Source of the DNA: Polaribacter filamentus
GTDB taxonomy: Bacteria > Bacteroidota > Bacteroidia > Flavobacteriales > Flavobacteriaceae
Length of the DNA stretch: 64,000 bases
Direction: 5' to 3'
Assembly: GCF_002943715.1 (NCBI RefSeq)
Contig: NZ_MQUA01000013.1
Location: 2,617,501-2,681,500, forward strand
Each line of letters opens with the position of its first letter. Position 1 is the first letter of the stretch. This document shows positions 1 through 64,000 of this stretch, piece by piece. Under the pieces are notes generated by a model. It ran no database searches. It was not told the DNA's origin and was given only the letters and a program-made list of their open reading frames with translations. The position numbers and the translations under genes were made by a program.

Positions 1-195
1 GGGCAAGTTTTACTGTTCAACTTATCGCGCCATTCAGATCATCATTATAACGGATCTAAACACTATCAACTTTTAAAAACAGATCCAGAAAGTCCACAAA
101 TGCCAACAGGCTACCCAGGAATGATGTTACTTTCATTCTTTCCTCCTCTTTGGTTTTTAGTGATGAATAAAAATCTTAAAAAATATCATAATTAA
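1..195 (+). CDS. Alkane 1-monooxygenase (AlkB-like), C-terminal end, partial
   Basis: Only the last 64 codons are in the window, open from the first base and ending in TAA. The fragment holds the final histidine box of the membrane di-iron hydroxylase family, RHSDHH, followed by a YQLL segment, then PTGYPGMMLL and PPLWFLVM, which are typical of the C terminus of AlkB alkane hydroxylases (known family pattern). These enzymes sit in the inner membrane and oxidise a terminal methyl group using O2 and rubredoxin electrons. The nitroreductase gene starts three bases after the stop, so the two are probably co-transcribed. The substrate cannot be judged from this end alone; a related fatty-acid desaturase-superfamily hydroxylase is the main alternative. 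Confidence 0.8.
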   Translation, partial: GQVLLFNLSRHSDHHYNGSKHYQLLKTDPESPQMPTGYPGMMLLSFFPPLWFLVMNKNLKKYHN

Positions 196-198
196 TTT

Positions 199-936
199 AT
201 GTCACAAGAAAAAACGGTTTCAGAAGCGATACATTATAGACGTTCCGTAAGAGTTTACGATGCACAAAAACCAATAGATACTAGCATTGTGAAAAAATGT
301 ATCCTGCAAGCTGCTTTAGCCCCAAATAGCAGCAACATGCAATTGTGGGAGTTTTATCATATTACATCAAAAGATATAATTGATAAAATTGTGCCTTTTT
401 GTTTCAATCAAAATGCAGCAAGAACGGCACAGCAATTAGTTATTTTTGTTTCGAGAAAAGATTTATGGAAAAAAAGAGCCAAAGCGAATTTAAGTTTTTT
501 GGATACTACTTTTGGCGCGAACAATCCGAAGTCTAAACAAAGTAGTAGAGAAAAAGTGACACGGAATTATTACGGGAAAATTATCCCCTTTGCCTACGCT
601 GATTTCTTTGGAATCTTTGGATACTTTAAATTCTTATTGATTCTTGTTATCGGTCTTTTTAAACCTATTTACAGACAAGTTAGACACAGCGACATGCGAA
701 TTGTTGCTCATAAAACTTGTGGTCTCGCTGCTGAAAATTTTATGATTTCGATGGCTGCAGAAGGTTACGATACTTGCCCAATGGAAGGTTCTGATACTTG
801 GCGTGTAAAAAATTTATTGGGTTTGCCTTTTGGATCCGAGATAAATATGATTGTTTCTTGCGGAATTAGAAAACCAGAAGGCGTTTATGGTGAGCGTTTT
901 AGAATTCCTTTTGAAGACGTTTACAGGGAGGTCTAA
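199..936 (+). CDS. Nitroreductase family FMN protein
   Basis: 245 aa. The N terminus (EAIHYRRSVRVYD, then LAPNSSNMQLWEF at about residues 40-53) is the classic FMN-binding start of the NAD(P)H-dependent nitroreductase fold, and the C-terminal half (GLAAENFMISMAAEGYDTCPM, MIVSCGIRKPEG) holds the second flavin/dimer part. Between them is a less conserved insert of about 70 residues including a hydrophobic stretch around residues 140-155, which is longer than in short nitroreductases. The protein is probably a cytoplasmic or membrane-associated oxidoreductase; its substrate is unknown. It starts 3 bp after the upstream AlkB-like gene and is likely in the same transcript, which would fit a role in redox chemistry linked to hydroxylation, but that is inference. 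Confidence 0.85.
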   Translation: MSQEKTVSEAIHYRRSVRVYDAQKPIDTSIVKKCILQAALAPNSSNMQLWEFYHITSKDIIDKIVPFCFNQNAARTAQQLVIFVSRKDLWKKRAKANLSFLDTTFGANNPKSKQSSREKVTRNYYGKIIPFAYADFFGIFGYFKFLLILVIGLFKPIYRQVRHSDMRIVAHKTCGLAAENFMISMAAEGYDTCPMEGSDTWRVKNLLGLPFGSEINMIVSCGIRKPEGVYGERFRIPFEDVYREV

Positions 937-1170
937 TCAAAAGAAAACCTTCTTGCTTCCTGTCACTTTTTGGTAATTTGTCCTAGAATTTCACCTAATA
1001 CTGCTTGCTTATTATCAAAAACTAATGAATTTCCAAAAAAAATACAACATTGCTTCTAAATTAGTTGGCTTTCATCCAAAATTTAGCAACTTATCCCCTA
1101 AGAGAGATGAATTTGTCGTTCATCATTGAGACTTTGTCTTAAATTGAAGTAATTTCGGGTTAGACGAAAT

Positions 1171-3558
1171 CTAATTATTTTTAGGTATCAAAATCAGCAT
1201 ATTTTTACTCCTTTCAATTTGAGTTCTATTCAGTTTCATTTTTACAAACTCGCCATTTAAAAATTTTTGAGCCTGATCTTTATAATGTTCACTAAACACG
1301 TTTCCAGATTGCCCAGTTGGTAAAATTGCCAAACTATTTTCTACATCAGAAAAATCTACAATTCTTCTAGTTGATGGCCCGGCAGTTACTTTATAGTATC
1401 CGGTGCTGTCTAATTTAAAAATTTGATTATTAATCACCTCATTACCGCCAATTGTTTCAAAAGGACCTACATTAAAAATTTTACCTAATAGACCGCCAGC
1501 TTTGCCAATTGCATGCTCATGTTCAACAGATAGTACTCTGCTCCAATGCCAATCATCCACATTTTCTCCTAATTGATTTTCTAAAAAAGTAAACGTTTCT
1601 TTAAAGGAATTTAGTATAATTTCTGCCCTTCCTTCTACTTTTTTTGTAGTCGTAATATCATCCCACCAAACAGATTGCTTTCTAAGTATTTGAATTGGCA
1701 ACACCTCATCTTGTATTTGCGAATTGATAAACAACTCGAAATTATTACCCAATTCATCTTTGTAAGTCGCTTTTAAAAATTCATATAAAAAACGATTATA
1801 AATTGTTGCACCAACTGAGTTTTTTAGATACGTCCCATCCCAATTTTCGAGCGTTTCAACTGCTTTTTTCTCTGAAACTGAGAATTTAGATTGGTCTAAA
1901 CTTTTTAACAAATCGTTTGCGATTTCTGAAACTGCAGAAGATTTTACATCAAACATCATTTTAGCAACATCTTCTTTTGTGAAATCATCTTTTTCCTCTA
2001 ATAATTCTACAATTCTTTTTGCTCTATCTTGCGGTTGATAATAGCCAGGATATAGTTTACCTCGCACATAATCTATTTGATTGTTAGCAGAATACACATA
2101 ATGCCAGGGTGGGTTTATGGCTTGCGGGTTTTCTTCAAACGGCAAGTATTCAATAATTTCATCCTTTCCTGAAGCTCCATTTAGAAAAGTTTTCGTGAAC
2201 AAACTATCTCTTAATTGATACAATTTTGCAGATGCAAACCAAGCGATATTATCTTTTGCATCACCATACATTACATTTAAACCCGGTGCATGAATTTTAG
2301 AAACCGAGTTTTTAAAATCGCTCAACGATTTAGAATGAGAAAGTCCATAAGAAACGTCTACCATTTCATTTGGCAACTGAGTGTAAATCCAATTCATTGC
2401 AATTGGTCGCTCATCATCCAAATGAGAAATTAAACCATTCATTATTGGCCCATGTTTGGTTACTTTTACTTGAAAAGTAGTGTCTTTTTCATCTTTGATA
2501 CGAATTGTTTTATCGATAATTTTATAATTTTTATATCCTTCGGATGTTTTGTATTGTGCAGCATTATCAGGATTACTTTCTTCTATATAAAAGTTTAAAT
2601 CATCATTTGCTAGCATCGTTAAACCATATGCATACTCACTATTATGACCTAATAGAGGAAAAGGCATTAACGCAATATTGAATCCGTAGATTTCAAAATC
2701 GGGTGTTTTAATATGATTTTGATACCAAACAGAAGGTTGTGAGAAAGCAATATGAGGATCGTTTGCAAAAATTACTTTTCCGTTTTTAGCTTTTTCTGGT
2801 GCAATTACCCACGAGTTACTGCCTATAAAAGTAGAAACCGGTAAATTATCCATAATAGCGGCAACCGATTTAGAAATAGTTGCATTCATTTTATCAGGAA
2901 TACTCGTTTTAATAATGGTTAAATTTTTGCTACTTGAACTTACTAATTCATTGAAATAAGATTCTCCTAATTTCTCTTTAACCTCTGTTAATAGAGGATC
3001 TGTTTTATGCGCCGCTGCAAAACTAAATGCCATATACCCAAATACATTATAAATGTCTTTAATGGTATATTTTTCTTTCTTTACGCCTACTAAAGTAAAC
3101 TCTAAGGGTTCTTTTCCTTCTTCAATAAATTGATTTATACCCTCTAAATAGGCTTGTGTTAAAATATATGATTCTGAGTTTTTATCTAGATTTGCAATCG
3201 TTTTTTCAGCCGCTTCTTCGATGCCTAATCCTGCAAAAAACACATCTGTTTTCAATAAATCTTTTCCAAAAATTTCTGATAATCGTCCTGCCGCAATTCT
3301 TCTAATTAATTCCATTTGCCACAACCTATCTTGCGCATGTAAATATCCTAAAGCGATATAAGCATCCTGCTGATTTTGGGCATTTATATGAGGCACGCCC
3401 ATGTCATCAAAATAAACAGTCACTTTTTCTGATAGATTTTTAATTTCTATTTCACCGTCATACTTTGGATGATAGGTTTTAGAATACAGCCAGCCACCAA
3501 CTAGAATTAATACAAGTAAAACAATTGTAATTTTTAGTGCTTTTTTAAGGAATTTCAT
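1171..3558 (-). CDS. Penicillin acylase family protein (Ntn hydrolase, S45)
   Basis: 795 aa. One N-terminal membrane segment/signal (residues 7-25) is followed by the alpha-chain start VYFDDMGVPHINA and the motif LGYLHAQDRLWQMEL (70-84). The autoprocessing site is visible as IGSNSWVI, where Ser247 after Gly246 would become the N-terminal nucleophile of the beta chain; FANDPHI follows as in penicillin/cephalosporin acylases and acylhomoserine-lactone acylases. The enzyme would cleave amide bonds of N-acyl compounds in the periplasm; beta-lactam side chains, AHLs or acyl amino acids are all possible and the sequence does not decide. It is divergent from the DegT aminotransferase gene, with back-to-back promoters only about 20 bp apart. 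Confidence 0.88.
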   Translation of the reverse strand: MKFLKKALKITIVLLVLILVGGWLYSKTYHPKYDGEIEIKNLSEKVTVYFDDMGVPHINAQNQQDAYIALGYLHAQDRLWQMELIRRIAAGRLSEIFGKDLLKTDVFFAGLGIEEAAEKTIANLDKNSESYILTQAYLEGINQFIEEGKEPLEFTLVGVKKEKYTIKDIYNVFGYMAFSFAAAHKTDPLLTEVKEKLGESYFNELVSSSSKNLTIIKTSIPDKMNATISKSVAAIMDNLPVSTFIGSNSWVIAPEKAKNGKVIFANDPHIAFSQPSVWYQNHIKTPDFEIYGFNIALMPFPLLGHNSEYAYGLTMLANDDLNFYIEESNPDNAAQYKTSEGYKNYKIIDKTIRIKDEKDTTFQVKVTKHGPIMNGLISHLDDERPIAMNWIYTQLPNEMVDVSYGLSHSKSLSDFKNSVSKIHAPGLNVMYGDAKDNIAWFASAKLYQLRDSLFTKTFLNGASGKDEIIEYLPFEENPQAINPPWHYVYSANNQIDYVRGKLYPGYYQPQDRAKRIVELLEEKDDFTKEDVAKMMFDVKSSAVSEIANDLLKSLDQSKFSVSEKKAVETLENWDGTYLKNSVGATIYNRFLYEFLKATYKDELGNNFELFINSQIQDEVLPIQILRKQSVWWDDITTTKKVEGRAEIILNSFKETFTFLENQLGENVDDWHWSRVLSVEHEHAIGKAGGLLGKIFNVGPFETIGGNEVINNQIFKLDSTGYYKVTAGPSTRRIVDFSDVENSLAILPTGQSGNVFSEHYKDQAQKFLNGEFVKMKLNRTQIERSKNMLILIPKNN

Positions 3559-3580
3559 TGGAAAAATTTTTTGATCTGGC

Positions 3581-3588
3581 CAAAGATA
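3581..3588 (-). promoter_or_regulatory. -7 promoter element for the penicillin acylase gene
   Basis: On the minus strand this reads TATCTTTG, a full match to the Bacteroidota -7 consensus TAnnTTTG, 22 bp before the ATG at 3558. No clear -33 TTG partner was found. Confidence 0.55.
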
Positions 3589-3602
3589 CTAGATTTATAT
3601 CG

Positions 3603-3610
3603 TATTTTTG
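3603..3610 (+). promoter_or_regulatory. -7 promoter element for the DegT/galE operon
   Basis: TATTTTTG, a full match to TAnnTTTG, 23 bp before the ATG at 3634. It decides the start of the DegT gene: the in-frame TTG at 3571 lies upstream of this promoter and would not be transcribed. Confidence 0.6.
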
Positions 3611-3633
3611 AAGTATTAATATGTACCTCGTTT

Positions 3634-4797
3634 ATGAAAAAAATTCAAATGGTTGACTTACAAAGTCAGTATCAACAAATAAAAGAAACGGTAGACAACT
3701 CGATACAAGAGGTTTTAAACTCATCTACCTACATTAATGGACCAGCAGTTCAAAAATTTCAAGCAGATTTAGAGAACTATTTAAACGTAAAACATGTAAT
3801 TCCTTGCGCAAATGGCACAGACGCCTTGCAAATTGCAATGATGGCTTTAGGTTTAGAACAAGGTGATGAAATTATTACAGCAGATTTTACCTTTGCAGCT
3901 ACTGTAGAAGTGATTGCTTTGTTAAAATTAACTCCTGTTTTAGTGGATGTTGATGCAAAGACCTTTAATATTGATATTGAAGCTTTAAAAAAGGCAATTA
4001 CGCCAAAAACAAAAGCTATTGTTCCTGTTCATTTATTCGGACAAGTAGCAAATATGGCTGCAGTTATGGAAATTGCAAAAGAACATAATTTATTTGTTAT
4101 TGAAGACAATGCACAAGCAATTGGGGCCGATTACACATTTGAAGACGGAACAACACAAAAAGCAGGAACCATAGGAAATGTAGGAACTACTTCTTTTTTC
4201 CCTTCTAAAAACTTAGGTTGTTATGGAGATGGAGGCGCAATTTTTACAAATGATGATGCACTTGCACATACTATTAGAGGTATTGTAAACCACGGAATGT
4301 ACGAAAGATATTACCATGATGTTGTGGGTGTAAACTCTAGGTTAGATTCTATTCAGGCCGGAGTTTTACAAGCCAAATTACCTAATTTAGATGAGTATTG
4401 TGATGCGCGTAGAAATGCCGCTCGTTTTTATAATAATGCGTTAGCAAACAACCCAAATATTATAACACCAAGCGCAAAATCTAACAAAACAAAAAACTGT
4501 AATGCTATTTGTGATGTTTGTGACTGTCATGTTTTTCATCAGTATACCTTGCAAATTACAAACGGAAAACGCGATGAATTGCACAAGCATTTATTAGAGA
4601 ACGGAATTCCGAATGCAATTTATTATCCTGTTGCGCTCCATTCGCAAAAAGCATATTCAGATGCAAAATATAAAGAAGAAGACTTTCCCGTTACAAATAA
4701 TTTAATAAAAACAGTAATTTCTCTACCTATGCATACAGAATTAGACAACGAACAGCTAGATTTTATTACCAAAACCATCATAGGTTTCTTAAAATAA
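3634..4797 (+). CDS. DegT/DnrJ/EryC1/StrS family sugar aminotransferase
   Basis: 387 aa from the ATG at 3634 (MKKIQMVDLQSQYQQ), the usual family N terminus; the reading frame extends upstream to a TTG but the promoter lies between. The fold-type I PLP enzyme signature is clear: NGTDALQIA, EDNAQAIGA and the Schiff-base lysine in FFPSKNLGCYGDGG (Lys192). Family members transaminate keto-sugar nucleotides for surface polysaccharide, and the next gene is galE, so a role in nucleotide-sugar or O-antigen synthesis is likely. An unusual feature is a cysteine cluster near residues 289-298 (C289, C293, C296, C298), just before HVFHQYTL. The last catalytic-domain helix and C terminus look complete. Confidence 0.9.
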   Translation: MKKIQMVDLQSQYQQIKETVDNSIQEVLNSSTYINGPAVQKFQADLENYLNVKHVIPCANGTDALQIAMMALGLEQGDEIITADFTFAATVEVIALLKLTPVLVDVDAKTFNIDIEALKKAITPKTKAIVPVHLFGQVANMAAVMEIAKEHNLFVIEDNAQAIGADYTFEDGTTQKAGTIGNVGTTSFFPSKNLGCYGDGGAIFTNDDALAHTIRGIVNHGMYERYYHDVVGVNSRLDSIQAGVLQAKLPNLDEYCDARRNAARFYNNALANNPNIITPSAKSNKTKNCNAICDVCDCHVFHQYTLQITNGKRDELHKHLLENGIPNAIYYPVALHSQKAYSDAKYKEEDFPVTNNLIKTVISLPMHTELDNEQLDFITKTIIGFLK

Positions 4798-4828
4798 AAA
4801 ACAAATTAACAGTTACCAATTACCAAAA

Positions 4829-5842
4829 ATGAAAAAAATACTTGTAACAGGAGGGCTAGGTTTTATAGGATCTCACACCGTTGTAGAATTACAAAACGAA
4901 GGTTTTGAAGTAGTAATTATAGATGATTTATCTAACACAACTATTGATGTTTTAGATAAGATTACAGAAATTACTGGCATAAAACCAGCTTTTCATAAAG
5001 TAGATGTTAGAGTGAAGAGTGAAGTAAAAGCAGTATTTGATGCGCATAAAATTGATGGAATTATTCATTTTGCAGCCTTTAAAGCGGTTGGAGAAAGCAT
5101 GAGTAAACCTTTAGATTATTATGAAAATAATTTAAGCTCATTAATTTATATCTTACAAGAAATGAGAGATAGAAAATTAGATAATTTTATCTTCTCTTCT
5201 TCTTGCACTGTTTACGGGCAAGCTGATGAATTACCCATAACAGAAAAAGCGCCCATAAAAGCAGCAGAATCCGTATATGGAAATACTAAACAAATTGGAG
5301 AAGAAATAATTAGAGACGCAAGTAATGCACATGGTTTAAACTGTATTGCTTTACGATATTTTAACCCTATAGGAGCGCATCCTTCAATAAAAATTGGAGA
5401 ATTACCTTTAGGTGTTCCTCAAAATTTAATTCCGTTTATTACACAAACGGCTGCAGGAATCCGTAAAGAATTATCTGTTTTTGGTGATGATTACCCAACA
5501 GTAGATGGCACAGCTGTTCGTGATTATATACACGTTGTAGATCTAGGAAAAGCACACATTGCTGCTTTATCAAGACTTATAAAAAAGAACAATAAAAAAT
5601 CTTTTGAATATTTTAATATTGGTACAGGAAACGGAAGTTCTGTTTTAGAGATTATTAACACTTTTGAAAAAGCAACTAATTTAAAACTAAATTATAAAAT
5701 TGTTGAAAGACGTGAAGGTGATGTTGTTGCCGCTTACGCCGACACTACAATTGCAAACAAAGAGCTAAATTGGAAAACAGAAATAAGCCTTGAAGAAGCA
5801 CTAGAATCTGCTTGGAAATGGCAACAAAGCCAATCTGTCTAA
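4829..5842 (+). CDS. galE: UDP-glucose 4-epimerase
   Basis: 337 aa, normal length for GalE. The N-terminal Rossmann motif TGGLGFIG (residues 7-14) binds NAD; the catalytic residues are seen as SSSCTVYG (Thr127) and Tyr150-x3-Lys154 in SVYGNTKQ; RYFNPIGAHPS and the C-terminal FNIGTGNGSSVLE plus REGDV are GalE hallmarks. It interconverts UDP-glucose and UDP-galactose in the cytoplasm, supplying galactose for polysaccharide. It follows the DegT aminotransferase gene by 31 bp on the same strand and is closed by a strong terminator, so the two form an operon. Other extended SDR epimerases are possible but the match to GalE is strong. Confidence 0.93.
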   Translation: MKKILVTGGLGFIGSHTVVELQNEGFEVVIIDDLSNTTIDVLDKITEITGIKPAFHKVDVRVKSEVKAVFDAHKIDGIIHFAAFKAVGESMSKPLDYYENNLSSLIYILQEMRDRKLDNFIFSSSCTVYGQADELPITEKAPIKAAESVYGNTKQIGEEIIRDASNAHGLNCIALRYFNPIGAHPSIKIGELPLGVPQNLIPFITQTAAGIRKELSVFGDDYPTVDGTAVRDYIHVVDLGKAHIAALSRLIKKNNKKSFEYFNIGTGNGSSVLEIINTFEKATNLKLNYKIVERREGDVVAAYADTTIANKELNWKTEISLEEALESAWKWQQSQSV

Positions 5843-5866
5843 GTATTTAAATTCTTTTAAACTCAT

Positions 5867-5906
5867 AAAAAAACCTCAAAAGCTTTTCAACTTTTGAGGT
5901 TTTTTT
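5867..5906 (+). terminator. Rho-independent terminator after galE
   Basis: Left arm 5867-5882 (A7 then ACCTCAAAAG), 8-nt loop, right arm CTTTTGAGGT followed by T6. The arms are flanked by A and T runs, so it can work on both strands and probably also ends the convergent DUF2911 gene. Confidence 0.85.
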
Positions 5907-5924
5907 AATTTATACCAATAAATT

Positions 5925-6466
5925 TTATACTTTTATCGATACAGAAACGATTGTGTTTGCCCATCCTAGATACATGGTAGCATTTTCTTCTTCACCCTCA
6001 AAAACAATAGAAAACGATTCTATAACTTCATCAGATTTTGACACTTTACCGCTCACTCTAACAACATCCTCTTTCATATCATAAAAATAAGAACCCAAAC
6101 ATTTTTTTGCTTACTTAAAATAATAGTCCAATCTCCTTCTGTAGGAATTGTAAATAAAGTGTAAGTACCAGCTTTTACTTCTTTATCGCCAAAAGTTACA
6201 TCTTTATAAAAAGTAATTTCCGCCGCCTCATTTGCGCCTGTTCTCCAAACTTTATCATTTGGAGCTAGCTTATCTAAAGCTCTACCTTTTAATTGTGGTC
6301 TACTGTATATAATTTTAATTAACTTATTCGATTCTTTCCAGTTACTTGGATACGCTGCCCCATCCATAGGACTTACATCTACTTTAGCAAATTTTTGCGC
6401 AGCACTATCTACTGATGAAATTAAGGCAATTATAAAAATTGCAATGGATAAAAAAGTTTTTTTCAT
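5925..6466 (-). pseudogene. DUF2911 family protein, frameshifted
   Basis: The open frame begins with a signal peptide (MKKTFLSIAIFIIALISSVDSAAQ) and the DUF2911 core (YPSNWKESNKLIKIIYSRPQ, GKVWRTGANEA-type segment, AGTYTLFTIP, WTIILSKQKNVW), then stops at 6074. The missing C terminus is present in another frame from about 6095 down to TAA at 5925 (GSYFYDMKEDVVRVSG, ending in MYLGWANTIVSVSI), which is what the family has after the W-G motif. The simplest repair is one extra G in the GGG at 6094-6096, giving 180 aa, the normal size. The span is 542 nt, one short of a multiple of three. DUF2911 proteins are exported and have no known function. Either a true frameshift mutation or a homopolymer base-call error. 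Confidence 0.85.
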
Positions 6467-6559
6467 GTGTTTATATTTTAATTTTTTAATTCTACTAAAA
6501 CTTGGTCAACAAAGTTAAAAAACCTTACAATTAATGACTACTAATTTTCTGTTAAGGTT

Positions 6560-6676
6560 TTAATGACAACCACAATCTGTGCTACAACTCTTGTCTTTTT
6601 TTGAAGGAAATACAAATTTCCTCAGTAAAAAAACAACAGCTAAAATTACTAAAACGTAGGCTATAATTTCTTGCAT
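6560..6676 (-). CDS. FeoB-associated small Cys-rich membrane protein
   Basis: 38 aa starting at ATG 6674-6676 (MQEIIAYVLVILAVVFLLRKF), one membrane helix and a C-terminal tail CSTDCGCH. This is the FeoB-associated Cys-rich membrane protein type found after feoB in many Bacteroidota. Its start codon shares one A with the feoB stop (TAATG), so translation is coupled. The cysteines and final His could bind Fe2+ leaving or entering FeoB, but this is inference. The frame continues upstream without a convincing start; the coupled ATG fits best. Confidence 0.8.
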   Translation of the reverse strand: MQEIIAYVLVILAVVFLLRKFVFPSKKDKSCSTDCGCH

Positions 6677-8784
6677 TAGCTTAAAATTTGATAGGTTAAA
6701 AATGAACAAACATACGCCAAAAATGTCATGCCAAATAACTGAATTAAAGGCCATTTCCAGCTTTTAGTTTCGCCTTTTACAATGGCTAAGGTTGCCATGC
6801 ATTGCATTGCAAATGCATAAAAAACCATTAAAGACATGCCTACAGGAAAATTGAAAAGCCTACCTCCTGTTTCATTAACTTCAGATGCCATTTTTTCTTT
6901 AATCGTTGTGGTATTTTCATCATCTGCTTCTACACTATAAATAGTTGCTAAGGTACCCACAAAAACTTCTCTTGCCGCAAATGATGTAATTAATGCAATT
7001 CCTATTTTCCAATCATATCCCAAAGGTCGAATAACAGGTTCTATGGTTTTACCAAGAATGCCGATGTAAGAGTTTTCTAATTTTTTTGATGAAATTATTT
7101 GTTGAATTTCATCCTCATTTAATTGCTGATTAGCTACATTTTCAATAACGGAATTCTCAACATTTTTGAAGCTATCCCCGCCATTTGAAGCCAAAAACCA
7201 CAATACAATAGACAGTGCTAAAATGATTTTTCCTGCACCAAAAACAAAAGCTTTCGTTTTTTCAAGTACATCAAAAAATACATTTTTTAGAGATGGTAAT
7301 TTGTAGTTTGGCATTTCTACCACAAAAAATGATTTTGATTCTACTTTTAAGGTTTTATGTAAAATGTATGCGCCTATAATTGCGGATGCAAATCCTAATG
7401 CATATAAAGAAAGCAACACCAATCCTTGAAGATTTAAAAATCCTAAGACTTTTTTATCAGGAATTATCAAGGCAATTAAAATTGCATAAATAGGCAATCT
7501 TGCAGAACAGGTTGTAAATGGTACTACTAAAATAGTTATTAAACGCTCTTTCCAACTAGCGATAGTTCTTGTTGCCATAATTGCAGGAATTGCACATGCT
7601 GTTCCAGAAATTAACGGAATTACACTGATACCGTTCATCCCAAACCGTCTCATAATTTTATCCATTAAAAAGACAACTCTACTCATATAACCCGTTTCCT
7701 CTAAAATGGCAATGAATAAAAATAGAATTGCGATTTGTGGGATAAAAATAATAACGCCTCCAATTCCCGGAATAATTCCCTCTGTTAGCAAATCTGTTAA
7801 AACTCCTGTTGGTAAATTGGTTTTTGCAAAGTCTGATATTTGTGCAAAAGTGGCATCAATAAAATTCATAGGAACAGAAGCCAAATCAAATATAGATTGA
7901 AAAATTACCAGTAAAATCAAACTAAACAGTACATAACCAAAAATTTTATGCGTAAATATTTTATCTAATTTACCACGTAAATCGGTTGCTTTTGTTTTAT
8001 CTATAATATAGGTTTTCTTTAAAATTTTATTAATTTCTTGATACCTATAAATGGTTTCTTTATGTTGATATTTCTTCAACTTAAAAGTATCTTGTTTAAA
8101 AGCTAAAAGTTTCTCTTTTTCCGCTACGGTAATCGTTTCTGGAAAATTATTTTGAGTAACCATTAACCATAATTCATACAACGTATAATTAGAGCTAATT
8201 TCTTTTAATTTATGAAAATAATCAGGATCAATTTTATGATTTATACCGCATAAAGGTGACGCTTTTGCTGCTACATGACAACGTATAATTGCTTCCTTTA
8301 TTTCTTTAATTCCTTCGTTTTTTCTGGCACTTATTAAAATTACTTCTGTATTTAGTTCTTTTTTAAGGAGCGATAAATCAATAGAAATTCCTTTTCTATG
8401 CATTTGATCAACCATATTAATTGCCAAAACTGTTGGGATTTCTAAATCTTTAATTTGGGAAAATAACAATAAATTTCTCTTTAAATTTTCAACATCTGCA
8501 ACCACCAAAATTACATCTGGAGATTCTTTGATATCTTTTTTAAGCAATGTTTTTAAAACAATACTTTCATCTAAAGAAGTAGGATTTATGCTGTAAGTTC
8601 CGGGTAAATCTGTAATAACTGCATTTTGAGTTGCAGACAATTTACTGATTCCCTCCTTTTTATCTACGGTTACCCCTGGGTAATTTCCAACCTTTTGAGT
8701 TAAACCTGTAAGCTGATTAAAAAGTGAAGTTTTTCCTGTATTTGGGTTCCCTATTAAAGCAACTTTTATATCATTTTTAGACAT
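6676..8784 (-). CDS. feoB: Ferrous iron transporter FeoB
   Basis: 702 aa, normal length. The N-terminal G domain shows G1 GNPNTGKTS (residues 12-20), NYPGVTVD, G3 DLPGTYS and G4 NMVD; the C-terminal part holds about 8-10 membrane helices with the two Gate domains (EETGYMSRVVFLMD, GTACAIPA, TTCSARLP, AAREVFVGT). FeoB takes up Fe2+ across the inner membrane with GTP hydrolysis. It sits 5 bp after feoA and overlaps the Cys-rich small gene, giving a feoA-feoB-small protein operon. An iron-responsive repressor is likely, since a palindrome overlaps the promoter ahead of feoA. There is no separate feoC. Confidence 0.96.
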   Translation of the reverse strand: MSKNDIKVALIGNPNTGKTSLFNQLTGLTQKVGNYPGVTVDKKEGISKLSATQNAVITDLPGTYSINPTSLDESIVLKTLLKKDIKESPDVILVVADVENLKRNLLLFSQIKDLEIPTVLAINMVDQMHRKGISIDLSLLKKELNTEVILISARKNEGIKEIKEAIIRCHVAAKASPLCGINHKIDPDYFHKLKEISSNYTLYELWLMVTQNNFPETITVAEKEKLLAFKQDTFKLKKYQHKETIYRYQEINKILKKTYIIDKTKATDLRGKLDKIFTHKIFGYVLFSLILLVIFQSIFDLASVPMNFIDATFAQISDFAKTNLPTGVLTDLLTEGIIPGIGGVIIFIPQIAILFLFIAILEETGYMSRVVFLMDKIMRRFGMNGISVIPLISGTACAIPAIMATRTIASWKERLITILVVPFTTCSARLPIYAILIALIIPDKKVLGFLNLQGLVLLSLYALGFASAIIGAYILHKTLKVESKSFFVVEMPNYKLPSLKNVFFDVLEKTKAFVFGAGKIILALSIVLWFLASNGGDSFKNVENSVIENVANQQLNEDEIQQIISSKKLENSYIGILGKTIEPVIRPLGYDWKIGIALITSFAAREVFVGTLATIYSVEADDENTTTIKEKMASEVNETGGRLFNFPVGMSLMVFYAFAMQCMATLAIVKGETKSWKWPLIQLFGMTFLAYVCSFLTYQILS

Positions 8785-8789
8785 TCTAT

Positions 8790-9017
8790 TTACTCGCTTT
8801 TAAGGATTTTAATTATCTCTGCAGTTTCTTTTCTAATTGCCAAATGACTTCCGTTAACACAGATATATAATGGATCTTTTAAGGGTGCAAGCTGAATTAA
8901 CTGAACTTCTGCCCCAGGCAAACAACCCATTTCTAATAATTTTAGTGGAATAAAATCTAATGATTCTTCAGAAATATAGCCTATTTCTCCGATATGTAAA
9001 TCTGCAATTGTGCTCAA
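8790..9017 (-). CDS. feoA: Ferrous iron transport protein FeoA
   Basis: 75 aa single SH3-like FeoA domain (GEIGYISEES, LLEMGCLPGAEVQLI, DPLYICVNGSHLAIRKETAEII). FeoA is a small cytoplasmic protein needed for FeoB activity, probably by touching the FeoB G domain. It is the first gene of the feo operon, with its own promoter and operator-like palindrome in the short gap behind the upstream SCO gene. Length and motif order are as usual for the family. Confidence 0.93.
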   Translation of the reverse strand: MSTIADLHIGEIGYISEESLDFIPLKLLEMGCLPGAEVQLIQLAPLKDPLYICVNGSHLAIRKETAEIIKILKSE

Positions 9018-9035
9018 AATTTCTATTTAGATTTA

Positions 9036-9043
9036 CAAAGATA
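9036..9043 (-). promoter_or_regulatory. -7 promoter element of the feo operon
   Basis: TATCTTTG on the minus strand, a full match to TAnnTTTG, 18 bp before the feoA ATG at 9017. The palindrome at 9048-9064 starts 4 bp upstream of it. Confidence 0.6.
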
Positions 9044-9047
9044 GGAA

Positions 9048-9064
9048 TTTAGAATGATTCTAAA
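9048..9064. promoter_or_regulatory. Operator-like perfect palindrome in the feo promoter
   Basis: TTTAGAATGATTCTAAA: two perfect 8-bp arms around a single G. It lies between the expected -33 and -7 positions of the feo promoter, where a bound repressor would block polymerase. Fur sites are often 7-1-7 inverted repeats and DtxR/MntR-type sites are also AT-rich palindromes, so an iron-sensing repressor is the likely user. Which family cannot be told from the sequence. Confidence 0.6.
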
Positions 9065-9068
9065 CAAG

Positions 9069-9749
9069 TTATTTATTAGTATATTCTTCTTTTAAAAGAG
9101 ACATATCTTTCTTTAGTTTTTCCATGTCTTTTTTTTCTGTACCATCGTAATATCCGCGGATACGTCGCTCTTTATCAATCAATACAAATTGTTCTGTATG
9201 AATAAAATCGTTTTCACCGCCGTCACCATCCTCAATAACAGCAAAATAACTCTTTCTTGCTAGTTCATAAATATGCTTTTTAGACCCCGTTGTTACATTC
9301 CATTTTGCATCAATAACTCCTTTATTTATGGCGTATTCCTTTAAAACAGAAACACTATCTATAACCGGTGTTACCGAATGAGATAAAAACATAATATCAT
9401 CATCATTCTTATAATATTCTTGTAGTTCGCTCATATTATAAGCCATTGCTATACAAATATTTGTGCAACGTGTAAAAAAGAAATCTGCTACATAAATTTT
9501 ATTTTTGTAATTCTTTTGGGTAATGATTTCTCCATTTTGATTTGTCAACTCAAAATCCGCAATCCTATGATCTTTTGTAACATGCTTTATTGAAACATCT
9601 ACCAAGCTTGGGTTCACATCAGCAGGATTATAAATTTTTAGTTTTTTATCAACCTTTACTAAATGATAAAAAACAGGGATTGAAATTGCTGAAAAAACAA
9701 GTAAAAAAATAATGGTTAATTTACTTTTTATAAAAAAATTAAAGTCCAT
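9069..9749 (-). CDS. SCO1/SenC family copper chaperone-like protein
   Basis: 226 aa. One N-terminal membrane anchor (residues 9-30), then a periplasmic thioredoxin-like SCO domain with the copper-binding CxxxC as C95-T-N-I-C99 and the distal His in FIHTEQFVLIDKE. SCO proteins deliver copper to the CuA centre of cytochrome oxidase subunit II or act as thiol reductases. The motif context differs from the usual TCP-x-x-CP form (both prolines are missing here), unlike the second SCO protein in the window at 60597-61241. It lies just upstream of feoA on the same strand but feo has its own promoter. A thiol-disulfide role is an alternative. Confidence 0.82.
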   Translation of the reverse strand: MDFNFFIKSKLTIIFLLVFSAISIPVFYHLVKVDKKLKIYNPADVNPSLVDVSIKHVTKDHRIADFELTNQNGEIITQKNYKNKIYVADFFFTRCTNICIAMAYNMSELQEYYKNDDDIMFLSHSVTPVIDSVSVLKEYAINKGVIDAKWNVTTGSKKHIYELARKSYFAVIEDGDGGENDFIHTEQFVLIDKERRIRGYYDGTEKKDMEKLKKDMSLLKEEYTNK

Positions 9750-9882
9750 AAAACTAATTTATTTATGCAAATTTACGGCTTAAATATCCTTTAGAAAAGG
9801 CTTGTAAAGTATATTTGATACAAAATCTTTGTTAAAAAAAATCATCTTCTATTTGTACATTTTAAACTCTCTTTAAAAGACG

Positions 9883-9890
9883 TACATTTG
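9883..9890 (+). promoter_or_regulatory. -7 promoter element for rseP
   Basis: TACATTTG, a full match to TAnnTTTG, 30 bp before the rseP ATG. Confidence 0.5.
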
Positions 9891-9920
9891 TAGCTATTTA
9901 AATTTTGATTTTAAGACTGA

Positions 9921-11267
9921 ATGGAAATATTAATAAAAGCATCGCAATTTATTCTAAGTTTATCTTTGTTAATTGTTTTGCATGAATTAGGGCACTTTAT
10001 CCCCGCAAAGTTATTTAAAACTAGAGTAGAAAAATTCTACTTATTCTTTGATTACAAGTTCTCAATTTTCAAGAAAAAAATTGGTGATACCGTTTATGGT
10101 ATTGGCTGGATTCCTTTAGGAGGTTATGTAAAAATCTCTGGAATGATTGATGAAAGCATGGACACAGAGCAAATGAAATTACCTCCACAACCTTGGGAAT
10201 TTAGATCAAAGCCAGCTTGGCAACGTTTAATTATTATGTTAGGTGGCGTTTTTGTGAATTTTATATTGGGTATTTTTATTTACATTATGCTCATGTGGTC
10301 TTATGGCGAAGAGTATTTGCCTAACGAAAACGTAAAAGATGGTGTTTGGGTGCAAGATTCTTTAGCCATGAACTTAGGCATACAAACAGGAGATAAAATT
10401 TTAACTGTTGATGGCCAAAAAATAAAAAAATTCTACGGCCTCTCTCTAGAATTTATCAACGGCAACAACTTCCAAGTTGAAAGAAATGGAGAAGTAATAG
10501 ATAAAGAAATTCCTACTGATTTTATCTCTCAACTAATGGAAAGAGGCAAAGAGGCTGGACCTGTTTTATTACCAAGAATCCCATTTGTAATAGCTAGTGT
10601 TTCTGAAGATTCTCCTAATCTAAATTCCGATTTAAAAACAAAAGATATTGTTGTTGCAATAAATGGTAATGCTATAAAGTATCTTGATGAGGCGGAAGCC
10701 GAATTTAATAAGGTAAAAAATCAAGACGTTAAAATTTCTGTAAAAAGAGGAAACGAAATAATAGAAATACCTGTAAAAATTACAGAAGATGGTAAATTAG
10801 GAGTCGCCTTAGGCCAATTAAACCATAAAGATTTAGAAAAATTAGGCTATTACGATTTAGCGGACATTAAATATTCATTTTCAGAAGCAATACCTGCCGG
10901 ATGGAATAAATCTTGGAAAACGTTAACAGATTATGTAAAACAATTGAAAAAGATTTTTAATCCAAGTACGGGAGCTTATAAGGGTTTAGGTGGTTTTATT
11001 TCTATTGGGAGTATTTTTCCTAATGAATGGAGTGCCGAATCTTTTTGGAATATTACAGCATTCTTATCAATAATGCTAGGTTTTATGAACTTATTACCAA
11101 TTCCTGCTTTAGACGGTGGTCACGTAGTTTTTACTTTATGGGAAATGATTACAGGCAAAAAGCCAGGTGATAAATTTTTAGAATATGCACAAGTTATTGG
11201 TTTTATGCTTTTAATTGCATTGCTACTTTTTGCAAACGGAAATGATGTATTTCGATTGTTCCAATAA
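9921..11267 (+). CDS. rseP: RIP metalloprotease RseP (site-2 protease)
   Basis: 448 aa. The zinc motif HELGH lies in the first membrane helix (His21, Glu22, His25), followed by GWIPLGGYVKISGM, the family's membrane-reentrant loop. Two PDZ-like regions occupy about 130-300 (GDKILTVDGQKI and NSDLKTKDIVVAING). The third zinc-ligand motif is in NLLPIPALDGGHVVF near residues 395-408, followed by the last helix. The enzyme cuts membrane-spanning proteins such as anti-sigma factors and remnant signal peptides. It is monocistronic here: its own promoter upstream and a strong terminator 30 bp downstream. Confidence 0.94.
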   Translation: MEILIKASQFILSLSLLIVLHELGHFIPAKLFKTRVEKFYLFFDYKFSIFKKKIGDTVYGIGWIPLGGYVKISGMIDESMDTEQMKLPPQPWEFRSKPAWQRLIIMLGGVFVNFILGIFIYIMLMWSYGEEYLPNENVKDGVWVQDSLAMNLGIQTGDKILTVDGQKIKKFYGLSLEFINGNNFQVERNGEVIDKEIPTDFISQLMERGKEAGPVLLPRIPFVIASVSEDSPNLNSDLKTKDIVVAINGNAIKYLDEAEAEFNKVKNQDVKISVKRGNEIIEIPVKITEDGKLGVALGQLNHKDLEKLGYYDLADIKYSFSEAIPAGWNKSWKTLTDYVKQLKKIFNPSTGAYKGLGGFISIGSIFPNEWSAESFWNITAFLSIMLGFMNLLPIPALDGGHVVFTLWEMITGKKPGDKFLEYAQVIGFMLLIALLLFANGNDVFRLFQ

Positions 11268-11299
11268 AAAAGAGTTAATTTTAAAGTAAAATAGTAATT

Positions 11300-11338
11300 A
11301 AAAAATCCTCACAATCTAAATTTGTGAGGATTTTTTTT
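11300..11338. terminator. Bidirectional terminator between rseP and the small-protein relic
   Basis: Stem AAAAAATCCTCACAA / TTGTGAGGATTTTTT with a 7-nt loop, A run on the left and T8 on the right. It ends rseP on the plus strand and the small pseudogene on the minus strand. Confidence 0.85.
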
Positions 11339-11491
11339 AAATTCTTAAAGAAGGATTGATCAAAGGAAACCTTTTATACACTGTGTTGCATGTATCCCAA
11401 CATAAGTTTTAGCTCTTGGCATTAATTTAAGAAAAGTCTTTCTTTTTAATCTGTGTCGTGACACAAACTTACTTTTTGGGCACTTTTTCAT
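11337..11491 (-). pseudogene. Decayed tandem copy of a 51-aa two-CxxC protein
   Basis: Reading from ATG 11489-11491 gives MKKCPKSKFVSRHRLKRKTF, then LKLMPRAKTY; after a one-base shift near 11389-11395 the end reads CNTVYKRFPLINPSLRI and stops at TAA 11337-11339. It aligns end to end with the neighbouring copy (MKACPKCKSVSKQKLKRRPI at the start, CNTAYTWFPIINGSLRI at the end). The span is 155 nt, one less than the 156 nt of the other copy. Besides the frameshift, the second Cys of the first CxxC is Ser and the first Cys of the second pair appears to be Trp, so the metal site is lost. A terminator of the same design follows both copies, so the repeated unit was gene plus terminator. Confidence 0.7.
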
Positions 11492-11654
11492 AGTTAGTAA
11501 TTTTTCTTTGGGCTAAAAATAAAACAAGTACAAAACTATTTTTTTTCACCAAGTCAATATTCTTTTAACATTTTATGCTACATATTATACATTGTCGAAA
11601 ATTTTCTTGTGTTTAATTAGTAATTAAATACTTTTTCACAACCTAACAATAATG

Positions 11655-11683
11655 AAAAACCCTCATAATATAAAATTATGAGG
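11655..11683 (-). terminator. Terminator after the IS-interrupted small gene
   Basis: Stem CCTCATAAT / ATTATGAGG with loop ATAAA; on the minus strand it is followed by GTTTTTC. It resembles the hairpin after the first copy at 11300-11338. Confidence 0.65.
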
Positions 11684-11760
11684 ATTATTTTTTAAATTCT
11701 CAAAGAACCATTAATAATAGGAAACCATGTATACGCAGTATTGCAGTTATTACAAGAATA

Positions 11761-11767
11761 GCCTATA
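11761..11767. repeat. 7-bp target site duplication, left copy
   Basis: GCCTATA directly before the left IS end; the identical right copy is at 12750-12756. Confidence 0.9.
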
Positions 11768-12749
11768 ACCCGTTGTGCATTTAAACAATATTGACTTTTA
11801 AATTGTTTATATTCCTATTAAAAACAAATTTGTTAATGTATTGAATGATAGTTAGTGCTGTTAATTTTGAGAGAATTCTTGTCTTAAAACCTTCAAAAGT
11901 TTTCGCATAATTATTCCGTATTTTAAACTGGTCACAAAGTTGAGAAAACAAGGTCTCAATTCGTTTTCTTTTCTTCCTAAAAATATACGTTTGTTTTTTG
12001 TAATTCTGTTGATTTTTACGCATTGGAACTTCTAATTTAATTTGTTTACTCTCAAATAAATCTAACTGATAGTCCGCACTTAGGTATCCTTTGTCCCCTA
12101 AAACCACACAGTTATTAAACTGATTTTTAATGTCTTTTAAATAATGAATATCATGTACAGAAGCTTTGCTAATATCAAAACTTTTAAACACGCCATCAAT
12201 AGAACAAACAGCATGTATTTTATAGCCATAATAATGCATGTTTTGACTAGCACAATAACCTCTATTTGGGGCTGAATAAAAGTACTCTTTACAAACTTTA
12301 CTTCTCCCGCTTCTTGAGAGTTTTACAATCTCCAAAGGCATACTATCTACTACATAATAGTTTTCAAACTCCGTGAACTTATTGGAGAGTTGAGTTCTTA
12401 TAAATTCAATGGCAAAAAATAATTTTCGCTTCCGTTTATTGTAAACTGATCGCTCTATTTTAGCAAACAAATATTCTGGAATATCCCGAAACAACTGACA
12501 TTCACTGTCTATACCCATATATTCTGCTGTTAAATTCATAGCGATTAATTCAATGTCTTTTAGTTTTGGTTTCCTGTTTTGACGTAAAAATTGTTCCTTT
12601 TCTGTAATTGTGGCTAAGACTTCTAAAATTTTATCGTAATTTGCTCTAAAGTTATTCATCGTATTTAATCGATTGATTGTCAATTAAATATACGACTTTT
12701 AATAGTCAAATGAATAACTTTTTTTAACTATTTATAATGCACAACGGGT
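11768..12749 (-). mobile_element. IS982-family insertion sequence, complete (982 bp)
   Basis: Terminal inverted repeats ACCCGTTGTGCAT at 11768-11780 and its complement at 12737-12749 bound a single transposase gene. The element is exactly 982 bp. It is flanked by a perfect 7-bp target duplication, GCCTATA, at 11761-11767 and 12750-12756. The ends, the length and the DDE transposase all fit IS982. The perfect ends, intact transposase and undamaged duplication mean a recent insertion and probably a still mobile copy. Other copies are expected elsewhere in the genome but none is in this window. Confidence 0.93.
11781..12659 (-). CDS. IS982 family transposase
   Basis: 292 aa from ATG 12657-12659 (MNNFRANYDKILEVL); an in-frame TTG at 12683 would add 8 residues but the ATG start is usual for the family. 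A helical N-terminal DNA-binding part is followed by an RNase-H-like DDE domain: Asp105 in YYVVDSMPLE, Asp189 in VVLGDKGYLS, and Glu235 in KRIETLFSQL, with the Y-G-x-K-I-H segment near residues 145-149 and RNNYAKTFEGF near the end. No frameshift or internal stop is present, so the enzyme should be active. It would cut at the 13-bp terminal repeats. Confidence 0.92.
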   Translation of the reverse strand: MNNFRANYDKILEVLATITEKEQFLRQNRKPKLKDIELIAMNLTAEYMGIDSECQLFRDIPEYLFAKIERSVYNKRKRKLFFAIEFIRTQLSNKFTEFENYYVVDSMPLEIVKLSRSGRSKVCKEYFYSAPNRGYCASQNMHYYGYKIHAVCSIDGVFKSFDISKASVHDIHYLKDIKNQFNNCVVLGDKGYLSADYQLDLFESKQIKLEVPMRKNQQNYKKQTYIFRKKRKRIETLFSQLCDQFKIRNNYAKTFEGFKTRILSKLTALTIIQYINKFVFNRNINNLKVNIV

Positions 12750-12756
12750 GCCTATA
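12750..12756. repeat. 7-bp target site duplication, right copy
   Basis: GCCTATA directly after the right IS end, identical to 11761-11767. Confidence 0.9.
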
Positions 12757-12938
12757 GTACCTATATATAATTTTACAATCGGTCTTCTTTTCAGTTTTTG
12801 TTTTGAAACTGATTTACATTTGGGGCAAGCTTTCATTCCTGTTAATATTTTTAGAAAGGCGCAAAATTTAATAAAAATCTATTCATCGAGCCGAAATAAT
12901 AACCCCTATTTAAGTAAGAATCTCTTCACAAACCAACT

Positions 12939-12972
12939 AAAAAAAGCCACCCTCAAAATAGAGGATGACTTT
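12939..12972 (-). terminator. Terminator of the NfeD/flotillin operon
   Basis: On the minus strand the RNA forms a 12-bp stem (AAAGUCAUCCUC with GAGGGUGGCUUU, two G-U pairs) with a 6-nt loop, followed by a run of seven T. It lies 58 bp after the flotillin stop. Confidence 0.75.
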
Positions 12973-13030
12973 ACACTAATAGTTATGAAAGATTCGATTT
13001 AAGAATCAATTTTTAAACTTGTTTTTTATT

Positions 13031-14446
13031 TTATTCTTCTGATTTTTCTTTTTTACCATCAATTAAATCAACAGGAATATCTTTTCCTTTTAAATATTCT
13101 GGTAAATCCATACCTGCCATATTAAACATTTCTTGCAAAGGCGGTACGGATTTGTACATGCCAGAAATAAAGTTCGAAGTAGAAGATTTCCCATCCTTTC
13201 CTCCTCCATTTTCCCAAACTGTAATTTTATCAATTTTAATATTTTTGATAGCTTCTGCCTGTAATCTTACTAATTCAGGTAATTTATCCGCAATTAAAAG
13301 TAATACTGCATCCTTAGAATTATTACCAGCTGCTTTTACAATTTCATCTAAACCGGCTGCTTGTTTTGTTAAAACTTCATACAAACCTTGTGCTTCTGCT
13401 TGTGCTTTAAATAAGATTGCATCCGCTTCTCCTCTTGCAATTCTTCTAATATTTTCTGCTTTAGCTTCTGCATCAATTTCAACCTTTCTCTTATCAATTT
13501 CTGCAGGAACAATAATATCTGCTAACTGAGACGAGCGCTCTCTTTCTGCTCTTGCAGTTTCTGCTAGCTGTTCTGCGGCATAAGATTCTTCTAATGCTTT
13601 TGCTGTTTGTACTTTTTCTGATGCAATTGCTACACGTTCTGCTTCTGCTTCTCTCTGACGGCGTAAAGAATCTGAATTTGCTACATTAATTTTCGCAATA
13701 TTTTCTCCTTCTACGGCTTTCGCATTTGCCGCAGCAACCTGCGTTCTTTCATCTTGTAAAGCATTTGCTTCACCAATAGAACCATCTCTATTTTTTTCTG
13801 CAACCGATTTTCTTGCAGCGTTAATTGCATGTGCAGCCGCTTCTTTTCCTAAAGCTTGAATATATCCAGATTCATCAACAATATCAGTAATATTTACATT
13901 GATTAATTTTAAACCCACTTTCTTTAATTCAGTTTCCACACTTTGAGAAATATTCGTTAAAAACTTATCACGGTCATTGTTAATTTCTTCAATATCCATA
14001 GAAGCTACAACCAAACGTAACTGACCAAATATAATTTCTTGCGCTAATTCTTGAATTTGACTTTGACCTAAACCTAACAAACGCTCTGCAGCATTTTGCA
14101 TAATTCCTGGTTCTGTAGAAACCCCAATCGTAAATCTTGAAGGCACATTTACACGAATGTTTTGCTTAGAAAGTGCATTTACTAAATTAACTTCAATAGA
14201 AATTGGAGTTAAATCTAAAAACTGATAATCTTGAATTACAGGAAAAATAAAAGCGGCTCCACCATGAATACATTTAGCAGATCCACCTCCACTTACTTTT
14301 CCATACACTACTAAAATTCTATCCGAAGGACATCTTTTATAGCGTTTTACAAGTGTCATTAACACTATAAATATGAATAGAATTGCGATTCCTATTCCAA
14401 CTAATCCAGCATATGGGCTGCTTTGTAATACAATTAAATTTAGCAT
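13031..14446 (-). CDS. Flotillin family protein (SPFH/band 7 domain)
   Basis: 471 aa. An N-terminal membrane segment (about 12-33) is followed by an SPFH/band 7 domain (about 35-215: VVYGKVSGGGSAKCIHGGAAF, RFTIGVSTEPGIM, LRLVVASMDIEEINNDRD) and a long Ala/Glu-rich coiled coil (about 220-380, repeats such as AEAERVAIASEK and EIDKRKVEIDAEAKAENIRR) as in flotillins. The C terminus is short and variable. Flotillins form large rings in ordered membrane patches and affect membrane fluidity, signalling and division. The NfeD-like gene 8 bp upstream is the usual partner (known family pairing), so both are one operon. Length is normal for flotillin. Confidence 0.9.
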   Translation of the reverse strand: MLNLIVLQSSPYAGLVGIGIAILFIFIVLMTLVKRYKRCPSDRILVVYGKVSGGGSAKCIHGGAAFIFPVIQDYQFLDLTPISIEVNLVNALSKQNIRVNVPSRFTIGVSTEPGIMQNAAERLLGLGQSQIQELAQEIIFGQLRLVVASMDIEEINNDRDKFLTNISQSVETELKKVGLKLINVNITDIVDESGYIQALGKEAAAHAINAARKSVAEKNRDGSIGEANALQDERTQVAAANAKAVEGENIAKINVANSDSLRRQREAEAERVAIASEKVQTAKALEESYAAEQLAETARAERERSSQLADIIVPAEIDKRKVEIDAEAKAENIRRIARGEADAILFKAQAEAQGLYEVLTKQAAGLDEIVKAAGNNSKDAVLLLIADKLPELVRLQAEAIKNIKIDKITVWENGGGKDGKSSTSNFISGMYKSVPPLQEMFNMAGMDLPEYLKGKDIPVDLIDGKKEKSEE

Positions 14447-14454
14447 CGTAATTT

Positions 14455-15027
14455 TTATTTTTGAGGTTCTATAATTAATATTCCGTTATTGGTAAGTTCT
14501 ACCACTTTTATAACATTTCCTTGTTTTAAGTCTTTATCATAATCTGTTAAAGCTTCTAATTCTCTTAAAGTTCCTTGCACTTTTATTTGCACTTTACCTA
14601 TTTTAGACCTGTTTGCACCAACAGTTAAATAGACCTCACCGATAGTATTTAAGGCATTTTGCATTTTTAAAGTTCCGCTAGAACTTAATTTACTGATGTA
14701 ATAAAACATTGCTGCCATTACTGTCATCATTGCTAAACCACAAAATATAGAAATTGTTATAACTACCAAATTAGAATATCCTGCATCAGAACTTGCAATT
14801 CCACTCCAACCAAAAATAGTGAAGAATGCAACCAAATTTTTGATTGTAAAAAACTGAAAACCTGCTCCTGTATCCGCATCTATTTCTGCATCAATATCAC
14901 CAATATCGTCAGAATCTGTTCCCATAACTGTAGAAATTAACACAATTAAAAACAGCAAAGTTGATACTAATGTAATAATCCAATATGTTTTTAAAAACGA
15001 GGGTAACTCAGTAAACCATTCCATCAT
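14455..15027 (-). CDS. NfeD-like membrane protein (flotillin partner)
   Basis: 190 aa. Membrane helices at about 14-36, 60-80 and 87-112, an acidic loop between the first two (GTDSDDIGDIDAEIDAD), and a C-terminal OB-like domain (about 125-190: ALNTIGEVYLTVGANRSKIGKVQIKVQG, GNVIKVVELTNNGILIIEP), the layout of NfeD/YqiJ-type proteins. These are encoded next to flotillin or stomatin genes and probably scaffold the SPFH ring. It is the first gene of the operon, 8 bp before flotillin. A nested palindrome lies 35-68 bp upstream of its start and may be the operator. Confidence 0.85.
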   Translation of the reverse strand: MMEWFTELPSFLKTYWIITLVSTLLFLIVLISTVMGTDSDDIGDIDAEIDADTGAGFQFFTIKNLVAFFTIFGWSGIASSDAGYSNLVVITISIFCGLAMMTVMAAMFYYISKLSSSGTLKMQNALNTIGEVYLTVGANRSKIGKVQIKVQGTLRELEALTDYDKDLKQGNVIKVVELTNNGILIIEPQK

Positions 15028-15061
15028 AGCATGTAATTTTAAAGTGTTTAAATATAAAGGT

Positions 15062-15095
15062 TTTTGACTTTATAAAACGTTTTATATTGTCAAAA
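15062..15095. promoter_or_regulatory. Nested palindrome upstream of the NfeD/flotillin operon
   Basis: A perfect 16-bp palindrome TATAAAACGTTTTATA (15071-15086) is enclosed, after a TT/TT mismatch on each side, by the inverted pair TTTTGAC (15062-15068) and GTCAAAA (15089-15095). The 34-bp structure shares one centre of symmetry. It may be a site for a dimeric (or tetrameric) repressor, or an RNA hairpin in the leader. Confidence 0.5.
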
Positions 15096-15769
15096 TAAAA
15101 ACTCTAAGATTATTTTGAAAAGCTCTAAAATATAATCTTTGTTTCTATTGTATTAGTAGTATAAAAATTAATTTTGTTACAGAAAAAGAAAAATATTATA
15201 ATTACCTTCTCTAGGTAAATTTTTCATCAAATTTAAAAAAAACATTCTGTCATCGTTATATATGTTAAATCTTTTATCCTGAGGAAATAATTCTGGAAAT
15301 TGCAATTGCTTCATCAGAGTATGCAATGAAGTTATGAAAATGTAATTTTTTAGAGAAAAATACATTGGCTGATGTATCAAACTATATACAGAAATAGAAC
15401 CAACTCCTTGTTATTACTTTCTTTAAATATAAGGGTTTTATAGCCTATTTTTTAGTAGTTTCTGATGAAAAATGATACGATTATTTTTGTGAAAACACAG
15501 TGCTTTTGTTTCTAAATTTCGCGGATTTAGATCTGAAAATCGATGAAAAATTATTGAAATAATTCCTCTTTTTTGAAGCTTTACTTCATATTTTTCTTAA
15601 CTATCAATGACTCTTTTTATTTAATTGTTTTTAAAGCTAAAACTATCTCTAACGGATTATTTTGAGCACAACTTAAACGTAAAAGAAGTAGTAAAAAAAT
15701 AGAATTTCTGATCATACTATTTATTTTTCAGACCAAATAAACCTATTTATATTATTCCTTTAAAAAACC
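15096..15769. other. Gene-poor stretch
   Basis: About 670 bp without a recognised gene. A minus-strand open frame at 15177-15380 (67 codons, ending GNYNIFLFL) has no ribosome-site or family match that I can support; from its inner Met it reads MKQLQFPELFPQDKRFNIYN and could be a gene remnant. The rest is AT-rich with stops in all frames. Confidence 0.4.
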
Positions 15770-15803
15770 AAAAAAAGCCTTGATAAAAATTTATCAAGAC
15801 TTT
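15770..15803 (-). terminator. Terminator of the TonB-dependent receptor gene
   Basis: Stem AAAGCCTTGATAAA / TTTATCAAGACTTT (one G-T/A-C type mismatch on DNA, pairing as G-U in RNA); on the minus strand a run of seven T follows. It starts 26 bp after the receptor stop. Confidence 0.8.
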
Positions 15804-15828
15804 AATGAAAGTATGTTGGGGATTTTTA

Positions 15829-17655
15829 TTAAAAGCTGTATCGTAATCCAAATAAAATATTACTTGGTGGCATTGGCACAAAACCAGATTCTATATAATC
15901 TGCATCAAAAATATTGTTAGCTGTTAGTGTAAAGTTAAATTTATGTACATCAACAATTACAGAAGCATCCCAAACATTATAACTTGTACCAACAGTTCTT
16001 TCTGCATGTTTATAAATAATATTTTGCCTTACATTTTTAAACAATTTGCTTGTAAAACGAGTTATAAATTGATGTTTTAAAGTATTTAAAGAATAACGAG
16101 ACAAATCTTTATTCTGATCTAAAATATCATCTTCTAAAAAATTATATCCAAAAGATAACGTTTGATTAAATTCATTTATTTTAAAACGATAATCTGCATT
16201 TAGCTCAAAACCTTTCGTGTTCACTTCTGCAAAATTGGTAGCTACAAATTTAGTTGCTGTAGCATCTGGCCTCACAAAATCTATTAAATTAGTTGCTTTT
16301 CTGTTAAAAATTGCCACAGAAGTTGTAAACCTATCAGAATTATATTTTAACCCTATTTCTTGTGCAAACGCTTCTTCTGGGTTTAAATTAGGATTTCCAC
16401 TGGTGCTGCTATCATTATAATACAAATCTGTATACGTTGGGACTCTGTAAGTTATCCCTAAATTTCCGTATGCTTTTAAATTATCAGACAGTTGATATCC
16501 AATATCCAACCCTGGAAATGCATGAAATTTAAAATCAGAAAAATAGGTAACCGCAACTCCAGGAGTAATATCTAATTTATCATCAGCTAATTTAAAACGG
16601 TGTTCTAAAAACAAATTTGCCATCGTTCTGTTTCTATTTCCTAAATTATTACTACTTATAAAAACTCTAGAAATATCTATACCAAAACCTGTAATACCGA
16701 AGTTAGATTTATAAGATGCATTTGTTTCTGCACCTACTTTATTTGTAATATGTAAGTTTCTATAAAAACTTGGATCATCCCTTTTCAACAAAAATATATC
16801 TTGACCTCTTTTCCAATAAACTCTTGGAATAATTTTAAACTTTTCTGTATTAAAAGTCGTAGAAACGCCAAATAAACTACTCTGCGTTTCTTCATATTCA
16901 TTAAAACCCCAAGAAGGAGGTGTGTAAAAATTTTGTGCGCCGAATTTTTTATCAAAAAAAGTAGCAATCATTTCTATAGGTTGCTTTTTCTTATTAAAAA
17001 TTCCTTTTAAAAAATAATTATAATTATTGTAATCAGAATTTTCTCTATATCCGTCTGATGTTAATGCACCAATATGTGCAATAACAGATGTGTTTTCAGT
17101 TTCTTTGCCAACTGTTAGAGAATAATTCAACTGACTAAAAGAACCAGCTTCAACATTAATAGAAACATTATTATCCAACTTATTTTTAGTAACAATATTT
17201 ATTGCTCCTGTAAATGCATTTTGCCCGAAAACTCTTGCTGCTGGACCTTTAATAATTTCTATTCTTTCAATAACTTCTAACGGTAAAGCTGCATTTAAAG
17301 TGTGATGCCCAGTTTGGGAATCATCCATTTTTATGCCATCAATCAATAGTAAAGTTTGGTCAAAACCACCACCTCTAATGTATAAATCTGCCTGACTACC
17401 TGCAGTTCCTCTTCTTCTAATGTCTACACCGGCAACTTGTTGTAACAAATCTGCCACATTTGTTGCTGCACTGTTTTTTATTATTTTAGATGTGATGACA
17501 ACTATAGTTCGTGAGTTTTCTTTAAAAGGTAAATCGATTCTTGAAGAAGTAATCATCACTTCTTTTAAAGTGTCTCTTTTTATAGTTTCAACTTGTGCTT
17601 TTGCTTGTAAAGCATAAAATAATAGAACAATAAATAACGTAATTTTAATTTTCAT
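15829..17655 (-). CDS. TonB-dependent outer membrane receptor (BtuB-like)
   Basis: 608 aa from ATG 17653-17655, chosen because it starts a clean signal peptide (MKIKITLFIVLLFYALQAKAQ); an upstream ATG adds 8 residues. The plug domain follows (about 30-150: VVITSKIIKNSAATNVADLL, VDIRRRGTAGSQADLYIRGG, DGIKMDDSQTGHH, IERIEIIKGPAARVFG, AFTGAINIVTK), then a 22-strand-type barrel ending in FGLRYSF, with the final aromatic residue recognised by the outer-membrane assembly machinery. The size and lack of a SusC-type N-terminal extension place it with cobalamin/siderophore-type receptors. No SusD gene is adjacent. It is divergent from a MocR-type regulator with shared operator-like repeats, so that regulator probably controls it. 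Substrate unknown; a B6 vitamer or amine-type ligand is speculative. Confidence 0.88.
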   Translation of the reverse strand: MKIKITLFIVLLFYALQAKAQVETIKRDTLKEVMITSSRIDLPFKENSRTIVVITSKIIKNSAATNVADLLQQVAGVDIRRRGTAGSQADLYIRGGGFDQTLLLIDGIKMDDSQTGHHTLNAALPLEVIERIEIIKGPAARVFGQNAFTGAINIVTKNKLDNNVSINVEAGSFSQLNYSLTVGKETENTSVIAHIGALTSDGYRENSDYNNYNYFLKGIFNKKKQPIEMIATFFDKKFGAQNFYTPPSWGFNEYEETQSSLFGVSTTFNTEKFKIIPRVYWKRGQDIFLLKRDDPSFYRNLHITNKVGAETNASYKSNFGITGFGIDISRVFISSNNLGNRNRTMANLFLEHRFKLADDKLDITPGVAVTYFSDFKFHAFPGLDIGYQLSDNLKAYGNLGITYRVPTYTDLYYNDSSTSGNPNLNPEEAFAQEIGLKYNSDRFTTSVAIFNRKATNLIDFVRPDATATKFVATNFAEVNTKGFELNADYRFKINEFNQTLSFGYNFLEDDILDQNKDLSRYSLNTLKHQFITRFTSKLFKNVRQNIIYKHAERTVGTSYNVWDASVIVDVHKFNFTLTANNIFDADYIESGFVPMPPSNILFGLRYSF

Positions 17656-17676
17656 AGATATTGATTTAAAACGATG

Positions 17677-17739
17677 CAAAAGTGCTAACTTTCCGGACGA
17701 CTAAACTAGTCCAGTTTCAAAATGATAGATAGTCCGGTT
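17677..17739. promoter_or_regulatory. Divergent promoter/operator region, TonB receptor and MocR gene
   Basis: For the receptor, the minus-strand CACTTTTG (17677-17684) is one base off TAnnTTTG. Between and beside the two starts are AGTCCAGTT (17708-17716) and AGTCCGGTT (17731-17739), direct repeats 23 bp apart, plus an inverted GTCCGGAA at 17692-17699. AAACTAGTCCAGTTT (17703-17717) is itself nearly palindromic. Direct repeats around two helical turns apart fit the known binding mode of MocR/PdxR dimers. The second repeat lies just inside the MocR coding region. Confidence 0.5.
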
Positions 17740-19224
17740 AATACCCTCTTTAAACAACTAATTGATTTTGATAAATCAATGTCTCAACCTGTATTTATAC
17801 AGGTATCACAACAAATTATAAACGCTATACAACGTAGGTATTTAACCAAAGGTACTTTATTACCAGGAACTCGAGTATTAGGCAAAATATTAAAAGTTCA
17901 CAGAAATACAGCGGTTGCTATTTATGAAGAATTGGCTTCGCAAGGTTGGGTAGAAATCATACCAAATAAAGGCACGTTTGTTTTAGAACCAGAGCTAAAA
18001 ACAGCAAAAATAAAAGCAACTTCGCAAAAAATAAATCAAGCATACACCTATGCAAAAACAACAGGGTTTCCTTTTCAAAAATCATTTCATTTAGCATCAA
18101 CAACTCAATTAACAACCGCTAATTACACTATTAATGAAGGCAAACCTGATTTACGCTTACACCCAGTTCATGAGTTTACAAGGTGGTACAGCGCTGCCAT
18201 GAAAAGAAAAACGGTACTAAAAAAATGGAACCGACCAAGCGAGTCGTCCTATTCTTTATTTCAAACTCAGCTATGTAATTATTTAAATGCAACGAGAGGT
18301 TTTCACATAAAACCAAATAACCTCATAAGTACGAGAAGTACAGAAATGAGTTTGTACATCGTATCTCAATTATTGATAAAACAAAACGATGTCGTATTGG
18401 TAGGTAATTTAAGTAATTATGCATCTAATATGATTTTTCAACAAGCGGGCGCAACGATTAAGACAGTTCCTGTAGATGCTGATGGTTTAAATATTGATTA
18501 CATAAAAAACCATTTTGTTAAAAGCAGCATCAGATGCGTCTACATTTGCGCCCATAGACAATACCCAACAGTAGTGAAGTTAAGCACGGCACGTCGTTTA
18601 GCCTTGTTACAACTAGCTAAAGACTACGAATTTGCTATTATTGAAGATGATTATGATTATGATTTTCAGTTTGAAGGTTCTGCAATGTTACCCATGGCAA
18701 CCGCTGATGCAAACGGAATGGTTATTTATTTAGGAAAATTTGGACAATCGTTATTTCCGAGTTTTCAAACCGGTTTTGTAATAGCACCTGAGAATATAAT
18801 CTCGGAAGCAACAAACTATTTGCAATTACTAGACAAACAGGGCGATTTAATACAAGAACAAATGTTATCTGAATTAATTAATGAAGGAGAAATTCATCGC
18901 CTGATGAAAAAAAATATTATAATCTATAAAGGGCGACGCGATCGTTTATGCGAACTTCTGACCGAATATCTTTCAGAAATAGCAACATGGAATATCCCCG
19001 CCGGTGGATTGGCTATTTGGTTAAAATTTCAAGCGAATATATCCTTAGTAAAACTCGCCGAAGAAGCCGAAAAAAATAATTTATTTCTGCCAAAAACGAT
19101 TCTTTATCAAGATAAAAACACCTGTGCGATTCGTTTTGGTTTTGGGCATTTAAATAAAGAAGAAATGGAACCTGTAATTCAAAAATTAAAAAGTGCTTAT
19201 AATAAGGTCAATGAAATAGCTTAA
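17722..19224 (+). CDS. MocR-type GntR/aminotransferase regulator with altered PLP site
   Basis: 500 aa. An N-terminal GntR winged helix (about 18-90: QPVFIQVSQQIINAIQRRYL, LPGTRVLGKILKVHRNTAVAIYEELASQGWV, KGTFV) is joined by a linker to a fold-type I aminotransferase domain (about 135-495; EDDYDYDFQFEG keeps the aspartate that pairs with the PLP ring nitrogen). The segment that should carry the PLP Schiff-base lysine (family form GTFSKTLFP) reads GKFGQSLFP, so the lysine position is Gln342. The following Arg-containing GLRLGY is SFQTGF, and the glycine and proline-rich phosphate loops are also altered. It may therefore bind PLP weakly or another ligand. It is divergent from the TonB receptor and probably regulates it and itself. 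Confidence 0.88.
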   Translation: MIDSPVNTLFKQLIDFDKSMSQPVFIQVSQQIINAIQRRYLTKGTLLPGTRVLGKILKVHRNTAVAIYEELASQGWVEIIPNKGTFVLEPELKTAKIKATSQKINQAYTYAKTTGFPFQKSFHLASTTQLTTANYTINEGKPDLRLHPVHEFTRWYSAAMKRKTVLKKWNRPSESSYSLFQTQLCNYLNATRGFHIKPNNLISTRSTEMSLYIVSQLLIKQNDVVLVGNLSNYASNMIFQQAGATIKTVPVDADGLNIDYIKNHFVKSSIRCVYICAHRQYPTVVKLSTARRLALLQLAKDYEFAIIEDDYDYDFQFEGSAMLPMATADANGMVIYLGKFGQSLFPSFQTGFVIAPENIISEATNYLQLLDKQGDLIQEQMLSELINEGEIHRLMKKNIIIYKGRRDRLCELLTEYLSEIATWNIPAGGLAIWLKFQANISLVKLAEEAEKNNLFLPKTILYQDKNTCAIRFGFGHLNKEEMEPVIQKLKSAYNKVNEIA

Positions 19225-19249
19225 AGATTCGTTTTGTGTCTTTAAAACA

Positions 19250-19741
19250 CTAATAGTATAATCTGTTTTTAATTATTCCTTTTATAGCTTTCTTTTCATG
19301 ATTCAGTAAAGCATTGTATTCTTCTTCTTCAAAATTACTTTTAACGCCGATAAATTTGATTTTATAGTTTTTTAAAACTTCACTAAAAATTAGTTTTACA
19401 CGTTCTAAATGATAATCCGAAGTAATTATTTTTAAATGTATATTTTCTAATGTTGAAATAATATCTCTAGTTTTTACAGCGTCCTCAACCGTGTTTGTTG
19501 ATAAAGCAAATTCCAAAAAACAATCTTCAGAAATTCCTCTTTCCATTAAATATTTTTTGGTGTAAAAAGCATGTGGTTTACTAGCTGTATTAAAAAGCGC
19601 TCCACAACCACCAGTGCAAAGAATTAGTGTGTTTTTTTCATAAATTTCTAAGCAAAAATCTAACCTCTACTTTGCCATCATGCCTAATTCTCCTGTTGGT
19701 GAATTTGGAGATCCTAAAACAACTAAAATTTCTTTATCCAT
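19250..19741 (-). pseudogene. YdcF/DUF218 family gene with an in-frame amber stop
   Basis: From ATG 19739-19741 the frame reads MDKEILVVLGSPNSPTGELG, then MMAK and TAG at 19667-19669, and continues in the same frame RLDFCLEIYEKNTLILCTGG down to TAA at 19250. The downstream part contains the DUF218 motifs CTGGCGALF, ERGISEDCFLEFALSTNTVEDA and KIITSDYHLERVKLIF. The position is R-L-D with a preceding polar residue in relatives, so a single base change made the stop. Intact length would be 163 aa. YdcF-like proteins are thought to act on envelope or nucleotide substrates; function is unknown. The last 98 codons have an ATG (19546) and could still be translated but would lack the GSP N-terminal loop. 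Confidence 0.85.
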
Positions 19742-20071
19742 ATAAAAATTCTGATTTTTTACAAAAATACGCAACAAGGGGAATGATTTGCTAAGAATTC
19801 AAGAAAAAATAGCAGCATAAAAACCGTCAAAACTCTATCTTTCAAAACTACTTTTGTAATCGTAACCTACATTCTTCTAATACACATTATGGATCGGTTT
19901 TTAATCTAAAAACACACTAATAAAACCAATGAAGTGCTAAGTAGAGATAAGCGTCCAATTGAAAACCTTTCAAAAAAGAGTAACAGAATAATTTGGCTTC
20001 CATATTTATGTAGTTTTAATTATGAAATAAAATACTGATAATTTTAAAGAAAAGTTATAATTTGCAATCAA
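19742..20071. other. Intergenic stretch before the UmuD-like gene
   Basis: 330 bp, AT-rich, with no open frame that I can support. A weak -7-like TATAATTTG lies at about 20056-20064, only 7 bp before the UmuD-like start. I saw no clear SOS (LexA) box. Confidence 0.4.
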
Positions 20072-20506
20072 ATGAAAATATCAGAAACACTAACTTTTTA
20101 TACACCAAAAACTTCAACTGGAAATGGAGCAATCTTAGTTGACGTAGGTATTTCTGCTGGTTTTCCTTCAGCCGCAGAAGATATTTGTGAAACTAGAATT
20201 TCTTTAGATGACGAATTAATCAGAAATAAAGACACTACTTTTTTCGCAAAAGTTAAGGGACAATCTATGATTGACGCTGGTTTAGATGATAGTGATTTAT
20301 TAGTAATTGACCGAAGCTTGGAACCTGCAAACAACAAAATTGCGGTTTGTTTTTTAGATGGTGAGTTTACTGTAAAACGTTTGCGCGTTGAAAAAAATGA
20401 AGTTTGGTTGCAACCAGAAAACCCTAATTATCCTATAATAAATATCACAGCAGATAATGATTTTGTGATTTGGGGGATTGTAACAAACGTTATCAAAAAA
20501 GTTTAA
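20072..20506 (+). CDS. UmuD-like S24 peptidase (LexA/UmuD superfamily), orphan
   Basis: 144 aa, the length of UmuD. The self-cleavage site Ala29-Gly30 lies in GISAGFPSAAED, and the catalytic Ser65 (VKGQSM) and Lys102 (EFTVKRL) are 37 residues apart, the same spacing as Ser60/Lys97 of E. coli UmuD. The fold would be the S24 beta-domain with no N-terminal DNA-binding domain. In SOS-competent bacteria UmuD' is the processivity partner of the translesion polymerase UmuC. Here no umuC follows: the next gene starts 78 bp on and encodes a membrane protein under its own promoter. The partner may be encoded elsewhere. Confidence 0.85.
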   Translation: MKISETLTFYTPKTSTGNGAILVDVGISAGFPSAAEDICETRISLDDELIRNKDTTFFAKVKGQSMIDAGLDDSDLLVIDRSLEPANNKIAVCFLDGEFTVKRLRVEKNEVWLQPENPNYPIINITADNDFVIWGIVTNVIKKV

Positions 20507-20531
20507 AATTACCTTTTTTAATATTTTATTA

Positions 20532-20559
20532 TTGTTTATCAATAATTTTTATATATTTG
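20532..20559 (+). promoter_or_regulatory. Promoter of the DoxX-like/DUF2975/HTH operon
   Basis: TTG at 20532-20534, 17-bp spacer, then TATATTTG at 20552-20559: both parts of the Bacteroidota promoter consensus at proper spacing. The GTG start is 26 bp downstream. Confidence 0.65.
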
Positions 20560-20584
20560 TTGCATCAAAACAAAATTATAAAAA

Positions 20585-21820
20585 GTGAATTCTAATCAAA
20601 TACAATCAAAAAACTGGAGTTTAATATCTAAAATAATCTTTCGATTTTCTTTTAGCTATTTCACAGTATTCATTCTTCTATTATTCTTAGCTCTTTTTAT
20701 AGAAACCCCATTACGCTGGTTTGCTGACACAATCCTTAATTGGGGAGCAGATTTTAAAATGGAAAGTACAGGTAGTGGCGATAGATCATTTGATTATGTC
20801 CGCTTTTTCTTGAATCTTATTTTAGCTTTTTTCACCTGTATTGTCTGGTCAATTTTAGATAAAAAAAGAACTTCTTACACAACGTTATTCTATTGGTTTC
20901 AAAGTGTTTTAAGACTATTTTTATGCATTGCAATGATTCTTTATGGTTTGGCAAAAGTATTTAAAGGCCAATTTGCTGATCCAAGTTTAGAGTTCTTATT
21001 ACAACCTGTTGGCGAATTGTCTCCTATGGGATTGGCCTGGGTATTTATGGGGCATTCTATGGTATATAATATCTTTCTTGGTTCTTTAGAGATATTGGGC
21101 GGACTCCTGTTACTATATCGTAAAACAAGTACTTTAGGAAGTCTTCTTATTTTAGGAATTATGATGAACGTGACAATTATGAATCTTACCTATGACATTC
21201 CTGTAAAGTTATTTTCTATTCACCTGGTATTAATGGCTTTCATTTTACTAGTTGCAAATGGTAAACGAGTACTCAACTTCTTTCTTAAAAATGAAGCGAC
21301 AGAGAAGCTACTCTATATAAATTACATCAAAAACAAATCGTTTTTAAAAGTAATTCGTTTTTTCAAAAAAGCAACAATCATTATAGTTACCATACTTGTA
21401 ATACTACAATGCTTTATCAATTTCAAAGCCACAGAACAACTTAGATCTAACTCTGAAATTCGTGGTATCTGGAAAGTAGAAACCTTTACAAAACAAAACG
21501 ATACGTTGGCGCCACTTTTAACCGATTCTTTTCGATGGAGGTATTTGATCATCGATTATAAAAAGAAAGCTGTTGTCAAGAAAATGAACGACACTATAGA
21601 AAGATATTCTTTTGAAGAAAATACCGAAACAAAAGAACTTATTCTTAAAAGCTCAACAGATTCAATATCTCAAAAATTTACCTATTCTATTTCGAATTCA
21701 AATCAATTAAAACTAAAAGGAGACCATTTAAATATTTCTTTTAAAAAAGTACCTACATCTCAATTTAGGCTTCTCAACAGAAAGTTTCACTGGATAAATG
21801 AAACTACTTATATGTATTAA
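20585..21820 (+). CDS. DoxX-like multi-helix membrane protein, unknown function
   Basis: 411 aa from a GTG (VNSNQIQSKNW, translated as Met) preceded by an A-rich ribosome site and the promoter. Membrane segments at about 22-45, 75-95, 105-125, 155-178, 182-200, 208-225 and 262-282; the central part (LRLFLCIAMILYGLAKVFKGQFADP, LGSLEILGGLLLLYRKTSTLGS) resembles the DoxX four-helix family. The last 120 residues form a soluble beta-rich tail (IRGIWKVETFTK, FRWRYLIIDYKKKAVVKKM) that looks like a lipocalin-type stress domain. It is first in a four-gene run with two DUF2975 proteins and an HTH regulator. Function not known. Confidence 0.7.
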   Translation: MNSNQIQSKNWSLISKIIFRFSFSYFTVFILLLFLALFIETPLRWFADTILNWGADFKMESTGSGDRSFDYVRFFLNLILAFFTCIVWSILDKKRTSYTTLFYWFQSVLRLFLCIAMILYGLAKVFKGQFADPSLEFLLQPVGELSPMGLAWVFMGHSMVYNIFLGSLEILGGLLLLYRKTSTLGSLLILGIMMNVTIMNLTYDIPVKLFSIHLVLMAFILLVANGKRVLNFFLKNEATEKLLYINYIKNKSFLKVIRFFKKATIIIVTILVILQCFINFKATEQLRSNSEIRGIWKVETFTKQNDTLAPLLTDSFRWRYLIIDYKKKAVVKKMNDTIERYSFEENTETKELILKSSTDSISQKFTYSISNSNQLKLKGDHLNISFKKVPTSQFRLLNRKFHWINETTYMY

Positions 21821-21830
21821 AAACTATAAA

Positions 21831-22346
21831 ATGAAAACAGAGAAATTATTAAAAGTCATGAAGTTCTTTTCATGGTTTGCTTTTATCGGATTAATGATTA
21901 AATCAGGAGGAATTCTAGTCACCTATTTATTAAGCATAGAAAATGCAGCGATTTCAAAAAGTTTATATGACGGCATCAACCTCTTTGAATACAGAAATTA
22001 TAGCTTTACACAGTATTCTTTTATTATATCTTATAAAATTTTACTATTTGCGACTGAAGCTTATATTGCGTTTTTAGTGATTAAATTACTGCGAAAATTA
22101 AATATTAAACAACCCTTTAATATGGATGTTCAAAAATTAATGCAACAAATAAGCAAAGGTATTTTCTATTTGTGGATTTTGGCAATTGTGCACAACACGC
22201 ACATGCAATTGATTGGAAAAAAATATGATTTTCAAATGGATTTGTTCTCTAGTGATTTCGTTTTCCTTTCTCTAATCATCTTTATTTTTGCGCAAATTGT
22301 AAAAAGAGGCATTGAAATTCAATCTGAAAATGACTTAACCATATAA
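21831..22346 (+). CDS. DUF2975 family membrane protein
   Basis: 171 aa from ATG 21831 (MKTEKLLKVMKFFSWFAFIG); the frame extends upstream into the previous gene but this ATG is 8 bp after that stop and fits the family. Four membrane helices at about 10-32, 65-88, 110-130 and 140-160, with the polar ends typical of DUF2975. The last residues ENDLTI are shared with the next protein. DUF2975 proteins usually come with a small HTH protein of the YozG type, as here. Function unknown. Confidence 0.75.
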   Translation: MKTEKLLKVMKFFSWFAFIGLMIKSGGILVTYLLSIENAAISKSLYDGINLFEYRNYSFTQYSFIISYKILLFATEAYIAFLVIKLLRKLNIKQPFNMDVQKLMQQISKGIFYLWILAIVHNTHMQLIGKKYDFQMDLFSSDFVFLSLIIFIFAQIVKRGIEIQSENDLTI

Positions 22347-22348
22347 TT

Positions 22349-22852
22349 ATGAGAAAAATTAATATTTTAAAAGGCATTGTAGATGTACTTTGGATATTCT
22401 CTATGCCAATAGTATTAGTAATTATTGGTTTTTCTATTGCAATTTTCTTTGTTGATTTAGGTGAATTAAATATCAAAATAAATTCAGTAAATTTTAATAG
22501 CGATGCCTTATTATCAAAAACATTACTTGTTATTTCAGCACTAAATTATTTACTAATTATTACAGCTTTATATTTTTTTAGAAAAGTATTAAACCACTTT
22601 ATAAGAGTAAAAATATTTGAAGAAACGGTTATAACATCCTTCAAAAAAATAGGAAATTTATTAGCTGTTTCCGGGATTATTTCTCTCACAATCGCAATGA
22701 TTAGTAAAATTTATTTTGAACAAAAAATATCTTTAGAATTCGGATTAAACCAGCATATAGTAATTATTTGCTTAGGCTTGTTCTTTATCATTTTAAGTGA
22801 AATATTTAAAATAGCCAAGAATCAAAAACAAGAAAACGACTTAACTATATAA
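22349..22852 (+). CDS. DUF2975 family membrane protein, second copy
   Basis: 167 aa, 2 bp after the previous gene. Four predicted helices at about 12-35, 58-78, 100-122 and 130-152. It shares fold layout and the C-terminal QENDLTI tail with the upstream DUF2975 protein, so the two are probably paralogues from a duplication. It ends one base before the HTH gene starts, so all are co-transcribed and translationally coupled. Function unknown; a membrane complex sensed or controlled by the HTH protein is inference. Confidence 0.72.
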   Translation: MRKINILKGIVDVLWIFSMPIVLVIIGFSIAIFFVDLGELNIKINSVNFNSDALLSKTLLVISALNYLLIITALYFFRKVLNHFIRVKIFEETVITSFKKIGNLLAVSGIISLTIAMISKIYFEQKISLEFGLNQHIVIICLGLFFIILSEIFKIAKNQKQENDLTI

Positions 22853-22853
22853 T

Positions 22854-23060
22854 ATGGCAATCATAGTAAATTTAGATATAATGCTTGCAACTCGTAAAAT
22901 GCGGAGTAAAGAATTGGCAGAAATAATCGGAATTACTACCGCAAATTTATCCGTTTTAAAATCAGGAAAAGCAAAGGCAATTCGGTTTTCAACTTTAGAA
23001 GCTATTTGTGATGCTTTAGATTGCCAACCTGCAGATATTTTAGAATATCAGCAAGATTAA
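22854..23060 (+). CDS. Small XRE/YozG-type HTH regulator
   Basis: 68 aa, nearly all one helix-turn-helix domain: MLATRKMRSKELAEIIGITTANLSVLKSGKAKAIRFSTL has the two HTH helices and ends CQPADILEY, as in the YozG-type Cro/CI proteins that accompany DUF2975 genes. It starts 1 bp after the DUF2975 stop and is the last gene of the operon before a terminator. It probably regulates the operon, either directly or through interaction with the membrane proteins; no operator was identified. Confidence 0.88.
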   Translation: MAIIVNLDIMLATRKMRSKELAEIIGITTANLSVLKSGKAKAIRFSTLEAICDALDCQPADILEYQQD

Positions 23061-23067
23061 AAAGCAT

Positions 23068-23101
23068 AAAAAAACTCCGAATTTTCATTCGGAGTTTTTT
23101 T
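23068..23101 (+). terminator. Terminator after the HTH gene
   Basis: A7, stem ACTCCGAAT / ATTCGGAGT with a 4-nt loop, then T7. Bidirectional, and also placed to end the convergent S9 peptidase gene. Confidence 0.85.
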
Positions 23102-23155
23102 CTTTTATTTTAATCAGTTCCTGACTACACTAGAACTGACATAGAATTTAATAAT

Positions 23156-25654
23156 TTATTTATTCTTTGGATCATCCATATTCATATATAATATATCAAT
23201 ATCTGTAGCCTCTTTTCCTAATAAATATTTACTAAAATGATCTGCTCTTAGCCAAAAAGAATATTCTGTCATGTCTCCAAAACCATGTCTTTGGCCTGGC
23301 ATAATCATAAATTCAAAACGCTTATGTGCTTTAATTAATTGTTCGGCCATTCTAATCGTTCCCGCAGGATGCACGTTATTATCCATATCGCCATGAATTA
23401 ACATTAAATGTCCTTTTAAGTTTTTTGCCAAAGATTGATTGTAATCAATATCATATTTATAAGAAATTTTTCCTTTTTCGTCAATTTCTTCTTTTACACC
23501 GTGATGCGTTTCACTCCACCAAGAATTATACACTCTATTATCATGGTTTCCTGCGGATGAAACTGCGGCTTTAAAGAAATCTGGATAGACTAACATTGCT
23601 GCTGTAGACATAAATCCACCACCAGAATGACCGTAAATCCCTACTTTATCAATGTCTATAAATTGATGTTTATTCGCTAATTGTTGTGCTACATATTTTT
23701 TATCAGCCAAACCATAATCACGTAAATTTCCGTAACCATAATTGTGATACCATTTAGATCTGTCTGGATGACCACCTCTATTTCCCAAGGTAATTACCAC
23801 AAAACCAACTTGCGCCATTCTATCTAAACGATCCATTCTATAAGAAAAAGATTTGTTTACAGCTTCGGTTTGTGGTCCAGGATACACATATTCTAAAAGC
23901 GGATATACTTTTGTAGAATCCATATCAAAAGGCTTGTACATCACACCGTAAATATCTGTAATTCCGTCATCCGCTTTTACTTTAAAAGGTTCTGGAAATT
24001 GATATCCTGATGCTAATAATTGCGATAAATCTGCAGTTTCTAGATCTAGAACTAACTTTCCGTTCGTATCTCTCACTTCCGATTTTGGAGTGGTATTTAC
24101 TCTAGAAAAATTATTTACAAAATATTGATTCGAATCAGACATCGAAGAAGTTGTTGTAAAATCTCCAGGATCTAAGGTCTTCATTCCCGATCCGTTTAAA
24201 CTGATTTTATACGTATGGGCATAATAAGGGTCGTGCTCTTTGTTGACACCGTTTGCTGTAAAATATAAGGTTCTACTTTTTTCATCTAAACCCTCAAATC
24301 CTGCCACATGATAATCACCTTCTGTAACTTGATTTTTTAAGTTTCCGTTGGCATCATATAAATAAAAATGTGCCCAACCATCGCGCTCTGCCCAATGCAA
24401 CATTTCTGTTTCATTGTTAAATAAAATTAAGGGTGCAGACTCTATGTAGGTATTAAAACGCTCTTCAATCAACACTTTGTATTCACCCGTATTTATATCA
24501 GCTACACAAACATCATATTTTTTTCTATCTCTAGAAATTACACTAAAATAAAGTTTTCCTTTTTTTGACAAAAGCAAAGAAGGGGTAAAATCATCATCTC
24601 GATCAGATTGTTTTCTTGGTGCTCTAAAAACATTTAAACTTTGTTGACGAACCGTATCTAAAGGAACTTTTACATGCGTTTTTGTTGGAATATCAAAAAT
24701 TAATAATTCTGATTTGTAATATTCTTGCTCTCCCGGCATATGGTATTTATAGGTTTCTAAAGTTGGTCTTTTTTTACCTGTAGAATTAATTACCCACAAA
24801 TCTTTGATGTGTCTAGAATCTGATTTTTCGAACACAAACTTTTTAGAATCATGAGACCAAGTTCCCCACGCACCTTTACGTTTGTCTTTATTTTCATCTT
24901 TATCAACATTATCTTCTCTTGAACTACCGCCGTAACCGTAGTTATCTTCTCCATCTTTTGTCCATTGATTTTCTACAACAGTGCTATCTTTTTCGTTTTT
25001 AATAAACTTTTTAAAGTTTATTTTATCCATCCAATACAAGTTAAATTGTTTTGAGTATAAAACGATAGAACTATCTGGAGCAATATTTGCCCACTTTTCC
25101 CAAGGTTTTTTCTCTTCTTTTTTAGTGTTGATTATTTTCAAACCATTACTACCTAGTCTATATTCTAAATAGTAGGTTTTTTTCTCCATTTTTGGTGTCT
25201 TCGTTTTTTCACTTTTAGTGGATATGGAATCATTTTCTATATCTTCTTTTTCATCAACGAACTCCACTTCTTCGGTTGATTCTACTCTAAAATGAATCGC
25301 ATTTTCAGCTTCATTAAATTTAAAATCCAATTTCGGTAAATGTTTAGCATCATAAGGATCTTTGGTAATTTCTGTTAACCATTTCGCCATCTTCACATTG
25401 TCAAAAAGCTCATTTTTGCTTTTTTTATCAAGATCAACCAGATAATGATTAGACCCATCCGATGTTTTGTAGGCATACCAAAAACGGTTTCCCTTTTTTA
25501 ACCAATGCGGATTTACATCCGTTGAATGCACCATTTTTGCCAAGTTCTCTGGCGCATATTTGGCGGCCTGCCTATAATTTGGCGTTGGAGTTTCTTGCGC
25601 AGAAATTACTGATACAGTAAATAAAAACACAAAAAATAAGATACTATTTTTCAT
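23156..25654 (-). CDS. S9 family prolyl oligopeptidase (DPP IV-type)
   Basis: 832 aa. Signal peptide (MKNSILFFVFLFTVSVISAQ), an N-terminal beta-propeller of the DPP IV type (about 30-580) and a C-terminal alpha/beta hydrolase. The nucleophile Ser677 is in GIYGHSGGGFM; the acid is in HGDMDNNVHP and the base in GQRHGFGD. It would cleave dipeptides (often X-Pro) or oligopeptides in the periplasm or at the cell surface, as in peptide-degrading flavobacteria. No neighbours indicate a special role. Residues 120-180 include a charged low-complexity insert (EFVDEKEDIENDSISTKS) that widens the propeller relative to short homologues. Confidence 0.92.
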   Translation of the reverse strand: MKNSILFFVFLFTVSVISAQETPTPNYRQAAKYAPENLAKMVHSTDVNPHWLKKGNRFWYAYKTSDGSNHYLVDLDKKSKNELFDNVKMAKWLTEITKDPYDAKHLPKLDFKFNEAENAIHFRVESTEEVEFVDEKEDIENDSISTKSEKTKTPKMEKKTYYLEYRLGSNGLKIINTKKEEKKPWEKWANIAPDSSIVLYSKQFNLYWMDKINFKKFIKNEKDSTVVENQWTKDGEDNYGYGGSSREDNVDKDENKDKRKGAWGTWSHDSKKFVFEKSDSRHIKDLWVINSTGKKRPTLETYKYHMPGEQEYYKSELLIFDIPTKTHVKVPLDTVRQQSLNVFRAPRKQSDRDDDFTPSLLLSKKGKLYFSVISRDRKKYDVCVADINTGEYKVLIEERFNTYIESAPLILFNNETEMLHWAERDGWAHFYLYDANGNLKNQVTEGDYHVAGFEGLDEKSRTLYFTANGVNKEHDPYYAHTYKISLNGSGMKTLDPGDFTTTSSMSDSNQYFVNNFSRVNTTPKSEVRDTNGKLVLDLETADLSQLLASGYQFPEPFKVKADDGITDIYGVMYKPFDMDSTKVYPLLEYVYPGPQTEAVNKSFSYRMDRLDRMAQVGFVVITLGNRGGHPDRSKWYHNYGYGNLRDYGLADKKYVAQQLANKHQFIDIDKVGIYGHSGGGFMSTAAMLVYPDFFKAAVSSAGNHDNRVYNSWWSETHHGVKEEIDEKGKISYKYDIDYNQSLAKNLKGHLMLIHGDMDNNVHPAGTIRMAEQLIKAHKRFEFMIMPGQRHGFGDMTEYSFWLRADHFSKYLLGKEATDIDILYMNMDDPKNK

Positions 25655-25758
25655 CTGTAGTGTTTGTTTAATTTGAATTAAAATCTAAAGTTCTCGAAAA
25701 CAAATTATATTACAAATTATAAAGTAATTTATATTAAAAGTTTATCGCTTTTTAACAA

Positions 25759-26208
25759 TTAATTAAGATTCCGTTTTTCAACAAAGAATCTTTTTAACAA
25801 TTGCGAACATTCTTTTTCTAAAACACCACTTATAACTTTTGTCTTTGGATGTAACGTAGTTTTTAAGTTCACAAAACCTCTTTCTAGTTCAGAAGCTCCA
25901 TAAACAATTGTATCAATTTGTGCCCAATAACTTGCGCCAGCGCACATTTGGCAAGGTTCTAAAGTAACATACAATACACAATCTTTTAAATATTTTCCTC
26001 CTAAAAAATCAGCTGCTGCTGTAAAAGCTTGCATTTCTGCATGTGCCGTTACATCCGTTAAGGTTTCTGTTAAATTATGCGCTCTCGCTATAATTTGATT
26101 TTTATGAACAATAATTGCACCCACAGGTACTTCGCCTTTATCATAAGCTGCTTCTGCTTCTTGCAAAGCTTTTTTCATGAAATAAATATCGTCAAAAGGT
26201 TGTATCAT
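25759..26208 (-). CDS. tadA: tRNA-specific adenosine deaminase TadA
   Basis: 149 aa, normal size. The zinc deaminase signature is complete: His56-Ala-Glu58 in TAHAEMQAF and Cys86-Gln-Met-Cys89 in PCQMC. TadA converts A34 to inosine in tRNA-Arg(ACG), so it is essential. The start MIQPFDDIYFMKKAL is typical for Bacteroidota homologues. A guanine deaminase of the same fold is possible, but the length and motif favour TadA. Confidence 0.9.
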   Translation of the reverse strand: MIQPFDDIYFMKKALQEAEAAYDKGEVPVGAIIVHKNQIIARAHNLTETLTDVTAHAEMQAFTAAADFLGGKYLKDCVLYVTLEPCQMCAGASYWAQIDTIVYGASELERGFVNLKTTLHPKTKVISGVLEKECSQLLKRFFVEKRNLN

Positions 26209-26429
26209 TTTTTGTGAATTATGTTCTTTATTTATTTTTGACTATGCCCATCATACCTAATATTATAAAAATATTTGCTATAATTCGTCCCCAGAAAATA
26301 AAAGGCATCCGAAGTTATTATGTTTAATATGATGAGTTTAAAACTTGCAATCAATATTAGTAAAGGTAAATTTTCTTTTTTCACCATAACTATTCTTTTT
26401 ACAAATCAATATTACAAAAAGTTATATTG

Positions 26430-26437
26430 TATTTTTG
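26430..26437 (+). promoter_or_regulatory. -7 promoter element of dxs
   Basis: TATTTTTG, a full match to TAnnTTTG, ending only 7 bp before the dxs ATG at 26445. The transcript would have a leader of just a few bases, so dxs may be translated from a nearly leaderless mRNA. Confidence 0.55.
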
Positions 26438-26444
26438 TATTCGG

Positions 26445-28214
26445 ATGAATAATTTATTAAACAACATATCAAACCCATCAGATTTAAGAAAATTAAATAC
26501 TGACCAATTGCCACAATTGGCAAAGGAATTGCGTGCATTTATTATTGATATTGTTGCTGCAAAAGAAGGCCATTTAGGTGCAAGTTTGGGTGTTATAGAA
26601 CTCACAATTGCACTTCATTATTTATTTAATACACCAAATGATTTATTGGTTTGGGATGTTGGACATCAAGCATACGGACATAAAATTTTAACGGGCAGAA
26701 AAGACATTTTTCATACCAATAGACAATTTGGCGGAATTGCTGGTTTTCCTTCTAGAAAAGAGAGTGAATTTGATGCATTTGGAGTTGGGCATTCTTCCAC
26801 TTCTATTTCTGCAGCTTTAGGAATGGCACTTGCATCTAACTTAAAAGGCCATGCAGAAAAACATCATATTGCTGTGATTGGCGATGCTTCTATTGCAAGC
26901 GGAATGGCTTTTGAAGCCTTGAATCATGCAGGAGTTTCTGACGCCAATTTATTGATTATTTTAAATGATAATGCTATCGGAATTGATCCTTCGGTTGGCG
27001 CGTTAAAGGAATATTTAACCAAAGTTAAAACTGATAAAAGATTAGCTGCGCAAAATAATATTGTCAAAGCTTTGAATTTTGATTATTCGGGGCCTATTGA
27101 CGGTCATGATTTAACAAAAATAGTATCAGAATTAGAACGATTAAAATCTGTAAAAGGTCCAAAGTTTTTACATGTAATTACCACAAAAGGCAAAGGTTTA
27201 CAGCAAGCTGAAGAAGACCAAGTTACCTATCATGCACCAGGAAAATTTAATAAAACTTCTGGGGAAAGAATAAAAAAAGAAGAGAGTTTATATACAAAGT
27301 ATCAAGATGTTTTTGGAAAAACAATTGTAGAATTAGCAAAACAAAATGAGAATATTGTGGGTATTACACCCGCAATGTTAACCGGAAGTTCGTTAAAATT
27401 GATGTTACAAGAATTCCCAAAACGAACTTTTGATGTTGGTATTGCGGAACAACATGCAGTTACTTTGGCTGCCGGAATGGCAACTCAAGGATTAATTCCG
27501 TTTTGTAATATTTATTCAACGTTTCTGCAACGTGCTTACGATCAAGTAATTCATGATGTTGCTTTGCAAAATTTACCGGTTATTTTTTGCTTGGACAGAG
27601 CTGGTTTGGTTGGTGAAGATGGCGCAACGCATCATGGTGTTTTTGACCTGGCGTATCTAAGATGCATTCCTAACTTGATTATTTTTGCACCAAGAAATGA
27701 AATTGAATTGCGCAATATTTTATACACGGCTCAATTAAGATTGAAAAATCCGATTGCAATAAGGTATCCGAGAGGAAAAGGAAAAATTATTGACTGGGAA
27801 AAACCTTTTCAAAAAATTGAAATCGGAAAAGGAATTTGTTTAAAAGAAGGGGGAGGAATCGCTATTTTATCTGTTGGAACTGTTGCTGACACCGTTTCTG
27901 AAGCAATTATTTCGTCAGTAAAAAGGGATGAACTTGCACATTATGATATGCGTTTTATAAAACCTTTGGATGAAAACTTATTACATCAAATTTTTAAAAA
28001 ACATCAAACTATAATTACCATTGAAGACGGAACAATTAAAGGGGGATTTGGTTCCTCAATTTTAGAATTTGCATCAAAATTTAACTATAAAAACAATATT
28101 AAAATTTTAGGCATCCCTGATGAATTTGTAGAACACGGAAGTAGTGAAAAACTTCAAAAAGAAGTTGGTTTAGATGCTGAAAGTTTAGTGAATTATTTTA
28201 ATTTAAGATCATAA
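26445..28214 (+). CDS. dxs: 1-deoxy-D-xylulose-5-phosphate synthase
   Basis: 589 aa from ATG 26445 (MNNLLNNISNPSDLRKL); the frame reaches a few codons further upstream into the promoter. The thiamin diphosphate site is seen as VIGDASIASGMAFEALNHAG with ILNDN, and the N-terminal HLGASLGVIELTIALHY, the central transketolase Pyr domain (TFDVGIAEQHAVTLAAGMA, the conserved Glu in IAEQH) and the C-terminal transketolase domain are all in order. Dxs condenses pyruvate with glyceraldehyde-3-phosphate, the first step of the MEP isoprenoid route, also feeding thiamin and pyridoxal. It is at the short end of the 590-640 aa family range. It stands alone, with the terminator just after its stop. Confidence 0.93.
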   Translation: MNNLLNNISNPSDLRKLNTDQLPQLAKELRAFIIDIVAAKEGHLGASLGVIELTIALHYLFNTPNDLLVWDVGHQAYGHKILTGRKDIFHTNRQFGGIAGFPSRKESEFDAFGVGHSSTSISAALGMALASNLKGHAEKHHIAVIGDASIASGMAFEALNHAGVSDANLLIILNDNAIGIDPSVGALKEYLTKVKTDKRLAAQNNIVKALNFDYSGPIDGHDLTKIVSELERLKSVKGPKFLHVITTKGKGLQQAEEDQVTYHAPGKFNKTSGERIKKEESLYTKYQDVFGKTIVELAKQNENIVGITPAMLTGSSLKLMLQEFPKRTFDVGIAEQHAVTLAAGMATQGLIPFCNIYSTFLQRAYDQVIHDVALQNLPVIFCLDRAGLVGEDGATHHGVFDLAYLRCIPNLIIFAPRNEIELRNILYTAQLRLKNPIAIRYPRGKGKIIDWEKPFQKIEIGKGICLKEGGGIAILSVGTVADTVSEAIISSVKRDELAHYDMRFIKPLDENLLHQIFKKHQTIITIEDGTIKGGFGSSILEFASKFNYKNNIKILGIPDEFVEHGSSEKLQKEVGLDAESLVNYFNLRS

Positions 28215-28242
28215 AAAAAAGACGCCAAATGGCGTCTTTTTT
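28214..28242. terminator. Bidirectional terminator between dxs and the T9SS cargo gene
   Basis: A8, stem GACGCC / GGCGTC with AAAT loop, T6. Placed between convergent genes. Confidence 0.85.
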
Positions 28243-28265
28243 ATTTCAATTTAACTATTCTACAA

Positions 28266-31200
28266 TTATTCAATAATAATTTTTCTAGAAGATGTTTTAT
28301 TGTTTTCGCGAGAAATGTTTACAAAATAAACTCCCGCTTTTAAATTAACAGAAATACTTTGTTTTTCATTAACTGAAAAATCTACCTGTTTTTTAAATAC
28401 TTCTCTTCCTCGAATGTCAAAAATATTCATTTTAGCTTTCCCCAACTCGTTTTTTGCCTGAATCGTAAAATTACCATTAGAAACTGTTGGATATATTGTA
28501 AATGCTTTTAGACCAGCTAAAACCTCTTCTACAGAAGCCGTCGCTTCTTTATTTATTGATCTAATTGCCCAACCATAAGAATTGGTAAATGGATCTGAAA
28601 CTAAAGAAAACCTAAGTACTATCGTTTCTCCTGTTGAGAATCCTTTTGTTGTTAAATCTATTGTTTGCTCTTTAAATAACGCATCATTGATTGGAATTGA
28701 ACCTACATCAACTTTCGTTGATTCAGCCAACCATTCAGTAAATCTTCGAGAATCATATTTATCTATTGTTTTCCATGTACTAAGATCTGTAGATGCTTCA
28801 ATAATTACATAATCATAAAACTGAGACAAATCATTTAAATCAGTTGTATAAGGCTCTACAATAGCAAAATCTTCGTACATGAAATTTTTATTTGATTCAG
28901 AAATAGTTAAAGGCTGTTTTAGTACTACGGAATAGGTAGTTCTACTACTATAAGGATGACCCGAATTATTTAGAACATTACCGGTAATATTATTACTCAA
29001 ATTATCTATTACAAACCCAGCATTAAAAGCAAAAACATCTGATTCAGTAAACTCTGTGATTTTTAAAAATGTGCTTGGAGATTTGTAAGATACAATATCA
29101 AGGTTTTTATTCTCTTTATCAGTTTCTCTTTTATTCGAATCTTCAAACAATTGTACTGAAACGGTATGCCTTCCTTCTGTTAAGTCTAAAGTTTCAAAAT
29201 TATATGTAATTCCAGTATTAAAATCTTGCACTACTTCTGCTTTTTCTACATCATCTATAAAAACTTTAACCCTATTTACCTTATCAGTTGTAACATTATA
29301 ACTAATAATTGCTTTATTACTGTCTAATGCTTTTTGCCTTGACGCAACGTTTGGTTTTGCGAAATATTGTGCTAAAGTAAAGTTATTCAGCTCAGAAATG
29401 GTTGCAGACCAGATTCCTCTACCATAAGTTGCCATCACTACTTGGTCGTTTACGACTTCCATATCATAAACAGCAACAGGTATAAAATCTGAAACTAAAC
29501 TCCAATTAGCACCTCCGTTTTCTGTTTGAAAAATACCAATTTCTGTACCAGCCCAAATTATGTCTTTATCAAAAGGCATTTCTAAAATACTATGCACAGC
29601 CACATCAGGAAACCCTGTATTTGATCCTGCACTAAACCCTGAAATATCTGTCCAAGTATTTCCTAAGTCTTCTGTCTTTAAAATTTTAGCGGCTCCTTGA
29701 CCAGAAAAAGCAAGGTAAGCTCTATTCTTTTCTGTGTAAGAAGTACTCATGCCAGAAATATTATAACTATGAGTTTTTGTCGGATCATCATAAACATTTG
29801 TGCTTGTAAATGTTTGACCGTTATCTTGAGAAACGTGCATAGTAAAGCTACCATTTTCTGTCATTACTGCACCCGCCCAGATAATATCTGGATCTGCAGA
29901 AGATACTTTAACATTTAGAGAACTTGTAGCATTTGATGTAAAATTACTAGTAATAGGTGTTAAATTCCATGTGGTTCCAAAATCTGTAGATCTCCAAACC
30001 CCGTTTGTAGATACTGCAAAAACGGCATCTGGATTATTATTTGCATTTGCTATTTTTGAATAAAAAGGTGATGTATCCTGATCATTAGAGTCAGTAAAAT
30101 TACTTGATCCTACGCTAATATTGTTAACAAATCTATTAACATTATTATATTGAGATGTAGTTATGTAACTTCCAGGTTTATTGTAATGCCAAATAACTTC
30201 AAAACCATCACCGCCACTAACACCACTGTATATTTTTGATTTTGAAGAATTATTTCCACCAGAAGACCACGAGCCATTGTCTTGTGCCCCTGCTAAATAA
30301 TTGTCTTGCCCATTTTGTTTTGCCGCACCATAAAATTGTGTACTATTTTTCCCCATCACAGTATTAGACCAATCACCTTGAGATACACCTGGATCTTGTT
30401 TAGAGGAAGTACTATACACACCACCATCATTTGCTAACAAAATTTTAAATTCTTGGTTATTTCCCAAAACTGTATACAGACCGTGCTGATCTACATGAAC
30501 ATACGTATTTATTTTACTATTATCATAGCCTGAAGCAATTGATTCTGAAGTAAAATTATTTCCAGAAATAGTAACTTTAAAAACGGCTATACCACCTACA
30601 TAAAACACATTAGCATCATAAGGATGTGCCATGATAACATTATCGTACCATCCTTGACCTGTTAATAAATTTGCGGATGTAGCTGTACCCTCAGTAGTTA
30701 AAGTTGTCCAAAAGAATCCTTTACTTGTAGAATAGTAAAAATCTGTATTTACCCCCACAGTTGCTCCAGAACTGCTAAAAACGCTTAAAAAAACCCTTGA
30801 ATCTACGGGAGAAACAGATAACTCAAATCTTCCATGGTTAGTGTTTTTAGATTCTTTATCAAAAACAAGTTTCCATGTTAAACCTCCATCTGTTGATTTT
30901 ACCACTCCAACACTATCAACTGATCCATATAGAATATTAAAATCTGCAGGATCAGCATCTAAATCTTGCACTGTTCGAGAAGAATTATAAACTCTTGTCC
31001 AAGAAGTTCCTCCATTAATCGTTCTATAGATACCAGATTCTGTTCCTATTAAAACATTATTCTTGTCATTTGGGTTGATAATTATTCTACCAATGTCTCC
31101 ATAATTCAAAGTTGCTGTTAAGTGTTGCCAAGTAGTTCCTCCATCTGTTGTTTTAAAAACACCTGAGCCACCAATCGCACCTAAATTTCCAAAAGGTTCG

Positions 31201-31730
31201 CCTGTACCTACATATAACGTATTAGCATCTGTTGGACTAATTACAATAGTAGAAGTCGCTAGGTTCGGAATTTGAAGATCTGTTAGATTTTCCCAAGTTG
31301 TTCCTGCATCTTCCGTTAACCAAACACCTCCACCAACAGTACCAACATACCATCTGTTCGCATTTGTAGGATCTACAGCAATTCCTCTAGTTCTACCGGG
31401 AACGTTTGCTGGACCTCTTTCTGTAAATATAGGAGCGATAACATTTGCACTTTTACTAAATAAAACTTGCTTTTTTGCTTTCTTGTATTCTTCTACTAAA
31501 TATCCTTTTTTGTAGGTAGATTTTTGTGCTCCAAAAGGTTTTCTAATTTCTTTTTGATAATCAGCAATATGTTCTATTCCTTTTTTATGAACGGCATTAA
31601 GGTCTTTCTTTTTCTTCTTAAATTTTACTTCTTTCACTGTAAATTTTTTGTTCTTACTTTGTTGCTGACAAGAACTTAAAAAAGCTACTGATAAAATTGT
31701 GTAAAATATTACTGCGTAAATTTTCTTCAT
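28266..31730 (-). CDS. Large Asp-box (BNR) repeat protein with T9SS sorting domain and lipobox
   Basis: 1154 aa. The N terminus MKKIYAVIFYTILSVAFLSSC has a lipoprotein lipobox (LSSC, Cys21). About nine Asp-box motifs of the form S/T-x-D-x-G-x-T-W (TEDAGTTW, TTDGGTTW, STDGGLTW, STDFGTTW, TEDLGNTW and others) make a multi-bladed propeller at residues 100-760, as in sortilin/sialidase-like proteins. The C-terminal ~85 residues (LKAFTIYPTVSNGNFTIQ, IFDIRGREVFKKQV, GVYFVNISRENNKTSSRKIIIE) match the T9SS type A sorting domain. It should therefore be secreted through SprA, whose gene is in the window. The lipobox plus T9SS signal is unusual. A small lipoprotein gene lies 8 bp upstream. Binding partner unknown. 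Confidence 0.85.
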   Translation of the reverse strand: MKKIYAVIFYTILSVAFLSSCQQQSKNKKFTVKEVKFKKKKKDLNAVHKKGIEHIADYQKEIRKPFGAQKSTYKKGYLVEEYKKAKKQVLFSKSANVIAPIFTERGPANVPGRTRGIAVDPTNANRWYVGTVGGGVWLTEDAGTTWENLTDLQIPNLATSTIVISPTDANTLYVGTGEPFGNLGAIGGSGVFKTTDGGTTWQHLTATLNYGDIGRIIINPNDKNNVLIGTESGIYRTINGGTSWTRVYNSSRTVQDLDADPADFNILYGSVDSVGVVKSTDGGLTWKLVFDKESKNTNHGRFELSVSPVDSRVFLSVFSSSGATVGVNTDFYYSTSKGFFWTTLTTEGTATSANLLTGQGWYDNVIMAHPYDANVFYVGGIAVFKVTISGNNFTSESIASGYDNSKINTYVHVDQHGLYTVLGNNQEFKILLANDGGVYSTSSKQDPGVSQGDWSNTVMGKNSTQFYGAAKQNGQDNYLAGAQDNGSWSSGGNNSSKSKIYSGVSGGDGFEVIWHYNKPGSYITTSQYNNVNRFVNNISVGSSNFTDSNDQDTSPFYSKIANANNNPDAVFAVSTNGVWRSTDFGTTWNLTPITSNFTSNATSSLNVKVSSADPDIIWAGAVMTENGSFTMHVSQDNGQTFTSTNVYDDPTKTHSYNISGMSTSYTEKNRAYLAFSGQGAAKILKTEDLGNTWTDISGFSAGSNTGFPDVAVHSILEMPFDKDIIWAGTEIGIFQTENGGANWSLVSDFIPVAVYDMEVVNDQVVMATYGRGIWSATISELNNFTLAQYFAKPNVASRQKALDSNKAIISYNVTTDKVNRVKVFIDDVEKAEVVQDFNTGITYNFETLDLTEGRHTVSVQLFEDSNKRETDKENKNLDIVSYKSPSTFLKITEFTESDVFAFNAGFVIDNLSNNITGNVLNNSGHPYSSRTTYSVVLKQPLTISESNKNFMYEDFAIVEPYTTDLNDLSQFYDYVIIEASTDLSTWKTIDKYDSRRFTEWLAESTKVDVGSIPINDALFKEQTIDLTTKGFSTGETIVLRFSLVSDPFTNSYGWAIRSINKEATASVEEVLAGLKAFTIYPTVSNGNFTIQAKNELGKAKMNIFDIRGREVFKKQVDFSVNEKQSISVNLKAGVYFVNISRENNKTSSRKIIIE

Positions 31731-31738
31731 ATATTAAT

Positions 31739-32140
31739 TTATTTAATTTCTATTATTGTATAATTGGTACTAGGTTTCTTTTTTGTTTTCTCAGAGAAAT
31801 TATAATCCTCTTTTCGTATCATTCCCACGTGTGCAAAACATTTTAAACTGGTATTATCTTGCCATTCTATTTTACTTCCAATAAAAACTCCTTCTTTCTT
31901 TTCTTTTTTGGTTTTTACATCAATAACTTTATAATGAAATGTTATCGGCAAGTTACCATCTGCGTTATGCTTTAAAATTAAAAGCAAGGTTTTTTTTTGA
32001 TTGTAAATCTCTTTGACAACCTCTCTTTCTTTAAATATTATTTTGTTTTCCTCTTCTATTTTATGTAAAGATTTAGATTTACAGCTTAAAAAAAAAGATA
32101 AAAACAAAGAACATAGCATACATTTTATAGTAGTACTCAT
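31739..32140 (-). CDS. Small lipoprotein, unknown function
   Basis: 133 aa. Signal peptide with lipobox LSFFLSC (Cys20), then a basic and acidic soluble part of about 110 residues, including a beta-rich middle (TLLLILKHNADGNLPITFHY) and no known domain that I can identify. It is 8 bp upstream of the large T9SS cargo gene on the same strand, so both are probably one operon, with this gene first. It may help fold or anchor the large protein, but this is inference. No homology I can name. Confidence 0.75.
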   Translation of the reverse strand: MSTTIKCMLCSLFLSFFLSCKSKSLHKIEEENKIIFKEREVVKEIYNQKKTLLLILKHNADGNLPITFHYKVIDVKTKKEKKEGVFIGSKIEWQDNTSLKCFAHVGMIRKEDYNFSEKTKKKPSTNYTIIEIK

Positions 32141-32231
32141 AAAAATATATTTTACTTTTTGTTCATAATTTTACACATTGTTTTTACACATTGCTTAACA
32201 AATATATAAAATTAATAATAATTACCCAATT

Positions 32232-33572
32232 TCACATACTATTTCCTGTTAATTTTTTATGCATTCTAATAGCATAACTATCAGACATTCCTGCAACGTA
32301 GCTGCAAATTAACATAATTCTGTTATACAGATTAGCACGCTCTATTTGATATTCTTGTGGTAATAAATTCAGAACTAATTGATCATAATTTGAAGCAGTA
32401 CCATCAAACTTATTGTTTAACGAATTTACGAAAATATTTAACAAGTCGGCAATAATTCTATAGCCAGCAACTTCTTTTTCTACAACTTCTTTACTTTTGT
32501 AAATTTTATCAACGCTAATTTTAATAATATCGTTAATCTGTGCCTCATAGGTACATTTATCTAATAAAGATTTATCAAAAGTTCCGCTTAAAATTGCTAC
32601 TTCATTTGCTAGAAAAATTTCTACAGCTTCATTAATTAAAACGCCAATTGCCAAAGCTCGCAAATAACTTACTCGGTCCTTTTTGTGTTTTAAAGAGTGG
32701 TATTTTTTACTATCAATCGTGTCTTTTACCAACTTTATCATGTATTCTAAAGCGAATTCCTCTTCGATTAAACCAAGATTAATTCCGTCTTCAAAATCTA
32801 TAATGGTGTAACAAATATCGTCTGCTGCTTCTACTAAATAGGCTAAAGGATGTCTGTAAAATGAATTATTTTCAACTGATTTTTGCAACAAACCTAGCTC
32901 TTGAACAACTTCTAAAAATTCTGTTTTTTCTGATTGAAAAACCCCGTATTTTTTATCAACGATATGATTTGTGGGCTTCTTTGGTAAACTTTCTTTTGGA
33001 TATTTTAAAAACGCTCCCAAAGTTGCATAGCTTAAACGCAATCCTCCAGAAATACCTTCTCTAGATTCAGTAAGAATTTTAAATCCGTTTGCATTTCCTT
33101 CAAAATCAATTAGATCTTGGTATTCTTTGGCTGATAATTGGTCTTTGTATTTTGCACCCTTTCCGGATTTAAAATACTCACCAATTGCTTTTTCTCCTGA
33201 ATGGCCAAAAGGCGGATTTCCAATATCGTGCGTTACTGAAGCTGCTGCAACAATAGCTCCAAAATCGTTAAAAGTGTAACCCAATTCTACTAAATTTGGA
33301 TGCCGTTCTAACAACACTTTCCCTACTCTTCTGCCTAAAGTTCTACCCACCACAGAAACTTCTAAACTGTGTGTTAATCGTGTGTGCACAAAGTCGGTTT
33401 CTGATAACGGAATTACTTGTGTTTTGTCTTGTAAACTTCTAAATGCCGATGAAAATATAATTCTATCAAAATCTACCTCGAAACCTAAACGAGTTTCGTC
33501 TTGCGCAATTCTTAGGCGTTTTTGTGTATCGCCAAAACGTTTTAAAGAAAGAAGTTGTTCCCAGTTCATCAT
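32232..33572 (-). CDS. dgt: Deoxyguanosinetriphosphate triphosphohydrolase (dNTPase)
   Basis: 446 aa from ATG 33572 (a GTG one codon earlier and a further ATG one codon later are also possible). HD-domain metal ligands are seen as HTRLTHSLEVS, then ASVTHDIGNPPFGHSGE with the His-Asp pair, and a distal Asp in LVEAADDICYTIID. Dgt hydrolyses dNTPs to nucleosides and triphosphate, controlling the dNTP pool. It is immediately downstream (same strand) of nrdA across a terminator, so dNTP making and breaking genes are neighbours. Family length is about 450 aa. An unrelated dNTPase of the same HD fold is possible. Confidence 0.9.
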   Translation of the reverse strand: MMNWEQLLSLKRFGDTQKRLRIAQDETRLGFEVDFDRIIFSSAFRSLQDKTQVIPLSETDFVHTRLTHSLEVSVVGRTLGRRVGKVLLERHPNLVELGYTFNDFGAIVAAASVTHDIGNPPFGHSGEKAIGEYFKSGKGAKYKDQLSAKEYQDLIDFEGNANGFKILTESREGISGGLRLSYATLGAFLKYPKESLPKKPTNHIVDKKYGVFQSEKTEFLEVVQELGLLQKSVENNSFYRHPLAYLVEAADDICYTIIDFEDGINLGLIEEEFALEYMIKLVKDTIDSKKYHSLKHKKDRVSYLRALAIGVLINEAVEIFLANEVAILSGTFDKSLLDKCTYEAQINDIIKISVDKIYKSKEVVEKEVAGYRIIADLLNIFVNSLNNKFDGTASNYDQLVLNLLPQEYQIERANLYNRIMLICSYVAGMSDSYAIRMHKKLTGNSM

Positions 33573-33597
33573 CACTTTTAATTTTTATCGAATTTAC

Positions 33598-33629
33598 AAA
33601 AAAAGAGAAGTATTTCTACTTCTCTTTTT
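33598..33629 (-). terminator. Terminator between nrdA and dgt
   Basis: A7, stem GAGAAGTA / TACTTCTC with loop TTTC, T5; it works on both strands, and on the minus strand the nrdA transcript is followed by seven T. Confidence 0.8.
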
Positions 33630-33720
33630 GTCAAGTTTTAATTTGATGAAATTTTATTTTAAAAAATCACAACATAATATAATAAATAGATTGCTTCGTT
33701 CCTCGCAATGAAGTTTTAGT

Positions 33721-36117
33721 TTAAGAACCACACATCTCGCAATCATCGTCTGGCGCTCCGTTTTTAGAAGCATCCACCATTGCTTTAAATTCGGTTGGAC
33801 TCATTGGTTTTTCTTCAATTACCTCTTCTGTTTTTTCTTTAGAAACTGTAAACTGCGTTGCATTTACTGCCGATTTTGTTCTTAAGTAATACATTCCTGT
33901 TTTTAAGCCAGATTTCCATCCGTAGAAATGCATTGAAGTTAATTTACCAAAATCTGGATCTTTCATAAACAAGTTCAAAGATTGAGATTGATCTATAAAA
34001 TAACCTCTATGACGCGCCATATCTATAATATCTTTCATACTCAATTCCCAAACTGTTTTGTATAATTCTCTTAAATCCGCAGGAATAGACTCTATATGCT
34101 GCACAGAACCATTTGCGCGCATAATGTTTTCTTTCATATCATTATCCCACAAACCTAGTTCTACTAAATCTTCTAGTAAATGTTTGTTTACAACAATAAA
34201 TTCTCCAGATAAAACTCTACGTGTATAAATATTAGAAGTATACGGCTCAAAAGCTTCATTGTTTCCTAAAATTTGCGAAGTAGATGCAGTAGGCATTGGC
34301 GCCATTAACAATGAGTTTCTAACTCCATGTTTCATTACTTGCTTACGCAATTTAGCCCACTCCCAATTTCCACTTAACTCTTCATCTTTAATTCCCCACA
34401 TATTGTACTGAAACTCTCCTTCAGACATTGGCGAACCTTTAAATGTAGAATACGGTCCCTTTGATTTTGCTAATTCCATAGAAGAAGTTACAGCCGCAAA
34501 ATACATGGTCTCAAATATTTCTTGATTCAATTTTTTAGCTTCATCACAGGTAAATGGTAAACGCAATTGAATAAAAGCATCTGCTAAACCTTGAATTCCT
34601 AAACCTACAGGTCTGTGTCTAAAGTTGGAGTTTTCTGCTTCTTTTACAGGGTAGTAATTCATATCAATCACAGTATCTAGATTACGAATTACTTTTTTAG
34701 TAATTTCAAATAATCTTTTGTGATTGAAAAATTTCTCTCCGTTTTCTTTTTCAGAAACAAACATTGGCAATGCAATAGATGCTAAATTACAAACAGCAAC
34801 TTCGTCTTTTGCTGTGAATTCCATAATTTCTGTACACAAGTTAGAAGAACGAATAGTTCCTAAATTCTTCTGATTTGTTTTACGGTTTACAGCATCTTTG
34901 TATAACATATAAGGAGTTCCTGTCTCAATTTGAGATTCTAAGATTTTCTCCCATAATTCGCGTGCTCTAATCGTTTTTCTTCCTTTACCCGCAACTTCGT
35001 AACTTGTATATAACCGTTCAAATTCTTCACCATAGGTGTCATATAAATGAGGACATTCGTGAGGACACATCAACGTCCAATCCCCATCTTGTTCTACACG
35101 TTTCATAAATAAATCTGAAATCCACATTGCGTAAAATAAATCTCTTGCACGCATTTCTTCTTTTCCGTGATTTTTCTTTAAATCTAAAAAGGAGAAAATA
35201 TCTGCATGCCAAGGCTCCAAATACATTGCAAAAGAACCTTTACGTTTTCCTCCACCTTGATCTACATAACGTGCCGTGTCATTAAATACTTTTAACATTG
35301 GCACAATTCCGTTAGATGTTCCGTTTGTTCCTGCAATGTAAGAACCTGTTGCTCTAATATTATGCAAAGACAAACCAATACCACCAGCAGATTGTGATAT
35401 TTTTGCAGTTTGTTTTAAGGTATCGTAAATTCCTTCAATACTATCGTCTTGCATTTGTAGTAAAAAACAAGAAGACATTTGTGGTTTTGGGGTACCCGCG
35501 TTAAATAATGTTGGCGTTGCATGTGTAAAATATTTTTTACTCATTAACTCATACGTTTCAATTGCTTCATCAATATCATTTTTATGAATACCGATAGAAA
35601 CACGCATTAACATATGTTGTGGACGTTCTGCAATTTTACCGTTCAATTTTAACAAATAAGAACGCTCTAAAGTTTTAAAACCAAAGTAATCGTAGCTAAA
35701 ATCTCTATTATAAATAATAGTAGAATCTAATTTTTCTGCATTGTCTTTAATGATTTTATACACATCGTCTGCCAACAATGGCGCTTTCTTTTCTGTACGT
35801 GGATTTACATAATAATACAAATCATCCATGGTTTCTGAGAATGATTTTTTGGTGTTTTTATGTAAGTTAGAAACGGCTATTCTTGCTGCTAATTTTGCGT
35901 AATCTGGGTGTGCAGTTGTCATTGTAGCGGCAGTTTCTGCTGCTAAATTATCTAATTCGGATGTGGTTACACCATCATACAAGCCCTCAATAACACGCAT
36001 TGCAACTTTTACGGGCTCAACGATATCGTTTAATCCGTAACACATTTTTTTAACTCTTGCAGTGATCTTATCGAACATCACTGGTTCTTGTTTGCCATCT
36101 CTTTTTAATACGTACAT
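33721..36117 (-). CDS. nrdA: Ribonucleoside-diphosphate reductase large subunit (class Ia)
   Basis: 798 aa from ATG 36117 ([18 protein letters not shown]); an upstream in-frame extension is less likely. An N-terminal ATP-cone (about 1-90) is followed by the RNR alpha barrel with the substrate cysteines in SSCFLLQM and [10 protein letters not shown] and [10 protein letters not shown], plus the radical-transfer tyrosines near YMLYKDAV and the C-terminal redox pair CEMCGS. With NrdB it reduces NDPs to dNDPs, using a stable tyrosyl radical and glutaredoxin/thioredoxin electrons. nrdB lies 147 bp upstream on the same strand, so the order is nrdB-nrdA, as in many Bacteroidota. The ATP cone allows dATP/ATP control. 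Confidence 0.95.
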
Positions 36118-36264
36118 TGGGTTGTTTGGTTTTATTTTAAACTTAATTATGATAGCCGCCAAAACATCCACATTTTGGCAGTTTAACTTTATAATCCTAA
36201 TAGTGCATATCAGAATTTACAGAATTCTTTTCATAGGGAATTTAGTTTCTAAAAAGGAACTAAA

Positions 36265-37236
36265 TTAAAAATCAGAATCAAAACTTATACTCCCTGTTCC
36301 GCCCGATTTTACACCCGCTTTTTGATACTCAGAAACTCTTTTTTCGAAAAAATTCGTTTTTCCTTCCAAAGAAATCATTTCCATAAAATCAAAAGGATTT
36401 GTAGCATCATATTCTTTTTCACATCCAAATTCTAATAACAATCTGTCTGTAACAAATTCTAAATATTGCGTCATCAACTTAGAATTCATACCAATCAAAC
36501 TTGCAGGCAAGGACTCTGTAATAAACTCACGCTCAATATTTAAGGCGTCGATTAAAATTTCTCTAATACGCTCTGGAGAAACTCTATTTACAATATGATT
36601 GTTATGCAAATGCACCGCAAAATCAGCATGCATTCCTTCATCCCTAGAAATTAATTCGTTAGAAAAAGTTAATCCTGGTAGTAATCCTCTTTTCTTTAAC
36701 CAGAAAATTGAACAAAATGCTCCTGAAAAGAAAATTCCTTCAACGGCTGCAAAAGCAATTAAACGCTCTGCAAAAGAATCAGATTCTATCCATTTTAAAG
36801 CCCAATCTGCTTTTTTCTTAATTGCAGGAAAAACTTCGATTGCTCTAAATAATCTATCTTTTTCTACTTCGTCCTTAACATAGGTGTCTATTAATAAAGA
36901 ATAAGTTTCAGAATGAACGTTTTCCATCATGATTTGAAATCCGTAGAAGAATTTTGCTTCAGAGTATTGTACTTCATTCACAAAGTTCTCTGCTAAATTT
37001 TCGTTTACAATTCCGTCTGAAGCGGCAAAAAATGCTAAAATATGTTTGATAAAATAACGCTCATCATCCGTTAATTTGGTATTCCAATCTACAATATCAG
37101 CATGTAGATCGATTTCTTCTGCAGTCCAAAAACAAGCTTGTTGTTTTTTGTACCATTCCCATAAATCATCGTGTTGAATAGGAAAAATCACGAAGCGATT
37201 ATCATTTGGTTGTAAAATTGGTTCTTTAAAAGACAT
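36265..37236 (-). CDS. nrdB: Ribonucleoside-diphosphate reductase small subunit (class Ia)
   Basis: 323 aa. The radical tyrosine is Tyr112 in [13 protein letters not shown]; the metal ligands are Asp47 (IDLHAD), Glu105 and His108 (MMENVHSE), and the later E and H of [10 protein letters not shown], of the eukaryotic-like type. The C terminus GSISFDSDF docks on NrdA. A 373-bp noncoding region upstream holds a perfect DnaA box; nrd operons in other bacteria are regulated by DnaA, so dNTP supply may be tied to replication initiation. It is the first gene of the nrdBA operon, 147 bp before nrdA. Confidence 0.95.
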
Positions 37237-37573
37237 TTATTGTTGAAATTTGAGTGTTATTAAAACTTAATAAATCGCTATAAAACGACTCCTACAAAGA
37301 TGGACTTTTTTGTTCCAAAATGAAAGCCATACTTATCCACAAAACCCATGAAGTTTTTAACAAAATGGAACTTTTTTGATTTTTTAGTGATTTTAATTTT
37401 TTTTTCAAAAAACTGTTTTACAGTGTTTTAAAATAAAAAAAAAGCTTAAAGTCCTGATTATATTGACATTCTTAAAATAGTCATCTCATAAATTTTTTGT
37501 AATTTTTTAAAAAAATTTTATTCAAAAAAAACATTGATTTTATTAAAAATTAAAAAAAAACACTTAAAATATG
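37237..37573. other. Noncoding region upstream of nrdB and csp
   Basis: About 340 bp, very AT-rich, with long A and T runs at 37380-37570. It holds the promoters of nrdB (minus, a weak match CATCTTTG reading on the minus strand near 37298-37305) and of the csp gene. Two GGA(A)CTTTTTTG copies (about 37301 and 37366) are direct repeats, and GTTCCAAAAT / AAAATGGAAC form an inverted pair around the DnaA box. No gene seen. Confidence 0.45.
37333..37341 (+). promoter_or_regulatory. Perfect DnaA box upstream of nrdB
   Basis: TTATCCACA, an exact match to the E. coli DnaA box, 97 bp upstream of the nrdB ATG. One exact box is expected by chance roughly 0.3 times in this window, so placement beside nrdB is suggestive but not proof. 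Confidence 0.45.
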
Positions 37574-37581
37574 TATATTTG
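37574..37581 (+). promoter_or_regulatory. -7 promoter element of the cold-shock gene
   Basis: TATATTTG, a full match to TAnnTTTG, 29 bp before the GTG start, preceded by a long A/T-rich upstream region. Confidence 0.55.
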
Positions 37582-37610
37582 AATATTATTAACATTTATT
37601 ATTTATCAAA

Positions 37611-37802
37611 GTGAAAAACGGAACAGTAAAATTCTTCAATGAATCTAAAGGATTTGGATTTGTAATCGAAGATGGAACAAAAACAGAGTATTTCTTACAT
37701 GTATCAGGCTTAATCGACGAGGTTAGAGAAGGCGATGCAGTAGAATTTGATCTTAAAGAAGGTAGAAAAGGTTTAAATGCAGTAGACGTTAGAGTAATCT
37801 AA
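37611..37802 (+). CDS. Cold-shock domain protein (CspA family)
   Basis: 63 aa from a GTG (translated Met; VKNGTVKFFNESKGFGFVI). The single cold-shock domain has RNP1 in KGFGFV (13-18) and an RNP2-like YFLHVS (28-33, usually VFVHFS), both for binding single-stranded RNA or DNA. It is a nucleic-acid chaperone active in cold adaptation or general translation. The leader is about 23 nt, too short for a long thermosensor UTR. It is monocistronic, with a strong terminator that merges into the ctaA promoter. Length is on the short side of CspA proteins. Confidence 0.92.
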   Translation: MKNGTVKFFNESKGFGFVIEDGTKTEYFLHVSGLIDEVREGDAVEFDLKEGRKGLNAVDVRVI

Positions 37803-37830
37803 TTATTTTAAAATTTTTTACAGAAAAAAG

Positions 37831-37862
37831 ATCGTCTAAATTATTTTTAGACGATTTTTTTT
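37831..37862 (+). terminator. Terminator of the cold-shock gene
   Basis: Stem ATCGTCTAAA / TTTAGACGAT with a 5-nt loop, followed by T7-T8. Confidence 0.85.
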
Positions 37863-37867
37863 TGCCG

Positions 37868-37875
37868 TATTTTTG
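37868..37875 (+). promoter_or_regulatory. -7 promoter element of ctaA
   Basis: TATTTTTG, full match to TAnnTTTG, only 5 bp after the T-run of the csp terminator and 14 bp before the ctaA ATG. Confidence 0.55.
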
Positions 37876-37889
37876 TAGAAATATTATAA

Positions 37890-38921
37890 ATGATGAAAAA
37901 TAGGTTCCCACAAATTGTACAAATTGCTATTATTTCTGTTTATTTAATCTTCTTGGCAGGCTCTATTGTAAGAATGACGGGTTCTGGAATGGGCTGTCCA
38001 GATTGGCCAAAATGTTTTGGGTATTACATACCGCCCACTTCGGAAGACCAAATTATATGGAAACCAAATACAACGTTTAAAAAAGGCTATATTATTATAA
38101 AAGACGAAGTTTTATTTGTTGCTGAAAAAGATATTAAAACTGAAGCAGAATTCAACATAAAACTCTGGAAAAGGTACGTAAAACACGATTATGCTACTTT
38201 TAATAAATTTCATACTTGGACAGAATATATAAATAGACTAGCAACCGTACTTTCTGGTTTTGTATTCTTGTTTTTAATCTATGCCGCATCTAAATTCTGG
38301 AAAGAAGATAAAAGAATACCGCTACTAGCCTACGCTGCTTTTTTCTTAATGTTGGTAGAAGCTGTAATGGGCAAAATCGTAGTTGACACCAATTTAAAAC
38401 CAGGATTAATAACCGTTCACATGATTATTGGTTTGATAATTATAGGTCTTCTGTTACAATTAAAATTCATCATTTCTACTGATAAAAAGAAATACAACTA
38501 CAACTCGTTATTTAATAAATTATTAATTATTTCTGTAATTTTCTCTTTAATTCAGGTTGCCATGGGTACGCAAGTAAGACAATTTATAGACGAACAAGTA
38601 AAACAGTTTGGTTTTGAAAACAAGAATTATAGCTTGATGAATCCTAGTTTTAAATTCTATTTTCATAGATCTTTTACCATTGCAATTGTACTTGTAAACT
38701 TCGGACTGTTTTACATCAATCAAATTAAAAATCTAGGTTATAAACTGGTAAATTGGATTGTTTTCCTAATCTTTTTAGAAACCATAACAGGAATTTTAAT
38801 GTATTATGCAGAATTCCCTATAGGAACACAAGCAACACACTTATTGGCTGGAGCAATTTTATTTGGACTGCAATTTTACTTATGGATACAGAGTAGAAGG
38901 ACCGTTTCTAGTAGTAAGTAA
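37890..38921 (+). CDS. ctaA: Heme A synthase (COX15/CtaA)
   Basis: 343 aa (or 342 from the second of two adjacent ATG codons). Eight membrane helices with heme-binding histidines in FNKFHTWTEYINRL, LITVHMIIG, FYFHRSFTIA and ATHLLAGAIL. The motif SIVRMTGSGMGCPDWPKCFG near residues 24-43 is the COX15 signature. It converts heme O to heme A for aa3-type cytochrome oxidase. The oxidase subunit genes of the window are at 62-64 kb, with assembly factors SCO and DUF420, so this gene serves them in trans. It has its own promoter at 37868. Confidence 0.92.
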   Translation: MMKNRFPQIVQIAIISVYLIFLAGSIVRMTGSGMGCPDWPKCFGYYIPPTSEDQIIWKPNTTFKKGYIIIKDEVLFVAEKDIKTEAEFNIKLWKRYVKHDYATFNKFHTWTEYINRLATVLSGFVFLFLIYAASKFWKEDKRIPLLAYAAFFLMLVEAVMGKIVVDTNLKPGLITVHMIIGLIIIGLLLQLKFIISTDKKKYNYNSLFNKLLIISVIFSLIQVAMGTQVRQFIDEQVKQFGFENKNYSLMNPSFKFYFHRSFTIAIVLVNFGLFYINQIKNLGYKLVNWIVFLIFLETITGILMYYAEFPIGTQATHLLAGAILFGLQFYLWIQSRRTVSSSK

Positions 38922-38940
38922 ATTAGTTAGCATTTTTCAC

Positions 38941-39057
38941 TATCAGGTAGCAGTTTCTCACTGTTACGTAAACTACGCCTGCCTGCTGACACTGAGCACC
39001 GCGACTGAAAACTAAAGACTGAAAAATGATAATTGAAGACTGATAACTGAAGACTAA
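38941..39057. repeat. Intergenic repetitive stretch with GC-rich core
   Basis: About 115 bp. A local GC-rich patch (CTACGCCTGCCTGCTGACAC, about 38970-39000) is followed by degenerate repeats of an ACTGAA/GACTGA unit (38991-39055, units such as GACTGAAAACT, AGACTGAAAAA, AGACTGATAACTGAAGACT). The composition is unlike the surrounding 30% GC. Such strings are known between genes in flavobacteria; nothing codes here. Confidence 0.5.
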
Positions 39058-39059
39058 CC

Positions 39060-39479
39060 CTACGGATGTGCATTTACCCAAATTTCACCATCAGAAAAAT
39101 GTTCTTTTTTCCAGATAGGAACTGTTTCTTTTAAAATATCAATTGCAAATTCGCAGGCTAAAAAAGCGGCTTTTCTATGTTTTGCGGATGCAGTGATGAT
39201 TACAGGAATATCACCAATTTGAAGCATTCCCTCGGCATGATGAATAGCAATTTTTTTTATATCAAATTTTGATAACGTTAAATCTGCAATTTTTTGCATT
39301 TCTTTAATTGCCATTGGCTTATAAGTCGAGAAATCTAGTTGTACAACTTCTTTTCCTTGCGTATCATTTCTAACAGTACCAATAAATGCAGAAATTCCGC
39401 CACAAGAATCGTCTTCTACAAATTGATAACATTCTTGTAAATCTAACTTTTCTGTTGTTATTTTAATTGAAGTTCTCAT
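39060..39479 (-). CDS. moaE: Molybdopterin synthase catalytic subunit
   Basis: 139 aa from ATG 39477-39479 (MRTSIKITTEKLDL). Upstream in-frame codons exist, but the -7 element at 39520-39527 lies so close to the next ATG (39518) that the transcript would start at or after it; this promoter decides the start. MoaE motifs are present: GAFIGTVR-type FIGTVRNDTQGKEV, IAIHHAEGMLQIGD, ASAKHRKAAF with the Lys for product release, and VPIWKKEHFSDGEIWVN. With MoaD it inserts the dithiolene sulfurs into molybdopterin. moaD is 0.6 kb away on the same strand with a DUF3817 gene between them on the other strand. Confidence 0.92.
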   Translation of the reverse strand: MRTSIKITTEKLDLQECYQFVEDDSCGGISAFIGTVRNDTQGKEVVQLDFSTYKPMAIKEMQKIADLTLSKFDIKKIAIHHAEGMLQIGDIPVIITASAKHRKAAFLACEFAIDILKETVPIWKKEHFSDGEIWVNAHP

Positions 39480-39519
39480 TATTTTAAGAAAAACTGAATC
39501 AGTTTCGGTATATTTCATA

Positions 39520-39549
39520 CAAAAATAGGAAAACAAAATTGTATTTTTG
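39520..39549. promoter_or_regulatory. Divergent -7 elements for moaE and the DUF3817 gene
   Basis: Minus strand TATTTTTG at 39520-39527 for moaE, and plus strand TATTTTTG at 39542-39549 for the DUF3817 gene: two exact TAnnTTTG matches 14 bp apart. The plus transcript would have a leader of about 100 nt (39555-39651). Confidence 0.55.
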
Positions 39550-39651
39550 TAAAAAAAAATAAAACGTCTGTATAAGAGTTTTAGGGTAAATAACCTGCTT
39601 CTAAATTAAACAGATTGCTTTTTAAACCCAATTGTAGGGGTCAAGCTCTTA

Positions 39652-39945
39652 ATGACGAAAAACAAATACATGAAAAATATCTTTAGAGTTGTTAGTTTTT
39701 TAGAAGGAATTTCTTACTTATTATTGATGAGTTTAGGCTTGTATTATAAATATGCTTTAAACGACCCTAGTTATGTAAAAATGTTTGGAATGCCTCACGG
39801 CGTTTTATTTATGCTTTATATTATTTTAGCAATCATGCTTAAAAAAGAAATGAATTGGAATGTCAAAGATTTAGGAATCATTTTACTTTGTTCTATTCTT
39901 CCTTTTGGAACTTTTTATATGGATTATAAGTATTTAAAGAAGTAG
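39652..39945 (+). CDS. DUF3817 family membrane protein
   Basis: 97 aa from the ATG at 39652, or 91 aa from the second ATG at 39670 (MKNIFRVVSFLEGISYLLLM), which fits the family start better. Three predicted helices (about 12-30, 42-65 and 70-92) and the conserved FLEGISYL, MPHGVLFMLY and LPFGTFYMD stretches identify DUF3817. Function unknown. It is separated from moaE by divergent promoters and a 100-nt leader in which no riboswitch structure is evident to me. Confidence 0.8.
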   Translation: MTKNKYMKNIFRVVSFLEGISYLLLMSLGLYYKYALNDPSYVKMFGMPHGVLFMLYIILAIMLKKEMNWNVKDLGIILLCSILPFGTFYMDYKYLKK

Positions 39946-40044
39946 ATTTTTTATTTCACTGCTCCTCAAAAAGAAAAACACAGAAATTCACTGTGTAAAT
40001 CTGTACAAAATTTTCTTACCTTTAGAAAGAGTAGTACCAACTTC

Positions 40045-40287
40045 CTATCCACCACTTACAGGCGGAATAACCGCAACAACATCACCAGTTTTGATGATTA
40101 CATCATCAGTTGCATAGGCTTCATTTACAGCAATTGCATACGTATTAACATTTTCTAATTGATTAAATCTTTCTTTTAAAACGTATTTAAAATCTTTTAT
40201 GGATATATTTTCTTCAACAACTATTTGCAATTCTGATGCGCCAGCAAAATCTGTTGTAATTCCGAAAAAAAGTGTTTTTATGTTCAT
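40045..40287 (-). CDS. moaD: Molybdopterin synthase sulfur carrier subunit
   Basis: 80 aa from ATG 40285-40287 (MNIKTLFFGI); an upstream TTG adds three residues. The ubiquitin-like fold ends in the typical PPVSGG; the terminal Gly is thiocarboxylated and donates sulfur to precursor Z. Partner of MoaE (39060-39479), with a DUF3817 gene on the other strand between them. No other moa genes are in the window. The stop is just 18 bp before the downstream 3' end of the neighbour's frame. Confidence 0.88.
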   Translation of the reverse strand: MNIKTLFFGITTDFAGASELQIVVEENISIKDFKYVLKERFNQLENVNTYAIAVNEAYATDDVIIKTGDVVAVIPPVSGG

Positions 40288-40306
40288 CAGCAACAAAGAT
40301 AAAGTT

Positions 40307-42778
40307 TTAGTTTAATAAATTCAATCTGAATAAAAATCCGTCATTTTTAATTCCTGCATGAAACGATTTTACATAATCGACTCTTAAAAAACGCCATTTA
40401 CCAAAACCAACATTATCTAAACCTACAGAATATTCTGAATACGGATTTCTATCTGCCATAAACAACGTTTTTGCGCCACCGATTAAATGGAAATTCAACT
40501 TATTAAGTAACGGGATTTTACCTAAAATAGCGCCTTTAAAATTATGTTCTACGTGTGCTTCTGCGTATTTGTCGTTGGTGTAAAACTTATAATATTCTAA
40601 CAAGCCAAAATTATTTAATTGATTGCCTGTAATAAAAACCAGCTGATTTCCGTTGGTCTGCAAATTGTCCATAAAAGCAATGTTTTTCTGCTTTAGAAAC
40701 ATTCCTCCTTTTAAATTATAGACTAATTTTCCGTAATTACCTGCATCTACATCTTGTGATAAGTTGGCTAGAAATAAGTCAGAATTTAAATCAGAATTCG
40801 AAGCTCCAAAGATTTTTCTGTAATTCACATTTAACGTTGGATACTTATTATTGCCAACATTAAATTTCCTATCCGGATACGATAAGTATTTTTGATTAAA
40901 GATAAAAGTTGCACCAATATTTAGAGTTGCAATTTTGTGTTCAGTAAAACTCGCATTTGTAAAATCTTGCGGATTTATAGGATTATTAGAAGTATAAGGA
41001 TCGGTCATACTTTGACGTGCAAAAGAATAATTACTCGTATTAAAAAGTGGCTTTCTATTAGCATACTCTAAAGAAGATGAAAGATAAACTCCGTTTTTAA
41101 TTTCTTCTGAATATCCAATTTTAGCAAATTCTTTTTCGTAAATCTTCATAAAATTTTGTCTTCTTACCAAAGAACGAATCATATTATCTAACCCCGAAAT
41201 TGGTTCTCTATCATTAAATTGGGCAGTTGTAACACCCGCAGAAATAGCCAATCTAGGTTTTGTAATATTGTCCCATTTTTTGTTAAAAAAGAGAATAGGT
41301 CTCGCCCTTTCATCAGAAAAACCGTAATTTAATTTTGCGCCAACATTCCACCATTTACCAGTATCATTTAGCGTTTTAAAATAACTTGCGCCAACTGAAG
41401 TATTGAAACCTTGCACCGTATTAAAACCTAAATCATTGATCAATCCGTCATAAGAAATAGACCATTTTTCATACGAATTACGAAACGTATAGCCCATAAT
41501 AGGCGAAAGAAAACTAAATTTATTTTGTTTTTTATTTATAGAATCTAAATACACTTTAGACTTACGTACCATTTTTATACTATCCTTAATTACATAATCT
41601 TGCACCTCTTCTATAGTTAAAGGAACCGGTCTTAATTTGTTCCAATACACAGAATCTTTTTCTGTTGCTTCTTTTTCAAAAGTTAAGACTTCATTTGTAA
41701 AGGTTTTCTCTGTGAAATTGGGTTTAAAATTATAGTTAGAGAATGCAGAAGAAAAGCGACCATCAAATTTAAATCCGAAGAAATCTACTTTAAAATCGAT
41801 ACTCTGACTGATTAAAACCCATGCGTCATTTTCATCAGAATAATTATAGTTTTGTTTCAGCTTTAAAACATCAACCACCGGAATATTAATTTGAGCACCT
41901 GTAACTGTAACATCTGCGCCATACAAAGCCCAATCATTCTCTACAATATACAAAGAGCCATTAAAAACGCGGTCATTTTTACGTTTCGGAATGATGTTTA
42001 TTTTGTTGATGAGCTTGCCATTTTTATCATAAAAAGTACCTTCTAATTTGTAATTATAGTAGCTAAAAGCATTTGTAGAAATTGGCGAAATTAAATCATT
42101 ACCAAACTCCACACTATTCTCATAAAAATTGATATTTGCATCTTCTGCTCGATTAAAACTAATGCCATTATCGCGCCCACTAACTTTTGATGCAATAATA
42201 TTCTCCTTAAAATTTTTTGGCTTTTTCTGATATTTGATCTCGGAAATAGTTTCAGAGAGGTAAATAATTCCGCTTCTTGTAGAATCCAATCCTCCGCCAA
42301 AATCGCCCAAACTCTGACCTAAAAATTTCTCTGGTGCGTCTTTAATTCTATACAAACCACGCGAATAAAACTTGGCTGTATATTGGGCAAATTTATCAGT
42401 GTTTTTATCTTTATTCGCAATTACATTTCTAATAATTGCATTTGCAGGGTTGTCTTTTGTAGAAATTAAAACCTCTGTCAATTCTACATTTTCTTCATCT
42501 AGTTTCACATTCAATTCAAAAGGAAAAGAAGAAATATCAACCTCCTTTTTTAAAGTTTTGTACCCTAAAAACTGAAAAACAACTGTATGTTTCCCTTTAT
42601 TTTTAAGTTCTAAAATATATTCTCCATTATCATTAGAGGTTGTACCCGTAACTGTTTTATCAAAATACACACTTACGAAAGAAAGCGGATTATTATTTAA
42701 GTCTGTAATTTTTCCTTTTACCTGACCAACAAAAGTTACCGAAATAAAAAGGAAGAATAGAAAAGTGATTTTTTTCAT
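40307..42778 (-). CDS. DUF5686 outer membrane protein with carboxypeptidase-like N domain
   Basis: 823 aa. Signal peptide (MKKITFLFFLFISVTFVGQ), a CarboxypepD-regulatory-like beta sandwich (about 20-105: VKGKITDLNNNPLSFVSVYF, TTSNDNGEYILEL, VVFQFLGYKTLKK), then the DUF5686 region (about 110-400) and a long C-terminal beta-barrel that ends DGFLFRLNLLN. It lacks a TonB plug. Such proteins are common in Bacteroidota and are probably outer-membrane structural or assembly proteins; function is not established. It starts 0.5 kb from any neighbour and is alone on its strand. Confidence 0.82.
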   Translation of the reverse strand: MKKITFLFFLFISVTFVGQVKGKITDLNNNPLSFVSVYFDKTVTGTTSNDNGEYILELKNKGKHTVVFQFLGYKTLKKEVDISSFPFELNVKLDEENVELTEVLISTKDNPANAIIRNVIANKDKNTDKFAQYTAKFYSRGLYRIKDAPEKFLGQSLGDFGGGLDSTRSGIIYLSETISEIKYQKKPKNFKENIIASKVSGRDNGISFNRAEDANINFYENSVEFGNDLISPISTNAFSYYNYKLEGTFYDKNGKLINKINIIPKRKNDRVFNGSLYIVENDWALYGADVTVTGAQINIPVVDVLKLKQNYNYSDENDAWVLISQSIDFKVDFFGFKFDGRFSSAFSNYNFKPNFTEKTFTNEVLTFEKEATEKDSVYWNKLRPVPLTIEEVQDYVIKDSIKMVRKSKVYLDSINKKQNKFSFLSPIMGYTFRNSYEKWSISYDGLINDLGFNTVQGFNTSVGASYFKTLNDTGKWWNVGAKLNYGFSDERARPILFFNKKWDNITKPRLAISAGVTTAQFNDREPISGLDNMIRSLVRRQNFMKIYEKEFAKIGYSEEIKNGVYLSSSLEYANRKPLFNTSNYSFARQSMTDPYTSNNPINPQDFTNASFTEHKIATLNIGATFIFNQKYLSYPDRKFNVGNNKYPTLNVNYRKIFGASNSDLNSDLFLANLSQDVDAGNYGKLVYNLKGGMFLKQKNIAFMDNLQTNGNQLVFITGNQLNNFGLLEYYKFYTNDKYAEAHVEHNFKGAILGKIPLLNKLNFHLIGGAKTLFMADRNPYSEYSVGLDNVGFGKWRFLRVDYVKSFHAGIKNDGFLFRLNLLN

Positions 42779-42961
42779 AGCTCGTTATAGTTAACAGACG
42801 CAAACATAAAGTTTCTATTACAATAAAAGGAATAAATTTTGTTAAACAAGATATAATAAGGCCTTAATCTTAAGACGCTCTAAGAAAAATAAAGATTGTA
42901 TGAAATTACTTTTAGGTACTTATATCACTTTAACTATCTTTTAAAAAATCAGCTTAAATTA

Positions 42962-43147
42962 ATGCGTTTAAGAAATACCCTAAAAGCATTTTCTGGCACT
43001 ATTAGCATTCAAGAATCCGAAAAAAACGAATTAAATATTAGTTGGACAAATAATGATTCTTTTGCACAACTTGAAGTCAATTTAACAACTTATTATTTTA
43101 ATATTAGATATTCTGAAAATAATATCACAAAAGAATTAAACTTTTAA
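42962..43147 (+). CDS. Small hypothetical protein
   Basis: 61 aa from ATG 42962 (MRLRNTLKAFSGTISIQESEKN). The frame is open further 5' without a good start. The sequence is soluble and beta-rich (ISWTNNDSFAQLEVNLTTYYFNIRY), with no family that I recognise. It is not preceded by a clear promoter. It could be a fragment of a larger lost gene, given the short ORF beginning at 42900 in another frame. Confidence 0.3.
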   Translation: MRLRNTLKAFSGTISIQESEKNELNISWTNNDSFAQLEVNLTTYYFNIRYSENNITKELNF

Positions 43148-43214
43148 ACCCCTGTTTTATAGACAAAACTCTTTAAAAGAAGCAAATAATAATTTTCTCC
43201 GTCGCTGAAAAGCA

Positions 43215-43222
43215 TATATTTG
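43215..43222 (+). promoter_or_regulatory. -7 promoter element of maeB
   Basis: TATATTTG, a full match to TAnnTTTG, 29 bp before the maeB ATG. Confidence 0.55.
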
Positions 43223-43251
43223 TAAGTTATAAATAAGGAAACAAATATTTT

Positions 43252-45528
43252 ATGAGCGATTCTAGAAAAAGACATGAGGCGTTATTATACCATGCAAAAC
43301 CAAAACCTGGAAAAATTGAAGTTGTACCAACTAAAAAATACGCTACTCAACATGATTTAGCACTTGCGTATTCACCTGGCGTTGCAGAGCCTTGTTTAGA
43401 AATAGCAAAAGATAGAGAAAACGTTTACAAATATACCTCTAAGGGAAATTTAGTGGCTGTAATTACTAACGGAACCGCTGTTTTAGGCTTGGGAGATATT
43501 GGCCCAGAAGCATCAAAACCAGTAATGGAAGGAAAAGGATTGCTTTTTAAAATCTTTGCTGATATTGATGTTTTTGATATTGAAGTTGATGCCACGGATG
43601 TTGATAAATTTGTGGAAATTGTAAAAGCGATTGCGCCTACTTTTGGCGGAATTAATTTAGAAGATATCAAGGCTCCTGAAGCTTTTGAAATAGAAAGAAG
43701 ATTAATAGAGGAATTGAATATTCCTGTAATGCATGACGATCAACACGGAACGGCTATAATTTCTGGGGCTGCTTTAAAAAACGCTATTGAAATTGCCAAT
43801 AAAGATATTTCTAAGGTAAAAATAGTAGTAAATGGGGCAGGTGCAGCTGCAATTTCCTGTACCCGTTTGTATGTAAAATTAGGTGCAATATTAGAAAACA
43901 TTGTAATGTGCGATAGCAAAGGTGTTATCAGAAAAGATAGAGATAATTTAACTTCTCAAAAAGCAGAATTTGCAACAGATCAAGATTTAGACTCGCTTGA
44001 AGATGCTATGCAAAATGCAGATGTTTTTATTGGTTTATCTAAAGGAAATGTGGTTTCTCCAGAAATGTTGTTATCAATGGCAAAAGACCCAATTGTATTT
44101 GCTATGGCGAATCCTGTTGCCGAAATAGACTACGATTTAGCTATTAAAACAAGAAAAGACATTATTATGGCAACAGGAAGATCTGATCATCCTAATCAAG
44201 TAAATAATGTATTAGGTTTTCCGTTTATTTTTAGAGGTGCACTAGATGTTAGAGCTACGAAGATTAACGAAGAAATGAAAATGGCTGCCGTGCATGCTTT
44301 AGCAGATTTGGCAAAAAGATCTGTGCCAGAAAAAGTAAATATTGTATATGATGAAGTTAGCTTGTCGTTTGGTAGAGAATACATCATTCCGAAGCCATTT
44401 GATCCAAGATTAATTTATGAAATTCCGCCAGCAATTGCAAAAGCAGCAATGGATTCCGGAGTTGCGCTAGAGCCAATTACAGATTGGGAAAAATACCGCG
44501 AGGAATTAATGGAAAGAGCTGGTTCTGGAAGCAAAGAAATTAGAATGATTCATAACCGCGCTAAAAGCAATTTAAAACGAATTGTTTTTGCAGAAGCAGA
44601 TCATCTAGATGTTTTAAAAGCTGCTCAAAGAGTGCATGAAGAAAGACTTGGAAAAGTTATTTTATTAGGCCGAAAAGAGTCGATTTTAGAACTAAAAGAA
44701 GAAATTGGTTTTACTGATGATGTGCCAATTTTTGATCCAAAAACAGACGAAGAAGAAGAACGTAGAAAACGTTTTGGAGAAGCGTATTGGAAAAACAGAC
44801 AACGTAAAGGAAGAACTTTATCGGAAGCAACAAAATTAATGCGCGAGCGTACTTATTTTGCTGCAATGATGGTAAATGAAAATGAAGCGGATGCTTTAAT
44901 AACTGGGTATTCGAGACCTTATCCAAGTGTGGTTAAACCAATTTTAGAACTTATTGAAAAAGACAAAGGAGTTTCTAAAATAGCCGCTTGTAACTTAATG
45001 TTAACAAAACAAGGTCCTTTATTTTTAGCAGATACCACAATCAATATAAATCCTTCGGCTAAAGACATGATAAATACAACTCAAATGGCTTCAGGTTTGG
45101 TCAAAATGTTTGGTATGAAACCAAATGTTGCTATGTTGTCTTTTTCTAATTTTGGTTCTTCAAATACAGAAACATCCAAAAAAATTAGAGAGGCAGTTGC
45201 TTTTATGCATAAACATTATCCTAATTTAGTTGTAGACGGAGAATTGCAAGCAGATTTTGCGCTTAACGCAGAGTTATTAGCAAAAGAATTTCCTTTTTCT
45301 AAATTAAATGGTAAAAAAGTAAATGTATTAATTTTTCCTAATTTAGAATCTGCAAACATTACGTATAAACTATTAAAACAAGTGCAAGGAGCTGAATCTA
45401 TTGGTCCGATGATTTTAGGATTAAGTAAAGCGGTACACATTTTACAATTAGGGTCTAGTGTCGACGAAATGGTAAATATGGCAGCCTTAGCTTGTGTAGA
45501 TGCCCAACAAAGAGAAAAGAATAAATAA
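43252..45528 (+). CDS. maeB: NADP-dependent malic enzyme with C-terminal phosphotransacetylase domain
   Basis: 758 aa. The N-terminal half (about 1-420) is a malic enzyme: Tyr/Lys general acid-base region YSPGVAEPCLEI, HDDQHGTA with the metal Asp, NGAGAAAISCTRL for NAD(P) binding. The C-terminal half (about 425-758) is a phosphate acetyl/butyryltransferase-like domain (ITGYSRPYPSVVKPIL, MLSFSNFGSS) that usually regulates the enzyme, often by acetyl-CoA. It converts malate to pyruvate with NADPH production. Normal MaeB length. It has its own promoter and is followed by a purine/pyrimidine-biased inverted repeat. Confidence 0.94.
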   Translation: MSDSRKRHEALLYHAKPKPGKIEVVPTKKYATQHDLALAYSPGVAEPCLEIAKDRENVYKYTSKGNLVAVITNGTAVLGLGDIGPEASKPVMEGKGLLFKIFADIDVFDIEVDATDVDKFVEIVKAIAPTFGGINLEDIKAPEAFEIERRLIEELNIPVMHDDQHGTAIISGAALKNAIEIANKDISKVKIVVNGAGAAAISCTRLYVKLGAILENIVMCDSKGVIRKDRDNLTSQKAEFATDQDLDSLEDAMQNADVFIGLSKGNVVSPEMLLSMAKDPIVFAMANPVAEIDYDLAIKTRKDIIMATGRSDHPNQVNNVLGFPFIFRGALDVRATKINEEMKMAAVHALADLAKRSVPEKVNIVYDEVSLSFGREYIIPKPFDPRLIYEIPPAIAKAAMDSGVALEPITDWEKYREELMERAGSGSKEIRMIHNRAKSNLKRIVFAEADHLDVLKAAQRVHEERLGKVILLGRKESILELKEEIGFTDDVPIFDPKTDEEEERRKRFGEAYWKNRQRKGRTLSEATKLMRERTYFAAMMVNENEADALITGYSRPYPSVVKPILELIEKDKGVSKIAACNLMLTKQGPLFLADTTININPSAKDMINTTQMASGLVKMFGMKPNVAMLSFSNFGSSNTETSKKIREAVAFMHKHYPNLVVDGELQADFALNAELLAKEFPFSKLNGKKVNVLIFPNLESANITYKLLKQVQGAESIGPMILGLSKAVHILQLGSSVDEMVNMAALACVDAQQREKNK

Positions 45529-45540
45529 TTTGTAGAGGAT

Positions 45541-45670
45541 AGATTCTAAAGACAAAATCAAAGAGTATAGATTCTAGAGGTAAAAAACAATACTAAAGAG
45601 TAGAGAGTAGAAAAACGACTCCTACTCTATTCTCTTTTTCTATTGTCTTTTCTATTCCCTATTCTATTTG
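45541..45670. repeat. Purine/pyrimidine-biased inverted repeat, possible terminator
   Basis: The first half (45541-45610) is rich in AGAG/TAGA units, the second (45619-45665) in TCTATT/CTCT units. AGAGTAGAGAGTAG (45597-45610) pairs with CTACTCTATTCTCT (45622-45635) over 12 of 14 positions, with an 11-nt loop followed by T5: this core may terminate maeB. Outside the core the repeats are degenerate. Confidence 0.5.
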
Positions 45671-45760
45671 CTCCTTTTTTAGCACCTTTTTTCTGTCATT
45701 TATATAGCTGAATACAACAAACCTAAAATAAATTATTACTTTAGCCCAGAAAAATAAGTT

Positions 45761-46342
45761 ATGATTACACAAGTTAGAGGAAGATTAGTGGAAAAAAGTC
45801 CAACAGAAGTTGTTGTAGATTGCAATGGTGTTGGGTATTTATTACATATTTCTTTAAATACTTTTTCTAGTTTACCTTCGGATGAAAATGTGGTTTTATA
45901 TACGCATTTATCAATAAGAGAAGATGCCCACACACTTTTTGGGTTTATCAATAAAACAGAAAGAGAAATTTTTAAATTATTAATTTCTGTTTCTGGGGTT
46001 GGTCCAAGCATTGCAAGAACAATGCTTTCTTCTATGACATCCGAAGAAATACAGAATGCAATTGCATCAGAAAATGTACCATTAATTCAATCTGTAAAAG
46101 GGATTGGCATAAAAACTGCACAAAGAGTCATTGTAGATTTAAAAGATAAAATTTTAAAAACGTTTAATATTGATGAAATTTCTGTGAGAACGAGCAATAC
46201 GAATAGGGATGAAGCGTTATCTGCTTTAGAGGTTTTAGGGTTTCAAAGAAAACAATCTGATAAAATTATTACCGCTGTTTTAAAAGAAAACCCAGATGCT
46301 TCTGTAGAAAAAATCATAAAATTAGCTTTAAAAAACTTATAG
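45761..46342 (+). CDS. ruvA: Holliday junction DNA helicase subunit RuvA
   Basis: 193 aa. Domain I (OB fold) MITQVRGRLVEKSPTEVVVD, helix-hairpin-helix motifs SVSGVGPSIARTMLS and SVKGIGIKTAQRVIVDLKDKI, and the C-terminal domain III (ALSALEVLGFQRKQSDKII) that binds RuvB. RuvA tetramers hold the Holliday junction open for RuvB-driven branch migration. sprA starts 4 bp downstream on the same strand, a gene order conserved in flavobacteria. Confidence 0.95.
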   Translation: MITQVRGRLVEKSPTEVVVDCNGVGYLLHISLNTFSSLPSDENVVLYTHLSIREDAHTLFGFINKTEREIFKLLISVSGVGPSIARTMLSSMTSEEIQNAIASENVPLIQSVKGIGIKTAQRVIVDLKDKILKTFNIDEISVRTSNTNRDEALSALEVLGFQRKQSDKIITAVLKENPDASVEKIIKLALKNL

Positions 46343-46346
46343 TAAT

Positions 46347-49300
46347 TTGGTTAAATCATTAAAAAAAATACTTTTATTAGTACTTTTTACTTTCGCAGTA
46401 AAGGCGTCTACTTATGCTCAAAGCACCCAAGGTAAAGATTCTACTGAGGTGAAAAAAGACACTTTAGAATTAAAATACAATTTTAATCACACGCAAAGCG
46501 GAAGCCTTTTTTTAGATGATTTAGCAGAAAAGGAAGTCATTTTTGATAAAGAGTTAAACAGATACGTAATCGTTGAGAAAATTGGTGATTATTATACAAA
46601 AATACCTATATTTTTAACACAAAAAGAGTATCAACAATATCGTTTAAAGCGAGATATGTTGCAATACTTTAAAGATAAAGTAAGTGCAACAAATGGTAAA
46701 AAGAAAGGCTCTTTAGATGCACAAAAAGATTTATTGCCCTCTTATTACATAAATTCTAAGTTCTTTGAAACTATTTTTGGTGGAAATACTGTAAAATTTA
46801 CACCAACTGGAAGTTTAAATTTAAAACTTGGTTTTATTTATCAGAATACAGAAAACCCTCAAATATCAGAAGAAAACAGAAGTAGTTTTACCTTTGATTT
46901 TGATCAGCAAATTAATGTAAGTATTAGAGCCCAAGTAGGAGAACGCTTAACATTTACCGCAAATTATGATACACAATCTACATTCGATTTTCAAAATTTA
47001 GTAAGAGTAGAGTTTATACCTCCATCATTAAGTGATGTAAATTACTCAGAAGATGCAATTTTGCAAGGAATAGAAGCTGGTAATGTTGAAATGCCCATTA
47101 AAAACTCTTTAATAAATGGTGCTCAAAGTTTATTTGGTGTTAAAACAAAATTAAAATTTGGAAACACAAACATTACCGCCGTTTTCTCTCAGCAAAATTC
47201 TGAAAGCAAAACGATAGTTGCACAAGCAGGTGCATCCATTCAACCTTTTGAGCTAAGAACAACAGACTACGATACGGACAGGCACTTTTTCTTATCACAA
47301 TTTTTTATCGATAATTATTCAAATTCTCTAAAAAACTACCCATTAATAAGTAGTCAAGTTAATATTACAAGAATTGAAGTTTGGGTAACTAACAGAAACG
47401 CCAGCACAGAAGGTTTTAGAAGTATTGTTGCGCTTGCAGATATTGGAGAATCTAATAATGTAAATTCTACTTATAAAAATTTAGTGGATGATAAGGGAAC
47501 TGTGATAAACACGAATCCTGTAAGTATTAGTACAAACGGTCAAGTATTAAATCTGCCTCAAAACAATGCTAACAATATTTATGACCCATCTATTTTATTC
47601 GGAATTAGAGATGTTTCTGCAGTTGACAACACTTTAACTGGTTCATTTCAAATGGAACAAGGAACCGATTTTTCTATCCTTGAAAATGCAAGAAGATTAA
47701 GTACAAATGAGTTCACATTAAATTCGCAATTAGGATATATTTCTTTAAATAGAAGATTAAACGATGGTGAAGTTTTAGCTGTTGCCTACGAATATACGGT
47801 TGCAGGAAGTGTAACCGGAAGTACAAAAAAATCTTTTAAAGTAGGTGAATTTTCGAATGATGGAATTCAAGCACCACAAAATTTAGCAGTAAAATTATTA
47901 CGAAGTGAAATATTAACCACTAAAAGAGATGCTGCAAATGGTGGTGAAGAATCTTTCCCTACGTGGCGTTTAATGATGAAAAACATCTATGCTTTAGGTG
48001 CTTATCCCTTAACACAAGACGGTTTTCGTTTTGAAATTCAATATAGAGACGATGCAACAGGCATACCATCCAATGTGTTGCAAAATGCACAAACTACAGA
48101 TATTGCAAACACGCCTTTAATTCAGGTTTTAAGCTTAGATCAACTAGACCAAAGTCAGTTTAGAACTGCGGATGGTTTCTTTGACTATGTAGAAGGAATA
48201 ACCGTTAACTCACAAAACGGATATGTTATTTTCCCGAATCCAGAGCCTTTTGGAAATGATTTAGCAGATAAATTAACAAATACAGCAGATGAAACGTACT
48301 TATTTAAAGAGCTGTATTTAAACACCAAAATCCATATTCAAAATAACTTTCAGAATAAAGATAAATATTTCTTGAAAGGATATTTTAAATCAGAAAATTC
48401 TGGAGGAATTTCTATTAATGCTTTCAACGTGCCTAGAGGTTCTGTAAAAGTTACTGCAGGAGGAAAACAATTAGTAGAAGGGATCGATTTTGTTGTAGAT
48501 TATCAATTAGGACGTGTACAAATTATAGATCCCGGTTTACAAGCTTCTGGAACTCCCATAAATGTATCTACAGAAAATAATGCCGTATTTAATCAGCAAA
48601 GAAAAACCTTTATGGGTGTAGATATTGAGCATACATTTTCTGATGATTTTGTTGTTGGAGCAACAATTTTAAATATTAATGAAAGACCATTAACACCTAA
48701 AGTGAATTTTGGCGCTGAGCCCATAGATAATACCATGTTAGGTTTTAATATCGATTATTCTTCAGAGGTTCCTTATTTTACAAAAATGGTAAATAAGTTG
48801 CCATTTGTGGATACTGATGTTCCGTCTAATTTTTCTGTGAGAGCAGATATGGCTTATTTATTGCCAGGAACTCCAAGTGGAATTGATGTTGCGGGCGCTG
48901 CGACTTCTTATATAGATGATTTTGAAGCATCTCAAATACCTATAAGTTTATTATCGCCTTTAGATTGGTATGAAGCAAGCACACCTAGAAACGACGCAAA
49001 TGATACTTTTAATGGAAAAAGTAGCGATTTATCATACAATTATAAAAGAGGAAAATTAGCCTGGTATAGTATTGATCAAATTTTTTATGGAATAGGCCAA
49101 ACGCCAGCAAGTATTGATGCTGACGAATTATCTAGAGCCGAAACAAGACAGATTAATTATAGAGAATTATTCCCAAATGTGCAATTAGATATTACGCAAA
49201 ATTCTTTGGTAAGAACTTTAGATTTAGCTTATTTTCCGCAAGAAAGAGGTTCTTATAATTTTAATACATTAGAGAACGACGTTAATACTGACGGGACTTT

Positions 49301-52300
49301 TAAAAGACCGAATGAAAACTGGGGTGGAGTTATGCGCCCTTTAAACACAAATAACTTTGACCAAGCCAATGTTGAATTTATTCAGTTTTGGATCATGGAT
49401 CCTTATCAAAATTATTCTATTACAACTGCAGAAGGTTTGCCTGAAAATATAAATCCTACTAATTTAAATAATCAAGTTGGAGATTTATATATTAATTTAG
49501 GAAACATTTCTGAAGACATCGTAAAGGATAATCGTAAAATGTTCGAAAACGGTTTACCAGAAGATGGTTTTAAAGTTAACGGATCAAATGTAAATAGTAC
49601 AATCTGGGGCGATGTGCCAAGAAATCCATCGATCATTTATGCGTTTAACGAAGAAGATGCTCCAAGAACGAATCAAGATTTAGGTTTTGATGGTTTAAAT
49701 GATTTTGAAGAACAACAACATTTACAGAAATTATCAGACTCATTAAATCTAAATATTAATTTTAATCGTCTAAACCCAAATGATATCGCTTCTGATAACT
49801 TTAAATTTTTTAGAGGTGCAGATTTAGATGCAATTGATGCATCCGTACTTAAAAGATATAAAGACTATAATAATACACAAGGGAATTCGCCAACGTTAAA
49901 TCAATCGCCAGAAACATACCCAATATCCTCTACAACATATCCAGATGTAGAAGACATCAACAGAGATCAAACAATGAATACTGTTGAGAGTTATTATGAG
50001 TATAAAATTTCTATGAATCAGGCTAATTTAGTAAAAGGTAGAAATTATATTGTTGATGAAAAAACAACTTCTGTAACTTTAGAAAACGGAAATACACAGC
50101 AAACAAAATGGTATCAATTTAGAGTACCCATTAGAAATGGAACTTCTGTAGGGGGAATTTCTGATTTTAATAGCATCCGTTTTGTAAGAATGTTTTTAAC
50201 TAATTTTAAAATTCCGATTGTAGTTCGTTTTGGCGAATTAGATTTGGTTCGTGGAGATTGGAGACGTTATGCCAGAACGATCGATCCAACAATAAATCCT
50301 GATAGAGAACTAACGCAATCAGAATTAGAAGGTTTTGAAGTTGGTGTTGTAAGTATTGAGCAAAATAATGGCAGCTATGTTCAGCCGCCTGGAATTGAAA
50401 GAGAACGTTTGCAAGGTAGTACTACTGTGCAATTGCAAAATGAACAATCTGTAACTTTAAAAGTAACTAATTTAGAACCAAATACAACAAGAGCTATCTA
50501 TAAAAACATGAGTGTAGATTTAAGACGTTTTAAAAATCTTAAAATGTTTATGCATTTACAAGGTGATCCAGGTTTTAATGGTGTAATAAGATTAGGTACA
50601 GATTTAAATGACAACTATTATGAAATAGAAGTACCCTTAACGGTAAGTTCTGGTGGTAATGGACAGTTTGATATTTGGCCAGAAGCAAACAACTTAGATG
50701 CTTTAATAGAAACTTTTGGTCGCGTAAAACTAGAAAGAGATGGTATTGGTGCCGCCATAAATGTACTGTATACTTCTACTTCTCAAACTGAAGGTTTACC
50801 TTACAAAATTAGTGTAAAAGGGAACCCAACTTTAGCGCAATTAAGAACTATAATGCTTGGTTTAAAAAACAACGGTGTTGTAGCTAAAAGCGGTGAGGTT
50901 TGGTTTAATGAATTGCGTTCATCTGGTTTTGATAATAAGGCTGGTTGGGCTGCTGTTATGAGTGCGGATGCTAATTTTGCGGATGTTGCAAACGTATCGC
51001 TTTCCGGAAGTGTAAGAACAATTGGTTTTGGTAATGTACAAGACAGAGTAAACCAGCGTAGCCTAGATGAAACCAAAGAATACGATGTGGCAACCACCAT
51101 AAATTTAGGCAAAGTTTTAACTCCGCAAAAATGGGGAATTCAACTGCCTATGAGTTATAGTATTGGAGAAAAATTTATTGATCCAAAGTTCGATCCTCAA
51201 TACCAAGATGTACAATATACAGATGCAAAAGTTTTTCTTGAAAACCTGCCCGCGGGAACTGCTAAAGAAAAGGCGCTAGAAAACATCAATAATTCTCAGG
51301 ATTATACCAAAAGAACAAGCATTAGTTTTATCAATGTTAAAAAGAATAGAAATCCTAATTCTACCAAAAAATCTAAGTTTTATGATGTAGAAAACTTAGC
51401 CGTTTCATATTCTCATAACACAGAATTTCATAGAGATTATAATATAGAAAAATATATTAGCGAAAATGTTAGTGCAGTTGCAGGTTATAATTTCAACTTT
51501 AACTCAAAATCTATTGAACTCTTTAAAAACTCGGAAAGTTTTAAAAGTAACTATTGGAAATTTATCAAAGATTTAAACTTTAATCCTGTTCCGCAAACAT
51601 TAGCTGTAAACTCTCGAATTAATAGAAGTTATAATGAACAACAATCTAGAAATTTAGTTGAAGGTTTATCTGCTCAGCCAGAATTAAAACAACGTAGATT
51701 TTTATTCGATTGGGATTATGCTATTGGTTTCGATTTAACAAAATCTTTACAATTAAACTTTAATGCCACCAATAGTTACATGTATGATGCGTTTGGAAAC
51801 GGAGAAGATTTACAAATTTTTGACGATTTCTTCAATACAGGAAGACCAAACCATTATCATCAAAAATTAAATACAACCTATAATTTACCTTTAGAAAAGT
51901 TTCCTTTTTTAAGCTTTATGAAAGCAGATTATGCATATACAGCAGATTTTGATTGGCAAGTTTCATCCCAAGATGAAACAGTTGTAGAACAAATTGGAAA
52001 TGTAATTCAGAATGCGAATACGCATAATATAAACACCACCTTTACTTTTGATAAACTCTACAAAAAAGTAGGTTTTGAAAAATTGTTACTTACAAAAGTG
52101 CAGCGTAAAAACGCAAAAGATAAAAATACCGCAAGAATAAAACCTGACAAAAAATTGCCTGTTGGTAAGAAAATTTTAAAAACAACTTGGGATATTGTTA
52201 CTTCCGTTAAACAAGGTAAAATAAGTTATGCCGAAAATAACGGACAATACTTGCAAGGTTATAAAGAAGATATTGGTTTTTTTGGTGGCGCACCAACCTC

Positions 52301-53492
52301 ATTCGCTTTTGGTAGCCAAGTTGATATTAGAAACAAAGCTTTAGAAAATGGCTGGTTAGTTACAAGAGCTGATGGTGGCGAGTATTTTAATAAAACTTTT
52401 AGCAGAACACATTATAATAAATTAGATTATACCTTAACACTTAAACCAATTGAAGATTTAAATATAGATGTAATTGGTAATAAAATTAATACTTCAGATA
52501 TTTCTCAACAAATAGATTTAATAGAAGGTAAAAATGTTTTTGAAGAAACACCTGCTTTTGAAACAGGAAATTTCAGTACAAGTCACTCTATGCTTTCAAC
52601 AGTATTTACAAATGGAGATGCTTTGTTTCAGAAAATGAAAGATTATAGAAGTATTATTTCTGATCGATTAGCTGCCGAAACTGGCGCACCAATTGCTGGT
52701 TTTGGTGCAAACAGTCAACAAGTTTTATTACCTTCATTTATGGCTGCTTATTCCGGAAAAAGTCCTACTAAAATAAATACAAGTTTATTTAGAAACATAC
52801 CAATACCAAACTGGACTTTACGCTATAACGGATTAATGAAATTTGATTGGTTTAAGAAGAATTTTGCAACATTTGTAGTTTCGCATGGTTATAGATCGTC
52901 TTATACTATTTCTAGTTTTACAAATAACTTGCAGTATACTGATGCAACCGCGTATACAGAAACAAATACCGCGGGTAATTACGAATCGCAAAGATTAGTT
53001 GCGGCAGCTACTTTGGTTGACGAATTTTCTCCCCTAATAAAATTGGATATGAAAATGAAAAACTCCTTTTCTTTAAGAGGAGAAATCAAAAAAGACAGAA
53101 CTTTAACCATGAATTTTAACAATAGTACCTTAACCGATATTGCAGGCACCGAATATATTTTTGGTTTTGGATATGTACTTAAAGATGTTAAAATGAATAC
53201 CCGTTTTACTGGTAAAAAAACAACCTTAAAAGGTGATATAAATTTTAGAGCAGATGTTTCTTTACGAGACAATTTAACACAAATTAGATATGTAGATGAA
53301 GATAATGATCAAATTAGTGGTGGTCAGAAATTATTTTCGATTAAATTTACCGCAGATTATAGATTGAATAGTAATTTAACCGCATCGTTCTATTACAATC
53401 ATCAAACATCTAAATATGCTATTTCTACCACTTTTCCTAGACAGGCAATTAATGGTGGGTTTAACATAGTTTACAACTTAGGAGGAAATTAA
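46347..53492 (+). CDS. sprA: Cell-surface protein SprA (T9SS translocon / gliding)
   Basis: 2381 aa, the size of SprA/Sov. The start is a TTG (46347) 4 bp after the ruvA stop; no ATG occurs before codon ~112, and the TTG start gives a good signal peptide (MVKSLKKILLLVLFTFAVKA). The protein is a very long outer-membrane beta-barrel; conserved blocks include SYYINSKFFETIFGGNT, SIRAQVGERLTFTANYDTQ, PFVDTDVPSNFSVRADMAYL, VWFNELRSSGFDNKAGWAA, and the C-terminal GFNIVYNLGGN. SprA forms the 36-strand type IX secretion pore. Neighbours ruvA upstream and gcvH downstream are the conserved gene order. It would export cargo such as the 28266-31730 protein. Confidence 0.95.
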   Translation: MVKSLKKILLLVLFTFAVKASTYAQSTQGKDSTEVKKDTLELKYNFNHTQSGSLFLDDLAEKEVIFDKELNRYVIVEKIGDYYTKIPIFLTQKEYQQYRLKRDMLQYFKDKVSATNGKKKGSLDAQKDLLPSYYINSKFFETIFGGNTVKFTPTGSLNLKLGFIYQNTENPQISEENRSSFTFDFDQQINVSIRAQVGERLTFTANYDTQSTFDFQNLVRVEFIPPSLSDVNYSEDAILQGIEAGNVEMPIKNSLINGAQSLFGVKTKLKFGNTNITAVFSQQNSESKTIVAQAGASIQPFELRTTDYDTDRHFFLSQFFIDNYSNSLKNYPLISSQVNITRIEVWVTNRNASTEGFRSIVALADIGESNNVNSTYKNLVDDKGTVINTNPVSISTNGQVLNLPQNNANNIYDPSILFGIRDVSAVDNTLTGSFQMEQGTDFSILENARRLSTNEFTLNSQLGYISLNRRLNDGEVLAVAYEYTVAGSVTGSTKKSFKVGEFSNDGIQAPQNLAVKLLRSEILTTKRDAANGGEESFPTWRLMMKNIYALGAYPLTQDGFRFEIQYRDDATGIPSNVLQNAQTTDIANTPLIQVLSLDQLDQSQFRTADGFFDYVEGITVNSQNGYVIFPNPEPFGNDLADKLTNTADETYLFKELYLNTKIHIQNNFQNKDKYFLKGYFKSENSGGISINAFNVPRGSVKVTAGGKQLVEGIDFVVDYQLGRVQIIDPGLQASGTPINVSTENNAVFNQQRKTFMGVDIEHTFSDDFVVGATILNINERPLTPKVNFGAEPIDNTMLGFNIDYSSEVPYFTKMVNKLPFVDTDVPSNFSVRADMAYLLPGTPSGIDVAGAATSYIDDFEASQIPISLLSPLDWYEASTPRNDANDTFNGKSSDLSYNYKRGKLAWYSIDQIFYGIGQTPASIDADELSRAETRQINYRELFPNVQLDITQNSLVRTLDLAYFPQERGSYNFNTLENDVNTDGTFKRPNENWGGVMRPLNTNNFDQANVEFIQFWIMDPYQNYSITTAEGLPENINPTNLNNQVGDLYINLGNISEDIVKDNRKMFENGLPEDGFKVNGSNVNSTIWGDVPRNPSIIYAFNEEDAPRTNQDLGFDGLNDFEEQQHLQKLSDSLNLNINFNRLNPNDIASDNFKFFRGADLDAIDASVLKRYKDYNNTQGNSPTLNQSPETYPISSTTYPDVEDINRDQTMNTVESYYEYKISMNQANLVKGRNYIVDEKTTSVTLENGNTQQTKWYQFRVPIRNGTSVGGISDFNSIRFVRMFLTNFKIPIVVRFGELDLVRGDWRRYARTIDPTINPDRELTQSELEGFEVGVVSIEQNNGSYVQPPGIERERLQGSTTVQLQNEQSVTLKVTNLEPNTTRAIYKNMSVDLRRFKNLKMFMHLQGDPGFNGVIRLGTDLNDNYYEIEVPLTVSSGGNGQFDIWPEANNLDALIETFGRVKLERDGIGAAINVLYTSTSQTEGLPYKISVKGNPTLAQLRTIMLGLKNNGVVAKSGEVWFNELRSSGFDNKAGWAAVMSADANFADVANVSLSGSVRTIGFGNVQDRVNQRSLDETKEYDVATTINLGKVLTPQKWGIQLPMSYSIGEKFIDPKFDPQYQDVQYTDAKVFLENLPAGTAKEKALENINNSQDYTKRTSISFINVKKNRNPNSTKKSKFYDVENLAVSYSHNTEFHRDYNIEKYISENVSAVAGYNFNFNSKSIELFKNSESFKSNYWKFIKDLNFNPVPQTLAVNSRINRSYNEQQSRNLVEGLSAQPELKQRRFLFDWDYAIGFDLTKSLQLNFNATNSYMYDAFGNGEDLQIFDDFFNTGRPNHYHQKLNTTYNLPLEKFPFLSFMKADYAYTADFDWQVSSQDETVVEQIGNVIQNANTHNINTTFTFDKLYKKVGFEKLLLTKVQRKNAKDKNTARIKPDKKLPVGKKILKTTWDIVTSVKQGKISYAENNGQYLQGYKEDIGFFGGAPTSFAFGSQVDIRNKALENGWLVTRADGGEYFNKTFSRTHYNKLDYTLTLKPIEDLNIDVIGNKINTSDISQQIDLIEGKNVFEETPAFETGNFSTSHSMLSTVFTNGDALFQKMKDYRSIISDRLAAETGAPIAGFGANSQQVLLPSFMAAYSGKSPTKINTSLFRNIPIPNWTLRYNGLMKFDWFKKNFATFVVSHGYRSSYTISSFTNNLQYTDATAYTETNTAGNYESQRLVAAATLVDEFSPLIKLDMKMKNSFSLRGEIKKDRTLTMNFNNSTLTDIAGTEYIFGFGYVLKDVKMNTRFTGKKTTLKGDINFRADVSLRDNLTQIRYVDEDNDQISGGQKLFSIKFTADYRLNSNLTASFYYNHQTSKYAISTTFPRQAINGGFNIVYNLGGN

Positions 53493-53518
53493 AAATAAAT
53501 CAATAAAATTAAAATAAA

Positions 53519-53899
53519 ATGAATATTCCAGCTGAATTAAAATACACCAAAGATCATGAGTGGATTCAAATTGAAGGAAACATTGCAACTGTAGGAATTA
53601 CAGACTTTGCTCAAGGAGAATTAGGAGATATTGTTTATGTAGATGTTGATAGTTTAGACGACACCGTAGGGGAAGGAGACGTTTTTGGGTCTGTAGAAGC
53701 CGTAAAAACAGTTTCAGATTTATTTATGCCTTTGTCTGGTGAAGTTATTGCCTTTAATGAAACATTAGAAGATGCCCCAGAATTAGTAAATACAGATCCT
53801 TATGGCAAAGGCTGGATGATAAAAATAGAAATTTCTGATAACTCCCAAATTGAAAAATTACTAAATGCTGAAGCGTATCAAAAACTTGTTAAAGGGTAG
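53519..53899 (+). CDS. gcvH: Glycine cleavage system H protein
   Basis: 126 aa. The lipoyl lysine is Lys63 in [20 protein letters not shown] and GDIVYVDVD are H-protein hallmarks. It carries the aminomethyl group between GcvP, GcvT and the L protein. 26 bp after sprA on the same strand, and its 3' end overlaps the VanZ-like gene by 35 bp. It is a conserved neighbour of sprA in flavobacteria; no gcvP or gcvT is nearby. Confidence 0.95.
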
Positions 53900-54241
53900 T
53901 ATTTTTATAATTGCATTAATCATTAGTATCACTATTGTTGTTTTAAGTCTTCTAAAATTACCTAGTTCTAAGATAAACATTATTAATATTGATAAAGCGT
54001 ATCATAGTATTGCATATTTTGCTTTAGGAATCTCCTGGTTATTTGCTTATTACAGAAAACCAGAAAAAAATATTTCATTGTAATTTGCTGTATTATTTTC
54101 GGCATAATAATTGAGGTACTACAGAGTAGATTAACAAGTTACAGAACAGGAGATTATGTAGATGCTTTTGCAAATTCATGCGGAGTTCTATTGGCTTTAT
54201 TGATTTTTAATCTATTTGTTAAAAAAAAACAGATTAATTAA
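53865..54241 (+). pseudogene. VanZ-like membrane protein, frameshifted
   Basis: The frame opens at ATG 53865 inside gcvH ([20 protein letters not shown]), with VanZ-type helices (IDKAYHSIAYFALGISWLFA) up to a stop at 54081-54083 after RKPEKNISL. The rest lies in another frame from about 54070 to TAA 54239-54241: YFIVICCIIFGIIIEVLQSR, then LTSYRTGDYVDAFANSCGVL, including the family's E-V-L-Q and D-x-x-A-N motifs. One extra A in the run at 54064-54070 restores 125 aa. The span is 377 nt, one short of a multiple of three. The 35-bp overlap with gcvH implies translational coupling. VanZ proteins are of uncertain function. Mutation or homopolymer error. Confidence 0.85.
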
Positions 54242-54306
54242 CGATAAGACTTGTATTTTACACAATAATTTAATTAAATTAGCAACCTATTAAAAACTTT
54301 TTAAGA

Positions 54307-55026
54307 ATGGAAATTAAGAAAAATCCTAAATCGAATTTAGAAAATTTCAGCAAAATTTTTATGCAAATTGGTCTTGTTTTAGCCCTTTTTGTTGCTTACG
54401 CTGCTATAGAACAGAAAACATATGACAAATCCTATGGTGACTTAGGTACTGTTAATATGAATGCAGAAATGGAAGAAGATATTCCGATTACTGAAAGAGT
54501 AGAACCTGTAAAACCAGCTACTCCACCGGCACCGGCACCAGAGATAATTGAGGTTGTTAAGGATGAAAAAGAAGTTATCGAAACTGTAATAGAAACTACC
54601 GAAACGGATGAAACGAAAGCTGTAAAAATTACAGAAATCGTAGAAATTGACGAGGGTGAAGAAGTTATAGAGGACGTTAGTTTCATGATCATAGAAGATG
54701 TACCTGTTTTCCCAGGTTGTAAAGGAAGTAAAGATGAATTAAAAGATTGTTTTAGCCAAATGGTGCAGAAGCATTTCTCTAGAAAATTTGATGCTGAATT
54801 ACCGAATGAATTAGGTTTATCTTCAGGTAGAAAAAGAGTATTTATCGGATTTAAAATTGATAAAAATGGTAATATTGTAAACGTACAGGCTAGAGGGCCA
54901 CATCCAAAAATTGAAGATGAGGTAATAAAGGTGATGAAACAATTACCAAAGATGAAACCTGGTAGACAAAGAGGAAAACCAGTAGGCGTAAAATATAGTA
55001 TTCCGTTTACTTTAATTGTAGAGTAA
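54307..55026 (+). CDS. Energy transducer TonB
   Basis: 239 aa. One N-terminal membrane helix (about 17-34), a Pro/Glu-rich periplasmic spacer (EPVKPATPPAPAPEIIEVV, then an acidic EVIETVIETTETDETK part), and a C-terminal TonB domain (about 140-239: VPVFPGCKGSKDELKDCFSQ, GFKIDKNGNIVNVQARGPHP, MKQLPKMKPGRQRGKPV, KYSIPFTLIV). It couples the inner-membrane proton gradient (with ExbB/ExbD, not in the window) to outer-membrane receptors. The neighbours sprA-gcvH-vanZ are conserved. Followed by a strong terminator. The spacer is shorter and more acidic than in Proteobacteria. Confidence 0.92.
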   Translation: MEIKKNPKSNLENFSKIFMQIGLVLALFVAYAAIEQKTYDKSYGDLGTVNMNAEMEEDIPITERVEPVKPATPPAPAPEIIEVVKDEKEVIETVIETTETDETKAVKITEIVEIDEGEEVIEDVSFMIIEDVPVFPGCKGSKDELKDCFSQMVQKHFSRKFDAELPNELGLSSGRKRVFIGFKIDKNGNIVNVQARGPHPKIEDEVIKVMKQLPKMKPGRQRGKPVGVKYSIPFTLIVE

Positions 55027-55035
55027 AAGAAAACA

Positions 55036-55082
55036 CAAAGAAAAAGGCGTCTAGAAATTATTTCTAGACGCCTTTTTCTTTG
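55036..55082 (+). terminator. Strong terminator after tonB (47-nt near-perfect palindrome)
   Basis: Two 23-nt arms around one central T (55059): CAAAGAAAAAGGCGTCTAG runs into the complementary CTAGACGCCTTTTTCTTTG. The inner AAAAAGGCGTCTAG and CTAGACGCCTTTTT act as stem and T-tract on both strands. Confidence 0.85.
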
Positions 55083-55588
55083 CTTTATAAACAAGTAACT
55101 CCTCTTTTTTATGAGTAGCTTTAACTTTATAGATGCTAATAATATTAAGATAACGTTTAGCTCAACAGGACTTGATTCTAGGTAATAATAAAGTCAACTA
55201 GAGTTTTAAATGGAATTATTACAAATGGTTTATAAATATATTAATTATCAAAAGTCTATTTAAATTCTAATCTGCATTCATTATGAGTTATCATAAAAAC
55301 TATCTCTGTATCAAGAACAATCTAACCGTTTAAAAGAAGTCTCTCTTTATCCAAATTTCTTCTAAAAAATTAAGTCTACGCTCTTTATTTTCATATAAAA
55401 TCATGTCTATCTATCGGGAATCTTATGATTTCTAAAAACAATACTTTTAAACGATAGCTACTCCTCATACTATTTTAATAATTCTGTAAAAGATCAACAC
55501 CAACATTTTCAATCTAAGTAAAGATTCACCCAGAGGAACTAAAAAGTTAAACTTTGATTAAATAGTTAAAACGTAAATTCTAGCAAAT
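55083..55588. other. Gene-poor stretch downstream of tonB
   Basis: About 500 bp with stops in all frames. A short minus-strand ORF near 55330-55410 (MILYENKERRLNFLEEIWIK) shows some coding character but no recognisable family. It adjoins a run of damaged genes (55651-57619) and may be a gene remnant. Confidence 0.35.
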
Positions 55589-55629
55589 AAAAAGGCTCAT
55601 TAAAATTAAAAATTTTAATGAGCCTTTTT
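55589..55629. terminator. Terminator downstream of the YwqK-like relic
   Basis: A run of five A, stem GGCTCATTAAAATT / AATTTTAATGAGCC, T5. On the minus strand it ends the YwqK-type gene. Confidence 0.75.
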
Positions 55630-55650
55630 ATAAATATTCTATAACTTTAC

Positions 55651-56003
55651 TTACTCGTTACCATAGGCAACACTAGTTTCTGCTCTCCAATCTTTAACAG
55701 ATGCAATCGAATTATTTTCATAATTTATTTCTTTTAAAGAATCTTTCGACCATATAAACCACTTTCCTACTTTTTTACCACTCTTATAAAAAGCTATTTC
55801 TGTTTTAGTTCCATCTTTATCAAAACGAATCCATTCGCCAGTAATTTTTTATCCTTAAAATAACCTTCTGTTTTCACAGATCCATCTTCATAATAGTAAG
55901 TAGCTTTTACTAAATCTCCTTCTGCTTTAAAAGTAGGTTGTTTTTCTTGAGTATATCCTATTGCTGCTATACTAAGCATACAGATTGTGATTATATTTTT
56001 CAT
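55651..56003 (-). pseudogene. YwqK/MORN-type secreted protein, frameshifted
   Basis: A signal peptide (MKNIITICMLSIAAIGYTQ) is followed by MORN-like repeats: YYYEDGSVKTEGYFKDKK. After a one-base shift at the A-run GATAAAAAATTAC (near 55845) the next repeats appear: ITGEWIRFDKDGTKTEIAFY, then KSGKKVGKWFIWSKDSLKEI, to TAA at 55651-55653. The span is 353 nt; the repaired gene would be 117 codons. The open frame is only the first 69 codons (55794). Such YwqK-type repeats occur in secreted or toxin-associated proteins. The normal promoter TATATTTG lies at 56037-56044. Mutation or homopolymer error. Confidence 0.8.
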
Positions 56004-56036
56004 AAAGATTTAATTTTAGAGTTAACATTACTTTTA

Positions 56037-56044
56037 CAAATATA
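56037..56044 (-). promoter_or_regulatory. -7 promoter element of the YwqK-like gene
   Basis: TATATTTG on the minus strand (CAAATATA on plus), full match to TAnnTTTG, 33 bp before the ATG at 56003. Confidence 0.5.
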
Positions 56045-56392
56045 ACACATTTATTACAATTTCCAAACAATTTGGTAACATTAATTTAACATATAAAGTT
56101 AATATCCGCCAATTAAATCAAAAAAATAGTTGCAGCTTATTTCAATAAATTTTTAATATCCGTTAAAAGGTAATCCAAACTTAGTTCCTTTTACAAAGTT
56201 CTAACCACCTTAACAGATTTTATTTTAATACGAAAGATAAAATCCAATTATGTAAAATCACAAAACGGATTTCTAATAGAAAATGAAATATTTCTATTCA
56301 TAGTACTTTTAAGTTTAAGTAAGAATGTAAACCAAAATATTATTAATTGGCTTTGATCTCTTTTATTCAATAATTTATTTCAAGCCTACACT
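56045..56392. other. Intergenic stretch upstream of the DUF1304 relic
   Basis: About 350 bp, AT-rich, stops in every frame. I see no gene and no clear repeat or RNA structure here. Confidence 0.35.
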
Positions 56393-56748
56393 ATGGAAAT
56401 TACACAAATACTACTTATTGGCTTTATTGTCCTCCTCCATCTATATAATTTATGGCAATAAATATTGGTCTAACCACCCAAAAGGTATCTAAGAATTTGG
56501 TTTAAAAAGCACAGAGATCGCTGAAGAAATTAAAGTTCTAGTCGCAAACTTAAGGTTTATATGATGATTTTTTAGCTGCAGATTTATTTTGATCTATCAA
56601 AACACAAAAATCAGATATTACCACCTAAGTACTAGTTTGTGCCTTTGCTACAGAAATATACGGAGCATATTCTGCAAAAAATAAGTTTATTTTATACATT
56701 CAATCAATTCTTGCCATCATAGCTATTTTCGAAATATTAATTTTATAA
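56393..56748 (+). pseudogene. DUF1304 family membrane protein, multiply disrupted
   Basis: From ATG 56393 the reading is MEITQILLIGFIVLLHLYNL, then a stop; the rest of a DUF1304 protein follows in pieces: YWSNHPKG-type and FGLKSTEIAEEIKVLVANL in a second frame, then GLYDDFLAADLF, an in-frame TGA, SIKTQKSDITT, an in-frame TAA, and VLVCAFATEIYGAYSAKN, then KFILYIQSILAI, ending at TAA 56746-56748. DUF1304 proteins are about 115-120 aa with four helices, and the order matches end to end. At least two frameshifts and two stops mean a true pseudogene, not a base-call error. Function of the family is unknown. Confidence 0.78.
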
Positions 56749-56817
56749 AAAAATCTAACTTCGTAAATTTAGACAATTTTAAATATTCTATTATTTTTAC
56801 TGATTAAAATTTATAAA

Positions 56818-57619
56818 ATGGAGAAATATATAGCCGATTTAAAGGATTCATTATTAGAATATATACCAAGTGTAATTGTAGCAATCTTTATCTTAGTCGT
56901 TGGTTTATTTCTAATTGGTATTGTCATAAGTTCATCAAAAAGGATAATGGCAAACAAGGGTGTAGATCTTAAACTTCAAAAATTTCTAGGAAATCTTGGA
57001 AGTTGGATTTTAAAAATACTATTATTTATTACTGTAATTTCTCAACTAGGAATTACTACAACTTCTTTTGCTGCAATTATAGCTGCCGGTGGTTTAGCAA
57101 TTGGCTTGGCCTTACAAGGTTCTCTTGCTAATTTTACTGGTGGTGTTCTAATCATAATTTTTAAACCTATTAAAATTGGCGACTTTATAGAAGCACAAGG
57201 TCAAAGTGGTACTGTCAAAGAAATTGAAATATTTACTACGAAACTAAATACAACAGACAATAAAGAGATTATAATTCCTAATGGAGCTCTTTCTAATGGC
57301 AATATTGTTAATTATAGCACGAAAGCAACACGTCGCGTAGATTTTACTTTTGGTGTTGGCTATGCTTCTGATATCAAAAAGACAAAAGAGATTCTTTTTG
57401 GGATCCTCAATTCTCATCCGTTAGTTTTAAAAGAGCCTGCTATTGGCGTAATTTTATCAGAATTAGGAAGATAGTTCTATTAATTTATTTACGCGTGGCT
57501 GGGTTAAAAAGGAAGACTATTGGACTGTAAAGTTTGATGTTACGGAACAAGTAAAAGAAGCATTAGACGCTGCAGGAATTGATATTCCATATCCGCACAG
57601 AGTAAACATCAACAAATAA
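56818..57619 (+). pseudogene. Small-conductance mechanosensitive channel (MscS), frameshifted near the end
   Basis: The frame reads MEKYIADLKDSLLEYIPSVI with membrane helices (about 15-40, 60-80, 85-105), the pore helix GGLAIGLALQGSLANFTGGV, and the beta/alpha-beta vestibule (GDFIEAQGQSGTVKEIEIFTT, EIIIPNGALSNGNIVNYS), then stops at 57472-57474 after LSELGR. One extra A at about 57465-57469 (GGAAGAT instead of GGAGAT) explains it: in the next frame LSELGDSSINLFTRGWVK, then KEDYWTVKFDVTEQVKEALD to TAA 57617-57619. The span is 802 nt, one above a multiple of three; intact length is 266 aa. Truncated, the channel would lose its C-terminal cage. Mutation or base-call error. Confidence 0.88.
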
Positions 57620-57625
57620 AAATTA

Positions 57626-58312
57626 TTAGAAGGTAGGTTTCTTTTTCTTTTCCGGTATAACAACAAAATCTTTTAAATAAAAAGGTTCAAAATAAGCGAC
57701 ATTTTCCATGTCGCTTATTTTGAATTTATCATAAGACAATTGTGCCATTTCTCTTGCTGATGGAAATTTATCATCCACAAAAATAGCATTTTCATGTAGT
57801 ATTGTTTCTTTACATTTCTGAGATCCATCGCCAAGAAAATAAACTTTACCGATTTTTAAATATTCAGAAAAGGAACTTTCATCAATTATATCTGCTTTAA
57901 TTTCTCTAATAAATTGATTTTTTTGATTAAAAACAGCGGCATATACCTCCATTCGCCGTGCGTCTATCATAGGTACAATAAAACCATTATCAATAGCGAT
58001 TGAATGCGATAGAGATGTTAAAGTATCAAGCGAAATTAAAGGTTTATCAAAAGCAAAACAGAGCCCTTTTGCAGCAGAAACTCCAATTCTTAGACCTGTA
58101 TAAGAACCTGGCCCTTTACTTACGGCAACAGCATCAATAAGATCTGAAGTTATATTAGCTTCTCTTAAAATATCTACAATAAATGGATGTAAAACTTCTG
58201 CATGAGAATAATTTCCATTATTTAATTCTTTAATTGCTAAAATCTTGCCTTTATCAGCAATGCTTACAGAGCAATTTTTTGTGGCTGTTTCTATGTTTAA
58301 AATTATACTCAA
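57626..58312 (-). CDS. tsaB: tRNA threonylcarbamoyladenosine biosynthesis protein TsaB
   Basis: 228 aa, normal length. N-terminal ASKHA-type fold with ILNIETATKNCSVSIAD, the conserved HAEVLHPFI and AVSKGPGSYTGLRIGVSAAKG, and LDTLTSLSHS. TsaB scaffolds TsaD and TsaE in making t6A37 of ANN-decoding tRNAs. It is convergent with the broken MscS gene, 6 bp apart. No partner genes are nearby. Confidence 0.93.
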   Translation of the reverse strand: MSIILNIETATKNCSVSIADKGKILAIKELNNGNYSHAEVLHPFIVDILREANITSDLIDAVAVSKGPGSYTGLRIGVSAAKGLCFAFDKPLISLDTLTSLSHSIAIDNGFIVPMIDARRMEVYAAVFNQKNQFIREIKADIIDESSFSEYLKIGKVYFLGDGSQKCKETILHENAIFVDDKFPSAREMAQLSYDKFKISDMENVAYFEPFYLKDFVVIPEKKKKPTF

Positions 58313-58348
58313 AATCTATACTATTTTTACAAAGATAAATTAAAAAGA

Positions 58349-58374
58349 AAACCTCACTAAAATTAGTGAGGTTT
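58349..58374 (-). terminator. Terminator after the TolC-like gene
   Basis: Stem AAACCTCACTAA / TTAGTGAGGTTT with a 2-nt loop, followed on the minus strand by TTCTTTTTAA. Confidence 0.75.
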
Positions 58375-58396
58375 ACATGCTATATTTTTATAATTG

Positions 58397-59728
58397 TTAT
58401 TCTAAAACTAAATCTCCAGAATAAAATTGTAATACTTTTGTTTTAAAAACATAATCGTATTTGGAACGTATTAATGTTCCTTCGGCATTTACCAAACGCG
58501 TTCTTACTTGATCAAAATCAAACTGTGTCATTGCACCAAAATTATAACGTTCTTGTGCATTTTTGAATGCTTCGTTTTGTGCTTCTAAAGAAATAGTTGC
58601 TGCCTCGTAAGATTTTAAAGCTGTTTTAACATCTAAAAAAGATTGCTCTATAGTTTGTTTTAAAGATAATTTTTCGCTCTCTAATCTTGTTTCAAAAATT
58701 TCTTTGTTGATCACAGATTGTGCTACCCTATTTTTAGTCTGAAAACGATTAAAAATAGGGATACTTACATTAAAACCCAATCCATATCCAAAGTTATCAT
58801 TAAATTGATCTATAATTGGTGTATTTGAAAATCCGTCAGGTAACTTTAGACTAAATCCGTAGTTTGTAGATAATCCTACAGACGCTGTAACGGTTGGTAA
58901 AAAAGAAGATTTAGTAATCTCAATTCCTAAAGCCGCATTCTCAATTGCTAATTTTGCCCTTGCAATTTCTGGCATGGTTTGTAAAGATTTATCATAAACT
59001 GATGTTGAATTTTTATAAAATAAATCTGCAGAAGGTGCTCCAACATTTATAGGTGAGATATCAAATCCCGCAACATTTACTTGTAACAATTGTGCTAAAT
59101 TTAGCAATGCAAGATCTAAAGAATTTTCTTGTTCAATTACTGATTGTAAATTTGTAGCTGCAGTAGACTGGGTGTTTAATAAATCGCCTTTAGGAATTAC
59201 ACCTGAATTAAATCTACTTTGTGCTGCTTCAATTTGTGTTTTGCTTATTCGGTATTGAACTTCAGCTACGTTTAAATTTTCTTTTGCAAAAAGAATATTT
59301 AAATATCCATTTACTACAAATAAAGAGATATCATTTTCAATTTTCTTTAAATCTAACAAACCGGATTCAACGCCTAATTGGGCTTGTTTAAATGTATTTG
59401 TATTTCTAAATCCATTAAAGACGGTAATTCCCGAACTAACATTAACAGAACCCCCAAAAAATGTTGTGTTTATTCTATTTTGAGAAACAGGATCAAAACC
59501 AGTTCCGAAGTTTAAATTACCTCCAGTATTTGCATTTAAATTTGGCAAAAAATTTCCTTTGGCTATTTCTACATCTTTTTTAGCCAGTTCAAGGCTCAGC
59601 CTGTTTTGTTGTATAGAAATGTTTTTTCTTAAAGCTTCGTTGACACACTCTTTTAGAGTCCATTTTTTTTGCGAAAAGGTAGCTACAGAAATGAAAAGAG
59701 CTACTAATAGAATAAGTTTAATTTTCAA
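58397..59728 (-). CDS. Outer membrane efflux protein (TolC family)
   Basis: 443 aa. Signal peptide (MKIKLILLVALFISVATFSQ), then two OEP repeats of paired coiled-coil helices (about 22-220: ECVNEALRKNISIQQNRL, ALRVVE-type; and about 225-430: EIARAKLAIENAALGIEI, AQERYNFGAMTQFDFDQVRT). It forms a trimeric barrel with a periplasmic tunnel for efflux or type I secretion. No membrane fusion protein or pump gene is adjacent; partners must be elsewhere. Confidence 0.92.
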   Translation of the reverse strand: MKIKLILLVALFISVATFSQKKWTLKECVNEALRKNISIQQNRLSLELAKKDVEIAKGNFLPNLNANTGGNLNFGTGFDPVSQNRINTTFFGGSVNVSSGITVFNGFRNTNTFKQAQLGVESGLLDLKKIENDISLFVVNGYLNILFAKENLNVAEVQYRISKTQIEAAQSRFNSGVIPKGDLLNTQSTAATNLQSVIEQENSLDLALLNLAQLLQVNVAGFDISPINVGAPSADLFYKNSTSVYDKSLQTMPEIARAKLAIENAALGIEITKSSFLPTVTASVGLSTNYGFSLKLPDGFSNTPIIDQFNDNFGYGLGFNVSIPIFNRFQTKNRVAQSVINKEIFETRLESEKLSLKQTIEQSFLDVKTALKSYEAATISLEAQNEAFKNAQERYNFGAMTQFDFDQVRTRLVNAEGTLIRSKYDYVFKTKVLQFYSGDLVLE

Positions 59729-59790
59729 AACGTATTTATTTTTGATTGATTTATATTTACATACCGTCTAAAAAGAAAATTATTGCAGTA

Positions 59791-60072
59791 TTATAAATAA
59801 GACGACCGAAAGTAAATTATGTTACATAAATTTACTCTTATTAGATTGTTAATTTTTAGCTTGGTTTTTTTGTATCGATATAAAGTAAAAAATAAGCCAC
59901 CAATTAATAAGTAAGGAAAAACCATTAAATAAGAAATTCCATTATTAACACCTTCAGCCAAACCTGAATCGCCACTCTCTAAAACTGCTTTGCACATGGC
60001 ACACTGCGAGTAAGATGATTTTATAGTAAAAACAAACACTAAAAAACAACTAAGTATTCTTTTTTTAAACAT
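59791..60072 (-). CDS. Small Cys-containing membrane protein of the oxidase assembly cluster
   Basis: 93 aa. Signal peptide/first helix (MFKKRILSCFLVFVFTIKSS), then SQCAMCKAVLES with a CxxC motif exposed to the periplasm, a Gly-rich GLAEGVNNGISYL, and a second helix (about 47-66). It overlaps the DUF420 gene by 8 bp, so it is the last gene of the cox-SCO-DUF420 operon. The CxxC could bind copper or reduce disulfides during CuA centre assembly; this is inference. No family name that I can support. Confidence 0.7.
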   Translation of the reverse strand: MFKKRILSCFLVFVFTIKSSYSQCAMCKAVLESGDSGLAEGVNNGISYLMVFPYLLIGGLFFTLYRYKKTKLKINNLIRVNLCNIIYFRSSYL

Positions 60073-60604
60073 AGTAAGGAGAAATCATTAGATAAACCAC
60101 AACACCTGTAACAGCAACATATAGCCACATAGGAAAAGTAATTTTCGCTATTTTTTTATGCGCTGCAAAGTTACCTAATTTAGCTCTCATGTAAGTTAAT
60201 AATACAAAAGGAATTATAATTATTGACAGCATAATATGAGTAATTAAAATAAAATAATACACGTATTTAATGGTTCCTTCACCACCAAATTCTGTTGAAT
60301 TAGAAGTCATGTGATATCCGATATACATCAACAAAAAAAGCAAAGAACAAATAATTGCAAAAGTGTTTAATTGTTCATGTAATTTTTTGTTTCCCTTTTT
60401 TATAGCGATTACAGCAGCAATTAAAAGAACCGCAGTTAGCCCGTTGATAGAGGCATAAATTGGAGGTAAAAAAGTAAGAGGTTCCACATTAAAACCTAAA
60501 TCCTTTAAATTAACCCCAAACAAAGCTGCCACAGCAATTGGAATTATAATTGATAAAGTGGTAATAATTTTTTTATATTTTCTTTCTTGCGCTAGCTTAT
60601 TCAT
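60065..60604 (-). CDS. DUF420 family membrane protein
   Basis: 179 aa with five helices (about 15-32, 45-65, 80-100, 115-140, 155-175). The segments PPIYASINGLTAVLL, YIGYH and ITHIMLSIIIIPFVLLTY match DUF420 (YozB-type), which is commonly next to SCO and cytochrome oxidase genes. Probably an oxidase assembly helper. It overlaps the SCO gene by 8 bp and the small Cys gene by 8 bp. Function not established. Confidence 0.85.
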   Translation of the reverse strand: MNKLAQERKYKKIITTLSIIIPIAVAALFGVNLKDLGFNVEPLTFLPPIYASINGLTAVLLIAAVIAIKKGNKKLHEQLNTFAIICSLLFLLMYIGYHMTSNSTEFGGEGTIKYVYYFILITHIMLSIIIIPFVLLTYMRAKLGNFAAHKKIAKITFPMWLYVAVTGVVVYLMISPYYV

Positions 60605-61241
60605 TCAACAACAATTTAATATCTTCTTTTAATTCTTTTATTTGATCTGGAAATGTTTGCTCTTGTAAAGCCCTGTAATACATAATCGGATTTCCAAATT
60701 CGTCTCTTCTAGAGCGGATATTACCTTCTTTATCAACCAAAGCAAATAAGCCTGAATGTTCAAAGCCCGCATGATCTGCATCTCCTTTTCCTGCATATAA
60801 TTTAAAACCTTGATTTGATAAAGCATATACAATTTCTTCTGATTTACCCGTTAATAAGTGCCAATTTTTATGCGTAATTCCATTTTTTTTCGCATACTCC
60901 TTTAAAATATCTGGAGTATCAATTTCTGGAGTAATCGATATGGAAGCAATTCCGAATTCTGGATTTCCAAAAAATGAATCTTGAATCGTTAACATTTTTT
61001 GATTCATTAATGGACAAATAGACGGACACGTAGAAAAGAAAAACTCAACAACATACACCTTACCTTCATAGGTTTTATTCGTGATCGTTTGCCCCTCCTG
61101 ATCGATAAATTCAAAGTTTGGTACTTTATTAAAAGTATGCAAATCAGTTTTTTTAAAACGATCTACTACCTTTGGAACCGTATAAATACCAAACAGCAAT
61201 ATGATAAAAGCAATACCTATATAAGAATATTTTTTATTCAT
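60597..61241 (-). CDS. SCO1/SenC family copper chaperone
   Basis: 214 aa. One membrane anchor (about 5-25) and the periplasmic SCO domain with C72-P-S-I-C76 in STCPSICPLM and the copper His in GFEHSGLFALVD, all standard. SCO delivers Cu to CuA of cytochrome oxidase subunit II. Its ATG overlaps the stop of the upstream gene (ATGA), and its end overlaps DUF420 by 8 bp: a tightly coupled operon with the oxidase genes. It is a more canonical SCO than the one at 9069-9749. Confidence 0.92.
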   Translation of the reverse strand: MNKKYSYIGIAFIILLFGIYTVPKVVDRFKKTDLHTFNKVPNFEFIDQEGQTITNKTYEGKVYVVEFFFSTCPSICPLMNQKMLTIQDSFFGNPEFGIASISITPEIDTPDILKEYAKKNGITHKNWHLLTGKSEEIVYALSNQGFKLYAGKGDADHAGFEHSGLFALVDKEGNIRSRRDEFGNPIMYYRALQEQTFPDQIKELKEDIKLLLNE

Positions 61242-61909
61242 AAACCTACTTCTTTTCTATCCGCTTTATTCTCGTTTCTCTCTTTAAAAGCCGCATAATA
61301 CTCATAATAAAGCACTTTTAAATCATCTTTTAACTTTCCATTTAAAACAGAAACTGAATTCATATTGTACCCAATAAGTTTTCCATCCTTACTGTCTTCA
61401 TCATTCAATCTCCCTCGTAAATTAACCTTTTTATCGATTAAAAAAGCATTCGAAGAGGCCAAATCAACAAGTGGTTTATCATACGAAAAACTTGCATAAA
61501 AAATTTCTATTTCTTCTTTTGAACTCGCCATAAAAACCCATTTTTGCATATCCGTAAAAGCACCAATTTCTTGTTTAAGATTCTCTACTTCTTTTTCTTT
61601 TCCGTTTGGATAAATTGCTAAGATTTGAAACTGCTTATACTCTATAAACTTTTTATAAATCTTTTCATTTAAATTAAAAAGACCAGACCTGTTCGAGTTT
61701 ACATCATTTCCTAAAAAACAAACAATCGTTACATTCTCTTTTAATTGAGTACTTTTTGTTGCGTCAATCTCATATACATCAATAATATTAGCCTTTACAA
61801 TGGGTAATTTTTTGAAATTATTTTCACCTAAAGAAAGGAGTAAAAAACAGATTAAAGGGAAAATAAAAAGTAAAAATAGAACTACTCTTTTTTTTGTTAA
61901 GAATTTCAT
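61238..61909 (-). CDS. Membrane-anchored thioredoxin-like protein without active-site cysteines
   Basis: 223 aa from ATG 61907-61909 (MKFLTKKRVVLFLLFIF); an upstream ATG adds seven residues. One anchor helix (about 8-27), then a thioredoxin-type fold hinted at by NVTIVCFLGNDV, EYKQFQILAIYPNG, FTDMQKWVFMASSKEE and NAFLIDKKVNLRGRLND. The position where SCO has CxxxC reads CFLGNDVNSNR, with just one Cys. It overlaps the SCO gene by 4 bp (ATGA). An SCO paralogue that lost its copper site is likely, perhaps with a structural role in oxidase assembly; this is inference. Confidence 0.65.
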   Translation of the reverse strand: MKFLTKKRVVLFLLFIFPLICFLLLSLGENNFKKLPIVKANIIDVYEIDATKSTQLKENVTIVCFLGNDVNSNRSGLFNLNEKIYKKFIEYKQFQILAIYPNGKEKEVENLKQEIGAFTDMQKWVFMASSKEEIEIFYASFSYDKPLVDLASSNAFLIDKKVNLRGRLNDEDSKDGKLIGYNMNSVSVLNGKLKDDLKVLYYEYYAAFKERNENKADRKEVGL

Positions 61910-62030
61910 TAGTTTGTTGTTATAATACAAATTAATTTTTGTGTTAAATAAACTTTTACCGCTAACAAGAATAAAATAACACTATTTTATTTATGTTTTT
62001 TCTGGGCATTTATTTTACAACATGTAGCAT

Positions 62031-62064
62031 ATACAAAGAGGTGGTTAAAACCACCTCTTTGTAT
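62031..62064. terminator. Perfect hairpin just after the subunit IV gene
   Basis: ATACAAAGAGGTGGTT and AACCACCTCTTTGTAT form a perfect 16-bp stem with a 2-nt loop, 6 bp after the stop. On the minus strand there is no T-tract after it, so it may be a partial terminator or a 3' RNA-stabilising hairpin that sets lower expression of the downstream assembly genes. Confidence 0.6.
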
Positions 62065-62069
62065 TTAAA

Positions 62070-62411
62070 TTACCATTTTACAAGTGGTGCTAATGTACTG
62101 TGCAGATAACCGCCTTCTATTAAAAACAATGTTACTAAATAACAGATTAGAAAAAGAGCAGTCCAAATTGCTGCGCGTCTAAACCATTTCTTTTCTCCTT
62201 CCATGTGCATGAAAGTCCAAGTAATATAATATGCTTTTAATAGCGTAAGTATAATAAAAATCCAGTTTAACGGACTTGTACCTAAAATACTTGTTAAATG
62301 TAAAACTTCTGGTTTTACAATTCCTAAATAAACTTCAACAATTGTAACTACAGATAGTAAACCAAATACCATCCATATCCTTTTTACATTAGATTCGTGT
62401 GCGTGTGCCAT
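62070..62411 (-). CDS. Cytochrome c oxidase subunit IV (CyoD/CtaF-like)
   Basis: 113 aa with three membrane helices (about 12-31, 48-68, 80-100). N terminus MAHAHESNVKRIWMVF is His-rich; the middle LKAYYITWTFMHMEGEKKW is the signature of bacterial subunit IV proteins (prokaryotic COX IV). Supports assembly of the aa3-type oxidase. 20 bp after the subunit III gene on the same strand, and followed by a hairpin. Confidence 0.85.
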   Translation of the reverse strand: MAHAHESNVKRIWMVFGLLSVVTIVEVYLGIVKPEVLHLTSILGTSPLNWIFIILTLLKAYYITWTFMHMEGEKKWFRRAAIWTALFLICYLVTLFLIEGGYLHSTLAPLVKW

Positions 62412-62431
62412 CTTTTGCTATTATTTTATAA

Positions 62432-63412
62432 TTAAACTAAGTAGAAAAAAGTAAATACAAATACCCAAACTAAATCTACAAAGTGCCAATATAATCCTAC
62501 TTTTTCTACCATTTCGTAGTGCCCTTTCTTTTCATAAGTACCGATCAAAACATTAAAGAATATAATGATATTAATTATGATTCCTGAAAGCACGTGAAAA
62601 CCGTGAAAACCAGTAATAAAGAAAAAGAAGTTAGCGAAGATTGTCTTTCCGTACTCATTTGCATTTAAGTCAGCTCCTTCCACAACCTTTTGGCCGTTTG
62701 CCAATTCAGCCAGACCTTTTTCTCTAGAAAGAATATATTTCTTTTTAGTATCTAAATCAATTTTTTCTATCCTAATTTGTACAGAAGGATCTGCTTTGTA
62801 AGAAGCTGTAATTTGAGCTAATGAATATTCAGGAACTTCCTCACCACTAACAAACCATAAACCATTCTTTTTGGTGTGCGTTACTCTTTCGTCCATTCTA
62901 TTTCCAACAACAAAGTCTGATAACGCTATTTGGTGACCATCTTTTACAAATTGCAAAACTTTACCATTGGTCGTTTTTACGGCCCCATAAGATCCATTAA
63001 TAAAAGTATTCCATTCCCAAGCTTGAGAACCTACGAATATTAAACCTCCAATAATTGTCGCAAACATATACCAAGCTACTTTACTTTTTTGCATTTTATG
63101 ACCAGCATCTACAGCCATTACCATCGTTACTGAAGAAAAAATCAGTACAAATGTCATAAAAGCCACATAATACATAGGATAATTCCCATGTATAAATGGC
63201 ACGTGCGTAAACACCTCGTCTGCAATTGGCCATGAATTTATAAATTTAAAACGGGTTAAACCGTAAGCTGCTAAAAACCCTGAAAAGGTTAACGCATCAG
63301 AAACGATAAAAAACCACATCATCATTTTACCATAACTTGACCCAAATGGGCTAACTCCTCCGCCGCTCCAAGTGTTTTTCCCGTCTGAAGGTGTAGCAAT
63401 ATTTGCTTCCAT
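62432..63412 (-). CDS. Cytochrome c oxidase subunit III (with periplasmic-type insert)
   Basis: 326 aa, about 100 longer than standard subunit III. The helices SYGKMMMWFFIVSDALTFSGFL, FVLIFSSVTMVMAV and the C-terminal FFFITGFHGFHVLSGIIINI, HFVDLVWVFVFTFFYLV are typical of the subunit, including the HFVD-W motif. Between helices (about 135-240) is an insert (GAVKTTNGKVLQFVKDG, FVVGNRMDERVTH, LAQITASYKADPSVQIRI) of soluble character, seen also in other Flavobacteriia. Subunit III stabilises the proton-pump core. It lies between the other subunit III-type gene and subunit IV. Confidence 0.88.
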   Translation of the reverse strand: MEANIATPSDGKNTWSGGGVSPFGSSYGKMMMWFFIVSDALTFSGFLAAYGLTRFKFINSWPIADEVFTHVPFIHGNYPMYYVAFMTFVLIFSSVTMVMAVDAGHKMQKSKVAWYMFATIIGGLIFVGSQAWEWNTFINGSYGAVKTTNGKVLQFVKDGHQIALSDFVVGNRMDERVTHTKKNGLWFVSGEEVPEYSLAQITASYKADPSVQIRIEKIDLDTKKKYILSREKGLAELANGQKVVEGADLNANEYGKTIFANFFFFITGFHGFHVLSGIIINIIIFFNVLIGTYEKKGHYEMVEKVGLYWHFVDLVWVFVFTFFYLV

Positions 63413-63467
63413 AAATATTCTCTGTTAATTAATGCTTAATTTAGATTGTAAAAATAACTATTTTTCA

Positions 63468-64000
63468 TCACTTAATAAAAGAGAAAAAGAAAAATAGATA
63501 AATCCATAATAGATCTACAAAATGCCAGAAGATTGCACCTAGTTCAAAACCAAGCATATCGTCTTGTTTGTATTTGTATTTAAAATGATTATAAATAACA
63601 ACCAAAAGTACAACTAGACCGGCAAACAAATGCAAAACGTGCATAAAAGTGATCCCAATTATAAATGAAGTTGAAACTGTACTTTCCGGACCTGTAAAAA
63701 ACAACCCAATACTTTTAAGCTGATTAAAACCAACATATTGTTGCCAAACAAAACCGATCCCTAAAAGTAATGTTACAACTAACAAAATTAATGACAATTG
63801 CCTTTTGTTTTGTTTTAAAAACCTTTGTGATAAAAATAATGTAATACTACTTGCTACTATTAAAATTGTGCTTACATAAAATGACTGTGGCAAATCGAAC
63901 GAAACCCAATCATTACGATTCATACTAATTACGTATGCGCTTGTTAATCCTGCAAAAAACATCACCATGCTAATCATAGAAATCCATAACATTGGTTTTG
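63468..64000 (-). CDS. Cytochrome c oxidase subunit III-type protein, 5' end beyond the window
   Basis: The reading frame is open to the window's end; the visible part is about 177 codons from Lys-Pro-MLWISMISMVMFFAG. MFFAGLTSAYVISM is the normal region after the first 10-25 residues of these proteins, so the true start is probably a short way upstream. Helices and the C-terminal GAIFWHFVDLLWIYLFFFFS show subunit III. The second oxidase subunit III gene follows 55 bp downstream. The upstream genes (often the heme O synthase) are outside the window. Confidence 0.85.
   Translation of the reverse strand, partial: KPMLWISMISMVMFFAGLTSAYVISMNRNDWVSFDLPQSFYVSTILIVASSITLFLSQRFLKQNKRQLSLILLVVTLLLGIGFVWQQYVGFNQLKSIGLFFTGPESTVSTSFIIGITFMHVLHLFAGLVVLLVVIYNHFKYKYKQDDMLGFELGAIFWHFVDLLWIYLFFFFSFIK

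Follow-up and report, generated by a model that had tools for sequence, protein, structure and literature searches.

A BioL-related MocR-type regulator without the PLP lysine, divergent from a candidate biotin/dethiobiotin receptor in Polaribacter filamentus

The window analysed here is a stretch of 64,000 nucleotides from the Polaribacter filamentus genome (RefSeq assembly GCF_002943715.1, contig NZ_MQUA01000013.1, positions 2,617,501 to 2,681,500, forward strand). It contains a MocR-type regulator gene arranged divergently from a gene encoding a TonB-dependent receptor, with putative operator boxes lying between the two and reaching into the regulator gene. The features of the locus, in window positions, are as follows:

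15829..17679, minus strand: TonB-dependent receptor, predicted biotin/dethiobiotin receptor, divergent partner of the regulator; the listed start is TTG at 17679, and ATG at 17655 is thought likelier
17693..17712: putative operator boxes 1 and 2, an inverted repeat CCGGAC-N10-GTCC between the regulator and receptor genes
17722..19224, plus strand: MocR-type regulator, kin of BioL, 500 aa with an ATG start, without the PLP lysine
17730..17737, plus strand: putative operator box 3, TAGTCCGG, within regulator codons 3-6
Regulator residues ~27-87: GntR-type winged HTH (PF00392, E 9.1e-8)
Regulator residues ~110-500: aminotransferase-like domain
18736..18738, plus strand: codon of Lys339, basic in 81/81 orthologues (71 K, 10 R)
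18745..18747, plus strand: codon of Gln342, at the Schiff-base lysine position (GabR Lys312, which forms the PLP aldimine)
18766..18768, plus strand: codon of Gln349, at the PLP-phosphate arginine position (GabR Arg319)

Beyond the regulator lies a short DUF218 ORF of 98 aa (19250-19740, minus strand) that resembles one piece of a longer, disrupted gene, and then a UmuD-like gene (20072-20506, plus strand; NF007621, 158 bits, above cut-off) followed by an unrelated membrane-protein ORF. Genes named by eye as umuD-like and umuC-like are each found close to the locus in 28 of the 80 relatives; as umuC-like genes recur in the relatives and a membrane-protein ORF is found here, umuC may be missing in the window.

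The regulator has the architecture of the MocR subfamily of GntR proteins, with an N-terminal GntR winged HTH and a C-terminal fold-type-I aminotransferase-like domain. A structure model was among the checks proposed by the initial annotation, and the model built from 82 MocR rows is confident, with a pLDDT of 90.2; an earlier AlphaFold model using 28 close relatives reached a pLDDT of 65 and was set aside. The top Foldseek match of the model is GabR 4n0b (E 2.9e-34) and the best PdxR chain is 7zla_B (E 5.2e-30), the GabR and PdxR matches sharing 21-23% identity with the regulator, and VIA-align comparison with 4mgr_D gives a Z of 38.6 and an rmsd of 8.6 over 435 residues. Assignment to PdxR itself was rejected, the NF052282 equivalog scoring 263.1 bits against a curated cut-off of 320.

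The initial annotation, made from the sequence alone, had placed Gln342 at the Schiff-base lysine position and described the nearby arginine as altered, and both readings hold. The GKFGQSLFPSFQTGF segment of the regulator pairs with GAFSKSLIPSVRISY of B. clausii PdxR (7pq9) in a phmmer alignment, which sets Gln342 on the Schiff-base lysine and Gln349 on the conserved arginine. Alignment of GabR (4n0b) to an 82-row MocR profile that takes in the regulator, with residue numbers counted by hand, agrees: the lysine and arginine columns correspond to Lys312 and Arg319, and EDDYD to Asp279-Asp280-Tyr281. Spacing is likewise preserved, with 33 residues from Asp309 to Gln342, as from 279 to 312 in GabR, and seven from Gln342 to Gln349, as from 312 to 319. 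In GabR, Lys312 forms the internal aldimine, Arg319 contacts the PLP phosphate, Asp279 the pyridine nitrogen, and Tyr281 stacks on the cofactor, and Arg207 and Arg430 are the arginines for the effector carboxylate (PMC6917764, Table 2). The latter two align with Ser235 and Leu461 of the regulator, hence the GabR carboxylate site is not retained, and Arg471 was rejected as the counterpart of GabR Arg430. Arg471 aligns instead with the C-terminal arginine of aminotransferases (TMRLNF), a residue with a role in carboxylate binding.

The distribution of these residues was followed in an orthologue set (n = 81) composed of the window protein and the best 80 of 545 relatives from a scan of a genome collection (64-89% identical), those 80 belonging to flavobacteria or unclassified Bacteroidota, with the nearest named loci in Polaribacter (up to 89% identity). 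Position 342 is glutamine in 80 orthologues and histidine in one, with lysine in 0/81, and position 349 is glutamine in 64 and histidine in 17, with arginine in none. A pseudogene or sequencing slip was discounted, the frame being open and Gln342 recurring in 80/81 orthologues. Aligned with PdxR, GabR and homologues, the regulator has no lysine at the Schiff-base position and no substitute for it: the nearest conserved basic residue to 342 is residue 339, which stands three residues away and is arginine in 10/81. Residue 339 aligns with GabR Thr309 and is serine in the BioL-type group described below. The EDDYD motif, reported as kept, is invariant at Asp309 and Asp310 (81/81, as is Arg471), but position 311 is tyrosine in 61 orthologues and phenylalanine in 20. 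The glycine-rich loop (GNLSNYASN) does differ as had been reported, but it is not diagnostic and was dropped as a sign of PLP loss, because Lys-keeping BioL-type relatives have GELSYFSVN there.

Since the 81-orthologue set was picked by similarity, a second sample of 249 Flavobacteriaceae genomes from 235 genera was examined. In it, 32 genomes carry a regulator match of 65-100% identity, the next best match being 45%, and all 32 have glutamine at 342; the 81-orthologue and 32-genome sets overlap, and their counts are not summed. A further 30 loci of the family sample, also overlapping with the orthologue set, all have glutamine at this position. As a control, 296 Bacteroidota genomes yielded 70 full-length MocR loci, of which 63 keep the lysine and 62 the arginine. 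Loss of the lysine and arginine is a trait of the regulator clade, and with both residues gone throughout it, the loss of covalent PLP chemistry raised by the initial annotation is strongly supported at the sequence level; lysine mutants described for EnuR (PMC8739950) and BioL (PMC12915131) point the same way.

A second MocR of the window genome, the PdxR-like L003 (G000:C14:484754-485893), also has no lysine. The motif of L003 reads GTFNRLLHPSIRLGY, with arginine replacing the lysine and the phosphate arginine kept; L132 and L142 are further cases, and on the tree this is a separate loss.

PLP or PMP might nevertheless be held noncovalently, with Lys/Arg339 holding the phosphate in place of Arg349, Asp309 holding the pyridine nitrogen, and the amine of an effector reacting with PLP. 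Consistent with this are the conservation of Asp309 (81/81), of an aromatic residue at 311 (81/81) and of a basic residue at 339 (81/81), and a confident model whose top Foldseek matches are GabR and PdxR. Residue 339 corresponds to GabR Thr309, three residues ahead of the lysine, a position that faces the phosphate in aminotransferases. However, both main anchors are gone and the pocket tyrosine is phenylalanine in 20/81 orthologues, and such retention of the cofactor appears unlikely. The EnuR Lys302His variant, moreover, has no bound PLP (PMC8739950).

The closest described relative is BioL, a MocR repressor of bioEFD and bioBA in Elizabethkingia/Chryseobacterium that senses the amine-bearing intermediate 8-amino-7-oxononanoate (AON) and whose PLP lysine is K340 (PMC12915131). 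Eight loci, seven MocR loci and L235, were grouped as BioL-type (group a) on account of a gene order like that of BioL with bioE-bioF-bioD, an assignment that rests on gene order rather than on identity to the E. meningoseptica BioL sequence. All eight keep the lysine and arginine. L146, L154, and L156 are divergent from genes for a small protein (no Pfam match at L146 and L156), a BioF-like protein (292, 303, and 272 bits, best model TIGR00858, under its cut-off of 426), and BioD (above cut-off); each of the seven MocR loci includes a portion of bioB at its edge, and L235 contains bioB. Two further sets differ from these at both positions or one. The six loci of group (b) (L158, L159, L160, L162, L164, and L165) have serine or glycine for Arg349 and, in four of them, arginine for the lysine, and the receptor is divergent in 4/6, with none within 3 kb of L158 and L160. 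A third set (L236, L237, and L246) combines Gln349 with K, R, or H at position 342, the receptor-linked L236 keeping its lysine; the receptor is present in the two loci that can be told, L246 being near a contig edge and hence outside the receptor-linkage count. In group (b), bioB is retained by four of the six genomes, of which two have lysine and two arginine at 342, so that lysine loss does not simply track auxotrophy.

The regulator clade, the BioL-type loci and other groups form a superclade with 100/100 support. A 48-row tree places outgroup MocRs first, followed by the BioL-type loci that keep Lys and adjoin bio genes, and last the receptor-linked clade; this single clade takes in every receptor-linked row with 96/96 support and is nested within the BioL-type rows, and the minimum number of changes is three for the lysine and two for receptor linkage. 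In a 73-row tree, built without the third set and with 24 of 97 rows left out (L157, L161, L163, L166, L167, L169-L175, and L179-L190, all with Lys and Arg), groups (a) and (b) pair to the exclusion of the Gln clade, with unstarred support of 90/89, a topology that would require two recruitments. The regulator thus shares a clade with MocR loci beside bio genes in both trees, nested among them in the 48-row tree and beside (a)+(b) in the 73-row tree, and in both trees Arg349 is gone in each receptor-linked member read and the lysine has changed more than once. It departs from BioL in having Gln342 in place of K340 and in lying apart from bioEFD and bioBA, as no bioA, bioB, or bioD was found in its genome, which has a single exact operator.

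That exact inverted repeat occurs only once in the window genome, and the pattern CCGGA[CT]-N10-GTCC is found in the intergenic region of 71/80 loci under strict matching and 78/80 under relaxed matching. A Ser-Pro pair within the first ten codons is encoded as AGT-CCG in 79/79 loci that have it, a count from related loci, and in the same genes AGT makes up 0.288 of serine codons and CCG 0.083 of proline codons. Loci of groups (a) and (b) carry similar boxes, the third one within or close to the first codons, in a comparison of the BioL-type loci where the start is misplaced for L156 and L236 and L236 is uninformative. A search of the window genome for a wider regulon, allowing up to two mismatches, gave 291 matches against 286 for the reversed pattern. 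A tighter operator pattern with one mismatch is present in 30 of the 32 clade genomes, G414 and G488 being the exceptions; most of its matches fall at the regulator locus, and matches away from that locus are near control level across the 32 genomes.

Boxes between and across both gene starts, together with the constitutive repression by EnuR Lys302His (PMC8739950), might also point to a ligand-blind repressor in which loss of the lysine has frozen DNA binding, expression then depending on the amount of the protein or on some other factor. This seems quite unlikely: a dead sensor should drift, yet the regulator shows a mean column identity of 78% along its length (28 rows), and BioL K340A is de-repressed rather than frozen (PMC12915131).

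The receptor has plug and barrel domains and is head-to-head with the regulator in 81/81 loci, one of which (L012) consists partly of Ns, with the match ends 43-166 bp apart; it is also divergent in 32/32 clade genomes of the 249-genome sample. Its best NCBIfam match is the B12 receptor model TIGR01779, and identification as BtuB was rejected, as the score of 153.7 bits is far below the curated cut-off of 599.7. No Rfam match was found in window positions 11000-26000, so that stretch has no cobalamin riboswitch at the gathering score. The receptor occurs without the clade regulator in 56 of 88 receptor genomes (for example G029), meaning that the regulator is not obligatory, and bioD is absent in 53 of these 56.

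The window genome is 99.96% complete (contamination 5.96), and no match to bioB (E 1e-40), bioD (E 1e-15), or bioA (E 1e-80) was found in it. Across the 249 Flavobacteriaceae, with receptor presence defined as a match at E 1e-100 or better, bioD is found in 5/88 receptor genomes versus 134/161 without the receptor (Fisher p 1.6e-35) and bioB in 11/88 versus 133/161 (p 3e-28), p-values that overstate independence because the genomes are related; the profile covers biotin genes alone among vitamin genes. For the regulator clade, the counts are 2/32 versus 137/217 other genomes for bioD and 8/32 versus 136/217 for bioB. Of the eight clade genomes with bioB, seven (L238-L244) have it after the receptor on the same strand, and the remaining one, G414, has it on a different contig. 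Neither bioD nor bioA was found in six of those seven (G354, G386, G408, G424, G442, and G450), which could therefore finish biotin only from dethiobiotin. Overall, bioB is downstream of the receptor on the same strand in 10/73 loci (19-204 bp between matches), the 73 being the 80 loci minus seven with less than 1 kb beyond the receptor match. BioY, sought as an inner-membrane partner, was found in 0/32 clade genomes, with a control positive in 9/14 genomes. Flavobacteria of the clade are likely biotin-auxotrophic.

A Cupin_8 gene, assigned to PF13621 from the one copy examined, follows bioB in 6/10 receptor-bioB loci and also stands directly after the receptor, without bioB, in 28 loci, which hints at loss of bioB there. 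Cupin_8 is also a neighbour in a genome outside the clade (locus L230, genome G393).

That receptor and regulator serve another substrate, such as B12, heme, or a siderophore, with the biotin links coincidental, might be read from the receptor's best match to a B12 model (TIGR01779, 153.7 bits), but this is very unlikely given a score so far under the cut-off of 599.7, the absence of a cobalamin riboswitch at gathering score in positions 11000-26000, and three lines that converge on biotin, namely the operon position of bioB (10/73), the anticorrelation with bioD, and the kinship with BioL.

The residue loss, receptor linkage, kinship, operator, and biotin-gene profile, all seen in the sequence, are best explained, with a probability of about 0.62, by an offshoot of BioL that gave up PLP, controls an outer-membrane biotin/dethiobiotin receptor, and probably binds the vitamin directly. 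We infer the ligand, the sign of regulation, the receptor substrate, and transport. The regulator would descend from BioL, a PLP-dependent MocR repressor of biotin synthesis, and would have been recruited, most likely once, to a TonB-dependent receptor for biotin and/or dethiobiotin, and the main clade would have lost the PLP-holding lysine and arginine. A regulator dimer is predicted to bind the boxes between the genes and into its own first codons, repressing the receptor and probably itself too. Biotin, dethiobiotin, or a derivative would bind noncovalently in the old PLP/effector cavity and set DNA binding, its carboxylate perhaps on the invariant Arg471 or on basic residue 339, so that the receptor would be made when the vitamin is scarce; repression by biotin is extrapolated from BioL. 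Sensing would have switched from an amine-bearing precursor through PLP, as with BioL and AON, to the finished amine-free vitamin: the primary amine of AON can meet PLP, whereas biotin and dethiobiotin carry no primary amine, and with a move from synthesis to uptake the aldimine would no longer be needed. Set against this explanation is the invariance of Asp309, the partner of the PLP pyridine. The stronger proposal, of a natural MocR lineage without PLP in which the emptied cofactor cavity was re-used as a direct biotin/dethiobiotin sensor controlling a dedicated receptor, is put tentatively, at slightly under even odds.

If the proposal is true, Bacteroidota would have an outer-membrane receptor dedicated to biotin, and the locus names a candidate biotin/dethiobiotin receptor in flavobacteria that look biotin-auxotrophic. 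A clade without the lysine also suggests that an aminotransferase-like sensor can outlive its cofactor, with BioL serving as the PLP-using relative for comparison. In the literature, MocR regulators count as PLP-binding proteins, and one survey has the lysine conserved in all three of its clusters (PMC6677901); another account treats MocR beside YczE (PMC4944035), and the main text of a MocR-regulon paper contains neither 'biotin' nor 'TonB' (PMC5320631). Biotin transporters are described as yet to be identified in the bacteria of PMC10008586, and the account of Caldithrix reports that no biotin transporter was found (PMC5317091). Titles and abstract openings of open-licence papers, among the matches listed, name no biotin TonB receptor and no natural lysine-less MocR.

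Among known systems, BioL is the nearest in its MocR architecture, common superclade (100/100), GTCCGG boxes near or in the first codons, and biotin context, but the eight BioL-type loci retain both Lys and Arg and are neighbours of bio genes, whereas the regulator has glutamine at both positions and a TonB receptor as its neighbour. In BioL itself, K340A phenocopies the bioL deletion for growth (PMC12915131, section 7), with ~4-fold de-repression versus ~40-fold for bioE in the deletion. GabR of B. subtilis and PdxR of B. clausii share the fold and domain order with the regulator, yet identity is 21-23%, the equivalents of Lys312 and Arg319 are gone, and the PdxR cut-off is missed. EnuR Lys302His resembles the regulator as a MocR without the PLP lysine; it takes up no PLP, still dimerises, and acts as a constitutive repressor (PMC8739950), but it is engineered, whereas the regulator clade is natural and conserved. 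The receptor resembles BtuB-type TonB receptors in its plug and barrel, although it falls under the B12 cut-off. Finally, clade genomes with bioB and without bioA and bioD are like the bioB-only marine bacteria that grow on dethiobiotin, whose entry route was left open in that account (PMC9561691).
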